Origin: Sialis fuliginosa
Lineage: Eukaryota > Arthropoda > Insecta > Megaloptera > Sialidae
Length of the DNA stretch: 64,000 nucleotides
Assembly: GCA_961205875.1 (NCBI GenBank)
Contig: OY540818.1
Span: 17,396,761-17,460,760, forward strand
Direction: 5' to 3'
The position numbers were made by a program, and so were the translations under genes. This document shows positions 1 through 64,000 of this stretch, one piece after another. How positions within the stretch are numbered: the first letter of the stretch is position 1; each line of letters opens with the position of its first letter. Below the pieces are notes generated by a model, which saw only the letters and a program-made list of their open reading frames with translations, ran no database searches and was not told the DNA's origin.

Positions 1-1690
1 CTCCCGACAAATCGGTCCTGAAGATTGGATTGTGTATTAGAGGTCTTAATACTATATTTGACTCGCAAGGAAACCTTTTTAAGTGATAAAATCGTATCGA
101 ATTCAAATTTTGTATATAGTTAGAGGAAGTCGAGGGTAGTAAGAAAAAAATTATTTTAGCTACGGTAAAACGGTTGAAGGGGGTGAAAAATCTTTTAAAT
201 CTATAATACACACTTTTCATGATTTTTTATACTCTTTCGAAATTCGAAAACGTGAAGTCGTTCAGCCTATTTTCAGTCTGCCCCCCCCCCCCTCCCCCCT
301 CTATACTATATGCTAAATATGAAAATGTTAACCTTTTTTTTGTTGCTACCTCAAAACTACAATTTTACGCTTTTTACTTATTTTGATTAGGTACCCTTTT
401 TGGCGCCTCTTCCCCCCACGGTACGCTACTGTATAATGTAAATTGAATAAAATCCAAAATGTATTATAAATTGGAAGGTTACAAAGATAAAAAACATTGA
501 AGGTTAAATAACAATGTTAAGTTGACAAAATGCTTAAACAGTTATTCTATACAAACACACTTAAATAAAATATTGGATTTATACGTAATATAAGTTATAT
601 TATCTTATACCAGCGATTCTCTCTTCCCTAGGGGGACGTGATAAAACTAAATGGGGGGGGGGGGGGGCGAGCATATTGAGAAAAAATTAGAAAAAATATT
701 ATTAAAAAAATCATTTAATTTACTGAAAGAAAAACAATAAAATATATTCTAACATAATAAAAAATAAAATACACGTTTATATTTAAACTGATATAGTACA
801 CTTATAAATAGGATTGTATCAGTACCTACTGCACAATGTATTTAATAATTAACTTATCAATATTAAATTAAAAACAAGATTAATAATAATTAAATTTAAT
901 AAATAAAATTCTCTACAAAGTTGTCTCTCAATTTAACGCATCAAAAGTTACCAAATATCAAAACTTTATAAATAAAAGAAATTTCAATTTTTATATATTT
1001 AAAATATGTATTTAACCACGCCACTGCTCTTATAATTAATTAAAATTATAGAATAATTTTGAACATTTTTTTTTTAAATATAATATTTATAGCTTTTCAT
1101 AATGAAACGTTAACATAATAAATATGTAAATGCCATTATCAATATTACACGTTTTATAATTTTATAACTAACACCAGTAACATATATTCACAACTACAAT
1201 ATAATTCATGAGTAATTTAAAAAGGCAATATAAAATATTATTTATATACATTTAAACAAATTAAATGTCCAATATATTTATTTTTTTATAGTTACATATG
1301 CCCAACATTTAAATTTACCTCACTCATTTTTCATTTTAATTAACTTGTTAATAATATTACGTTTTAACATCTAATTTCAACAATCAAACTATATTCTTTT
1401 GAAATTAACATTAACAAAAAAACTAGGGGGGTCAGAGTTTCCGAGCAATTTCTCCGGATTTTGCAAAAAGTAATGATGACTAAAAAAAAAAGTTCGCCAA
1501 AAATAGAGCAGGGGGCGCAAAAGTGCAGATTAGGGTAGTTATTTTTTTATAAATTTTATGAAAATAAAAATAAAAAAGATCAAATAAAATTAAAAAAGGG
1601 GTTTTCGTTTATATGTCAGGGCTTACAACAACTAAAATCTGGTCACCCTAATAGGACCGTGCGGGCATATAAGGGTTTTAATTAACCATT
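1..1690. other. Intergenic AT-rich DNA
   Basis: No gene or clear element was seen. There is a C-rich run near 282-300, a G run near 652-667, and AT-rich low-complexity sequence. The only ORFs are short and look random. Confidence 0.5.
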
Positions 1691-1691
1691 C

Positions 1692-2075
1692 TTATTAAAA
1701 TGATTGTTTTATTTATTTCATTCGATAATATTTAAAAATACCAACAATCAAAGAGAAAATTGATAATTAACAAGATTCAAGAAAAAATTATTTATTACCT
1801 ACATAATATAAATCCCATTCTATTAGTTAAAATGTTAGAAAAAATGTTTGTTTTATTTATTTCATTCAATAATATTTAAAAATATCAACAATCAAAGTGA
1901 AAATTGATAATTAAAAAAAAATCAAGAAAAATTTATTTATTATTATTATTACATAATATAAATCCCATTATATCAGTTAGGATGTTAGAAAAAAATGTTT
2001 GTTTTATTTATTTCATTCAATAATATTTAAAAATACCAACACTCAAAATGAAAATTGATAATTAAAAAAAAATAA
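1692..2075. repeat. Tandem repeat of about 145-151 bp, nearly three copies
   Basis: The block GTTTTATTTATTTCATT followed by CAATAATATTTAAAAATA recurs at 1705, 1850 and 2001. Each copy continues through CAATCAAAG-like sequence and, in the first two, ATAATATAAATCCCATT. Copies differ by small A/T indels; the last is truncated. Noncoding. Confidence 0.85.
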
Positions 2076-2294
2076 AAATATTAGTACATAATATAAAATA
2101 TTAGTAAAAAACTCATTATAAATATTAATTTTTATATTTATTAAAGCAAATATATGTACAATAAATAAAATATACGTACGAAACAAAAAATCGGTCCACT
2201 TATTATTAAAAATTCCAGACATAACTAAACTCAATCACACGACAAACAACATAAACTGAAAAACAGAAGAAAAAAAAACAAAAAAACACGATCC

Positions 2295-2500
2295 TTACAC
2301 TTTTGATTTGACGTCAATGTAGACGTGGAGAAAATCTGTGCGAGCAGCGCCCTCTGAAGTCGGCGCGCCTGATCGGCAAGCAGCACGACAATGAGTCCGA
2401 GGTACGCTACCGCGTCCAGCAGTTCGGTCAACATTCGTACGCGTCCGGGCGCAACAATGTCATCAAAACCATCATCATCAGAAAAATGTATCACCTATCG
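2295..2500. other. GC-rich island open in more than one frame, unidentified
   Basis: About 200 bp is markedly richer in G+C and CpG than everything nearby. On the - strand it stays open as an acidic stretch (FSDDDGFDDIVAPGRVRM) followed by a Leu/Ala-rich segment (LLDAVAYLGLIVVLLADQ). The + strand is also open. I recognise no domain. It could be a captured exon fragment, part of an autonomous transposon, or a CpG-rich promoter piece. Confidence 0.3.
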
Positions 2501-2654
2501 TTATCTCGGGGTCTTATATGCTATATATGCATTATTATTGCATAATATGTTGTATCTTTATATGCAATCGGTAAGAACGCTGGTTTTAGATTTAAATATG
2601 TTTGTAATCCTATGCATTCTGATTGTACTATACAGTGTATTCCAAGTTGATTAA

Positions 2655-3517
2655 GGCGGCTATTACACTATCAAATAAATATGTCAAAGATCTTTGACAA
2701 AGATTTGATCATATTTCTTTGATAAAATACGAGATTTTGTTTTATTACACTACATAAAATATTTGATAATATTTTCTCAATATTATCTAGGGATATTTTC
2801 TTCTTTTTTGGTGCCTTTTGAATATCAGTGCGTGGATGTTCGTCAATTGACGCGATCGAGGTTTGAATTTACAACCGTGTATTGTGGTTTTTATAATCAA
2901 TAAGAAGATTATCATATAATACTGGATTTTGTTGATATTCATATATTAATAATTATGTAACTGTAACTGTCAGTGATAACTTGGTAGTCGCCATTTTGTT
3001 TTTGAGGTCAAAAAACTTTGATCAAATATAAGAGACTGTCATTAACTATGATCATATAAATATGATCAAAGAAATATGACAGTGGAATAAGTCAACTTTT
3101 ATAATATTTACCTTAATAATATTTCTATGATCATTGTTAATGACAGTCTCTTATATTTGATCAAATATTTTTTGACAGATAAATCAAAATGGCGACTACC
3201 AAGTTATCACTGACAGTTACAGTTAATATATTAATATCAACATAATCCAGTATTATATGATAATCTTCTTATTGATTATAAAAACCACAATACACGGTTG
3301 TAAATTCAAACCTCGATCGCGTCAATTGACGAACATCCACGCACTAATATTCAAAAGGCACCAAAAAAGAAGAAAATATCCCTAGATAATATTGAGAAAA
3401 TATTATCAAATATTTTATGTAGTGTAATAGAACAAAATCTCATATTTTATCAAAGAAATATGATCAAATCTTTGTCAAAGATCTTTGACATATTTATTTG
3501 ATAGTGTAATAGCCGCC
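2655..3517. mobile_element. Fold-back MITE, PIF/Harbinger-like, near-perfect 863 bp palindrome
   Basis: The two ends are inverted copies starting GGCGGCTATTACACTATC, flanked by TAA at 2652-2654 and 3518-3520. That is the 3 bp TWA target duplication typical of PIF/Harbinger. The arms are each about 390 bp and match closely over their whole length, with a spacer of roughly 80 bp near 3046-3125. No transposase is encoded. Confidence 0.8.
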
Positions 3518-3520
3518 TAA

Positions 3521-4495
3521 GTCATAGAAAATTTAACATGGGGGCAATTAGAAATGTTGTAGTAACCTTTGGTCAAATTTAACGATGTGTGATTGGTGCA
3601 TTTTGAAATGCCGCCACAAAATTTAATAAAATAGTCATTAGTATTTTGTTTTCAAATTTATATCTGCCAAAAAATATTATTATAATTTTAATTCTTTATT
3701 AAAGTTTAAAACAAAATACTGTTGATTAATTTATAATTTATCAGTTATTTTTTTCGGAACCAAACTGTTCAATTTCACCAAAAGTTTTCACTCGCCTGCG
3801 AAACTTTTAAAATTTTTGAAAAGTTTTATCACAATTGTGTGTCGTGGGCATTTTGGGTGGGCATGATTACTTTATGTTTAATTGAATTAATATCGCCGGT
3901 TAACACCGCTAGTATAGCTATATTTTTTTAAATGTAACATTCTTACCAGATTTACTTTTTTTAATATCTCTTTAGTTGTCATTATCTTTTGAAATAAAAT
4001 ACAATTAATTATATTTTAAAGAAATAAAATGTATAGGTAGGTATGTAAATGTACCATATTCCGGAAACATTAATAATCATCAATTTATAAAAAAATAAAA
4101 TAATGGAGACTAGTTTCAAGGCTTTATAGATACTTACAATATATTTTGGTTTCTATAATAGATATCTGTATAAATTACGTTTATTTGACCATACATTAGT
4201 CAATACGATCAAGAAGACATGACTTACACCCTGAATCCAAGGGTGGAAATATATACAGGACAAATGATACATATATTTACATAATTTTGTTAATTTTTAA
4301 TAAACAGCAGATTTAAAAAACGTGATTATTGCAAAAATATATTTTTTAAATGACCTGAAATACAAATTTTTGTATTTGTTTTACGATTTTTTGATTATGA
4401 ATGTTGGGGCTCCTCTAGCTATTATTGATACACCTGCTGTATTGGTAGCTACGCCCATGGGACCTACATAATATTTATTAAATATCTATTATATA
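3521..4495. other. Intergenic AT-rich DNA
   Basis: No gene seen. AT-rich sequence with no open frame of useful length and no clear inverted repeat. Confidence 0.45.
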
Positions 4496-4504
4496 GGTAC
4501 AGGT

Positions 4505-4869
4505 AGGGCTTTGAACCGAAAACCGGAAAAACCGTTATTTTTTGCCGGAACGAAAACCGGAACAGAACCGAAATAAAAATATCGTTTTTTTTGGTTCAGT
4601 ACATGTTAATATACGCGCGTTAACATGATCTTATTTCCCACTTCAATTGTCGTTCGGACTATCATAATACAAGTAGCATAAAATATTCTAAATTATGGTA
4701 GAAAAAATTTTTTTAATACAAATAATTTTTTTGTAAATTAATCGCTGAACCGAAAACCGAAAAAACCGTTATTTTTTGCGGAACGAAAACCGGAACCGAA
4801 CCAAAATATATATTTTTACTCGAACCGGAACGAAAACCGAAACAAAAAAAATAACAGTTCGAAGCCCTG
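4505..4869. mobile_element. hAT-type MITE with duplicated flank
   Basis: The ends AGGGCTTTGAAC and GTTCGAAGCCCTG are inverted. GGTACAGGT lies directly outside both ends (4496-4504 and 4870-4878), an 8-9 bp target duplication expected for hAT. The interior holds two arrays of the phrase GAACCGAAAACCG with AACGAAAACCGG, at 4512-4580 and 4744-4855, which look like repeated subterminal transposase-binding sites. Noncoding. Confidence 0.75.
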
Positions 4870-4878
4870 GGTACAGGT

Positions 4879-6205
4879 ACAATCAGAATGTATAAAATTA
4901 TAGATGTACCGGAATTCTGGCCCGAACTCACGATGTAGATTTAAAGTGAATATTTTAACGAACCCAAACCATAAATAAATTCCGGTTCAAGTCCCTGGTA
5001 GTGAAATTCGACCGGAATTCCAGTACACCTCTATATAAAATATAAAAACATAAACACTAGTAAACGTCTTTGATGTATACATTAAAAAAAAAAACTAGTA
5101 TTTTTATCACATCAACATAAAACCACTTTTTTAAATACCAGCTCAAAATTCCACTTTGTTCATTACCAAACAACAACATCTACGATTACGTTTTTTTTTT
5201 TAAATAATCCTCACCTAAAAGTATTTATTTTTTTTTAAGTTCACGCGCACAAAAGATGTATCGCTCACCCCGCACACCCCTTCAACAGTTTTATCACAAA
5301 TGCACAAATCACTTTATTACCGACTGATTGTTGTAGATAATGGCCCAACTTCTTCAAACAGTTGCTATAATAATGTTTGTGGTTATTTTATTTATCTAAT
5401 CGTGTACTGAAGACTGTAATACACGTGCCATTTTTAATTATTATTATACAGTTTTTACTTACGCTATTTGCAAGTGCCCGAAGGTTAAAAATGATGGAAT
5501 GGATTTATGTATTATCATATATTAATCTAGTAGATTAATATATGGTATTATATATAGAATAAAGACACTATCACCTTAGTCATGCGATTATAATCCCCCT
5601 CCCCTCCCCAACCCTAAAAAAATTCCAACCGAAATTAATTTTTGATGATTGAAAATTGTCTTAACCAAAAAAAAATTATGTACATATATTGCATGTTAAT
5701 ATTTTGATACACCACCCAATCTGCAGGGCCGATTTGTCTGGAGGTAGAGTAGGGGTACTGCAGATTGGGTCGTGAGTATTTTATTATTATTTTTATTTTC
5801 CTACGACCTATAGAACCGGAGATATTTCAAAAATAGTGTAGCGATACACTCGAAATGTATCAAAAATGCACAATTATGCAATTTTCTCGGGACGCACATG
5901 GCCGTTTTTTCAAAATTTTGATTTTCAACTAATCTTCGAACATATAAAGAGAAAATCCAAAAAAATTCAACTTCCCGAATGCTAATTTCCCTCTACTACT
6001 GGTCTAGATTAAAGTAACTTTTTTATTTATTTCACTTTTACACATATGTACATAAATTAAAACGGATCATGTATAGTTGACTTTACAACACCGCTAATCA
6101 AAGTTATTATGACTTATGTAATTTTGCATGAACAATTACACATTATAAACATGACTGATAAAATAAAATACAATCAGGATCGGCGTTTTTTTTAAATAAA
6201 ATTAT
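4879..6205. other. Intergenic DNA with small palindromes
   Basis: No gene seen. It includes a 29-base palindrome at 5516-5544 (14-base arms, one central G) and a 13-base inverted pair CCCAATCTGCAG / CTGCAGATTGGG around 5717-5768. The rest is AT-rich. Confidence 0.45.
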
Positions 6206-6208
6206 ATT

Positions 6209-6713
6209 AGGTTATTGCAAAAATAATGCACGTTTTTTATTATAAACTTTAAACTTATGTATTTCAAAATATAATTAACCGAATTTTTTATGCATTTCGT
6301 TAATTTGTTTAGAATAACTTTCTTCTGTAATTAGTGTAATTGTTTCACAAGGATTTAAGAAGTTAAGTATAACGGATTAATCCCTGTACACAGAGGCGGA
6401 TTAAATGTCGAGAGCGCCCTAGGCAAGCACCTCATCGGCGCCCCTCCCTTCCACTGTTACGTAACTTTTCATATTAAATATAACAATGAAATTTCCGAAA
6501 TTCAAATATTTTCTTATTGTTGCGTCTATATTTTGTTTGTTAAAAATTATCATATCATCTTTTTATGCACACAAGAATCTTTTTTTATTGTGTAGGTAGG
6601 TGCATAGGTACTTACTGTCACAATTAATTTTTTTTAGTACTTTGGGCGACAACTTTAAGAGAAAAGTACCTAAATCTAGGCACAGGAAAAACGTGCATTA
6701 TTTTTGCAACGAG
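6209..6713. mobile_element. Mariner-like non-autonomous element, interrupted
   Basis: The ends are inverted: GTTATTGCAAAAATAATGCA on the left and its complement at 6690-6710, both running into ACGTTTTT. Terminal repeats of this form and length suggest Tc1/mariner. The interior carries a second fragment beginning CAGAGGCGGATTAAAT near 6390, with GCGCCC-rich sequence typical of hAT-like MITEs. No transposase is left. Confidence 0.6.
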
Positions 6714-7134
6714 CATATTTAATTAACTAAACTGTAATTAAATGTAAATCACATGTTCCACGCACCATTTCCGATTTAAATATTTATTTATTAATATTAA
6801 TAACTCCTTGCAGCACATATTACTTTCTTATTAAAAAATATAGATATATATGTATAAAAAAAAATTAAAAATGTATTAATAAAAAACACCTTTTTTAATC
6901 GAGTTATACCGAGAATTGTACAACAATACATTATATGTAAGTACATAAATAAACAGTTTATTTATATATTTAAAACATGTTCACGTTGTTGTTACATAGC
7001 GATACAAAATAAATATACAAATACCCATATACCAATATAAGACGGATACGGAAATATGTAAATAAGTGGTAATGAATTTTAGAGTTGTTTCAGACAGACA
7101 AATTTTATTTATTAATTAAATTTTAAAGTTGATT

Positions 7135-7318
7135 GAGGTTACACGATCAGTCTGGTATCAGTTCAGTCCGTGACCTTCAAACTGATGAAAAATATTAATA
7201 TATAAAAATCCGTCAGTCCAGTTCATCAGTCTGTCAATGAATGCATTACACGATCAGTTTGGCGTCAGTAAGATATCAGTCATGGAATAAACTGATACCA
7301 GACTGATCGTGTAACCTC
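7135..7318. mobile_element. Short inverted-repeat MITE, 184 bp
   Basis: Termini are GAGGTTACACGATCAGTC and its inverse, and the match extends about 28 bases (through GGTATCAGTT). Internal CAGTC-rich motifs repeat. No clear target duplication and no coding sequence. Confidence 0.75.
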
Positions 7319-9881
7319 TATCTAAGGAATTATGCAAGTGTTTGTTTTTTATATCATAATACCGGACATAAGATCAACATTCGATTTCGATTTCTACGTT
7401 AAGCAATATAATATAGTTAATAAGATAGAGGTAATTACCTAGTATTTAAAATAGTCCATATTATTATTTTCGATCATTATAAAGTGAAATAAAATTATAC
7501 ATATAATTAAGTATCTACAATAAAAATCTTTGAAATTTCACAATGAACTAATTTATAGTTATGTACTTGTATTTTATATACGAAGTACTACATATTATTT
7601 TTGTCATAATTCTTAGCATACAAAATACCATGAAAGTTTCAAATTTTGTAATTGCTTAGTTAAAAAAAATAATGACAATTGAAATATAAAAAGTCTAGTC
7701 CTAGCCCAATTTAAATTTAAAAATATATATATAGGCCTAGTTAAGAGGGATTTCCAAAAACTATTAAATTGTTAAAATTCACGGATATCGATTGTCTGGA
7801 AATATTTTTGGATTGGTTTTATTGGGCGTTCAAATTTAAATCTATCTATATAATATGTCCTTCTAAAATGACTCGATTTTAATTCATAAATGATATGCAG
7901 TTTTTGTGCATGCATAATATTATGAATAACAACAATCGAATTAATTTGACTTAATATATAACATTTTGTATACAAATGCATATTTTTGATTTTAGTTAAA
8001 ATTTAAAGGATTTAAAAAATATATTTTTAAAATAAAAATTAAAGTTCTGCGAAAAACTTGAGGATCACATTAATAAATTGTTCTCGAGTGCGGGGGGGGG
8101 GGGGGGGGTTAGGGGTCAGAACAATCAAGTTAGATTAATGAAAAATTATATAGAACTACAAAAAATCGAGAATCAAGATCACCGTGGAAGTCTTAAGACT
8201 ATTGTACTATTTATTTGTGGGTATCAAATTAAAAACTACAAAACGTAGTAAATAACAAATTGTGTTTTATTTATACACGCTTACTAAGCAAATACGTTAA
8301 AAACAAAAATGCAACAATTAGCAAAATAAACGCAATAACCTCATTTAAATGTAGGGTGCGTAGAAGCTCCGATCGTTCTCTGTAGGACAAATTTTATTAT
8401 ATAAAGTTGTTATATAACGGAGAATCACTCATCGTTTTTTTTAAACATAATTATCTATAAGTTTTACATTACAATCCAGGTCATAAAGAAGCAATTTTCG
8501 ATGACGCAAAACCTTTAATTCTTGAGTTACATTGTTACAGATAGATGGCATTGTTTACATTAACCAATCAGGCGCGATATTTATGTCTGGTGATTTTATC
8601 AAGCCAATGGTAGGAAAGATCGGCTGATTGAATATTTTCTGTATAAGTTTATTAGTTTATAATAAAAGTAATATTCTATGATTATAACATTTACAAGAAA
8701 CAGCAATAATTAACGAAATGAGAATAAATAAGATGCATGCATATCCAAACATTCTAAATCAGCTGTCATAATAATAATAATAGTACCACCAATTTTTTTT
8801 ATCATCTAATGATAAAGCCATAATAGGTATCAGTCATTGAAAAGAAGCGACAGAAATCATTTTATGAAGTGCTAATGATAAAAATGATATTTACCTGTAT
8901 ATAATAATTAAATTACACAAATTTAATTTATCAAATAACCTCACTTTTATGCATTACACTAACAAACTGATGATTGCACATTATAGAAACACTTTTCAAT
9001 AGATCAGAGTTTTTGGTATTCTTAAATTCCATATATTATACAATTATTGATTTGAATTTAAATAAATGAAGTCAAATTAGTAAGGGGAATTTGAAAGATA
9101 GAATGACCGAACCGCACCGACCGTCTTTCGGCAGTCAATTCTTGACACTTCTATCAACAAATACTACGAGTAAATTCCGTGTATATACACTGTTTACACT
9201 CACTCAGGTGTTTGGGAAGTTATTTCGTAACTTTAATGCGTATTTGTTTACAATATATAATTTATTATGTATTCGTTTTTAAAAGATATTTTTATTTTTG
9301 TACTTTTCTATTTATTATTTTTGGAACAAGTACCTATATTTTAATATTATATTTTTGAAAATACATATTTTTTACAAAGCAAATAGTTTTTAAAAATATA
9401 TATATAAGAGTGCGTAGTTTACTTGGGGCACAAAAAAAATCAGTACGGCCTTATACATTTCGATTAGATTTAAATCTTGATTGTGAATTAATTTTTTTTA
9501 CAATTAACTTACATTACAACTATTTTAAATTCATTTAATACATATGCAAAAAGTCGTTTTTCTTTTTATAACTTCTTGTCTATAATATTAATAATATATA
9601 ATAAATAAAATTATAATTACAATTTACGATACATGCATAGAATTGTTTAAAAAAATCAATATAATATGTACATATATCTACCTACAAATATTTTTATTTC
9701 ATACATTTTTTTAAATTTCATAGATTAGAAGTATAACTGTTATATTGGTTGATATTTACGTATTCTGTGGTATTTAAAGACATTTGTCAAATTTTACCGC
9801 ATTTTTTTAATTTATTGACAAAATAAAATTTTAAAATACAATTTAATTGATTTATAAGGTGTATATAATAATTATATTACA
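7319..9881. other. Intergenic DNA upstream of the CHRAC-16-like gene
   Basis: No gene identified. It has a 17-18 base G run at 8092-8109 and a fragment ATAATACCGGACATAAG at 7358 that recurs elsewhere as an element end. Two CCAAT-type motifs lie at about 8560-8610. No defined promoter was recognised just upstream of 9882. Confidence 0.4.
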
Positions 9882-10355
9882 ATGTCTACTAATTTTCCAA
9901 TTTCGAGGATAAAAACTATAATGAAAAGTTCACCAGAAGTAGAAAATATAGGTTTAGATTCAGCATTTCTTGTTGGGAAAGCTACGGTAATCTATATATA
10001 TTTTTTAATTTTATAAAATTCTGTACTTATAATTATGTTTTAGGAACATTTTATAAATTTCCTCACAAAGAGAGCACACGAAAGAAGTTCAGGAAAGAAA
10101 GTAGAGTATAAAGATCTTGCAGAAGTAGTACAAACTGATGATCGATTAGATTTTCTTCGGGAATGGGTGCCAAGGAAAATAACAGTAAGTCAGTTCAAGG
10201 AAATTATGAAGAAAAAAGGACAATCACAAGATGGTTCAGCTTCATCTGGTGACACGGATAGTGATAGTGGGTCAGAAAGCGATTCAGAATCAGACACTAA
10301 ATCAAGTGGAAGTATATCGTCATCTAAATCAAGTTTGTCAGTTCAAGAATTGTAA
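9882..10355 (+). CDS. Chrac-16: CHRAC1 / CHRAC-16-like histone-fold protein, two exons
   Basis: Two exons, 9882-9986 and 10044-10355 (stop TAA 10353-10355), join in phase 0 across a 57 bp GT-AG intron and give 138 residues. Residues 5-15 read FPISRIKTIMK, the conserved start of the NF-YC/CHRAC1/POLE4-type histone fold. The fold runs to about residue 85 and includes LVGKATEHFINFL and YKDLAEVV, followed by FLREWVPRKITVSQFKEIM. Residues 95-138 form a Ser/Asp/Glu-rich tail with SD/SE repeats. Family members dimerise with a CHRAC-14/POLE3-type partner and help the ISWI-ACF remodeller slide nucleosomes in the nucleus; that role is inferred from the family. The start is the first ATG before the fold. 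AATAAA at 10458-10463 is a plausible poly(A) signal. POLE4 is the main alternative, but the PRKI-x-x-x-QF segment and acidic tail favour CHRAC-16. The gene converges with the CD36-like gene 1.9 kb away. Confidence 0.88.
9987..10043 (+). other. Intron of the CHRAC-16-like gene
   Basis: A 57 bp intron with donor GTAATC and acceptor TTTTAG. It is very AT-rich, and removing it joins the histone fold in frame between T35 and E36. Confidence 0.85.
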
Positions 10356-10463
10356 TTTATATTTTATTGATATTACTTATTTTTTATACTAGTAGTAAAT
10401 ATATATATATTTTTTTAAAGAAACAAATTTTCATAAATACCAAACATACTTACCTACAATAAA

Positions 10464-11540
10464 ATAGTATACCATTTTCTTTAAAAATATTCATATTATG
10501 GCAACCGATCTCCAATCTGACAGACTGCACTGAAAAAATTGGTTGATATTTCAAGAGTTGGTAATGCAAAGAAGCTCTAAATTGGGTGGGGGTTTCAGGG
10601 CTGATTAAAATAAAATGGAGATTCGGTATATATATAATAAGTGTTTGAGTTTTATATCAAGTTCTATCTATTGCCATCATTAACTTCATATTTTGGCGTT
10701 AGTTAGCATAAAGTGAGTTTGACTTATATGCTGGTAAATTATGATTTTCTAACTTGCTGCAAAATGTTTAACTATGAGTATTAGGACATATTCAAAATCT
10801 AGGACAATCGTGAACATTAAAAATAAAAATTCAAGGGCATTGTGTAGGGTGTCAAATGAAAGCTTATTGAAGCACAAATTCAACAATATAACATATATTT
10901 TTTTGAGAATTGTTCAGGAGAAATGCTTAAAAATTGCTGTCCTCCACTTTTACCACCAAAAGAATCACTCTGAAAAAAATCATGAACACTGATAATTATG
11001 TATAAATTGAGCCAATATTATCAGGATTGAAAAATTCTAGCGCGATTGATTGTTATAAACAATTTAATTGTTTATTTCCTTATAACTGCCAAACTATTGG
11101 TTCTAGAGAAAAATTTGTTAAACAAAAAATATTTTTCACGATATAAAAAAATACTTTTGTCCTTATTTTTATTGTTAAACTTTAACCACTGAAAAATTGG
11201 AAATAAGATAGATTAGACAGTCAACTTATTCTAAAAATACATAACATATTAAAAACTATGATATTTAAAAATATTTATTAAAAACAATTTTTTTTACAAA
11301 TTAATATAATCGTATTACAATATATAAAAATAACAACAATTTGTTTTCTTAAATCAATAAATTGATATTTACTTAAAATTGAGCATATTTTTGTATAAAA
11401 TATGGATAAGTTTTATTTTTATTATACTCACTCATAATTTTCAAGCTGAATATTTTTCATTTTAAACAAATCTTACGTTGGAAATGTATGGCATCAAGAA
11501 TGAGTATAAATATATATAACATACACAACGTATTCATTGT
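10464..11540. other. Intergenic DNA downstream of the CHRAC-16-like gene
   Basis: No gene or clear element recognised. AT-rich, with only short chance ORFs. Confidence 0.4.
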
Positions 11541-11546
11541 ATTTAA

Positions 11547-11870
11547 CACAGGCCAACATCTTTTTTGGTATCTCTACTTAAATAAGTGATTTCAGAGACT
11601 TGCTGAAACCGAATTTGTTGCCCAAATTGCTCCATCACGTCAGGTTTTTGATATAACCTAACCTAACCTAAAAGTGTCCAAAATGACGATTTTGTAATAT
11701 TTAAGAATTTATTACCAAGTGAGTAAATTTTTTCTTAAGTTTTCGTTCATGGTAAGAATGGTAGAAAGAGCAATTCAGGTGATGGATTCGGTTTCAGCAC
11801 GCCAAAAAACTTTGAAATAACTTATTGAAGTAGAGACACCAGTACAAAAGTATTTTTTTGTCGGCCTGTG
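11547..11870. mobile_element. Inverted-repeat MITE carrying telomere-like repeats
   Basis: The ends CACAGGCCAACATC and GTCGGCCTGTG are inverted. Inside them TCTCTACTT with AATAAGT and GCTGAAACCGAAT / ATTCGGTTTCAGC also pair. Three AACCT units, (TTAGG)3 on the other strand, sit near 11656-11670. A partial relative of the right arm (GATTCAGTTTCAGCAC) occurs at about 28670. Confidence 0.65.
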
Positions 11871-12177
11871 ATATACAGAATCAAAAAAAAACTGAAATAA
11901 AGTGTCACTAAAAACTACTTAAGAAAAACTTCTTTGTCATAAAATCCTCTCAAAATTTGGTTTGTTACGTAAATAAAAAGTTTAATATTTCATATCAAAC
12001 TTCATTTTGCATTATAAGTACATAAAAACATCTAAAACCAAACAAAAAAAACATTATTTCTTAATTACATATAAATACCTCTCGCTATAATTACTTTTAT
12101 ATGATAAATGAAACTTAAAAAACACATTATCGTTGATTGATTTTTAACATGATTCAGTAAAAAAATGAATAAACAAT

Positions 12178-12215
12178 AGGGTGTGTCAAAAAATTGCTTT
12201 TTTTTGACACGCCCT
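12178..12215 (-). promoter_or_regulatory. Hairpin in the expected 3' UTR of the CD36-like gene
   Basis: About 80-115 nt past the stop, two 16-base arms pair with one mismatch around a short loop (arm AGGGTGTGTCAAAAAA on the + strand). It could be an mRNA hairpin or the residue of a tiny inverted-repeat element. The structure is visible; a regulatory role is inference. Confidence 0.4.
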
Positions 12216-12292
12216 TTAAAAATTGAACAAATATACTGGTTCTAAATTCTTAAACGAAACCTAATCACAAAAGTCTCTACCTATTTATCTCA

Positions 12293-15200
12293 TCATTTCA
12301 TAATATTTGATAAAGGTACATTGTTTTCCCGTTTAACATCTTTTCCATATATCGGAGTGTTCAGATGCAATGTACTATGTGCGTGAGCTGCTTTAATTAA
12401 CCTCCACGTAGCCACAATCAATAATATTATACCGACAATGAACAGAGCTGCTGAAACGATACTTCTCGCAACGGGAGGAACATCTGATGCGAGTTTCATT
12501 AATTTTGTAGCTTCTTCCGGCAATCCGACAACTCCCTGAAAATAAATATACGGTTTAAATGTCTGTTGCAAAATTAAATTTTTTCAGAAGATATATGAAA
12601 AATTTTGTACCTCTTCAAACCACATGATAGGGAAAATGATGTCCGGGAAATTGGCTACTTGTTTTATATCAATGACTTGGCTAACGGCTAAGTTGATCTG
12701 TACACGAGCTCTTGCAGCTAATGCTGTACCCATTACCTGAAATAAGAAAATAATATTATACCCAAAAAATAAATAAATAATTTTTTTTGACACATTAAGC
12801 AACGTATAAACATTTATCCATTAACACAAGGGTTAAATGATATTTGAATATAACTTTGTTTAGTAAAAAGCTTGTCAAGAAGTGAGTTCTGGCACTTTTT
12901 TTATAATACCGGGCGTAAGATATATGTTTCACTGATGTATTATATTATATTACAAAATACTCACAGGTGATACGTCTACGTAAAGTTTATGTTTCTCTGG
13001 ATCTGGAGGAGAGATTCCATCAAAAGCTTCCCTGAAGGAATCGTCAGCCATGTAAAAGTGAGGGAATGATAGTAAAACAGGCGAATCTTGAAAAATAATA
13101 AATAATACATTAAATTTCATGTACAATAGTTTTCAAAGCGAGAAAAAATAAATTAAGGTGGCTTTTATTAAAATTTATATGATAATAATAAATACCATCC
13201 TTAATATATATAAAGCTCAACGTCTCTCTGTCTGTCTGTCCGTTTGTGCGCTTATCACTCGAGAACCACTTATCCGATTTACGTGTTTTTTTTTTTAATT
13301 CAAAGGTACGTTCTCTGGACAGGTTATAGGCTATATTTTGTTACGTTAGGGAACATAATAACTAAGCAGTGACGATAATAGTAAATCAAGTCGGAAAATT
13401 TTTTGCCGTCGGCACGCTGCCTAAACCGTTCAATATAGAACAAAATAGTGTATTAAAGAATTGTGTAGAATCAAAAGTTCTACAATAAAGTCCGCGACAC
13501 CATATATCTAACTTTAATATTTAAGCCACAATGACTGCTTTTATGTTACAAAGAAAACATAAAATATTTGGGTTCTGTTTACATGGACTTATGACCTACG
13601 AAACATTAATCCTTATCGAAATAAATGATTTCATCGTCATAAGTACTTAATGTAGATATAATTTGCCATTTACAGCATCCAATTTGGTCGTATAGTTTAG
13701 AAAATATCGAAATATATGTTATACAGGACATATTATTCGCGCGTTGTGACCGTGCGCGGGGTGCGGCGAGGGGTGTGCCAAGTAGACTCATGGCAGAGTA
13801 TGATCACAGGCCGGTTTTCTTTTGATTGTCAATTGTTTATTTTGTTTTCAATAATTAACTTTTAAATAGAACAAAAATTATTTTTACTTTTTGTGCTGTT
13901 TCGCTTTTGTTAGGTAGGTAATTTAAGTGTTGTTTGGTTTTTATTACAATAATAACTAATCGTGTTTTATTTAATTCAACTATATATATTTTTTAAATCC
14001 TAAACAATAATTCCATGGATTATTACTATTAATATCAATTTAGACAAGAAATGAGAGTAAAAAATTAACATTTTTTAAAAACATTCTTCAAAAAACAGTC
14101 GTTTCAAAAGTCTAAAGGGTGTGCTTTTTATGGCCAAGCCATGCTATTTTTATCTGCTTGGACTATTACACATAGTTATTTAAATAATAAACTGACAAAT
14201 TGAAAAATATTTTTGTGTGTGACGTTTTATTATATCTGCAAAAATTGTACTTACCGTATTGACACAAAGATACGTTGAATAATCCGTTGGGGGCGCAAGG
14301 AGGTCCTCCGGGACAGAAGCACTCGTTATCCGGATTGTTCTCAACGCTTGCAAAAACGTTCTCCGGCGGTGTGAAGCGATACCCCGATACGTTACCCTGG
14401 GCTACGATGTCCTTCTCGTATTTCAAGGGCAGAAGACGGCACAGATCTTTGTCGTAAATATAAATCATATCGTCTTTAGAAATATGTGGGGGGAACAGTG
14501 ATCCGTCAGATCCGTTCAGTCTGTTGCAGGTATCCGTTTTCCAGTGAGGCAAGTACGCTCTACCGTTGAATTTGTCGATTAATCCGAACTTCGTGATGTC
14601 ACTAGCGCCAGTGAATACTGTTATTCTGTCTTCGGATGTGCCGTTTTTCTATTAATAGAATATATATTATTAAGGTACTGGCACCAGTTTTATTTTCTTG
14701 TATTTTAGTCGATATTTGTTGAAGTTCACTGTAGGAAATTTCACTAAAAAATTTCGAATTTTTGATTTCGTTAAAAGTATGTTTATTGTATAGAAAATGA
14801 CGTGAAAAGTTGTTTGTTTCAAACCGCAGGTCTGTATCTCGAACCGTTCTCGAGATATAGCCTCTCAAAGTTTTAGTTTTTTTCAAATTTTTGGAGAAAA
14901 AAGGCCATAACTTTTGAACGCGTGGTCGGAATTGATTTTAGTTGACGGATTTGGAATCAGCGTGTCAAAATCTATATAATGACATGTATAATACCTTAAA
15001 ACTCGGAAAAAAAATTTCGCGAAAAATCGAAAAAATTCAAAGGGGTATACCTTAAAAAAATGTCGATTTTTGGCCAAAATTTTTTTGTCGGATTTTAAAG
15101 TATTATACATGTCATTATATAGATTTTGACACGCTGATTTCAAATCCGTCAACTAAAATCAATTCCGACCACGCGTTCAAAAGTTATGGCCTTTTTTCTC

Positions 15201-17855
15201 CAAAAATTTGAAAAAACTAAAACTTTGAGAGGCTATATCTCGAGAACGGTTTGAAATACAGACCTGCGGTTTGAAACAAACAACTTTTCACGTCATTTTC
15301 TATACAATGAACATACTTTTAACGAAATTTTTTTAGTGAAATTTCCTACAGTGAACTTCAACTCGTCATACAAATATCGACTAAAATACAAGAAAATAAG
15401 ACGTAGAGATATTATAGTTTTATAATTGAACGTGTAAACTAATATTAAATGCTATTTTTTACTTTTGGTTAAAATGTTTGGATTGTGAATTTACATACCT
15501 TATAAAACAAACCAAATTCTTCATATGGTAGTTTAGCATCTTTGGTGACATCCTTAGCCAATCTAAGGAGCGGATCTTCGTAGCCCCAAAGCAGCTGATC
15601 GACTGATACTTCAACAAACGGTTTGATTTTTAAAATATCCATTATACTCGCCATGGCTAATCTTAAAAATCTAGCTGCATGTTTTGATTGTGAAGTTGCG
15701 CTCTGGAAAAACAAAGAATAATATTTCTTCACTTATTATAATGACGGTAGACACTAGTCGAAACAAGTTCAGTGTTAAAAAATACTGACATCTGAATCGA
15801 GTTAAAAAATGTAGGTGTTATGTATAAAAAAAATACTTGGTTTCCACCATCCCCATAGCCAACCCTTACCACCTTTTTATTATGTTCACAACAAAAGTAA
15901 CAAACATTACAGTTAATTTTTGTTTATAAGTTCACGTATACATACTAGGGTGTTTTTTTTAATTTTTAATTTTTCGGTCCCGCAGGTCTATGTTTTAGCT
16001 TTGGATCAAAAATTAATTGTCTCAAAATTTTTTGTGGACGGCGCAAACCGAGTCTTTTTCCCATTTGATTAACATGGGAAAAATTATTTTTTTACTTACG
16101 CGTGAATATCTCGTTGAAAAAATATCTTTTTGAAAATTTATCAGGGGAATATTTTGTAGAGAATTAAGTGCTCAATTCTAGGATCTAGGTTTACAATAAT
16201 TTTTCATGGACAGAAAAGTTGTTTTAGTGTATTTAATAAGCATTTTTCTATTTAATTTGCTTAATTTTCTGAGATTTGGGGGGGAGGGGTCATGTCCCTC
16301 ATGACCCCTCCCCCCTGGATCCGCGCTTGAATGTACTTGAATGTTAATATAAAAGTATAAGCAAATATTTATGTATGTATATTACAGAGGGAATAGAAAA
16401 TAAACATGGAAAATAAAATATACAACGTTATTATTTTAAATAAAATAATAATACATTTTTTTTAACTTACCAGCATTGGAATATTTGGAACGACGACCAC
16501 ATCGTCGACACTTCCGTAAGAAGCTTCTTCGTCAAACGTATAAATCTTTGAAGGGTTAAAACTAACCGTTCCGTTCTCGTTAAATGTAATATTCATTTTT
16601 TCCCAATTTTGTCTGAAAAATAAAATTTAATTTAATTATGAATTACAAAAAAAACAACTAATATATTACACTTACGCCCAGTATTATCAAGTTTAACTAA
16701 ATGCTCCTTTACTTTAACTAACTGACATATTATTAATAGATCCAAGCAAAATACATTTAATTAAATAGATTTTTAATTTTCTGCGTTATGTTTTTACAAT
16801 GTACATTTTTCATTGAGAGTCTAAATATTGATTTGAACCACTTTTGTAATATACAAAATTTAGGAGCTTTTAATTGGTTGATAATACTTGACAATTAATT
16901 ATTAAATTTAATTAAATTAATACTTACACTATCCAATACAAGCATGAGAATAAGTTATATGGAAATTATTATGTAAAATATGATTAAAGCTACAATATGT
17001 TATTTTATTTACCTATATACATAAGGTCCTAATTCTTCTACTGATGGTTTTGAACCGTTGTTGAGAAACTCATCTGCGTTTGTTACGTTGTAGATATATA
17101 CATGGAGGTAGGGTTCTATTGGTGGTTTCGACCAGAATTTGTATGTTTGAGATGAGGGTTTTAATACGATTTCCTGCAAAAACAATTTGATATTTTTAGA
17201 TTTAAAACTAGAAAAACTACACTAGCAGATAGGAAGAGTTGATTTCCTTTCTGTTTTGATTATAACAAAATACGGACGGGAGTTAATATTTCACCCCCCT
17301 GTCACGTATGGAGGGTTGTAATTGTTGTTTTAGCTGACCCGGTAAGCGTCGTTCTGCCCAAAAATAATTTGTTTAAAAATCTGACCATAAATACACATTT
17401 TTGTAAATATCTCGACTCCAGTGCCATCTACCGGGTCCAAAAAAAGTTAAACCTAACGAAAACACGAACATATGGTGTGAATATGGCTTCGATACGTCCA
17501 GTGGTTTAGGCCTGATGATCTCACATATAAAAAATCAACATTTTGATGTGTTTTTTTATATGGAAAAAATACAATTTTTCGAAATATCTCGACCCCTATC
17601 GGGTCCAAAAAATCTATAAAATTATCAAGGCACCAAACGAACATATGGTGTGAATATGGCTTCGATACGTCCAGTGGTTTAGGCCTGATGAGAACACAAA
17701 TACATACATACTAATGTTTTTATAAATTAAGATTAAAATTCAAATAATAAAAAAATACTTTACCATATCAATGAAAGCGTTGATCCATGCCATGAAAAAT
17801 ATTAATACAATCACTCCTAACAGAACTAATACTACGGCTAATCCAATCATGAACC
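12293..17855 (-). CDS. CD36 / scavenger receptor class B family membrane protein, eight coding exons
   Basis: Exons in transcript order: 17855-17764, 17173-17013, 16612-16471, 15702-15499, 14648-14255, 13086-12965, 12736-12611, 12535-12293. All joins are GT-AG and phase-consistent. From the ATG at 17850 the protein has 492 residues, within the usual family range. Residues 1-22 are a hydrophobic N-terminal anchor and about 437-459 a second membrane segment, giving the typical hairpin topology with a large ectodomain. Ectodomain marks are KPPIEPYLHVYIYNVTN, ELGPYVYR, six cysteines at about 239, 268, 308, 310, 316 and 327, and CQYDSPVLLSFPHFYMAD. N-glycosylation sequons include NVT, NIT, NGT, NGS and NVS. 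Family members bind or move lipids, lipoproteins, carotenoids or pheromones, or clear apoptotic cells; the ligand cannot be inferred here. The first exon opens after a strong TTTCAG acceptor, so at least one more upstream exon exists. Several introns carry transposons. Confidence 0.93.
13190..13800. repeat. LINE/SINE-like fragment in a CD36 intron
   Basis: TATATAAAGCTCAACG, a TCTGTCTGTCTGTCC run and CACTTATCCGATTTACG resemble 3' tails of insect non-LTR elements. The segment ends in a locally GC-rich stretch (13735-13800). Assignment rests on resemblance only. Confidence 0.4.
13860..14020. repeat. Dispersed repeat shared with 60715-60820
   Basis: TTTAAATAGAACAAAAATTA, then AAGTGTTGTTTGGTTTTTAT and AAATCCTAAACAATAATTCC, recur with small changes at 60715-60820. 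It lies in the CD36 intron between exons 14255 and 13086. Confidence 0.7.
14045..14150. repeat. Dispersed repeat, inverted copy at 30692-30776
   Basis: CATTCTTCAAAAAACAGTCG, AGTCTAAAGGGTGTGC and GGCCAAGCCATGCT appear inverted and slightly diverged at 30692-30776. Noncoding and intronic here. Confidence 0.65.
14671..15470. mobile_element. Family B palindromic element (copy 1), in a CD36 intron
   Basis: Two long arms centred near 15030-15050 are inverted copies; markers are CTCGAGATATAGCC, GGCCATAACTTTTGAACGCG and GACATGTATAATACCTT. Related copies are at 21300-22115 and 34868-35592. The left end is not the family's usual CTACGTCTTATTTTCTTG but a family A terminus (GGTACTGGCACCAG at 14673) joined directly to TTTTATTTTCTTG. 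Short ORFs on both strands come from the palindrome and are not genes. Confidence 0.75.
16278..16315. repeat. Perfect GC-rich hairpin in a CD36 intron
   Basis: The arm GGGGGGAGGGGTCATG and its exact complement flank a 5-base loop. The following CTGGATCCGCGCTTGA resembles the edge of common insect MITEs. Stable as DNA or RNA. Confidence 0.7.
17390..17700. repeat. Two tandem copies of a ~175 bp retroelement-like tail
   Basis: GAACATATGGTGTGAATATG and TTCGATACGTCCAGTGGTTT, then AGGCCTGATGA, occur at about 17466 and 17640. AATATCTCGAC with GGGTCCAAAAAA precedes each. The phrase ending in 'CCAGTGGTTTAGGCCTGATGA' resembles the 3' end of RTE-like non-LTR elements. It lies in a CD36 intron. Confidence 0.7.
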
Positions 17856-17869
17856 CTGAAACAAAAAAT

Positions 17870-20170
17870 AAAGAATATTAGGTTCGTAATCAAATAATTT
17901 AAAAAATATATACCTATATTGTAATAAATTCAAAATATGCAACGGGAAAAAGTGTGCAGTTAAAACTGTTATTCAGAATACAAAAATATTTAATAAAATA
18001 CACAAATATTTTGTAGAATTTTGCAGTGTTGAGATAAAACCCCATGTACAGTGGCGCGTTTACCAATAGGCGAAGAGGGTCCGAAAAAAGGTCTTCATTA
18101 TATTGACCATTTTTTTTTACAATATTGGTATGAATTTTAAAATTTTTTACTAGGTACATTTTTTCTGGGGCCCCGAGAATAATTTATGCCTGAGGCCCCT
18201 GACTATCTTAACACAACACTGCATACCCCCATTCAAGCACTGTGTTTAATTATTCTGAATACAAAAGAAACGTCTTAATATAATGTCAAAAAATAAAACG
18301 AAAAATGGTTTATTAAAAATAAAATAATCTTTGTTAATAATAATATTAATAATAGGTACATACAGTTACAGGAATTCTTCTTTACAGTCTCGACGGAATA
18401 CATTTGATTTATTTTATTTTTCTTATGAATTAATTAATTAATGAAATATGTATAAAATACAACTAAAATTTTGACAGACGCTGATTTGATCCAAAAACCA
18501 ATAAATTTAAATCTATCAAAATTCACAACAATGGATGTTATGAAGACATGTATCACAAGCCAACTGAAAATTTTCCAGATGATTTTTAATATTACATTTA
18601 GAATAACATGTTTTTTGTTTATTTTTAATGCAGGTAGAAATAAGTATATTTCTTGATATTTTTTAATTGAACTGAAGTAAAAAGTAGATTGCATTACGCC
18701 ATTAAATATGAATAATTATATTTTTTCATAATTTTAATTCAGGTATAAGTTTTAATCATAGCTAGGTTACTAAAACTTATTCAATAATATGTAAATATAT
18801 TTTTTTAAAGGTAAGGTAATATGTATTACTAGATATGTCATTTTAATATAAAAAGAATACATTTCAGATTGTCTCTATATTATTTTAAAATGTCGCTGCG
18901 TATTTCACTTTCATTTTTCAAAGACTTGTTATTTCCATACGCATTTTAACAGGAAATAAATTATTATTATTATCTGTGTAAGTACTGAAAATTCTAATGT
19001 TGAAATGTCGGATGAATATTATTTATTGGTTACATAAAAAAGAAATTTTACTTTTTTTTTAATTGGAATGTTTCTTATTCTATTGACATAATAATTGGAA
19101 ATTGAGATAGGGGAATAGACAATCCCATTTTAAATTTATTAAAATCGTGTTTAAGGGGGAGGGGTGACACCCCAAAATATTTATTTTTTATAGATATCTT
19201 AAGAAAAACATATGTTACGTGAAAATTTTATAGAATCTTTTTTGTAGAGCATTCAATTTTTTATAATAAGGTCACCACAACGGTATTTGTAAAATATTTG
19301 TAATATATTTATCTCAATTTGTTTTAAAAAATCACATTTATTTTTTACAACTACAATGTATATTAAATGCCATTTTGACGTTTGCATAACAGAAAAATTT
19401 AGATTAAGATTGAAAGTGTCAATAGGAAAAAATATCAGGTGCGTCTTAAGAAAAATGTCGAACTAATATTTTTTTGTAAAATTCTATAAAAATTAATTGG
19501 TTAACCAATTCCAGGCAATTTATTTGAATACTTTTTCGGGTTTTATTTAAATTAATGTTCGATAATTAACTACCTTTGGTAAATTTAGGATGAGGAAGCA
19601 CTGTGTATTTACTTGACAGATGTTTTTTTTTTGCCATTTAATATATTTTACATAAACTTAATCAAGATACCTTTTTATTTTTATTAAAAAAAAAAATTCA
19701 GAATTGAAAAAAGTATTTAAAAATTCAAGATTGTAGAAAGTATTGCAAAACATACATTTGGATTTATTTTTATTTTATTTAATTGTTAAAAAAAAAGTCA
19801 CTTGCTTGGCAAGTGTTGAAAATCACAAAAAAACGCAAAAATCAACTACGTGTGTCTATCATTTAATTTTTATTTCCCATTCATTGAGTCGGAAACTGCG
19901 TTTAATGATATATTTTCATTTTGTTATGTAATAGAGTAGCGAAATCTAAACAAGGTGAAGGTATGGGAAAAGGGCCAACAATCGTTATTTAATTCCAGGG
20001 AAAAAATATCTACGTATTATATAGGATGAGTAAAAACTATCGAATATTTTATTTTCTAAATTATTCATTATTTAAAAAAAATATTTCAGTAAAAGTTTTT
20101 AGAGTAGGTAATTATTTAATCTTAAAAAAGTAAGTTATGTTTCTATGACATCCAATTTTATTTTTTTAAA
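17870..20170. other. Region upstream of the CD36-like exons, no gene recognised
   Basis: AT-rich, with several poly-T runs. 19100-19460 is related to an inverted copy at 37650-38010. The first exon of the CD36-like gene could lie here or further away, but none is convincing. Confidence 0.4.
19100..19460. repeat. Dispersed repeat, inverted relative at 37650-38010
   Basis: AAAATCGTGTTTAAGGGGGA, GATATCTTAAGAAAAACAT, TTTTTTGTAGAGCATT and CAGGTGCGTCTTAAG match, in reverse order and on the opposite strand, the segment at 37650-38010. Confidence 0.65.
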
Positions 20171-20180
20171 TGACAACATA

Positions 20181-20400
20181 AGGTATATGCACCAGTTATG
20201 GCCGCTATAAGAGCATGTTTTTTTGGATTAATGGGCTTGTTTTTTGTAATTCTCATGTTACTAATAAAACAAGTAACTCTTTATTAATCAATTTAATTAC
20301 CAAAGTCTGCAAATATAGTTTGTTTTTTTAAATTAAGCCTTTTATTTTGATTACGTTTCTCCAGTAATGACTAAAGTAAAACCAGTAATGAACACCGGGG
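20181..20400 (+). mobile_element. Family A MITE, truncated (copy 1)
   Basis: It begins with a decayed terminus (AGGTATATGCACCAGT) followed by TATGGCCGCTATAAGAGCA and AATAAAACAAGTAACTC. It stops after CCAGTAATGAACACC, so the 3' half is lost. Confidence 0.75.
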
Positions 20401-20530
20401 GTTTAATTAATTATTATTTTTGATGTAAAAACAATTTTAGGCATCATAAAATCATTAATATAATAATGAGCAAAATACGTAATGTTATTTGTAAATATTT
20501 GAACTTTTCAACAGTAATAATAAATACGAC

Positions 20531-20875
20531 CAGTGGCGTAGGAACGGGGGGGGGGGGGGGGGGTTGGGGTCGTAACCCCCCCCGAAATTTTAAAAGATAT
20601 GAAATTAGTATAACAATTTTGAATTAAATTACCTTTTTGTGATAATAACCCCCCCCCCCCCCCCCCCGAAATATTCAATGTTATTAAAATATGCGAAATA
20701 AGTAAAAAAATGTTGGTTATATTATTAAATTTTATTAAATTATTTTTTAGTTATAAAATTAAATAAATATGAAATTTTTAGCTTATTTGTTTAAAAAGTT
20801 TAATAATAGTTTCACATATTTTCGGAATAACAAACTTAACCCCCCCCCCCGAAAATTTTTCTTACTACGCCACTG
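20531..20875. mobile_element. hAT-type MITE with perfect 8 bp target duplication
   Basis: Termini CAGTGGCGTAGGAACGGGG and CTTACTACGCCACTG are inverted over the outer bases. AATACGAC sits immediately outside both ends (20523-20530 and 20876-20883). The interior is AT-rich with long G and C runs and no ORF. The family also occurs at 24778 and as single ends at 34549 and 45756. Confidence 0.85.
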
Positions 20876-21299
20876 AATACGACCTTCACTACGATAATTT
20901 AAATGTAAATTCGATTAGAATGTATTTTTTGTAAAAATCCTCTGTTCTTAAAGTGCAAGAGAAATCACAGAAATGATTAATTTATTGTTAACACATTTTA
21001 TAACTGTTTTAATTGTTAGTTTTGTATTTACATACAACAATATAGGTGTTTTACGACTGCAAAGGGCAATACCCTAGTTTCACAATTAACAATGTGAAGT
21101 GGTAATAAGTAATGAGACGTGGGGAAATTGTCTATACAATTAAATGACAATTATTTATTGGTTCGTTACATGTGTATTACCTTGGGTTGCATAAAATAAA
21201 ATTAACAACGATTAGTTAATCAGTTTTCAAACCATGATTATTGTTAATTCTAAACTTATTTTCGATTTGTAAATGAACAATTCACTAAATATCAACCCA

Positions 21300-22115
21300 A
21301 ACATTTGAACCAAAAGTCAAAAATAGCATTTAATATTAATTTACACGTTCAATTATAAAACTATAATACCTCTACGTCTTATTTTCTTGTATTTTAGTCG
21401 ATATTTGTGTGACGAGTTGAAGTTCACTGTAGGAAATTTCACTAAAAAATTTCGAATTTTTGATTTCGTTAAAAGTATGTTTATTGTATAGAAAATGACG
21501 TGAAAAGTTGTTTGTTTCAAACCGCAGGTCTGTATCTTAAACCGTTCTCGAGATATAGCCTCTCAAAGTTTCAGTTTTTTCAAATTTTTGGAGAAAAAAG
21601 GCCATAACTTTTGAACGTGTAGTGGTAATTGATTTTAGTTGACGGATTTGAAATCAGCGTGTCAAAATCTATATAATGACATGTATAGTACCTAAAAACT
21701 CGGAAAAAAAAATTCACGAAAAATCGAAAAAATTCAAAGGGGTATACCTTAAAAAAATGTCGATTTTTGGCCAAAATTTTTTGTCGGATTTTAAAGTATT
21801 ATACATGTCATTATATAGATTTTGACACGCTGATTCCAAATCCGTCAACTAAAATCAATTCCCACCACCCGTTCAAAAGTTATGGCATTTTTTCTCCAAA
21901 AATTTGAAAAAACTAAAACTTTGAGAGGCTATATCTCGAGAACGGTTAGAGATACAGACCTGCGGTTTGAAACAAACAACTTTTCACGTCATTTTCTATA
22001 CAATAAACATACTTTTAACGAAATCAAAAATGCTAAATTTTTTAGTGAAATTTCCTGCAGTGAACTTCAACTCGTCACCCAAATATCGACTAAAATACAA
22101 GAAAATAAGACGTAG
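21300..22115. mobile_element. Family B palindromic element (copy 2)
   Basis: Core 21372-22115 runs from CTACGTCTTATTTTCTTG to its inverse, with arms of about 330 bp. The left flank (AAAAATAGCATTTAATATTA) belongs to the family: it appears inverted at the right side of copy 1 and left of copy 3. Both arms include CTCGAGATATAGCCTCTC and TATGG/CCATA-type motifs. Noncoding. Confidence 0.8.
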
Positions 22116-22192
22116 AATCATTTAGTTACTATATAAATATATAACAATTTATTTAAAAAAGTAATAGCTTGAACTAAAGCTGTTTCATATAA

Positions 22193-22408
22193 TAACTGTG
22201 TTTTTATATAAATGACAGTTGTATGCTCTGACATCATGGAAACAAAAGACGCTGTGCAAAAGATTATTTTTAATCTTTTGATGTTAAATCTAATAAAATA
22301 TTATTAGCCACGATACTGCTCAAAAAAATTATCTAACTATTGGTGAAAACCGCGTTGAAATCGGTTCAGTAATTCCAGAGTCTATAAGTCACACACAAAC
22401 GAACATTC
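22193..22408 (+). repeat. Retroelement-like repeat, inverted partner at 24280
   Basis: GACAGTTGTATGCTCTGACA, TAGCCACGATACTGC and TCGGTTCAGTAATTCC recur inverted at 24280-24487. 'AATCGGTTCAGTAATTCC' is a phrase common near the 3' end of insect non-LTR elements. Confidence 0.65.
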
Positions 22409-23008
22409 ATTTTTTAATATATAAAAAAATATGATCACAAAGATAAAAATCGAGCAATCTAATTATATTATGAAACGATTGATAGCAAACTAAAATAAAA
22501 CATGAAATACAATTTGATGTTATTATTCACAACAGATCGCCAATGATTTATCTGACAGTAATGATGTATAAAAATGTACGAGAACGAAAGAAATATATAA
22601 ACTTTCTTTGCTTATTGTTGCAAAACTCTAGCTAGTAATTATTCTAGATTTTTATATTGTTTTTATGCGCACTCTAGATCGCCTCAACAACAATCGCAGT
22701 GTGCCTTGACTCATATTGACGTACAGCGTTGTTCAAATGTTTACGACACTCGAATTTAGCAACGGTACCATCGACTTATTCCATTGCCAAATAACAGCAT
22801 GCTTGATTTGTTATTTTTTCCAGTTTTATTTGTTTCTCGAAGAGAACATTTCTTGTGAAATAAAAAATTGCACAAAAATTATTTTTTAATGCCCGGTATT
22901 ATAAAGAATTTGCAAATTAGCTTCCAGCTAACGCTATCTGCTAGATGTCAGATATAAAATTGCGTAATTTTTTAAAGCAGTGGTTATAAATTTATAATAA
23001 TTTAAATA

Positions 23009-23068
23009 AGGTAAAGGTACCAGTTATGGCCGCTATAAGAGCAAGTTTTTAGTTTTTTTGGATTAATA
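23009..23068 (+). mobile_element. Family A MITE, 5' fragment (copy 2)
   Basis: Only the first 60 bases remain: AGGTAAAGGTACCAGTTATG then GCCGCTATAAGAGCAAG. Confidence 0.7.
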
Positions 23069-24279
23069 CAAAATATGTAAGTATGATTGAAAGAACGTAA
23101 TAATAATAATAATCACAATTATCTGGGGGGAAATTCGTTCAAAAAGAGACCTACTTTTTTCTATTTTAATTCTGCAAAATCACCAATTAAGATATTTAAG
23201 TTCTGTATTTTGTTTTACATCGTACTTGTCAATATTATTATAAATAAATATAAATATTTTCAATTACATGCGTCAAATAAACTTAATAAGGTCAAATAAA
23301 AAAGAGAATACAGCAATTATTGTCAGTTTTTCAGCATTGAACAGGTTTATTAATTGTGTATGCAAATCTACGAATTAATTTATTATCAGATTATTGTTCC
23401 AGTGAAGGACTAAATTATAAACAGATGGGATTTATTTAAAAGCACTGTATTATGACCAGTGGCGCATTTTATTTTATTTGGGGGGGGGGAATTCATTATG
23501 CATCATCAGAGGGTCGTCTTGCACCTCCCAGTGTGTCGGACTCTAACCGACTAAAAAATTAAAACAAATCATAATTTTTTAAAGAAAATTGAGATAAATA
23601 TTTATGATTTTGTAACAAATAAAAAAAAAACTTAAGTGCGCCAATGCTACTCGTCAATTATTACAAAAAATAACACGAAAAATTCTATTAAAATGAATCA
23701 AATTGCGAGATACATATGTATACTTAAAATACCATATGCATTTTTATTACTCTGGTAGAATATATTAATAATTTACTAATTAAATTTGTATTACATAATC
23801 ATTGAAAACGTAGCAATTTCTTAAAATATGTTGTTCATCTTGACCTTAAATCACAAATATATATATTTACTGAAATAAATATATACTCGTAGAAACATGC
23901 ATAATTATATGTGCAATTTGTTCTTATTATATTATACTGAAAAAAAAACAATTAATTAAATATTGATTTGGGATTTTTACTGTAATAATAGAATTGATTA
24001 ACATTTACAATTGCATAGATATATACAAATAAAAAACAAAGAAATCTCGTATATTTTCATTGATTTATTATGTAAGTATAAATTATTAATTATATATTTT
24101 TTCAAGGTAAGATTCAATTAGATATATATGAAGAAGTCTATGATTTCCACAATAATGTCAACATTCATTATATTATTTAAAAAAAAGACTGTCTTCAAAT
24201 TAGGACAAATTACATTAAAATGAATTAATATAGAAAAAGTGAAAATATTAAAAAAAAGTTTTTTAACATTAGCTGACAT
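23069..24279. other. Intergenic AT-rich DNA
   Basis: No gene recognised. A G run lies near 23481 next to GGCGCATTTTATT, probably the worn edge of a GC-tipped MITE. Confidence 0.4.
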
Positions 24280-24487
24280 GAAACAAAAGACTAGGGAATT
24301 ACTGAACCGATTTCAGTGTGGTTTTCACCAATAGTTAGATAACTTTTCTGTGCAGTATCGTGGCTAATTTTATGAAAACCTAAAATTTAACATCAAAAGA
24401 CTAAAAAAATCTTTATCAAGTCGTGTTTTGTTTCCATGATGACACAGCATACAACTGTCATTTTGGTATATAAAAACATAACCATAA
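24280..24487 (-). repeat. Retroelement-like repeat, inverted partner at 22193
   Basis: Inverse of 22193-22408 with moderate divergence: GAATTACTGAACCGATTTCA, GCAGTATCGTGGCTAA and CATACAACTGTCAT. The pair forms a long interrupted inverted repeat with about 1.9 kb between. Confidence 0.65.
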
Positions 24488-24777
24488 CGGTTTCAGTATT
24501 TTATTAATTTAGGTCACTAAAATCAAGTCTCTCTGGGGGTTGGGACTATTTTTGCCCATGATGTACAATACATGAATAAACGATTTCCGTAAGTCTGCCT
24601 AGTGCTCAGATGGGGCAGAAAAATATGTCATCGGCTCTTGCACTATACACCCAGTTTTATTACATCGGTTATAGTAAAACCGGAAAACATCGCTGTGTAA
24701 ACGTACTCATATACATTTAATAAAATGCAAATTTATTTCATTCATAATTATTTATAATAATTATATTTATTCAGTAT

Positions 24778-25120
24778 CAGTGGCGTAGATAGGGGGTGGG
24801 GGGATCAAGATGATCAATCACCCCCCATGAGCCTACATCATGAGAAATCTCAAAAACATTTTCTAACTCTTCTAGTAAAATAAATAGTAAAAGTGGTAAA
24901 TGAAGAGTAAAAAAAAACAAGGTCTTCAGTCATTGGTTAACTTTGAATGGGACGACCTTTTTTTTTTTAGTAATAAATGGTTCATATGATAAAAAAATAA
25001 AAAATAATAATAAATAATAAAAATAAAAAAAATAATAATAAAATTGCTTATTTTGAGGGCCCCCCAACTTTATTTTTTTATTTATCCCCCCCCCATCGCA
25101 AAATGCTATCTACGCCACTG
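24778..25120. mobile_element. hAT-type MITE
   Basis: Termini CAGTGGCGTAGATAG and CTATCTACGCCACTG are perfect inverted repeats. Flanking 8-mers TTCAGTAT and TTCACCAT match at 6 of 8, a worn target duplication. Interior contains C/G runs and an AATAAT microsatellite. Confidence 0.8.
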
Positions 25121-25299
25121 TTCACCATCCTGTATAAATATTAATACATATTCTGAAACAAATTCGCGTATGCTATATGATTAGATATATTTAAGATTTT
25201 TAATAGCACACAAAATAACCAGTATATCTCGTGTATAAATAACATATAATACAAACTTCACCGACGCGTGTCACGATTTTAACATGCGGAACCAAAAAC

Positions 25300-26145
25300 C
25301 GAAACGGGATTAGATACTTCAAAGTATGTACTTGTATCAAGTACTTTAAATAAAACGGCCAAGTGCGTGTTGGGCACGCACATGATAGGTTTCCGTAGTC
25401 ATTACGATTTATAAACAACGGACGCTCTGATAACGACATTTAAATGCAAATATATCGTGACTGAAGGGTTAAAATCAAAAGACCATTTACATTTTTTATT
25501 GCATTTTAGGAGACCTATCTAATGACATCCCACTCAATGGGGTAAGTGAAAAAAAAATGTGAGTTCACTTTTCAGTCTATGGGAGGGAGTCCAAAATAAT
25601 TTTGACAGTGTTCGTTATGATTTTCATTGGAAGTACTAATTAAAAACTACATTCTCGAATTTTTTCAGATTTTTTGAATAGATAGTTTAGAAATTAAGGG
25701 GGGGGGGCGCTCTGATCACGACTTTGAACGCAAATATATCGTGACTGAAGGGTTAAAATCAAAATGTCATATAACATTCTAAAGACACCCCATTTAATGG
25801 ATTAAGTGAACTTTTCAGTGTATGGAAAGGGGGTCCAAAAAAATTTTTTTTTCAAAAATCTATCATTTCTGTTTCTGGGTTTTTAGTACACCAAATTTCA
25901 TCTTAATCGGTCTGAAAACTACTATAAGGTTTCCTAGTTTTCTACGGAAACCTAAAAACAAATTTTCAGTCTATGGGAGGGGAGGTCCAAACATTCTACA
26001 GTGTTCGTTATAATTTTCATTGAAAGTACTAATTAGAAGCTACATTTTGAATTTTTTTCAGATTTTTGCATCTATAGTTTAGAAATAGGAGAGGGGGGGG
26101 GGGCTCTGATAACGACTTTGAAAGCAAATATATCATGACTATATA
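25300..26145. repeat. Tandemly repeated dispersed element
   Basis: GCTCTGATAACGAC, then GCAAATATATCGTGACTGA and AGGGTTAAAATCAAAA, occur at about 25420 and 25708; a shortened copy is at 26100. Between them CTTTTCAGTCTATGGGAGG recurs. The opening CGGCCAAGTGCGTG with GGTTTCCGTAGTCATTAC resembles a repeat I associate with Lepidoptera, from memory. It is cut at the right by a family A fragment. Confidence 0.6.
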
Positions 26146-26228
26146 GTTACTTGTTTTACATGAGTTCATGAGAATTACAAAAACAATAAACCTTGCTCTT
26201 ATAGCGACCATAACTGGTGTCAGTACCT
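26146..26228 (-). mobile_element. Family A MITE fragment, reversed (copy 3)
   Basis: Reads CTTGCTCTTATAGCGACCAT then AACTGGTGTCAGTACCT at the end. The inner boundary is abrupt at 26146. Confidence 0.75.
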
Positions 26229-26234
26229 TACAAT

Positions 26235-27060
26235 ACTTTTTAAAATTTATCAATAGTGTCAAATACCCTATTAGTAATTCATCACTTTAGAATTTCAGAT
26301 AATTGACTGCATTATTTACTAGACGACATATGATATGACATTGTCTGACACTAATACCTGATTTCTTCTATATAATATATGATATGTTACCAGTTTGTTT
26401 GTGTTGACAGCTTGGTAAACATCTGTTAAATACCAAATGCTGGGTTCTGATTGGTCCATTCGGAGATTTACATTGCAATTACTAATAAAAGACTTAGAAA
26501 AAACTGAGGATAATTATAAATAATTGCACTATAAAGATAAATAATAAAACTAATCTGATATAAAAAGCTATTCATTGTTAAAAAAAAAAAAACATCTTAT
26601 AAATAGAAAACTGAGGAGCGTAAAATATATAATAAATAATAGAACATCCTTTTTTGTTATTTACTGTTTATAAAGAATTTCATAATGTACAAGATTATAC
26701 ATAATTGTAACGGTTATTAACTATGCATTACATGTTAATTATTCTAGCTTTTTTACGTGTCTTATAACTATTTTAAAAATCTCAGAATCAAATTACTTGA
26801 ACGTATAATTGAACTAATATTATTTTATATTAAAATCATGCAGGAAATGGTAAAGTATTTATAATGTGAATAAACTATTGCATAATTAACGAATTCAAGG
26901 TAGTTTACAAAATTATATTAAAATTAGGAATTTTATTTATTATGTTATTAATTTTAAATGTTAATTTAATGACATTTGAGTTCTTCATAAGTCACAGAGA
27001 TTATACTCCTACTTTAGAAATATTTTTAAGTACGGTTTACAGCACAGTAAAATTTGCTAA
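26235..27060. other. Intergenic AT-rich DNA
   Basis: No gene or element recognised. Confidence 0.4.
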
Positions 27061-27077
27061 CTTGCAACACTTCCAAA

Positions 27078-27323
27078 CATGGGCGCCGGCAAAATTTCTC
27101 TTTCAGGGGGGTGCATCTAGATATATAAAATTAAATTACATATAAAATTGTAATAATAAATTGGCATTGCATTTAGCATGACTAAAAAAAAAAAAAGGTC
27201 CTTACTTTTATATTCTGACCTGAATTTTAAAATAAAAATTGTATTTCTTAATTTCTTTAGTTTTTTCTTTTTTTCCAGGGGAGTGCAAATGCACCTCCTT
27301 GCACCCCCCTCTCGGCGCCCATG
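27078..27323. mobile_element. hAT-type MITE with perfect 8 bp target duplication
   Basis: Inverted ends CATGGGCGCCGGC and TCGGCGCCCATG are flanked by CTTCCAAA at 27070-27077 and 27324-27331. A related unoccupied sequence at 27574-27581 has one CTTCCAAA followed by the same TGAGGTT context. The 246 bp interior has GGGGGGTGCATC / GTGCAAATGCACC motifs and no transposase. Confidence 0.88.
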
Positions 27324-27331
27324 CTTCCAAA

Positions 27332-27640
27332 TGAGGTTCCAAACGTATCTGACAGTTTTCTTTGAGTTTCATGAAATGTTTGACAATTTTCGCGCACGCG
27401 CGGTAAGTAAATACAAATGGTATTAAAACAGTGGTGATATTATGAAAATTATTTTGTACGGTCGAAATCGCCAACTGTGTTACAATTAGTTAAAGTATCA
27501 CTGCTCAAATTCTATAGCTAATCCATAGATACTAGTACAGAATTAATACCTTATATGAGAGTGCTTGCAAGCACTTCCAAATGAGGTTTCAAACGTATCT
27601 GACAGTTTTCTTTAAGTTTCATGAAGTGTTTGACAAGTTT
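27332..27640. repeat. Duplicated segment with TTTCATGAA motif
   Basis: AAACGTATCTGACAGTTTTC then AGTTTCATGAAATGTTTGAC at 27345-27390 recurs at 27590-27630. Related copies (GAAGTTTCATGAAGTATTTG) lie at 45030 and 45180. It appears to be part of a dispersed element, not a gene. Confidence 0.6.
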
Positions 27641-27644
27641 CAGT

Positions 27645-28780
27645 ACATTTAATTAAAAAATAACCATTACTGGGGTCATATCCAAGACCAACTTTTAATA
27701 ACTCTTTTAAAAAAGGCACAAAAAAAGCATATGTCTTTGGGGATCTATTAATTTTTTTTGTTTTTCAGAAAAAAATGCCCTAATAAGGAAAACAATTTTC
27801 CTTGATATTTTTAAATATTTGTTTATAATAAAAATCATTGGATGCGACTACAAATTATGTTTTCTTGTTATTTTTTATATAGGAAATAATTAAATAAGTC
27901 ATATTTCGATTATCGATAAACTGGTTATACCAGTCAGACGAGAAAAAATTAATATTAGCAAAAATTACAGGTTCCTTCTAAGCCAACTTATTCAAATACC
28001 ACTAATATAATATACATAGAACACATCCAAAGGTCGTTTTTTATGCATTTCAGGAAATATACATAGTTGGATCTGACGTTATTTCAACATATATTGATAC
28101 CAGAGTAGATACTTAACGATGTATGGCAGGTATCTAATTTCAACGAGAAATAGTTGAAATTTGGAGAAGTTACTCCTTTATAAATCTTAAGTATCCACAC
28201 AAAATTTCAAAAGGTTTTACAACATAGTTTCAAAGTTATTATTTTTTTAAATTAACATGGGCTCTTATGGCAGAATGGTGTATTTACGGTTAAAGTCCAA
28301 TAAAACACATGGTTCAAGCATCGATAAAAATCTGAAGAAGTGACCGAGGACCCCCAGAATATGCAAAAATAAAAATGTAACCTTTATTACCTACAAATTT
28401 TTGATTAATTAATTAATGATTTTAAAAACATTTTTTTTTTTGGTCACCAATTTGATTTTTTAAATTTTACACTTCTTATGCCGTCTTAGACCGAAAAAAC
28501 AAAACAACAAACAAAAGTGCAATAAACCCTTAACCAGGTGTATATTTTTAGTTTGAACTTCAATAATTTTAAGATTTAAAATAACGAATTGTCATTTTTT
28601 TTGTGCAAAAAACCGCCATATTTAATTTTGTCGTCAAAATTTTTTAATTCTGAGCCCGGATTCAGTTTCAGCACACCCAAAAACATAAAGAAAGTCACCT
28701 TTGATCTATTTACTACTATGTAACATACATAAAATTTAGATTCAAAAACATGTTATAAAATCAACGATCACGGTGTGGTT
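27645..28780. other. Intergenic DNA
   Basis: No gene recognised. 28660-28720 is a partial relative of the right arm of the MITE at 11547-11870. Confidence 0.4.
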
Positions 28781-28999
28781 AAGTGACTAAGGTCCAGTTT
28801 CTCAATATAAGTTTAACTTCAGATTACGTTAAACTTCACCTGAGGTTTAAACTCCACATAATGTCTAGTTTAAACCAATTCAGTTTCTCAATATAAGTTT
28901 AACTCTTGCGCATGCGCAGTAGAGCTTTATGTTACATTAATCTAAAAATTAACTGTACTTTATTTTGTAATACTAAATATATACCTACTATATATATAT

Positions 29000-29918
29000 G
29001 TTACCGGCAATGTATGTAATTCAGGCATTCTATAGAATTCCTAGGAATTCTATACAATGCCTGACGATTTCAGGCAAAGTATGAAATATTTGTTTAATAG
29101 AAATTTATTATATACTTTGCCTAGGCATTCTATAGAATCCCTAGGAATTCTATAGAATGCCAAGATAATATTAGGAAATGTATGAAATAAAAGACAAAAT
29201 GATATTAATAAAGCAGATAGGTATTATTTAATTAATTCATATTTTTTATACCTATATTTTTATCTATTCTCACTTTATTTTAATTATCAAAATATATTAT
29301 TTTAATTTCCAGCACAATAAATATTCTTGTAAAAAAATTCTGATAGAGCCGGAAATTGGATTAAAATATACTATTAATACATACTATTAATTTTTCACTT
29401 GACGAACGCAAGAAAAAAAGTTTAATAAAATTCAGTCGAATTAAAATGACAGCAATTTTTCGTCGGACTAACAAAAGAACTTACGTATTTTTTTATACAG
29501 CCGATTCCTAGATCACTGTGCTACTTTACTGGACATACATACATTTTTCTATTATATAACACGTAAATATAAAATGTTTATATTGATAAATAAATCAGTA
29601 TTGTACCGACAATACTGAATTGTAATCTAGAAACCTACCTACAGCTATCGAGAATGAACCAAGATTTTTTTATTGTATATTTGCATCAGTATTTTATAAC
29701 ATAAAGAAAGGTAACATCTGTACTTGGAGCAAAATTGATCGATTCACCCTATTTATGTTTATGTTTCATACATTGCCGGCTATCAATTAGGTATTCTATA
29801 GAATGCCTAGGAAATGTATATAATTAAATTAATTTCATACATTGCCTGGTGATTTTAGGCATTCTATAAAATACCTAGGAATTCTATAGAATGCCGTATT
29901 TCATACATTGCCGGTAAC
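29000..29918. mobile_element. Nested MITE built from palindromic modules
   Basis: Outer termini GTTACCGGCAATGTATG and CATACATTGCCGGTAAC are perfect inverted repeats. Near each end lie paired modules about 38 bp long, each almost a full palindrome around CCTAGG with arms GGCATTCTATAGAAT: 29024-29061, 29124-29161, 29858-29895 and a half module at 29789-29811. An extra internal CATACATTGCCGG is at 29767. Noncoding; class not recognised. Confidence 0.75.
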
Positions 29919-29935
29919 ATATACAATTATTTCAC

Positions 29936-29973
29936 TAGTATAACTAAATAATTATAATTATTTAGTTATACTA
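29936..29973. repeat. Perfect 38 bp palindrome
   Basis: Every base pairs: TAGTATAACTAAATAATTA followed directly by its complement, with no loop. It lies 18 bp outside the nested MITE but inside the Harbinger-like element. Confidence 0.9.
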
Positions 29974-30691
29974 TGTTATTTAATGATAAAATCATAACAA
30001 ATTGTGCTATTATAAAGTTAAACTTAAAATAAACCTAAAATTAATTTCAAACTGACAGTTCATCCGTCAGTTAAAAGTTAATCTTAATAGATTAACTCAT
30101 AATTTTTAACTGGACATTGAGAAACACATATTTTGTTTAAACTTTAGTTTAACTGGGACATGGAGTTTAAACTCATATTGAGAAACTGGGCCTAAGAAAT
30201 CAAAGTTTCTCCGTTTTTCCAGTATGATGATTAAGATAAGATATATTTGTCAATAAAAATATCAATATTTTATACGTAAAAATACATTTTATCTTAAGAT
30301 CAGATATTTTTTAATAACTGACATACATACTTTCATTTTTAATTATTAGATATTTTTACTTTCAATAACATGTTGAAAAAACTATCTTAAGGTCGCCTTA
30401 GCACAAATATTTTGGTGTTCATTACAGAATATCCGTAAATCATTAAATATTATTTTAATAAACCAATCACTAGGTATTTAGTAAACACAGCTCAACTATC
30501 ATGTTGTTATTAAATAATGTACACAGATTGTTCGCAGATAATACGACTACCTATACAATTACTTTAAACAAAATACACGTGATTTCAACACTTCTATTGT
30601 AGGTACTAAGATTGCAAAATATATAGTTTGTTTAATGATTTAATTAATATACTTCAAATTACTGAATAAAATTTGTTAATAAATTACAATA

Positions 30692-30945
30692 GCATGGCTT
30701 GGCTATAAAATGCACACCCCTTAGACTGTTGAAACTATCGTTTTTTGAAGGATGTTTCTACTCTCTTTTCTTGTAAAAAATTAATGTTAATCATAGACAT
30801 AGAGAATGGACCACGCATCTGACTCGAAAACAGAGTCGTGTCAAAAGAAAGAGATAGAAACAGGTTTAGAATATACTTGTCCTTTTTTAAACAGGTGTGT
30901 AACTATTTCATTCTTGGTCCCGAACATTAAAAATATATATACTTT
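30692..30945. repeat. Composite repeat shared with 14045 and 59.1-59.8 kb
   Basis: 30692-30776 is the inverse of 14045-14150. 30793-30880 (ACATAGAGAATGGACCACGC, GACTCGAAAACAGAG, GTGTCAAAAGAAAGAGATAG) is the inverse of 59665-59750. TCCCGAACATTAAAAATAT at 30919 is the inverse of 59105-59124, which at that locus is separated by a Tigger insertion. Confidence 0.65.
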
Positions 30946-31001
30946 TTTGGCGTAGACATCTAGTGTGTAAAGGCGAAACTAAAAACGTGTTTTATCGACT
31001 A

Positions 31002-31375
31002 AGGTACTGACACCAGTCTTGAACGCATTAAGAGCAAGATTGTTTTTTGGGCCTTTTTTATAATTCTCATGAACTTATATTATTATATTTATTAAATCAA
31101 TTTAATTACCAAAATGATAAATACTATATGACACAAAAGATATAAAAGAAATAATCATCAAATTTGAAACAATGTAAAGCAGTTGCTATAATAATATAAT
31201 AATTAATAAAGAAATTATACTAATAATTAGTTTAAATGTCCACCATTTTGACACCTATTGGCCGATTGTCATCAAATCACGCTATAATTCAGAAATGGTA
31301 AATATTTCTAATTCAGTACATTTAATTAAAAATTTATCATTACTGGAGTCATATCCATGACTGGTGCCAGTACCT
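31002..31375 (+). mobile_element. Family A MITE, internally deleted (copy 4)
   Basis: Both termini are present: AGGTACTGACACCAGTCTTG on the left and GACTGGTGCCAGTACCT on the right. The left end reads CTTGAACGCATTAAGAGCAAG instead of TATGGCCGCTATAAG, a subfamily shared with the far end of copy 8. The middle lacks part of the consensus. Confidence 0.8.
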
Positions 31376-31422
31376 TACTAGTTTGTAAAAAAATATAAAT
31401 TTTATTTGCATATGTTACTTAC

Positions 31423-31429
31423 TCATCAT
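31423..31429 (-). other. Hypothetical first coding exon end for the CD36-like gene
   Basis: ATGATGA followed by the strong donor GTAAGTAAC has the phase needed to join the GG at 17855, which would give MMRFMIG. Similar chance matches exist (for example ATGT with GTAAGT near 37394), so this is only a candidate. Confidence 0.12.
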
Positions 31430-31619
31430 AAAAATATCAGATACTTGCAATGAAAAAAAAAAAGTAAACATTTAGTTATTAATGACTGTTTTTTACTGAT
31501 GAAACGTTATACAAAATATACAGTTTTGTTAGTGGTTGACATCATTGCAAACATGATGTAAATGGACTACTGATGATCAAATTAAAGCCATTTTTATTTA
31601 ACAATAAAGTTGTTACAGT

Positions 31620-32290
31620 CACTGGCGTTCAATGTTTTTTTTTTTTTTGATATGAATGAATAATTACTAATGGAGATGGCAAGTCACACTTTTTTGTTAG
31701 AAATGTTTTATCCTAAATTTGTATAGGTATATTATGATTTTTTTTTTATTTAATAAAAAAACTTTTTAAGAAAAAAATAAAACCGATTTCAAAAAATTCT
31801 AAAAACAAAATTTAACAGTTGATTTTATTTTATTATTTTTTAAAAAGTTTTATTATTAGTTTAGAATTAGCACAGACTTCAAAAACTGTTAAATTTAATT
31901 ATTATATAATTTTCAGTAGTTTTATTTTCTTTTGGGGGCCCCGCGGCTTTTAGGAAAAATATAATTTATTAGATTTACCACATAACGTCCAATGATTGAT
32001 ACAGAGTGTCCAAATCTACAGTAATTCATAATTTAATTTTAGGGTTTCCTATCTCAAATCGATTTTTAAAGCTTGAATCTTTAATTTTTTTAATTGATTT
32101 TTCTAAATTTCCCCACATTAAATTGAGAAAAAATTGTCTGTAAAAGTGGTGTTTTATTAAACATTCCTAAAAAAAATTAAGGGATAATTAAAAAAAGGTA
32201 AAAAAAATTCGAATATCACTCCCCCCCTCAAATAGTGACGCCACTGCCAAGGGCCTCTTTATAACATATGCTACAGGCCCCGCGCTGGCT
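31620..32290. repeat. Likely worn GC-tipped MITE debris
   Basis: Fragments ACTGGCGTTC at 31621, a GGGGGCCCCGCGG block near 31936, GTGACGCCACTG at 32234 and CCGGCACTGCTC near 32300 look like several broken hAT-type ends. Boundaries could not be fixed. Confidence 0.3.
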
Positions 32291-32299
32291 TAATCCGGC

Positions 32300-33890
32300 A
32301 CTGCTCGGAGGTATACTCTTTCAAACAAAAACAAAAAAAAATCATCCAAATTGGATATACATAAAAAATATATATTGTCGATTTTTTTTTGATTAATTTT
32401 CGAATTCGGTTAAAAATAATCCAAACAATTCTTAATTAAATATCTGAACTCTGCACTATTTCCTTTGACATAAACAAATAAAATTCATTAATTATGTTTT
32501 TAAATGCATAAATAATATCGATTTTCATATTATCAGAAAGCAATTAAACGATTTGAATGCTTGTAAATATCGATATAAATCAAGTTTTCCTCATTAAAGA
32601 ACATCATTAAGCTTTTATTATAATAATTACAACTAGAACCTTTTAATTTGTAATTGAAAATGGTTATATTTTATGCGAATAATAACTGAATTTATTGAAT
32701 GTCAAAAGTCAAATGATTTTGTTATTTGTTACACTATTTTATATTATATGATACACACGTTTAGAAACACTACAATGGGTTATAAAAAAATTGCGCAATA
32801 TTGTTTTTAATGATAGAAAAATAAAAACGACTAGCAATAAGTTATTTGTAAATAATATTTATGTATTTTTCAATTTTAATAAAGGCTGTATTCATGAGCA
32901 TTCACAGGGGGGGGGGGTCAAACGAAAGCACTCCCCCTCCCCCGTTGCACAATGGTGATAAATAAAAATTACTGTTCATAAAATTTTAATAAAACTGTCA
33001 AAAATTATTAACCCATTACTTCCCGACTTTTTATTTCTTCGAATTTTTTGGTCATGTTCTCAATTCTTGTTAAAAATATGGCCAAAAAAATAAATTCAAT
33101 ACAAGATATAACAATAATAAGTCACAGTACTAGATTATTGCCATGAGTTTCCAGTGTCATATTTATAGAATAGAAAATTTTAACGACGACAGTCTGTACC
33201 TGGATTTATTTTTTAAATGTATTGATATTATTTTTTTATTATATATTTTTTATTAATAATAATAATGCTAATTAACAATAAGTGACAGAAATTGTTGAAA
33301 AAAATGATAAGTACATAATGAATTAAAGGAATTGTAGAGAACAAAATTTTTTTTTAACCTTTCCTAATTTTTTTTTAAATTTTTCCCCTCCACTTAAACT
33401 TTTCTGTAGATACTCCTGGTTATATTACATTATTTAAAAAAAGAATACAAACAAAATAAATAAGTTAAATTTACGTGTACACTAAAAAAATGTATTAATT
33501 ATTAATATTCTAATAATATACTTTAATAACTTATATTAATATGTATAACTATTTTAAGATTGTAACAATGGGTTGTTTTGCGCTTTAATTTCTAAAACAT
33601 CCGGTTTTAAAACACAAACCAAACTAATGTTAGTCATATTTAAATATACAAAAGGTCAAACTCTTGAAAATTACTTTAAAAAAACATATACCACCTTAAT
33701 TGAAGTTTTTTGTTAAGATAGCGTGTAAATATAAAGAACATCAGTAATTTACATTTTATAAAAACTAAAATATAATTATTCTATTGCGTAATTGTATATT
33801 TAAGCAATTTAAAGGAAGTTCTTTTTAAAAATTTCCGAATATTTTTAATTTTAAAAATATTTTACGCAGGAAAAAAACAACACAGTAAAG
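32300..33890. other. Intergenic AT-rich DNA
   Basis: No gene recognised. A G/C-run pair at 32907-32944 (GGGGGGGGGG and CCCCCTCCCCC) is the only distinctive feature. Confidence 0.4.
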
Positions 33891-33899
33891 AATCGTAAA

Positions 33900-34133
33900 T
33901 TTTGAAACAATGTAAAGCAGAATAATAATTAATATATAGATTATATTATGAATTAGTTTAAATGTCCACCATTATGACACACATTGACCGATTGTCACCA
34001 AATTAAGCTGTTTCACAGTCAAGTGCCTATATATTATGATTCAGTAATCCTACTCAAATATCAACAAATATTTATAATTTAATTAAACAAGAATCCAACA
34101 CTGGGGTATGATCCAAGACTGGTGCCAGTACCT
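33900..34133 (+). mobile_element. Family A MITE, 3' part (copy 5)
   Basis: Starts inside the element at TTTGAAACAATGTAAAGCAG and keeps the right end GACTGGTGCCAGTACCT. The left half is missing. Confidence 0.8.
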
Positions 34134-34548
34134 TATTTAAATATCTAACATCCTGTTTTTACTTTATTAATTATTTATACTTTACATAGTTCCTTTTTTT
34201 GGCTTTTGAACGGGTGAAATAAATTATTCCATTTTATTTGGCTTATTATTTTTATTTATTTTTTAAGTGAGGTTACAAAATTCTACCATGCGAGTTATGT
34301 TATAAAATATTAAGGTTAACAATAAGGTGCTACTGAAATTCTAATGTATATTAATCTTAATCAAAAGGTTATGTTTAGCCATTATAATTAGGAAGGTTAG
34401 AATTATCCAATTGCAAATTTACTACATAACTGATTTGCGTAGAGATAAAATATGATCAATGTTTTTTTTTTCAAGTACAAAATTATCACGATATTATGTG
34501 TAATGTTTTTATATAATATAGTTTAAATCTTTTGGGGTGGTCGCTATA

Positions 34549-34610
34549 CAGTGGCGTAGATAGTGGGTGGGGGGATCAATCCCCCCCATCAAAAGAATTT
34601 ATAATACTAC
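34549..34610. repeat. Single hAT-type MITE end
   Basis: CAGTGGCGTAGATAGTGGG then GGATCAATCCCCCCCATC matches the left end of the element at 24778. No matching right end was found. Confidence 0.55.
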
Positions 34611-34867
34611 ACGAATTTAATTGCCAGATTTCTAAAATGCTCCGGCGTGGCAGTCTCGGACCGAGGGTAATTTTTAGGTTGCAGAATTTTTTTAAAAATT
34701 TTTTAACATACAAATAAATTCATCTACTAGTTATATATTTCTATTACAGTGGCGAAGCGTCCATGGAAGCAGGGAAAGCAGTGCTTCCCTTACTTTATGG
34801 GTAAATTAATACAAATCTGTGTTTTCAGTTAATAAAAAAATCGTCTTTATGCGCAACTCGAAAATTT

Positions 34868-35592
34868 TAATCAAAAATAGCATTTAATATTAATTAACAC
34901 GCTCAGTTATAAAATTATAATACCTCTACGTCTTATTTTCTTGTATTTTAGTCGATATTTGTATGACGAGTTGAAGGAAATTTCACTAAAAAATTTCGAA
35001 TTTTTGATTTCGTTAAAATTATGTTTATTGTATAGAAAATGACGTGAAAAGTTGTTTGTTTCAAACCGCAGGTCTGTATCTCAAACCGTTCTCGAGATAT
35101 AGCCTTTCAAAGTTTTAATTTTTTCAAATTTTTGGAGAAAAAAGGCCATAACTTTTGAACGCGTAGTCGGAATTGATTTTAGTTGACGGATTTGGAATCA
35201 GCGTGTCAAAATCTATATAATGATATGTATAATACCTTAAAACTAGAAAAAAAAATTTTCACGAAAAATCGAAAAAATTCAAAGGGGTATACCTTAAAAA
35301 AATGTCGATTTTTTGCAAAAATTTTTTTGTCGAATTATAAAGTACTATACATGTCATTATATAGATTTTGACACGCTGATTTCAAATCCGTCAACTAAAA
35401 TCAATTCCGACCACACGTTCAAAAGTTATGGCCTTTTTTCTCCAAAAATTTGAAAAAACTAAAACTTTGAGAGGCTATATCTCGAGAACGGTTTGAGATA
35501 CAGACCTGCGGTTTGAAACAAACAACTTTTCACGTCATTTTCTATACAATAAACATACTTTTAACGAAATCAAAAATTCGAAATTTTTTTAG
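34868..35592. mobile_element. Family B palindromic element (copy 3), right end lost
   Basis: Same order as copy 2: AAAAATAGCATTTAATATTA, CTCTACGTCTTATTTTCTTG, both arms and the centre. The right arm breaks off after AAATTCGAAATTTTTTTAGG. Confidence 0.8.
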
Positions 35593-36193
35593 GTTTTCCG
35601 GGGTTGCTGAATTAGGATTTGTTAGTTAGCAGCTATCAAATAATCGATTTTTCTTGGATTTTTTTTTAAAATTAACATTGTAACTATGCTAATGAACCAA
35701 TCACAGTAGACGTCAAATTAGTAAATGTTTATTTAACATCAACTTCAAAAATATCTTAAGAAATTTAGGTTAACATAAAAGTATTTACACACATAACAAC
35801 TTATCTAAAGTAAAATGTAATAATGAAGGTTAATATTGTCAATCATTATAACGAAGGTTACATATACGCAATTTTAATTAGTTAAAACAATATATTTAAT
35901 ATATCCCAAGCATAATCAAGATTAATTAAAAATCTGCAAAGCAATTAACATAAACGCTTTGTATAATGAGGGTTTATTATGGTTTTAATAATTATAATTA
36001 TTTATACATAGATGGAAATAAATATTATGTTATATAAACGTTTTTTTATGTTCAATTCATGGATTAGAATTTTCCTTGATATTGTATAATTTCACTATTA
36101 ATGGAAACAATGTATCAATATGAAACGTGTGAAAAATTTTTAAATACTGAATTCTATTACAATAATATAATAAAATTAAAATAAGTTGATATA

Positions 36194-36340
36194 AGGTACT
36201 GGCACAAGTTATGGCCGCTATAAGAGGAAGGTTTATTGTTTTTGTGATTGACGGGCTTCTTTTTTGTAATTCTCATGAATTCATGTTACTAATAAAACAA
36301 GTAACTCTTTATTAAATCAATTTAATTTAATTTTAATCAT
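36194..36340 (+). mobile_element. Family A MITE, 5' part (copy 6)
   Basis: AGGTACTGGCACAAGTTATG, GCCGCTATAAGAGG and AATAAAACAAGTAACTC are present. Sequence diverges after about 36340. Confidence 0.8.
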
Positions 36341-37645
36341 GCATAAGTATTATATAAAATCCACAGTAACTATACAGTATTCTAAGGTACTTGACAACAA
36401 AATGAAGAGATATTATATAAATACATAATTTGTGTCTTGGATTAGATATAACCTATTTACAAGACAAACATGATGATAATACCATTCAATTTATATGTCA
36501 TTTTATGGTCAATGAGCAAACAAACCACGTCTTAAGATGATTAATTATGTTTCTTTTATTACTTTATAATTAGGGATCTCCAAGGAAAATAATGGTTTAT
36601 TATGTTTTTTGAAAGAACTAAAAAGCGATTAAAAATATACAAAAACATCTTAAATACTGTAGGTTAGTGGGGTAGCTAGCCTTGAGGGGGACCTGTATCA
36701 AAATTTTATGGGGGGGGTCTTTAAAAATATATATTTGAAAATAACAAAAACAATGTGCATATTAAAAAAATAAAATAAAAATATAACCTTTTTTCACATT
36801 TTTAGACTAGAATAATAAGCGAAAACGATTACTTGTACGAAAAAAGATATAAGATCTTTATTGTAGGTAATTTTCTAAACTTTATATTTGATAATAACTA
36901 TTTTAGTCATAGAACCAATAGGTACAGAGATATTTACTTAAAACTAATTGTTAGCACCTTTTGTGGGCTGTAAAAAAGTATGCTCGCATGGGATTGTTGG
37001 GGACTTTTGGTACCTTATTTATTAAGACAAAATGAAGGTGTATACAAAAATTCAGCTCATTGCGAATTTTGCCCCAGTAAAAACATGGACTATTATTTAA
37101 TTATTTCAAAGTAATAAAAATCTAAAATTATTATTCTTAAAATAATAATGTTTAAAATATTTTTTGAAATGCGATAAATCAATCAACAATGAAAAATAAT
37201 ACTAATATTTCTTTTAAAATATGCAACAGAAAATATTTATAATTTATAATCACTAGGTACAATTTTTTATAAATATTTAAAGTTATGATGCATTTAAAAA
37301 AAATTTATATTCATAAACAGCGATTGAATAATTTCGTATACATGTATTATATTTCAATATTATTTTTTAGTCGTGTGCACATTCTTATGTTACTTACACA
37401 TTGATTAAAATATATAATACATATTAGAATTGAATATTTCAAATACAATTGCCGAATCAGTGTCGAGTTTCATTCATAAATAAACTGCAACTATTTTTAT
37501 ATTGTCTAAGGTTACAAAATGTTATTTGTATATCTATAAATGTAATACACCTGATATAATCGGTCATTGATATGTTAAATGATTTATTATTTAATGACTA
37601 TTTACCTATATTTACAGATATAAAAATTTATAATATATATAAATT
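36341..37645. other. Intergenic AT-rich DNA
   Basis: No gene recognised. A GC-tipped fragment with GGGGGGGTC occurs near 36711. Confidence 0.4.
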
Positions 37646-37649
37646 TTTC

Positions 37650-38130
37650 TTTAGACGCACCTGATTATTTTTTCATTTTTTTATTTTTTTGACAATTTCT
37701 ATTTAAATTAAAATTTATGCAAACTTCAAAATGACATTTAAAACGTCAAAATGATAATTAATTAATTAAAGTAAATATCAATTTAAAAAAAACAAAACAC
37801 GATTTTTAAAAGCTAATTGAGATAAATCTTTGTAAGAGAATATTTTACAACAAACGTTGTAGACCTATATTATATATAATTTAATGCTCTACAAAAAAGA
37901 TCCTATAGAATTTTTACGTAACATGTATCGTTCTTGAGATATCTTGAAAAAATAAATATTTTGAGATGTCATCCCTCCCCCTTACACACGATTTTGATTT
38001 AGAAATGGAACCGTCCTCAGGCTAGACCCAACCATATAACCAAGTTTCATTAATATCGGTTCAGTGGTTCATGAGTTATGCGTGTGACAAGGATTCAGGG
38101 GACAGACAGACAGACACGGAACGAAAAGTG
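37650..38130 (-). repeat. Non-LTR-like tail, inverted relative of 19100-19460
   Basis: TTTAGACGCACCTGATTATT, AATGCTCTACAAAAAAGATC and TTGAGATATCTTGAAAAAAT match 19100-19460 in inverse. It continues with ATATCGGTTCAGTGGTTCAT and GACAGACAGACAGACACGG, phrases typical of insect retroelement 3' ends. Confidence 0.6.
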
Positions 38131-38714
38131 TTTTCCTTGACGTGAAACAGACAAATCAATTTAAAATTTTGAAATCAGAGAACATTTTTTTTGTCCTATT
38201 CTCGTATCTTCGATATTGTGAAGAAGCAAAAATACGTTCAAGTTATACCACGAAGTATAAAATAAAATATGTTTCGTACGTCATATCTGTTTTCAAGACA
38301 CGAACCAAAGTGCAAAGTATTATAAAGCATTTGTATTCAGCTCGCTTTATACATAAAAACTTTAACTGAATAGTGATTTTAACCTTCAAAACGTGAAAAA
38401 TGTAGTAAAATGTACATATACTGGATATATATATGGTAATATTGGTTAAGTTTTAGGTCAGTTCAATTTAGTGCATAAGAAGTAGAATAATGCAAATGTA
38501 CATTTTTTTGCATTGTCTGATGCAGGGGTTCCCAATTTCGTTCGTGTTAAAAATATTAAATAATCAAGATCCAAAAAGGATAACGTTTTTCCCCAGACAA
38601 AAATTAATCTAAAATATAAAACTTCACCCTTCTACTACTTTTTGTCGTATTTGAGTTACAGTGCTTACAGACAGACCGACAGACATCATGGCGAAAGTAG
38701 TCAGAATGGATTAA

Positions 38715-38844
38715 CCCATTAACGCCCAAGAGTGCGTCAACGCAACGTTAAAAATTGGGGAACTTGGGCCCCCCAAAAATATATAAACATATCAACAAAA
38801 CATTTCTTATAATTTTTGAAAACATCCCTTTGGGCATCAACGGG
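38715..38844. mobile_element. piggyBac-like MITE, 130 bp
   Basis: Ends CCCATTAACGCCCAAG and CTTTGGGCATCAACGGG are inverted and begin with CCC. TTAA flanks both sides (38711-38714 and 38845-38848), the piggyBac target site. Noncoding. Confidence 0.78.
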
Positions 38845-39147
38845 TTAAGGGAAGGTCAAAATGGATAATTCCATCAAAATCCGGATTTCGAAAAAAATCG
38901 GCTTCACTATACTTACTTATACTATATGTATATTTCATAAGAAAGTAAAAATTAATAACCAAAACTTGATATTAAGAAAAATTATCATTTTTACAATGAG
39001 CTAAATACATTTTATTAAATATTAATCTAAAGACGCATAGGGAGGTCAATGTCAAAAATATGTGTAAAAGTTTGCAAATCATTTCTAAATTTTACAAACT
39101 CGTATAAATTTGGTAATACTTTTATTGCCATCATTGATTCTCGACCA

Positions 39148-39419
39148 CAGTGGCGGGCAATTTTTATTTGTAGGTCCCGGCATTTTTTCTCAAGATCCCA
39201 AGTAAAAATATTTCGTTAATACGTGTTTTCCTTCCAGTCCTTTTAAAAACGTACTAATGAGGCCCCATTGTATTTCTATTTAATTTTCTTTGTTTTAACA
39301 AACAATACAATAAGCTATAAATTTTTTGAATTTTAAGAATACCAAATAAAGTTAGGTCAGCTTAATTTTTGAGATTCGTACTCTCCCCCCCCAAAAAAAA
39401 ATTTGTTCCGGCGCCACTG
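39148..39419. mobile_element. hAT-type MITE
   Basis: Begins CAGTGGCGGGCAA and ends CCGGCGCCACTG. Flanking 8-mers CTCGACCA (39140-39147) and CTCGGCCA (39420-39427) match at 7 of 8. No ORF. Confidence 0.78.
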
Positions 39420-39694
39420 CTCGGCCACCATATTTTTTTAACAGTTTTGAAATCTTTCAAATGGTTATTTACTGTTAAATATCAAGAACTGTTTTACGAA
39501 ATTGTTAATGTGCTAGTGCATATTTTAACACCAATATAAATTTAAAGAACGTTCAAGGTATGTTATTTACGAAATCTTTTTTTTTAATCATAATTATCAA
39601 TGATGAAATGTGAATATCGAAATATTTTTAATTAATAGCTAAGTATATAATTTGTAGATATATATATGAAGATTAAATCAAGCTGAAATATAAC

Positions 39695-39950
39695 TTACTA
39701 TCTGTTACCCGCGACTTCGTTCACGTGGAATTTAGGTTAGTGAAAACAACACCATGAGTTAGGTTAGGTAAATAATATAGATTTATGTATAAAGTTTTTT
39801 TTTAGTTTTGAATTTGCACGATAGATGTCACACACCATTATTTTTCGGGATACAAAGTATCCTATTTCCGTCCTCAGGATGCATGCTGCCTCCCTGTCTA
39901 ATTTCATCAAAATCGGTTCAGTGGTTTATAATAATACTCATAAAAATGAA
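39695..39950 (+). repeat. RTE-like retroelement fragment
   Basis: ACCCGCGACTTCGTTCACGT, CGGGATACAAAGTATCC, and TTCATCAAAATCGGTTCAGT then GGTTT are the well-known phrases of decayed insect RTE/SINE 3' regions. The coding part is absent. Confidence 0.6.
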
Positions 39951-39965
39951 AAACCATAATAAATA

Positions 39966-40508
39966 AGGTACTGGCACCAGTTAAGGCCACTATAAGAGCA
40001 AGGTTTATAGTTTTTGTGATTGACGGGCTTCTTTTTTGTAATTCTCATCAACTCATGTTATTAATAAAACAAGTAACTCTTTATTTAATCAATTTAATTA
40101 CCAAAGTCCACAAATATAGTTTTTTTTTTTAATTATAGCCTTTTATTTTGTTTATGTTTTTTCTCCAGTAATGGATAAAGTAAAACCTGTATGAGACACT
40201 TGCTAATGATTACAAAATGATAAGTACTACGACACAAAAGATATAAAAGAAAGCATCGTCAAATTTGAAACAATGTAAAGCAGTAGCTATGATAATATAA
40301 TAATAAATAAATAAATTATACTAATAATTAGTTTAAATACCCACCATTTTGACACCTTTTGACCGATTGTCATCAAATCACGCTGTAAGACAGTTAAATG
40401 TATATAGATTAATATTCAGAAATGGTAGTAATCAAATATCAACAAATATTTATAATTCAGTACATTTAATTTAAAAATAGCCATTACTGGGGTCATATCC
40501 AAGTACCT
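39966..40508 (+). mobile_element. Family A MITE, nearly full length (copy 7)
   Basis: Spans AGGTACTGGCACCAGTTAAG to TCCAAGTACCT, flanked by TA on each side. All internal blocks are in order, including GATAAGTACTACGACACAAA, AATTTGAAACAATGTAAAGC and CCACCATTTTGACACC. The right terminus has lost part of its repeat. About 540 bp, noncoding. Confidence 0.88.
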
Positions 40509-40906
40509 TATATTGAAATAGATCAGTTACAGTTTTTTTTTAATTGTAAGATAAACATATGTATTATTGTACATTATAAATAAACAAATAAACATAATTT
40601 TATTAAATAATTGAATATGAGTGATTGTAGTAAAAATCGATGAGAAAAAATCAATGAGACAACAACGGTCGAGGAGGTTAGCAAACAAAACATCGGTGAG
40701 TTCAATAGCCGATGAGAGAACGCGCCGCTGTGTGAACGGACTTGAATCAGCGGTCTTGAAAATGTCACCAAACCGTCCCTAATGATTTTACACGAAAAAT
40801 AATTTATAAATAATAAAATATCATTCATTGGAATTTACGGAAATACAACATGATTTTCTGGATAAAATTATACAGTATCAAGCAATTAACTAACTATATT
40901 AATAAA

Positions 40907-41397
40907 AGGTACTGGCACCAGTCTTGGATATTTTAAATTAAATATACTGAATTAGAAATATGTATTTGATTACTACTATTTCTGAATATTAATCTATATA
41001 CATACATTTAACTGTCTTACAGCGTGATTTGATGACAATTGGCCAATAGGTGTCAAAATGGTGGACATTTAAACTAATTATTAGTATAATTTATTTATTA
41101 ATTATTATATTATCATAGAAACTGCTTAATATTAATTCAAATTTGGCTATTCTTTCTATTATATCTTTTATGTCGTAGTACTTATCATTTTGTAATCATT
41201 AACAAGTGTCCATCACTGCGTGCCCATTACTGGTTTCACTTTATCCATTACTGGAGAAAAAATAAAAATAAAAGGCTATAATTTTGTAATTTGGTAATTA
41301 AATTCATTAAATAAAGAGTTAGTTGTTTTTTTTAGAAAAAAGAAATCCATAAATCCCAAAAAAACTGTTAATGCGCCCAAGACTGGTGCCAATACCT
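40907..41397 (-). mobile_element. Family A MITE, full length, reversed (copy 8)
   Basis: AGGTACTGGCACCAGTCTTG on the left, AGACTGGTGCCAATACCT on the right. Internal GGTGTCAAAATGGTGGACAT and GTCGTAGTACTTATCATTTT show the reversed orientation. The far end (ATGCGCCCAAGACTGG) belongs to the copy 4 subfamily. Confidence 0.85.
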
Positions 41398-42068
41398 TAT
41401 TTTAAATTAATACTGTAAGTATTTCAAACTATTAGGACGTTAATATTCAAACATTTCTTGAGGTTATACAGATAATGTAAATGTGAACGACAAATTACTT
41501 TATGTTTAGCGATAAAAACACATTTAACTGTGACTTGTGCGTGTTATTTTTATACATTACAACTATTATCACATAAATTGTCGTAATAGAACTTATACAT
41601 AAATAATCTATTGACATAAATAAAATAGAAAAACTTCAATACAATCGAAAGTAAAATACTCGATTATATAATATAATGTGGTTGTAAAAAATTAGCTTGA
41701 GTTGTTAATAGTAATAATATTTAAAAAAGTGCGCGGTACCAAAAAAGCGACCTATAAAGAATTGGAATTTTCTGCTTCTCAGTTTGAATTTGTAGCCCTC
41801 AGTACCTCGACCCTTTTGTAAAATTATCATACTTCTGAAACTTCGTGAGTGGCTTCTTTTTGACTTTTTTATTCGCAAATTTTAAAAAAAATGGGGTATT
41901 TTCGAACGTGCAGCCGCGGAATTTTCCGGGCGGCGGACTGGAAAAACGGCCCAAGATATTTGTCGGACAAAATTATTAATGGATTGTAACTAAGATAATA
42001 TGGTGAGAAAAATAGTGAGGTATTGGTAGAGTTTTAAATAAAACGCGTTAAATGAACACTATACATAA

Positions 42069-42563
42069 AGTACTGGCACCAGTTATGGCCACTATAAGAA
42101 TATATGAACTCATGTTACTAATAAAACAAGTAACTCTTTATTTAATCAATTTAATTACCAAAGTCCGAAAATATAGTTTGTTTTTTAAATTATAGTCTTT
42201 TATTTTGTTTTTGTTTTTTCTCCTGTAATGAGCACGCAGTGATGGACACTTGCTGATGATTACAAAATGATAAGTACTACGACACAAAAGATATAAAAGA
42301 AAGAATCGTCAAATTTGAAACAATGTAAAGCAGTTGTTATGATAATATAATAATTAATAAATAAATTATACTAATAATTAGTTTAAATGTCCACCATTTT
42401 GACACCTATTGGCCGATTGTCATCAAATCACGCTGTAAGACAGTTAAATGCATATAGATTAATATTCAGAAATGGTAATAATCAAATATCAACAAATATT
42501 TCTAATTCAGTACATTTAATTAAAAAATAGCCATTACTGGGGTCATATCCAAGTCTGGTACCT
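42069..42563 (+). mobile_element. Family A MITE, nearly full length (copy 9)
   Basis: AAGTACTGGCACCAGTTATG to CCAAGTCTGGTACCT. A small deletion follows GGCCACTATAAGAA; the rest is collinear with copy 7. Confidence 0.85.
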
Positions 42564-42589
42564 TATATCATTCTAACAAATTCTCTACA

Positions 42590-42790
42590 ACCGCCCGTGG
42601 CACAGTTTTACGCGTCAAACATAAACAATACGTTTGTTTATGTTTACGTATGTTTAAAAAAACGCTGATCTGGACACACAAATACACCTGACGCGATATT
42701 CGCCGCGATTTGCATTCGCGGCTCACCTCCCAAGGCACTCTGCGATCTCACAGGGTATACCGGTTTACCGGACATACACACAGACACACA
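42590..42790. other. GC-rich island with CpGs
   Basis: About 200 bp of mixed composition (GACGCGATATTCGCCGCGAT, TTCGCGGCTCACCTCCC, ACCGGTTTACCGG) followed by an ACACAC run. No ORF of note and no recognised family. It could be a promoter-like island or a host-derived insertion. Confidence 0.25.
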
Positions 42791-43129
42791 CACTACCAAA
42801 AACAAATATATAATCACATATACACTACCGCAGAGAATGTATTTATATAATTATTATTATTGTATTTTTTGCGTTTCTCAATTCAAAAATTGTTTCTTTT
42901 GTTCAGTTATTATAAATTATAATTGAAGATATAGTAGATAAACAGTTTTTTTTCTGTTATTTGATCTTGAAGTACATAATTATGTTAACGGATTTTGAAA
43001 AGTGCATTTTAAATCGAACCATTAGGGTCAATCCACACTATCGTGCGAATCTCGCTCCAGTCAAATATTCAGTATAGTAATACTGTATCGGACCGAGACT
43101 GAAGCGATACCTGTTGTTTATTGTATAAT

Positions 43130-43531
43130 GTAGAGGCACCAGTTATGGCCGCTATAAGAGCAAGTGTTTTTGGATTAATTAATGGGCTTGTTTTTTGTAA
43201 TTCTCATGTTACTAATAAAACAAGTAACTCTTTATTTAATCAAATTAATTACCAAAGTCACCAAATATAGTTTGTTTTTTAAATTATAGCCTTTTATTTT
43301 GATTATGTTTTTTGAGCACGCAGTGATGGACACTTGCTAATGATTACAAAATGATAAGTACTACGACACAAAAGATATAAAAGAAACAATCATCTTTGAT
43401 ACAATGTAAAGCAGTTGCTATGATAATATAATAATTATTTAATAAATTACACTAATAATTAGTTTAAATGTCCACCATTTTGACACCTATTGGCCGATTG
43501 TCATCAAATCACGTTGTAAGACAGTTAAATA
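43130..43531 (+). mobile_element. Family A MITE, 3' truncated (copy 10)
   Basis: Starts with a worn end (TAGAGGCACCAGTTATGGCC) and is collinear to CGTTGTAAGACAGTTAAAT, then stops. Confidence 0.82.
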
Positions 43532-44034
43532 TAGCACAAAAAAGATCTTGGCTGTTGCTGAAAATTCTAACATCGGCCCTGTATTATAATTATCACATAT
43601 ATATACAGATTAAAATAGAATGTAAAAAATCTATTCAGTATACATTTTATTTAATAATAATGATAATTAAAAAGCAAATCAGTACCTATGTACATTGAAA
43701 TAATTAAAGTACTATGTAAGAAATAAAAAAATTATAAGCACTTGTTAATATTCATGTTGTTGACAAAGGAGAAAGTGTTATAGCCCATAAAATATTTTGA
43801 AAGTGAAATTTACTTTGATTCATTGAGTAGTGTAATAAATGCCCTAAAATTGTAGTTCAGGGTCATTTGTAAAATATCGATAATACCATAGAAATTCACT
43901 CGGTTAAAATAATTCACGATTTTTTTTCCAAGGGAAGCAAATATTTTGGACATAAATCAACATTTTTTTCCTTGATTTTCGGCCTTAATCTTAATGTTTA
44001 TAATCTGTCTGTACCTGTATTTAATATAATCATA

Positions 44035-44230
44035 TTCTCGCGGCTTCGCCCGCGTGTCTTTAAAAAATCGATTAAAATCCTACTCTAAATAATAAACACC
44101 ATATGGTTTTCAATTGTATACATTTTTATTATTAGTAAAAAATCATTTCAAATATTTTCTTAATACCTGCCTGGCAAATCGCAACGAGGACAGTCGACCT
44201 TCACGAAGCCCAGAGGATAACGAAATATTT
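44035..44230 (+). repeat. RTE-like retroelement fragment
   Basis: CTCGCGGCTTCGCCCGCGTG starts the segment, the same signature as at 39707. It degenerates within 200 bp. Confidence 0.5.
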
Positions 44231-44293
44231 CGTAGGTATTCAACAATAGAATAACAAAAAATAATAAAATTAAAATAATGGCAATTTCGAAGA

Positions 44294-44553
44294 GATTGGA
44301 AAAATAGTTGTTATTTTCAATGAAATAGTTACTAGTTGAATTTTTTTCGGAAAATAGTTGGTAAATAGTTTTTTTTACGATTTAATAATAATTAGTGCAA
44401 ACGAAGCAGTAAAAAGTGTCGCAAATAGTTGGAAAGGTAGTTGCAAATAGTTGATTTCAAATTGTGTTCAAACAAACCAGTTTTCTGAAAACGGTGGAGA
44501 TATGTAATAAAAATTACAATAAATGCAATGGTTGAAAAACTATTTTTCCAATC
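44294..44553. mobile_element. Inverted-repeat element with AAATAGTT iterons
   Basis: Ends GATTGGAAAAATAGTT and AACTATTTTTCCAATC (with one extra base) are inverted. AAATAGTT occurs about six times inside, four of them as AAATAGTTG, mostly in direct orientation. Such spacing suggests transposase-binding repeats. Class not recognised. Confidence 0.7.
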
Positions 44554-45002
44554 TTTTTTTTAGAATGATCAAGTATACTTGGTTATAACCATTTAATTTA
44601 ATTCTGGACCACTTGTTATGGATTTATCAAAAGAAGGGACATTTTCTTCGACAAGGTTCCAACGTATTATAATTACCTATAAAAAAATATTTCAATGCTT
44701 ATTGTTTTTATGTGCTCTTTTTATAGTTAATCAAATCTGAAAGACCATTGCCAAATCATTTATCTATATGTTATTATTCAATGCAATTAAGGAACGTGTC
44801 CAAAACACGTATATGGTTTACAATATTATAAAAAATGACTAAAAACCGAACGGGCTTGTGTTACCTTGACAAAGAGACCACTAAAACAAGTTGATAACAT
44901 AAGCTGTTTTGCAATTACTGTTTTGTATCTTGCAAAAACTTTGAAGACTTTCTGTGTACGCCAGTGGTATTAAACCTTTTCATGTTTTTTTATATTAATG
45001 TC

Positions 45003-45205
45003 CGGTATTATAAATTTGCAGTTCTCTTGAAGTTTCATGAAGTATTTGACAATTGGTATTAAACCTTTTCATGTTTTTTATATGGGCTTCAGAAGTTGTC
45101 TGTCACCGTAAAGGTCAGAACCGCTTACAACAGATTCCGGTATTATAAAGGAGATCGCAAATTTGCAGTTCTCTTGAAGTTTCATGAAGTATTTGACAAT
45201 TTTCC
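45003..45205 (+). repeat. Locally duplicated segment related to 27.3-27.6 kb
   Basis: CCGGTATTATAAATTTGCAG and CTTGAAGTTTCATGAAGTAT then TTGACAATT occur at 45002-45053 and again at 45138-45202. GGTATTAAACCTTTTCATG is also duplicated. Confidence 0.7.
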
Positions 45206-45565
45206 CGTACCGGACAAACATAATCGGTTATTTTTTTCTAGTTACATCATTTTAAATAAAAACACAAATATACGTCCATTTCATTTATTAATTTTCTATC
45301 AAGTTTAACTTATTTAAATACTAAAATTCGGAATATCAGATATTTATCGCACAAATATATATGAGTACCTATAAACGAAGAGTATATGTCTTTGTTTGGT
45401 ACATGGAGAAATGATTTAAATATTATAATAATCAAATGGGAGGAGCCTACTAAGATTGTGATACGCGAATTTCAATGAAAACTGGACGACCACTTTGGCA
45501 TTTCACTGTACTTGCACCTTTACCATAATTAATATTACATTTAACAATATGATATATTTTTGCAG

Positions 45566-45709
45566 GGCTTCAGAGCGGAGTTTAGAAGTAAACCACGAAG
45601 AAATTGGACTTTCCTCGAAGCTAGAGCAGATTCAGAGTCCAGAAAATTAATAACAATGAAGATTGTGAAAAAACTGCGAACCTTTTTGAATATATATTTG
45701 AATATATAA
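45566..45709 (+). CDS. Candidate orphan terminal exon, unidentified
   Basis: A strong acceptor (polypyrimidine ATATTTTTGCAG) precedes a 47-codon open frame ending in TAA at 45707. Composition is richer in G+C than the surroundings. The peptide is basic (FRAEFRSKPRRNWTFLEARA) and I recognise no family. No matching upstream exon was found. It may be a real 3' exon, a pseudogene scrap or part of the duplicated repeat before it. Confidence 0.2.
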   Translation, partial: GFRAEFRSKPRRNWTFLEARADSESRKLITMKIVKKLRTFLNIYLNI

Positions 45710-45755
45710 CTATATTAAACACACTCGTGTGTTGAATATATGATACTATGCAATA

Positions 45756-45815
45756 CAGTGGCGCACCCATCAGGGTGGGGGTAGGAATCAGCCCCCCCCC
45801 CCCGCGAATTTGTCA
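45756..45815. repeat. Single GC-tipped MITE end
   Basis: CAGTGGCGCACCCATCAGGG then a C run and CGCGAATTTGTC. A left end of the hAT-type family with no visible partner. Confidence 0.5.
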
Positions 45816-46174
45816 ATATACATTATTTAATTTAAAAAATATGATAGACAAAAAAAATTAAAATTATTTGTAAATAATTACAAAAATAAAAAATTAAATT
45901 GATTTACAAATTATATAATAAATCAACTATGTTCATCATGAAAGTACATATGTGTAACATTAGTTCCTTATCGACAGTTCTGAAGTAAAATCGGTGGTAA
46001 AGTTATAGAACTTCTTTTAAAAATAAAGTTTCCTATTGACGCAAATATAAAAAAAATACATGAATGACAACTTTATTCCGTTAATTCATCATTGATTTTT
46101 TTCACTTTGCTTTTATTGGTTTGTTAATAAAGACAACCTTTGTATCTTTGTTTGCAAATACAGAAATACATAAT

Positions 46175-46440
46175 AAAATATACAGGATGATTTAATATAC
46201 CTCCAAAACTGCATTTTTATCAACAAATAGCCATTTTTTAATAATAACCGATCAAATTTAATAACTGTATGACATTGAGTTCTCTAGTTATTAAATAAAC
46301 ACTAATTTTGGATAAAAGACTGTAGCTCCCTCACGAAGAATTTCCGGACACATGTTCATATTAAGTTTTTTGCTTAAAATAAAATCCTCGATCTGCTGTT
46401 AATTTTTTTACATTAGTTTGTAAATCATCCTGTATATTTT
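46175..46440. mobile_element. Inverted-repeat MITE, 266 bp
   Basis: A perfect 20-base inverted pair, AAAATATACAGGATGATTTA, lies at 46175-46194 and 46421-46440. TA bases at the tips would fit a Tc1/mariner-type element. Noncoding. Confidence 0.7.
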
Positions 46441-46444
46441 GTTC

Positions 46445-47690
46445 CATTGAAAAAACATTGACTTTGTGACGCCAATGAGAAAACGTGTTTAAATCAATTT
46501 GGTTTATATATATGTTATGTATTTGTGAGTAATAAACACGTTTTATATTTTTTATATTCATTTATGACTTAACGTTGTATGATATGTGTATTCAAATAAT
46601 ATTGTTTTGTATTGAAAAAAATAACCAATGTTTTTTTTTTTAACAATGCAAATGTTTATTCAATGTCTATATAAGGTATCTTGAGAATTTTCTGACTCAC
46701 AGGTTTTAAATTTATTTTATAAACAAAATATTAATACAGTGAAATCTGCCTAGAACTGAACCCAATATTTTTTCTCTTTTTACATGTTTCTGTATTTTGC
46801 TTCCTCGCAATATCGAAGACATAAGAAACTTTTGTGATAGTTTTAAAATGAGACAAAAAATTGCTCTCCGAAAAAAAATTAAAAAGTGATAAATTTACAG
46901 AAAAAAAATGATATTAAAAAGATTACGAATATAAAATAATAATTAAGAAGTGAATTTTTTAACAAAAAATGGTTTTCATTTTTTTTTAACTTTGATCTAA
47001 CCCTTCGAAAAATCTGAATAAATTATGTTATCTAGAAATACATGAGTTTTGAAAAAAAAATTATTTCATAATTGTGTTTTAATAATTAATAATTATACTA
47101 TAATAAACCCTAAAAAGTTGATTTGTACTAATGACTTACCATTAACACCAACAAAGAGTTGGTTGTCACTTTTTACCCTAATTATAGGTAATACTAATTT
47201 TTCTCAGATGTGCTACAATTTCTATTTATAATTTGTACTCTTGCATTGTTGTATTATTCAAATAAAAAGATGCGAGTGTAAATTTTACAGAGAAAATTAA
47301 TTAATTGTCATCTTTAATTAATATATCTTATCGAGTATTATAAATGACGAATGATGACTAACAATAAGAAACAGATTATTTATGTTTCCGTATTGGTTCA
47401 TAGATTTCTAAGAATAACTAATACAATTCATGAAATTTAAAAAGATCAAGAAAAAAATGACTAACAGTATACTATTTAAATGACTCGATTTTCTGAGAAC
47501 ATTTAAAAGTCAAACTAATATTAATTTTCTTATAACTAGAGTACCTACTATACTACTTCATAAGATATAATATGTAAAAGTAACGTTAATTTTTAACATT
47601 TAATTTGGGATTTTTAAATTTATTTTATTGCTATTTTCAATAAATTGAGAATGTACATTTTATAATTTATATTATAATTCATGTATATAT
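46445..47690. other. Intergenic AT-rich DNA
   Basis: No gene recognised. ATTTTGCTTCCTCGCAATATCG near 46795 is an inverse relative of sequence near 38210-38240. Confidence 0.4.
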
Positions 47691-47698
47691 GATCTAAT

Positions 47699-47937
47699 CA
47701 GAGCCGGCCTTTGCGATTCTGGCGCCCCAGGCGAGATTTTTTTTGATATTAAGCATTTTATTAAGTAAAATGAATTATTTTGCAGAAAAAATCAAAATTA
47801 TTATTCAAAAAATATATATAGCTTAAATTTGGCGCCCTAGAACAGAACGTAGAAAAAAAGTTTAAAATAATTGGCGCCCCCACGAAATTAGCGCCCCAGG
47901 CTGTCGCCTGGGTCGCCTGGCCGTTCGGCCGGCCCTG
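47699..47937. mobile_element. GC-tipped MITE, 239 bp
   Basis: Ends CAGAGCCGGCC and GGCCGGCCCTG are inverted. Interior repeats GGCGCCCCAGGCGAG, GGCGCCCTAG and GCGCCCCAGGC. A widespread insect repeat style (hAT-like tips), though no target duplication was seen. Confidence 0.65.
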
Positions 47938-48601
47938 TTTTTTACTTATCCAAGTATTAAACCAATCTATAGATTCTAATAAATTGAAAATTTATCAATA
48001 ATGATGAACGGATGGCAAATTAAACAAAATATATTGTTACATTCATCAGAGTAACCGTTTTTTTAAATTAGAGCGAATTGTCGCTGAAGAAGTATCGTCT
48101 AATTTTTATAATACGCGTGATTTTGCTAATTAACTTTTTGTATAGTGTTTACCAGGTATGTACATTGTGATTCATATTATTTATTTGATTTTTTTGTTTC
48201 GGTTCTGATATTTATGTAATGGTTTTTATTTGTTAACGTATGTTTACATCATGCACTTGTCGAAAGAGCAATAAAACTAAGTTTTGTTAACGAATGTACA
48301 TATCCTCATTGTTTATAGTTAATAATAATTATATAATTTATAAAAATATAATTTTAATAAAAAAAAGGTAATATTATTCTCTCCATTATATAACAAGTGA
48401 TTTTTTTTAACGTAATAACTGAAATCAGATGTTTACTCTTGTAAATTTTTGAATTAACGAATTATTTTTGAATTAAGAAAAAATGTTTTAGATAAAAAAT
48501 GTCGAGTATGTTATTATCTATAATTTATTCCCTATACATTTTTTTCCAACATTTATAATTTAGCCAGAAAGAAATTTTTTATGTAATTATTTAGATTCAC
48601 C

Positions 48602-48721
48602 TACACTGTTCACTATCAGTATTACGTATAAGAAAGTCCCATGGTACCTATGGCAAACAAGCACACTGTTTAATCTCTGTACTACGTATAAGAAAGTCCC
48701 ATGACACTCATGGCAGATATT
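48602..48721. repeat. Two tandem copies of about 61 bp
   Basis: TACGTATAAGAAAGTCCCAT followed by ATGGCA occurs twice, preceded by CACTGTT in both. Lies 200 bp before the satellite array. Confidence 0.75.
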
Positions 48722-48917
48722 TCTCCTCTGTTATGAACCATTTGAATTATAATAAAATTGCATGACGTTAACATTTGTTTACAAAGTCAAAAAAATGAAA
48801 TAAACTTTTATTTTCAAAAAAAGATTTTTTTTACTATTTTTCCCTTAAATCTAGCCTACTTCTGCTTCAAAAAATTAATATTTCGTTAAAATAAAAAAAA
48901 TCATGCAATTAAGGGTT

Positions 48918-51900
48918 AAAGATAATAGTGTAAGCTACATTTTAAAAAAAAAACTGGAGTCTCCTCGATCGCGCCAAGCTGAGATATTAACTATTCAATT
49001 TACTTCTTTGTTAGCGTATGAGTTTTAATTTGTTTTTTTAGTTTTAACTTGTTTTTAAAAAGGGAAGGAGCACGCGAAGGTCTTTAAGTGCGTGATGCTC
49101 TTAAAGATAATAGTGTAAGCTACATTTAAAAAAAAACTGGAGTCTCTTCGATCGCGCCAAGCTGAGATATTAACTATTCAATTTACTTCTTTGTTAGCGT
49201 ATGAGTTTTAATTTGTTTTTTTAGTTTTAACTTGTTTTTAAAAAGGGAAGGAGCACGCGAAGGTCTTTAAGTGCGTGATGCTCTTAAAGATAATAGTGTA
49301 AGCTACATTTTAAAAAAAAACTGGAGTCTCTTCGATCGCGCCAAGCTGAGATATTAACTATTCAATTTACTTCTTTGTTAGCGTATGAGTTTTAATTTGT
49401 TTTTTTAGTTTTAACTTGTTTTTAAAAAGGGAAGGAGCACGCGAAGGTCTTTAAGTGCGTGATGCTCTTAAAGATAATAGTGTAAGCTACATTTAAAAAA
49501 AAAACTGGAGTCTCTTCGATCGCGCCAAGCTGAGATATTAACTATTCAATTTACTTCTTTGTTAGCGTATGAGTTTTAATTTGTTTTTTTAGTTTTAACT
49601 TGTTTTTAAAAAGGGAAGGAGCACGCGAAGGTCTTTAAGTGCGTGATGCTCTTAAAGATAATAGTGTAAGCTACATTTAAAAAAAAAACTGGAGTCTCTT
49701 CGATCGCGCCAAGCTGAGATATTAACTATTCAATTTACTTCTTTGTTAGCGTATGAGTTTTAATTTGTATTTTTAGTTTTAACTTGTTTTTAAAAAGGGA
49801 AGGAGCACGCGAAGGTCTTTAAGTGCGTGATGCTCTTAAAGATAATAGTGTAAGCTACATTTAAAAAAAAAACTGGAGTCTCTTCGATCGCGCCAAGCTG
49901 AGATATTAACTATTCAATTTACTTCTTTGTTAGCGTATGAGTTTTAATTTGTATTTTTAGTTTTAACTTGTTTTTAAAAAGGGAAGGAGCACGCGAAGGT
50001 CTTTAAGTGCGTGATGCTCTTAAAGATAATAGTGTAAGCTACATTTAAAAAAAAAACTGGAGTCTCTTCGATCGCGCCAAGCTGAGATATTAACTATTCA
50101 ATTTACTTCTTTGTTAGCGTATGAGTTTTAATTTGTTTTTTTAGTTTTAACTTGTTTTTAAAAAGGGAAGGAGCACGCGAAGGTCTTTAAGTGCGTGATG
50201 CTCTTAAAGATAATAGTGTAAGCTACATTTTAAAAAAAAACTGGAGTCTCTTCGATCGCGCCAAGCTGAGATATTAACTATTCAATTTACTTCTTTGTTA
50301 GCGTATGAGTTTTAATTTGTTTTTTTAGTTTTAACTTGTTTTTAAAAAGGGAAGGAGCACGCGAAGGTCTTTAAGTGCGTGATGCTCTTAAAGATAATAG
50401 TGTAAGCTACATTTAAAAAAAAACTGGAGTCTCTTCGATCGCGCCAAGCTGAGATATTAACTATTCAATTTACTTCTTTGTTAGCGTATGAGTTTTAATT
50501 TGTTTTTTTAGTTTTAACTTGTTTTTAAAAAGGGAAGGAGCACGCGAAGGTCTTTAAGTGCGTGATGCTCTTAAAGATAATAGTGTAAGCTACATTTTAA
50601 AAAAAACTGGAGTCTCTTCGATCGCGCCAAGCTGAGATATTAACTATTCAATTTACTTCTTTGTTAGCGTATGAGTTTTAATTTGTTTTTTTAGTTTTAA
50701 CTTGTTTTTAAAAAGGGAAGGAGCACGCGAAGGTCTTTAAGTGCGTGATGCTCTTAAAGATAATAGTGTAAGCTACATTTTAAAAAAAAACTGGAGTCTC
50801 TTCGATCGCGCCAAGCTGAGATATTAACTATTCAATTTACTTCTTTGTTAGCGTATGAGTTTTAATTTGTTTTTTTAGTTTTAACTTGTTTTTAAAAAGG
50901 GAAGGAGCACGCGAAGGTCTTTAAGTGCGTGATGCTCTTAAAGATAATAGTGTAAGCTACATTTTAAAAAAAAACTGGAGTCTCTTCGATCGCGCCAAGC
51001 TGAGATATTAACTATTCAATTTACTTCTTTGTTAGCGTATGAGTTTTAATTTGTATTTTTAGTTTTAACTTGTTTTTAAAAAGGGAAGGAGCACGCGAAG
51101 GTCTTTAAGTGCGTGATGCTCTTAAAGATAATAGTGTAAGCTACATTTAAAAAAAAACTGGAGTCTCTTCGATCGCGCCAAGCTGAGATATTAACTATTC
51201 AATTTACTTCTTTGTTAGCGTATGAGTTTTAATTTGTGTTTTTAGTTTTAACTTGTTTTTAAAAAGGGAAGGAGCACGCGAAGGTCTTTAAGTGCGTGAT
51301 GCTCTTAAAGATAATAGTGTAAGCTACATTTTAAAAAAAAACTGGAGTCTCTTCGATCGCGCCAAGCTGAGATATTAACTATTCAATTTACTTCTTTGTT
51401 AGCGTATGAGTTTTAATTTGTATTTTTAGTTTTAACTTGTTTTTAAAAAGGGAAGGAGCACGCGAAGGTCTTTAAGTGCGTGATGCTCTTAAAGATAATA
51501 GTGTAAGCTACATTTTAAAAAAAAACTGGAGTCTCTTCGATCGCGCCAAGCTGAGATATTAACTATTCAATTTACTTCTTTGTTAGCGTATGAGTTTTAA
51601 TTTGTTTTTTTAGTTTTAACTTGTTTTTAAAAAGGGAAGGAGCACGCGAAGGTCTTTAAGTGCGTGATGCTCTTAAAGATAATAGTGTAAGCTACATTTT
51701 AAAAAAAAACTGGAGTCTCTTCGATCGCGCCAAGCTGAGATATTAACTATTCAATTTACTTCTTTGTTAGCGTATGAGTTTTAATTTGTTTTTTTAGTTT
51801 TAACTTGTTTTTAAAAAGGGAAGGAGCACGCGAAGGTCTTTAAGTGCGTGATGCTCTTAAAGATAATAGTGTAAGCTACATTTTAAAAAAAAACTGGAGT

Positions 51901-54900
51901 CTCTTCGATCGCGCCAAGCTGAGATATTAACTATTCAATTTACTTCTTTGTTAGCGTATGAGTTTTAATTTGTTTTTTTAGTTTTAACTTGTTTTTAAAA
52001 AGGGAAGGAGCACGCGAAGGTCTTTAAGTGCGTGATGCTCTTAAAGATAATAGTGTAAGCTACATTTAAAAAAAAAACTGGAGTCTCTTCGATCGCGCCA
52101 AGCTGAGATATTAACTATTCAATTTACTTCTTTGTTAGCGTATGAGTTTTAATTTGTATTTTTAGTTTTAACTTGTTTTTAAAAAGGGAAGGAGCACGCG
52201 AAGGTCTTTAAGTGCGTGATGCTCTTAAAGATAATAGTGTAAGCTACATTTTAAAAAAAAACTGGAGTCTCTTCGATCGCGCCAAGCTGAGATATTAACT
52301 ATTCAATTTACTTCTTTGTTAGCGTATGAGTTTTAATTTGTATTTTTAGTTTTAACTTGTTTTTAAAAAGGGAAGGAGCACGCGAAGGTCTTTAAGTGCG
52401 TGATGCTCTTAAAGATAATAGTGTAAGCTACATTTAAAAAAAAAACTGGAGTCTCTTCGATCGCGCCAAGCTGAGATATTAACTATTCAATTTACTTCTT
52501 TGTTAGCGTATGAGTTTTAATTTGTTTTTTTAGTTTTAACTTGTTTTTAAAAAGGGAAGGAGCACGCGAAGGTCTTTAAGTGCGTGATGCTCTTAAAGAT
52601 AATAGTGTAAGCTACATTTTAAAAAAAAACTGGAGTCTCTTCGATCGCGCCAAGCTGAGATATTAACTATTCAATTTACTTCTTTGTTAGCGTATGAGTT
52701 TTAATTTGTTTTTTTAGTTTTAACTTGTTTTTAAAAAGGGAAGGAGCACGCGAAGGTCTTTAAGTGCGTGATGCTCTTAAAGATAATAGTGTAAGCTACA
52801 TTTAAAAAAAAACTGGAGTCTCTTCGATCGCGCCAAGCTGAGATATTAACTATTCAATTTACTTCTTTGTTAGCGTATGAGTTTTAATTTGTTTTTTTAG
52901 TTTTAACTTGTTTTTAAAAAGGGAAGGAGCACGCGAAGGTCTTTAAGTGCGTGATGCTCTTAAAGATAATAGTGTAAGCTACATTTTAAAAAAAACTGGA
53001 GTCTCTTCGATCGCGCCAAGCTGAGATATTAACTATTCAATTTACTTCTTTGTTAGCGTATGAGTTTTAATTTGTTTTTTTAGTTTTAACTTGTTTTTAA
53101 AAAGGGAAGGAGCACGCGAAGGTCTTTAAGTGCGTGATGCTCTTAAAGATAATAGTGTAAGCTACATTTTAAAAAAAAACTGGAGTCTCTTCGATCGCGC
53201 CAAGCTGAGATATTAACTATTCAATTTACTTCTTTGTTAGCGTATGAGTTTTAATTTGTTTTTTTAGTTTTAACTTGTTTTTAAAAAGGGAAGGAGCACG
53301 CGAAGGTCTTTAAGTGCGTGATGCTCTTAAAGATAATAGTGTAAGCTACATTTTAAAAAAAAACTGGAGTCTCTTCGATCGCGCCAAGCTGAGATATTAA
53401 CTATTCAATTTACTTCTTTGTTAGCGTATGAGTTTTAATTTGTATTTTTAGTTTTAACTTGTTTTTAAAAAGGGAAGGAGCACGCGAAGGTCTTTAAGTG
53501 CGTGATGCTCTTAAAGATAATAGTGTAAGCTACATTTAAAAAAAAACTGGAGTCTCTTCGATCGCGCCAAGCTGAGATATTAACTATTCAATTTACTTCT
53601 TTGTTAGCGTATGAGTTTTAATTTGTGTTTTTAGTTTTAACTTGTTTTTAAAAAGGGAAGGAGCACGCGAAGGTCTTTAAGTGCGTGATGCTCTTAAAGA
53701 TAATAGTGTAAGCTACATTTTAAAAAAAAACTGGAGTCTCTTCGATCGCGCCAAGCTGAGATATTAACTATTCAATTTACTTCTTTGTTAGCGTATGAGT
53801 TTTAATTTGTATTTTTAGTTTTAACTTGTTTTTAAAAAGGGAAGGAGCACGCGAAGGTCTTTAAGTGCGTGATGCTCTTAAAGATAATAGTGTAAGCTAC
53901 ATTTTAAAAAAAAACTGGAGTCTCTTCGATCGCGCCAAGCTGAGATATTAACTATTCAATTTACTTCTTTGTTAGCGTATGAGTTTTAATTTGTTTTTTT
54001 AGTTTTAACTTGTTTTTAAAAAGGGAAGGAGCACGCGAAGGTCTTTAAGTGCGTGATGCTCTTAAAGATAATAGTGTAAGCTACATTTTAAAAAAAAACT
54101 GGAGTCTCTTCGATCGCGCCAAGCTGAGATATTAACTATTCAATTTACTTCTTTGTTAGCGTATGAGTTTTAATTTGTTTTTTTAGTTTTAACTTGTTTT
54201 TAAAAAGGGAAGGAGCACGCGAAGGTCTTTAAGTGCGTGATGCTCTTAAAGATAATAGTGTAAGCTACATTTTAAAAAAAAACTGGAGTCTCTTCGATCG
54301 CGCCAAGCTGAGATATTAACTATTCAATTTACTTCTTTGTTAGCGTATGAGTTTTAATTTGTTTTTTTAGTTTTAACTTGTTTTTAAAAAGGGAAGGAGC
54401 ACGCGAAGGTCTTTAAGTGCGTGATGCTCTTAAAGATAATAGTGTAAGCTACATTTAAAAAAAAACTGGAGTCTCTTCGATCGCGCCAAGCTGAGATATT
54501 AACTATTCAATTTACTTCTTTGTTAGCGTATGAGTTTTAATTTGTTTTTTTAGTTTTAACTTGTTTTTAAAAAGGGAAGGAGCACGCGAAGGTCTTTAAG
54601 TGCGTGATGCTCTTAAAGATAATAGTGTAAGCTACATTTAAAAAAAAACTGGAGTCTCTTCGATCGCGCCAAGCTGAGATATTAACTATTCAATTTACTT
54701 CTTTGTTAGCGTATGAGTTTTAATTTGTTTTTTTAGTTTTAACTTGTTTTTAAAAAGGGAAGGAGCACGCGAAGGTCTTTAAGTGCGTGATGCTCTTAAA
54801 GATAATAGTGTAAGCTACATTTAAAAAAAAAACTGGAGTCTCTTCGATCGCGCCAAGCTGAGATATTAACTATTCAATTTACTTCTTTGTTAGCGTATGA

Positions 54901-56065
54901 GTTTTAATTTGTATTTTTAGTTTTAACTTGTTTTTAAAAAGGGAAGGAGCACGCGAAGGTCTTTAAGTGCGTGATGCTCTTAAAGATAATAGTGTAAGCA
55001 CATTTTTAAAAAAAACTGGAGTCTCTTCGATCGCGCCAAGCTGAGATATTAACTATTCAATTTACTTCTTTGTTAGCGTATGAGTTTTAATTTGTTTTTT
55101 TAGTTTTAACTTGTTTTTAAAAAGGGAAGGAGCACGCGAAGGTCTTTAAGTGCGTGATGCTCTTAAAGATAATAGTGTAAGCTACATTTTAAAAAAAAAC
55201 TGGAGTCTCTTCGATCGCGCCAAGCTGAGATATTAACTATTCAATTTACTTCTTTGTTAGCGTATGAGTTTTAATTTGTTTTTTTAGTTTTAACTTGTTT
55301 TTAAAAAGGGAAGGAGCACGCGAAGGTCTTTAAGTGCGTGATGCTCTTAAAGATAATAGTGTAAGCTACATTTAAAAAAAAAACTGGAGTCTCTTCGATC
55401 GCGCCAAGCTGAGATATTAACTATTCAATTTACTTCTTTGTTAGCGTATGAGTTTTAATTTGTTTTTTTAGTTTTAACTTGTTTTTAAAAAGGGAAGGAG
55501 CACGCGAAGGTCTTTAAGTGCGTGATGCTCTTAAAGATAATAGTGTAAGCTACATTTTAAAAAAAAACTGGAGTCTCTTCGATCGCGCCAAGCTGAGATA
55601 TTAACTATTCAATTTACTTCTTTGTTAGCGTATGAGTTTTAATTTGTTTTTTTAGTTTTAACTTGTTTTTAAAAAGGGAAGGAGCACGCGAAGGTCTTTA
55701 AGTGCGTGATGCTCTTAAAGATAATAGTGTAAGCTACATTTAAAAAAAAAACTGGAGTCTCTTCGATCGCGCCAAGCTGAGATATTAACTATTCAATTTA
55801 CTTCTTTGTTAGCGTATGAGTTTTACTTTGTTTTTTTAGTTTTAACTTGTTTTTAAAAAGGGAAGGAGCACGCGAAGGTCTTTAAGTGCGTGATGCTCTT
55901 AAAGATAATAGTGTAAGCTACATTTAAAAAAAAAACTGGAGTCTCCTCCTACCTATTCAATTTACTTCTTTGTTAGCGTATGAGTTTTAATTTGTTTTTT
56001 TAGTTTTAACTTGTTTTTAAAAAGGGAAGTGGCACGGGAAGGTCTTTAAGTGCGTGATGCTCTTA
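48918..56065. repeat. Satellite array, about 39 units of ~183 bp
   Basis: Units run head to tail at 183-184 bp spacing. Each contains TAATAGTGTAAGCTACATTT, an A8-A11 run, CTGGAGTCTCTTCGATCGCG, CCAAGCTGAGATATTAAC, GTTAGCGTATGAGTTTTAAT and GGAGCACGCGAAGGTCTTTA followed by AGTGCGTGATGCTCTT. Units are almost identical; differences are mainly one base after AATTTGT (T, A or G) and the T/A run lengths. First and last units are the most diverged, the last with an internal deletion after GAGTCTCCTCC. No ORF and no spacers. Confidence 0.97.
49770..54540. repeat. 13-unit higher-order repeat inside the satellite, two copies
   Basis: Counting units by the base after AATTTGT, units 5-17 read A A T T T T T A G A T T T and units 18-30 read the same. 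The rare G variants lie at 51238 and 53626, 2388 bp apart. The T/A run lengths before the units agree in 12 of 13 pairs, including the rare A8 run (50593 and 52981). This supports a duplicated ~2.39 kb block. Confidence 0.8.
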
Positions 56066-56331
56066 ACCCTTAATTGCATCTTGTTAACATTCGTGAACAA
56101 TGTTTTCAGAGGTATCTATTAGCAAAAATGTACAATATTTTTTAGTCTAATATTAATATAATATTTATTTTTTCCTCACAAACTTTTTTTCTATTTTTAA
56201 ATATTTTTATAAGAAAAATTCATGTGAAAAAGATTTTATTATTTTATAAATATAAATAAAGACCAATTTTAAATTTTTTTTTTTCGTAGTTCACAAACAA
56301 GTTTACTATGAAAATAATGTTTTTGTACATA

Positions 56332-56455
56332 AGCTAAAGACACCAGTTATGGCCGCTATAAGAGCAAGTTTTCGTTTTTTTTTGGATTAATGGGCTTGTT
56401 TTTTGTAATTCTAATGAACTCATTTTACTAATAAAATAAGTAACTCTTTATTTAA
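56332..56455 (+). mobile_element. Family A MITE, 5' part (copy 11)
   Basis: Worn end AAGCTAAAGACACCAGTTAT, then GGCCGCTATAAGAGCAAG and AGTAACTCTTTATTTAAT. The rest is lost. Confidence 0.78.
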
Positions 56456-56801
56456 TTATTATATAATTTTTTTTTACATCATAAATAGGATTTCTGGTCA
56501 TCCCTGATAATAAAAATGAATGTTACGCCACTGCTTGAGAAGACGGCATGACATAAGTGACACAAGTGCTAATTGTACAAGCCGGACCTGACAGACTTAC
56601 GTAAATATGTGCCTAGGCATAAAATACTACTGTACAATGGCGTAACAATGAAAGTGCAATAGACAGATATACACACAACGGAAAGAGAGTGAGAGAGATT
56701 TTAATGGGAGGGGGACAGTTGTGGACACCGCATACTAATTCATTAGAAAAGAAATTTGAAATTCGATATAAGAAGAAAGCAACTTGAGTAACATACATAT
56801 A

Positions 56802-57471
56802 CAGTGCGTTCATGAAGAAAGGAACAAATACGTTTAAAATTCAGCTAATTATTTTATGGAAAAACGCGGATTTTTTGACATAAGAAATGTGTATACAAGA
56901 AAATATGCAGTCATCATTGATTTTTTTAATGGAACACCCTGTATATTATGCCATTTTTGAATTGTACGGTAAATTCTGAACACTTTCTGTACAACATACC
57001 ATAGCCCTAAAATCAGCGGTTTTTGGAATAATGACGTTTGAAATGTGATAAATGAAAAAAAATTAATGAACTTTAATAATAAAACTTACAAAAGATTTTT
57101 TTGCTTTATAATAAAGGTTGTTTTTGTTGGCTTTAAAAAAAAGGTTTGTTCAATTTAAACATTTTGTGTGTATTTCAAAATATCAATTTTAAAACGTCAT
57201 TATTCCGAAAACCGCTGATTTTAGAGATATGGTATGCTACAAAAAGTGTTCAGAATTTACAGTACAATTGAAAAATGGCATAATATACAGGATGTTCCAT
57301 TAAAAAAAGTCAATGATGACTGCATATGTTCTTCTTGAAACACCTTGTGTACAATTTTCTTATGTCAAAAAATCCGCAACTAAAAATACTAATCGACGTG
57401 TCCGAGCGTTTTTCCACAAAATAACTACCTGAATTTTAAAAGAGTTTGTTCCTTTCATCATAAACGCACTG
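56802..57471. mobile_element. Fold-back Tc1/mariner-type MITE, 670 bp
   Basis: Ends CAGTGCGTTCATGA and AACGCACTG are inverted and flanked by TA on both sides. The arms match for most of their length: GGAACAAA / TTTGTTCC, TGACATAAGAAA / TTCTTATGTCA, AAAATCAGCGGTTTTTGGAA and its inverse. The middle spacer is near 57050-57180. No transposase. Confidence 0.8.
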
Positions 57472-57544
57472 TATATAAACAAATTATTAATGTGCGACCA
57501 TGTAACAGATACGCAAAAATGCCTGTGGCGCCATCAATAAAAAA

Positions 57545-58085
57545 TTAGTTCATTTTTATAAATCTCTGTGGTGATATTATTATACCCATTATGTCAGAAA
57601 TAATAATAAAAAAAAACAGATATACAAAACCACCTTGAAACAGAAATTCGGATTTGTTTAACGTTTTTTTATTATTATTTTGAGTTTGATATAATAAATA
57701 CAATCTTATACACTGAAAACTAGGACAAAATCTGTATTGAAACGTAATTTTAATGTTTAATATATTGTCTATTTGGCAATATTTATAATATGAACAGATT
57801 TTTGGAAAGTGGTACAAATCCAATTTAGAACACAAAAAATGAGTTGCTTTAGTTGCAGACTTTGTTTTACTATTATATTAACATATACCGAATTTACAGC
57901 GGATTATTTTCAAAATAATAAATTTTCAGATAAAATTTCATGGTTTCAAAGGTGCTAAATAAAAGACACCTTAATAAGTTTTCAGGTTCAGATTCTTTTT
58001 TTCTATTTTAATTTGTAGCAGATTCGTAATTTAAGAGAGAAAAAATATTTGAAATATACTTTTCAGTTTATGGGAAGTGGGGCCA
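57545..58085. other. Intergenic AT-rich DNA
   Basis: No gene recognised. 57980-58085 includes CTTTTCAGTTTATGGGAAG, a relative of the repeat at 25300-26145. Confidence 0.4.
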
Positions 58086-58089
58086 AATT

Positions 58090-58407
58090 TTTTAAATTAT
58101 AGCATTTTTATTTTGTTTATGTTTTTTCTCCAGTAATGGATAAAGTAACACCAGTAATGAGCACGCAGTTGCTACTACGACACAAAAGATATAAAAGAAC
58201 AAACAAATAATATAAATATACTAATAATGTCCACCATTTTGACACCTATTGGCCGATTGTCATGAAATCATGCTGTAAGACAGTTAAATATATATAGATT
58301 AATATTCAGAAATGGTAGTAATCAAATATCAACAAATATTTCTAATTCAGTACATTTAATTTAAAAAGCCATTACTGGGGTCCTATCCAAGACTGGTGCC
58401 AGTACCT
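58090..58407 (+). mobile_element. Family A MITE, 3' part (copy 12)
   Basis: Begins inside the element (TTTTTAAATTATAGC) and ends with AGACTGGTGCCAGTACCT. A deletion removes the AAACAATGTAAAGC block. Confidence 0.82.
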
Positions 58408-59121
58408 TATTCAGGTGACGAAATGATACCATTGTAAATATAGAAAACAAATTTCTGTAATATCATTTATTCATGTACGAATTTTAAGAAAATGACTATG
58501 AATGATTCAGAGGTACCTCTAAGTGTAAGCACACATATTTACATATATTTTTATCAATTCTATGCATAACTGAAAGTTTTGGCGGTTACACAATTTGACC
58601 TTCATGATCTATGAATATAACCAGTTTTACTTTACAAAGGCCGAAACTTTAACTTTTATTTGATAAATCGTCATAGTTAACAATGTATTTATCGTTCATC
58701 GTGATATGTTGGTATTATGAAAACAATAGAAGGTAATTGTCTATTAAAAAAATAACAAATTAAAAATTAAATAACATATTTTATTTCCATTGCTAACAAA
58801 GTCAGTACCGTAGCAATATTTATTTAACAATACCTACTTATAAAAAGGATTATTACTATACGAATGATCAATAATATATTTTATAGTATCTTATTATAGT
58901 GGTCATATTCCAAAGCAAAAAGGTCTTTATCACTAATATTATTTTAAGAGCAAAAAAAGTTCTAAACCATAGGTGTCCAACCTTGTGAACCTTCTGGGCC
59001 GCTTAGCATAAATTCAATTTACTAAGGGCCGCAGACCAGCATATACAAAAAAAATTTTATAGTGTAAATTATTTTTTTGTTTTTTAACCTCTTTATATAC
59101 ATATGAATATTTTTAATGTTC

Positions 59122-59656
59122 GGGACAAAAGCTCTTTATTCGCGGGGTATATGTTCTATAAATATGCCGCGAATATAGAAACCGTGAATACGGAATGGTA
59201 ATTTATATGGGATTATAGGGGATACGTTCCTAGGTGACAAAATAAATAAACAAATACAATATAAAAAAATCAATTTAATTGAAGTTTTTGACCATATTGA
59301 TTAATTATTATCTTCAGGCTTAGGCAATGGTTTAAAGAATTTTGTAATTTTTTCTTGCTTGGCAGTTTTTAAAAGCTCCTTCAATTCAGACTGATATTCA
59401 GCAGTGGCATTAGCAATTTGCCTCTTAAAAATAAGACTTCGTTACATAGGCGGATCAATTTTCATAAAGAAATCACAAAGCTCATTTGCCATTCTTAAAC
59501 CTTCACTAAGATTTTTCAAATTAAATGTCACGTTTCCTGATTAGATCCGCGAATAAAGAAATCTTTAGCCGCGAATATAGGAATTGGGTCGCATTTTTTT
59601 AATCCGCGAATAGTGAAAACGCGAATGAAGGAAGCGCGAATAAGGAGCTTTTACTG
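59122..59656 (-). mobile_element. Decayed, internally deleted Tigger/pogo transposon
   Basis: The right end reads GAATAAGGAGCTTTTACTG followed by TA, and the left end AAAAGCTCTTTATTCGCGG. The subterminal CCGCGAATA motifs recur, as in Tigger elements. It is inserted into a repeat whose uninterrupted relative is at 30793-30945. A piece of transposase C-terminus remains. Confidence 0.75.
59301..59530 (-). pseudogene. Tigger-like transposase C-terminal remnant
   Basis: On the - strand one frame reads through LSEGLRMANELCDFFMKIDP, an in-frame TAA at about 59446, RQIANATAEYQSELKELL, and ends in QEKITKFFKPLPKPEDNN with a stop at 59301. A 'KITKFFKP'-type ending is seen in pogo/Tigger/jerky transposases. 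The DDE domain and the DNA-binding domain are gone, so it cannot be functional. Confidence 0.7.
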
Positions 59657-59760
59657 TAGTTTTAGTATATTCCAAACCTGTGTCTATCTCTTTCTTTTGA
59701 CACGGCTCTGTTTTCGAGTCAGATGCGTGGTCCATTCTCTATGTCTATGCGCACATTAAC
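59657..59760 (-). repeat. Repeat shared with 30793-30880
   Basis: CTATCTCTTTCTTTTGACAC, CTCTGTTTTCGAGTC and GCGTGGTCCATTCTCTATGT are the inverse of 30793-30880. Its continuation lies on the other side of the Tigger element, before 59122. Confidence 0.7.
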
Positions 59761-60239
59761 AAAAAGTGATAAGTAGCGTTTGAAAGTAAATTCTTTCTTT
59801 CTTCATCTTACAGAATCTCCTGCGTCAACTCATATAGTTAAAAAGTGCGTTTCTAATAAACAGATCAAGGTATTACATCAGCAAATTATGTTTTCGTTAA
59901 TTCACATTAAAAATACAACCGGTTCTATAACCAAATTCTTTGCAGACATTCGCTGGTAAGTAATCGTCATTAAATACATTAAATATCAAAGATTTTGATA
60001 TTCAAGATATGTATATTTTTGGCGTGTATTTATATGCAAGAATAAATTTTAAAATGTCGATCTTATCTAGTTTTTTGTTATATGTTATTTTGTAAACAAT
60101 AAAAAAAACTTGATTTCTGTATTGCATAAATATGTCGGTTTGTATTTTATATATTTATAAATGTACATTATCTTTTTTATATTATTTTACCCTACTCGAA
60201 ATAACTGCATAGTAACAAATTAATTCTAGGAAATGTATA

Positions 60240-60706
60240 AGGTACTGGCACCAGTTACGGCCACTATAGGAGCAAGGTTTACTAATAAAACAACTAACTC
60301 TTTATTTAATCTATTTAATTATAAAAGTCCTTTTATTTTGTTTATGTTTTTTCTCCAGTAATGGATAAAGTAACACCAGTAATGAGCACGTAGTGATGAA
60401 CACTTGCTAATGATTTCAAAATGTTAAGTACTACGACACAAAAGATATAAAAGAAAGAATCGTCAAATTTGAAATAATGTAAAGCAGTTGATATGATAAT
60501 ATAATAATTAATAAATAAATTATACTAATAATTAGTTTAAATGTCTACCATTTTGACACCTATTGGCCGATTATCATCAAATCACGCTGTGAGGCAGTTA
60601 AATGTATATAGTTTAATATTCAGAAATGGTAGTAATCAAATATCAACAAATATTTCTAATTCAGTACATTTAATTAAAATTAAGCCATTACTGGGATCAT
60701 ATCCAA
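60240..60706 (+). mobile_element. Family A MITE, right end lost (copy 13)
   Basis: AGGTACTGGCACCAGTTACG through GGGATCATATCCAACTT. The last 15-20 bases are replaced by the repeat at 60715. Confidence 0.83.
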
Positions 60707-60714
60707 CTTTTAAA

Positions 60715-60860
60715 TTTAAATAGAACAAAAATTATTTTTACTTTTAAGTGTTGTTTGGTTTTTATTACACTAATAATTAATTTAATTATATATATTTTAA
60801 ATCTTAAACAGTAATTCCGAAGTCCGCGCAAGCCAAGCCACGCGGGCCCAGCTAATTAAG
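60715..60860. repeat. Dispersed repeat shared with 13860-14020, plus RTE-like tip
   Basis: TTTAAATAGAACAAAAATTA to AAATCTTAAACAGTAATTCC matches 13860-14020. It is followed by CGCGCAAGCCAAGCCACGCG then GGCCCAGCTAATT, resembling the end of an RTE-like element. Confidence 0.65.
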
Positions 60861-61780
60861 TATAAGATACACAATAAATAATTCAATAAATTTTATGATA
60901 ATATAAGCCATAAATATTTAATTTTCCTTTATTTCGACATATTCGTCTGATTCATTCCACTATTGTTATTATGTCATCACAAACAGTATAAGTCATATCA
61001 AGAAAACTAAATAACCTATTCCCTTGGCATGGTTCTTTACTAGGTATAGGTGTTAACGCACTTTTGGATGGGCTGCCCTTGCCAATTAACTAATTTAGAA
61101 GTGCGTACATACATTTTTTACATTTGACCTCTCTTAACTTTCGTAATAAAATATGGTTGCATATTGTAGGTGAAGATATTATTTCATAGATAAAAATTGT
61201 TGTTCTAGTTTATGAAATTATATACAGTAATATCTCGTATAAAATCGCGTATAAAAAATCCCTTCAAAAGATATCGCTTACATTGAAGATATAGGGATAC
61301 ATTTAATAATTTTTTTAAACCGTGATAAATCAAATCAATCAATTAAATAACCCGAAAATGGCGTAAATTTTTTCTGAAAATTTATGAAAATAAGAATGAT
61401 AAAAAAAACACAGAAAATTAGTTTGAAAATTTGAAAGAAATTGATGTAAAACTTAAAATAATATATATTTGTGTATCTAGGGTGTAAAATGATAGTTTTT
61501 CGCACGAATGTGAATCACACGAGTTTGTTTTTTAATTTGAGATGATAGATTGTTTGTCTCACAAAAAAAAATAAAATGTTATTAATAATAAATAATTTTT
61601 AAATTAAATACCAATTAAGAAGTAATTACAAGTAAGTCAAGATTAACATTTCATAAAAAATGACAGCAGGAATGCCAACCTTGAAACTACTAATACATAT
61701 TGTATCAATTTTTCTCAAGGCTGGTATCATGGGGATATTTTTATTCAAACAAATAAGATCAGGTGCAAAATTTTTGATTT
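60861..61780. other. Intergenic AT-rich DNA
   Basis: No gene or element recognised. Confidence 0.4.
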
Positions 61781-61787
61781 ATTGATT

Positions 61788-62315
61788 GTACTGGCACCAG
61801 TCTTGGATACGACCCCAGTAATGGCTATTTTTTATTTTATTGTACTGAATAAGAAATATTTGTTGATATCTGATTATTACCATTTCTGAATATTAATCTA
61901 TATACATTTAACTGTCTGACAGCGTGATTTGACGACAATCGGCCAATAGGTGTCAAAATGGTGGACATTTAAACTAATTATTAGTATAATTTAAATTAAT
62001 TATTATATTATCACAGCAACTGCTTCACATTGTTTCAAATTTGACGATTCATTTGTGTCGTAGTACTTATCATTTCAAGTGTCCATCACTGCGTGCTCAT
62101 TACAGGTTTTACTTTATCCATTACTTGAGAAAAAACATAAACAAAATAAAAGACTATAATTTAAAAAAACAAACTATATTTGCGGACTTTGGTAATTAAA
62201 TTGATTAAATAAAGAGTTACTTGTTTTATTAGTAACATGAGTTCATGAGAATTACAAAAAAGCCTGTCAATCGTAAACCTTTCTCTTATAGCGGCCATAA
62301 CTGGTTCCAGTACCT
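61788..62315 (-). mobile_element. Family A MITE, full length, reversed (copy 14)
   Basis: GTACTGGCACCAGTCTTGGA to CATAACTGGTTCCAGTACCT, all blocks in reverse order. It is about 530 bp and one of the most intact copies. Confidence 0.87.
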
Positions 62316-62319
62316 TATT

Positions 62320-63590
62320 TGTTTATAAACTAGTTTATTAGGTGTCTAAGTACTTAACGTACTAAAATTAAAACATTCAAATACAAAAGTATGTCCTAAT
62401 AATAGAAATGAGAATTGATAGAAGAAATGTTGATTTTCATATCTAATACTAAATAATTTACATATTTAACCACAAAAATAACGGAAATAGTATTTTTATA
62501 TAATTAGCATTAACCATGAAATTATGTGTAAGTTTTGTCTATACGTCAGAGATTACCAGGAAAATATTTTTTAACTCGTTCAATTTCATAGAATCAAGGT
62601 TTATCAACTTCTAAACATATTTCACCTTTATCTAATATTTTTTATTAGAATTAATTATTTGTAATAATAATAAAAGTGCTAATTGATTAAGGAAATCCTT
62701 AAATAAAATTTAAATAATTGATTTAACTTTGATAAATAAGTATACCTATTTCTAACTTCCTCAACAAAAAATTAATTATAATATGGGTGTTATGAAAATA
62801 TTTAATAAATAAAAATACAAATTAAATTTAAATTAATTATTTTGTAAACAAAGAAAAAAATAAATATAGATTTAGTTTCTTTCAGAAAAGACAAACAATG
62901 GTGTCAAATATTTAAAATACTGATTCACAAAAATATTTCTAATTTCGATTTTGTATTATATTATAAAAAAAGAATTATTAATTAAAATGATTAGTTAAAT
63001 AGAACAATATTTTAAAGAAATCAATGGAAAATTAAAACCAATTCATACATATGTGGCTTCGGACCGCATATAAGAGCGTCACTGGCCAGCCCTGGTATAA
63101 AATAATACTAAAAATTTGCGTAAAAACGACGGTTACAAAAGTGATCATTTGTATGTACATACTGTACATAGTATACAAGTAGGTACATTAAGATATAAAC
63201 AAATACTAGTTTACTCACGTGGCAAATAAATATTTATGTAAATTTGTTCTTTGAAATCATCCGTGATTCATCTGAGTTTTTCAATTACAATTCATAATTC
63301 ATATACACATATTATCCTCTGACGAATTTTTTACATACATTTAATTGTCAGCGTTGATGAGTGTATTTTTTTTATTATTATACACGTGACTAACACGTGT
63401 TAAATCATTTTTCCTAAATTTAAATATATGATTAATATATATCCTCTCTTAGTTTCTTATTCTTACACATTACTTTATTGTAAAAAATTATTATAATAAT
63501 AATTCGCGTCTAATGTATATAATATGTATGTATATTTTAAACTCTATGGTTTTTTATAGTATTATTCCACTATAAGATAAGATACATTAA
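62320..63590. other. Intergenic AT-rich DNA
   Basis: No gene recognised. A strong donor-like GTGAGT on the - strand at 63214-63219 follows an untranslatable stretch and could end a distant 5' UTR exon, but nothing confirms it. Confidence 0.35.
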
Positions 63591-63591
63591 A

Positions 63592-64000
63592 AACTCATGT
63601 TACTAATAAAACAACTAACTCTTTATTTAATCAATTTAATTACCAAAAGTCCCTAAATATTGTTTGATTTTTAAATTATAGCCATTTTATTTTGTTTATG
63701 TTTTTTCTCCAGTAATGAATAAAGTAAAACCAGTATGAGACACTTGCTAATGATTACAAAATGATAAGTACTACGTCACAAAAGATATAAAAGAAATAAT
63801 CGTCGAATTTGAAACAATGTAAAGCAGTTGCTATGATAATATAATAATTAATAAATAAATTATACTAATAATTAGTTTAAATGTCCACCATTTTGACACC
63901 TATTGGGCGATTGTCATCAAATCACGCTGTAAGACAGTTAAATGTGTATAGATTAATATTCAAAAATGGTAGTAATCAAATATTTCTAACTCAGTACATT
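63592..64000 (+). mobile_element. Family A MITE, 5' truncated, running off the window (copy 15)
   Basis: Starts at AACTCATGTTACTAATAAAA and is collinear with copy 7 to CTCAGTACATT at the window edge. Confidence 0.82.

Follow-up and report, generated by a model that had tools for sequence, protein, structure and literature searches.

Genomic context of the locus

The window, i.e., the whole stretch of 64,000 nucleotides that was analysed here, is read as animal DNA, with a GC content of 23-34% in 2-kb windows. Exons of a CD36-family gene, presumably one of the scavenger receptor/SNMP-like type, lie on the minus strand at 12587-17221, where five of eight translated stretches matched Pfam PF01130. 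An open frame of 103 aa with an acidic serine-rich tail (10044-10352), which had no Pfam match at 0.01, resembles a CHRAC/histone-fold subunit. No tRNA genes were found in the window.

Palindromic and dispersed elements are abundant in the window. Large palindromic elements that are 88-92% self-complementary occupy positions 2648-3524, 14687-15402, 21371-22116 and 34988-35589, the last three being members of one family. A dispersed family is found at 20173-20395, 36157-36340, 39958-40513, 42104-42568, 43125-43533, 56318-56482, 60237-60706 and 61788-62323; it is concentrated towards the right of the window and has ends like TAAGGTACTGGCACCAGT in some copies. One fragment of it starts about 240 bp to the right of the tandem array described below, and further to the right of the array, at 56797-57476, there is a palindromic sequence of ~680 bp (71% self-complementary, ends CAGTGCGTTCATGA...), which looks to us like a mariner-type foldback element.

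A nearly homogeneous tandem array of 39 units

The tandem array and its internal blocks are located as follows.

48916..56062, plus strand: tandem array of 39 units with a modal length of 184 bp (unit finding, TRF and alignment)
49652..52040, plus strand: units 5-17, first copy of a block of 2,389 bp (unit comparison)
52041..54429, plus strand: units 18-30, second copy, with 12 of its 13 units matching the first copy letter for letter (unit comparison)
55899..56062, plus strand: unit 39, diverged edge unit of 164 bp with an internal deletion of about 20 nt (alignment)

The units are arranged head-to-tail, are nearly identical and non-coding, and together form a satellite array between 48916 and 56062. 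The array contains no stop-to-stop ORF of at least 100 aa, all four such ORFs of the window being located elsewhere. The 39 units, of which the first starts at 48916 and the last at 55899, all open with TTAAAGATAATAGTG, and the sequence CTC-TTAA-AGA is present at 38 of 38 unit junctions. The 38 full units measure 184 bp (27 units), 183 bp (10 units) or 185 bp (one unit), and TRF reported a period of 184 with 38.3 copies and 99% matches over 48916-55945. The first-pass annotation, made from the sequence alone, had counted about 39 near-identical units of ~183 bp, with which our result agrees; the bounds that it gave, 48918-56065, begin inside the first TTAA and end 3 nt too far to the right, the true end being 56062.

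Recurrent variation across the 39 aligned units is limited to the T/A run that follows ACAT (columns 28-30) and to column 119 after AATTTGT, which holds T in 28 units, A in nine and G in two. The remaining changes are private to unit 34, 38 or 39, except for a C at alignment column 49 that is common to units 1 and 39 alone. Among units 2-38 (666 pairs), the mean is 1.30 differences per 184 bp. The edit distance from the modal unit is 25 for unit 39 and 2 for unit 1, the latter value being shared by units 5, 6, 13, 18, 26, 33, 34 and 38; the edge units had been described as the most diverged, and this holds at the right edge but not at the left.

The array differs in base composition between its strands, with a GC skew of about +0.2 and an AT skew of about -0.1 (2-kb windows, 50001-56000); the GC skew of the windows outside the array stays within 0.1 of zero. 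A hairpin-like stem, GAGCA...TGCTC, is situated near the unit end, and the unit as a whole folds no better than its shuffled versions (z +1.23; 179 of 200 shuffles gave an equal or better fold). No Rfam match reached the gathering score in the window, and a ribozyme-bearing satellite or an RNA gene was therefore rejected; the sub-threshold matches comprise six of the sRNA/CRISPR type in 48850-50000. A CENP-B box, looked for as a trait of alpha-like centromeric satellites, was not found either, the best match in a scan with its consensus agreeing at 12 of 15 positions including six free ones, i.e., at six of the nine fixed positions. Diverged copies of the unit are absent from the rest of the window, where the best match outside the array had an E value of 0.019. 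An exact 23-mer of the unit had no match in viral_contigs and genome_contigs, as expected for an animal satellite, and six strings of the sequence had no match in the open-licence literature that was searched. It is improbable that the array itself has a sequence-coded function.

Tandem duplication of a 13-unit block

When distinct units are coded as letters, the array reads ABCDEEDCBFCGHGCCCEGDCBFCGHGCCCBBEICDCJK. The proposal that units 5-17 recur as units 18-30 with 12 of 13 agreeing is borne out on whole units, the sole mismatch of the two blocks being unit 6 versus unit 19, which differ at the boundary of the T/A run. Alignment of all units and a search for a period of 13, as had been recommended along with that proposal, revealed 11 consecutive units that are letter-identical at lag 13 (units 7-17 and 20-30), with the longest identical run not exceeding two units at all other lags from 1 to 29. 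No run of at least three identical units besides that at lag 13 was found at lags 1-37, and units 5-17 versus 18-30 were the best block among widths of 10-15 units. In 5,000 shuffles of the unit order, the longest run was seven units (reached in five shuffles, exceeded in none), and a block match above 8/13 was obtained in none of 1,000 shuffles of the unit types. When the null was a first-order Markov model that had been trained on units 1-6 plus 18-39, a run of at least 11 units appeared in 18 of 5,000 simulations; because its training set is small and includes the second copy, this null is repetitive and thus a harsh control.

The segment 49125-52076, the longest in-register stretch (picked post hoc), differs from its own copy shifted by 2,389 bp at 2 of 2,952 positions. 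Compared with the average of 1.30 differences per 184 bp among units, this shows that the block was duplicated after the variants that it carries had arisen, and supports the earlier claim of recent growth by copying a ~2.39 kb block, which is present in the assembly as a tandem duplication of 2,389 bp. The claim of a 13-unit higher-order repeat stands in part. Block identity exceeds between-unit identity, as in a higher-order repeat, though in only about two copies; the repeat is a single segmental duplication and not a repeatedly amplified or centromere-like multimer. The 13-unit signal depends on few variable sites, i.e., the T/A run and column 119. Among the units with a run total of 12, the T/A-run boundary and the T or A state of column 119 occur in each of their four possible combinations (in 13, six, five and four units), a pattern that fits exchange or conversion between units, or recurrent mutation at the run.

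A perfect inverted repeat frames the array

A perfect 17-nt inverted repeat, absent from the first-pass annotation, encloses the array exactly, at both edges.

48903..48919, plus strand: left inverted-repeat arm ATGCAATTAAGGGTTAA, its last four bases being the first TTAA of unit 1
56063..56079, minus strand: right inverted-repeat arm, TTAACCCTTAATTGCAT on the plus strand, reverse complement of the left arm

On its inner side, each arm ends in TTAA, as at the 38 unit junctions. The arm was found at these two places only, with no further occurrence in the window at up to three mismatches. When 20,000 pairs of 40-nt pieces were drawn at random outside 48800-56200, 5 of them shared an inverted match of at least 17 nt at any position, contact with both array edges not being required. 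In a BLAST comparison between the whole 3-kb flanks, the 17-nt match scored no better than a further two short matches, all three having 31.9 bits and E 0.002; the match is not rare at the scale of the 3-kb flanks, and its weight therefore rests on its position at both array edges. The 3-kb flanks contain no longer terminal inverted repeat, so that the match remains 17 nt, and no target duplication is visible outside the arms.

A tandem array that ends exactly at inverted ends is what would be expected of a satellite inside an element with terminal inverted repeats (TIRs). In view of this framing by the 17-nt repeat, the array is no longer read as simply a young satellite, but as one that lies within a transposon-like element. 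The 17-nt arms correspond to the terminal inverted repeats of a MITE, which shrink to only 7 nt if TTAA is taken as the target duplication. TTAA does adjoin GGG...CCC on both outer sides, but this tetranucleotide is self-complementary and located within the symmetric 17 nt. A TTAA model would comprise the following parts.

48909..48912, no strand: candidate left target-site duplication TTAA (TTAA model; tetranucleotide read from the sequence, role proposed)
48913..56069, no strand: candidate mobile element GGG-[TTAA + ~180 bp] x39-TTAA-CCC of 7,157 bp (TTAA model; proposed extent)
56070..56073, no strand: candidate right target-site duplication TTAA (TTAA model; tetranucleotide read from the sequence, role proposed)

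According to this model, the element GGG-TTAA-[array]-TTAA-CCC would sit in ATGCAA-TTAA-TTGCAT, and the expected empty site would be ATGCAATTAATTGCAT. The paired terminal inverted repeat is then only GGGTTAA (7 nt), six of the 14 end bases mismatch, and the outer ATGCAA/TTGCAT symmetry must be due to chance or to target preference. Alternatively, the whole 17 nt may form the terminal inverted repeat, without a target duplication. A scan of the window for other TTAA-flanked elements gave 47 pairs whose ends match at 12 or more of 14 bases; among the 25 pairs listed, 24 fall, by our reading, in the palindromic or dispersed families of the window. The array ends fail this test with their 6/14 mismatches, so that the scan is uninformative about the array.

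The known piggyBac elements have a TTAA target and a CC-type terminus that points inwards. Here, TTAA-CCC reads outward from the array and TTAA-GGG inward, and a piggyBac element is therefore disfavoured. Two flanking, outward-facing piggyBac-like elements were also considered and rejected, as their partner ends are absent from the window at up to three mismatches.

Origin of the array and alternative explanations

We propose that the satellite array is carried within a non-autonomous DNA-transposon-like (MITE-like) element, and put the probability of this reading at roughly 60%. A small element with terminal inverted repeats would have inserted, most simply at a TTAA that was duplicated in the process, and an interior segment flanked by TTAA microhomology could then have given rise to tandem copies. 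The array would subsequently have been lengthened and homogenised by unequal exchange or gene conversion, with unit 39 at the right edge having apparently escaped homogenisation. The latest visible step would be one misaligned exchange, by which 13 units were gained. Counting against this reading, no second copy of the element turned up in the window, and the analysis brought no transposase to light.

The first alternative is a plain young satellite array without any mobile element, at a site that carried a short palindrome by chance or within which the array was seeded. Unequal exchange alone would produce a homogeneous interior, a diverged unit at the right edge and a segmental duplication, and such an origin is in line with the lack of a target duplication outside the 17-nt arms as well as with the further short matches of equal BLAST score in the 3-kb flanks. 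However, a perfect 17-nt inverted repeat that starts exactly at the two edges of the array would seldom arise by chance, as the 5 in 20,000 random pairs indicate, and we regard this explanation as unlikely.

Somewhat more doubtful still is the explanation that assembly error, i.e., a false duplication or consensus smoothing, accounts in part for the 13-unit period or for the length of the array; this would be compatible with the MITE-like reading. Near-identical arrays are difficult to assemble, many of the markers are T/A run states and the copies of the block are nearly exact, with the two differences in 2,952 positions. Against this, the two block copies are not the same at the T/A boundary, where unit 6 departs from unit 19, and column 119, a substitution marker with the states T, A and G, shows the same 13-unit period. 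An array of 7 kb can fit in a single long read.

That each unit of ~180 bp is itself a TTAA-flanked element, multiplied by repeated TTAA insertions and unequal exchange in a 30-nt palindromic site, would agree with the TTAA at the flanks of every unit and with the double-insertion route to satellites described in PMC12628747, but is very unlikely, as it requires a perfect 30-nt palindrome as the target and the two ends of a unit, AGATAATAG... and (read inverted) GAGCATCAC..., do not match as inverted repeats.

If the MITE-like reading holds and a matching transposase exists, the block of ~7.2 kb may be mobile. A stronger version, in which a complete and mobile TTAA-targeting carrier of ~7.2 kb has an interior made up entirely of satellite and seeds whole arrays elsewhere by transposition, is speculative and in our view improbable. 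If it were true, the array length would shift by tens of units between copies, and the TTAA at each unit edge would serve both as microhomology and as a potential transposase target. The origin and dispersal of satellites are still under debate. An array that is young, that has kept its two transposon-like ends and whose last duplication can be ordered in time offers a clean case, and copies at further sites could show whether arrays are seeded by transposition and then lengthened through unequal exchange.

Comparison with known systems

In higher-order repeats of the alpha-satellite type, multi-unit blocks recur almost unchanged with a multimeric period, and the present array resembles them in this respect. 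It differs from them in that there is one 13-unit duplication, the units are already ~99% alike, the array spans only 7.1 kb and no CENP-B box was found. Satellite arrays borne by Helitrons or Helentrons reportedly occur in oyster and Drosophila. Helitrons are not known to possess inverted termini of the present type or to duplicate their target upon insertion. Perfect inverted ends are present around our array, in contrast to Helitrons, and because the ends are inverted repeats, a Helitron was rejected as the first choice. The layout of a central tandem array between conserved ends is nevertheless common to the Helitron/Helentron-borne arrays (PMC12628747) and to the array described here.

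Arrays inside MITEs have precedents (PMC12628747, PMC6004289), and the routes outlined in the review PMC12628747 include amplification of a MITE segment (Xmix/Xstir), microhomology (miDNA4) and double insertion. In miDNA4, a Tc1/mariner MITE of Xenopus, a variable tandem array likewise lies inside the element, and short AT-rich direct repeats flanking the unit are proposed there as the cause of expansion (PMC12628747). These direct repeats are at least 5 bp long in miDNA4 (PMC12628747), whereas the shared junction TTAA in our array has 4 bp.

The Xmix element of Xenopus, which carries the amplified Xstir segment (PMC6004289), is similar in two respects, as the interior of a TTAA-targeting MITE is tandemly amplified and TTAA stands beside purine ends (PMC6004289, PMC12628747). 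Xmix/Xstir is a T2-MITE of the Kolobok superfamily, for which a TTAA target and an RR terminus are described, the T2-MITE ends being AGGRR (PMC6004289). The TTAA/GGG end of our array matches RR but not AGGRR, and the T2-MITE ends contrast with the GGGTTAA of the TTAA model. With this limit, a TTAA duplication with GGG ends would resemble the Kolobok/T2-MITEs. No Kolobok-linked insect satellite with TTAA was found in the open-licence literature that was searched. The interest of the array is moderate because satellites tied to MITEs or other transposons have already been described in frogs, bivalves and flies; the phenomenon is known, and the array is most likely a further case of a described kind.
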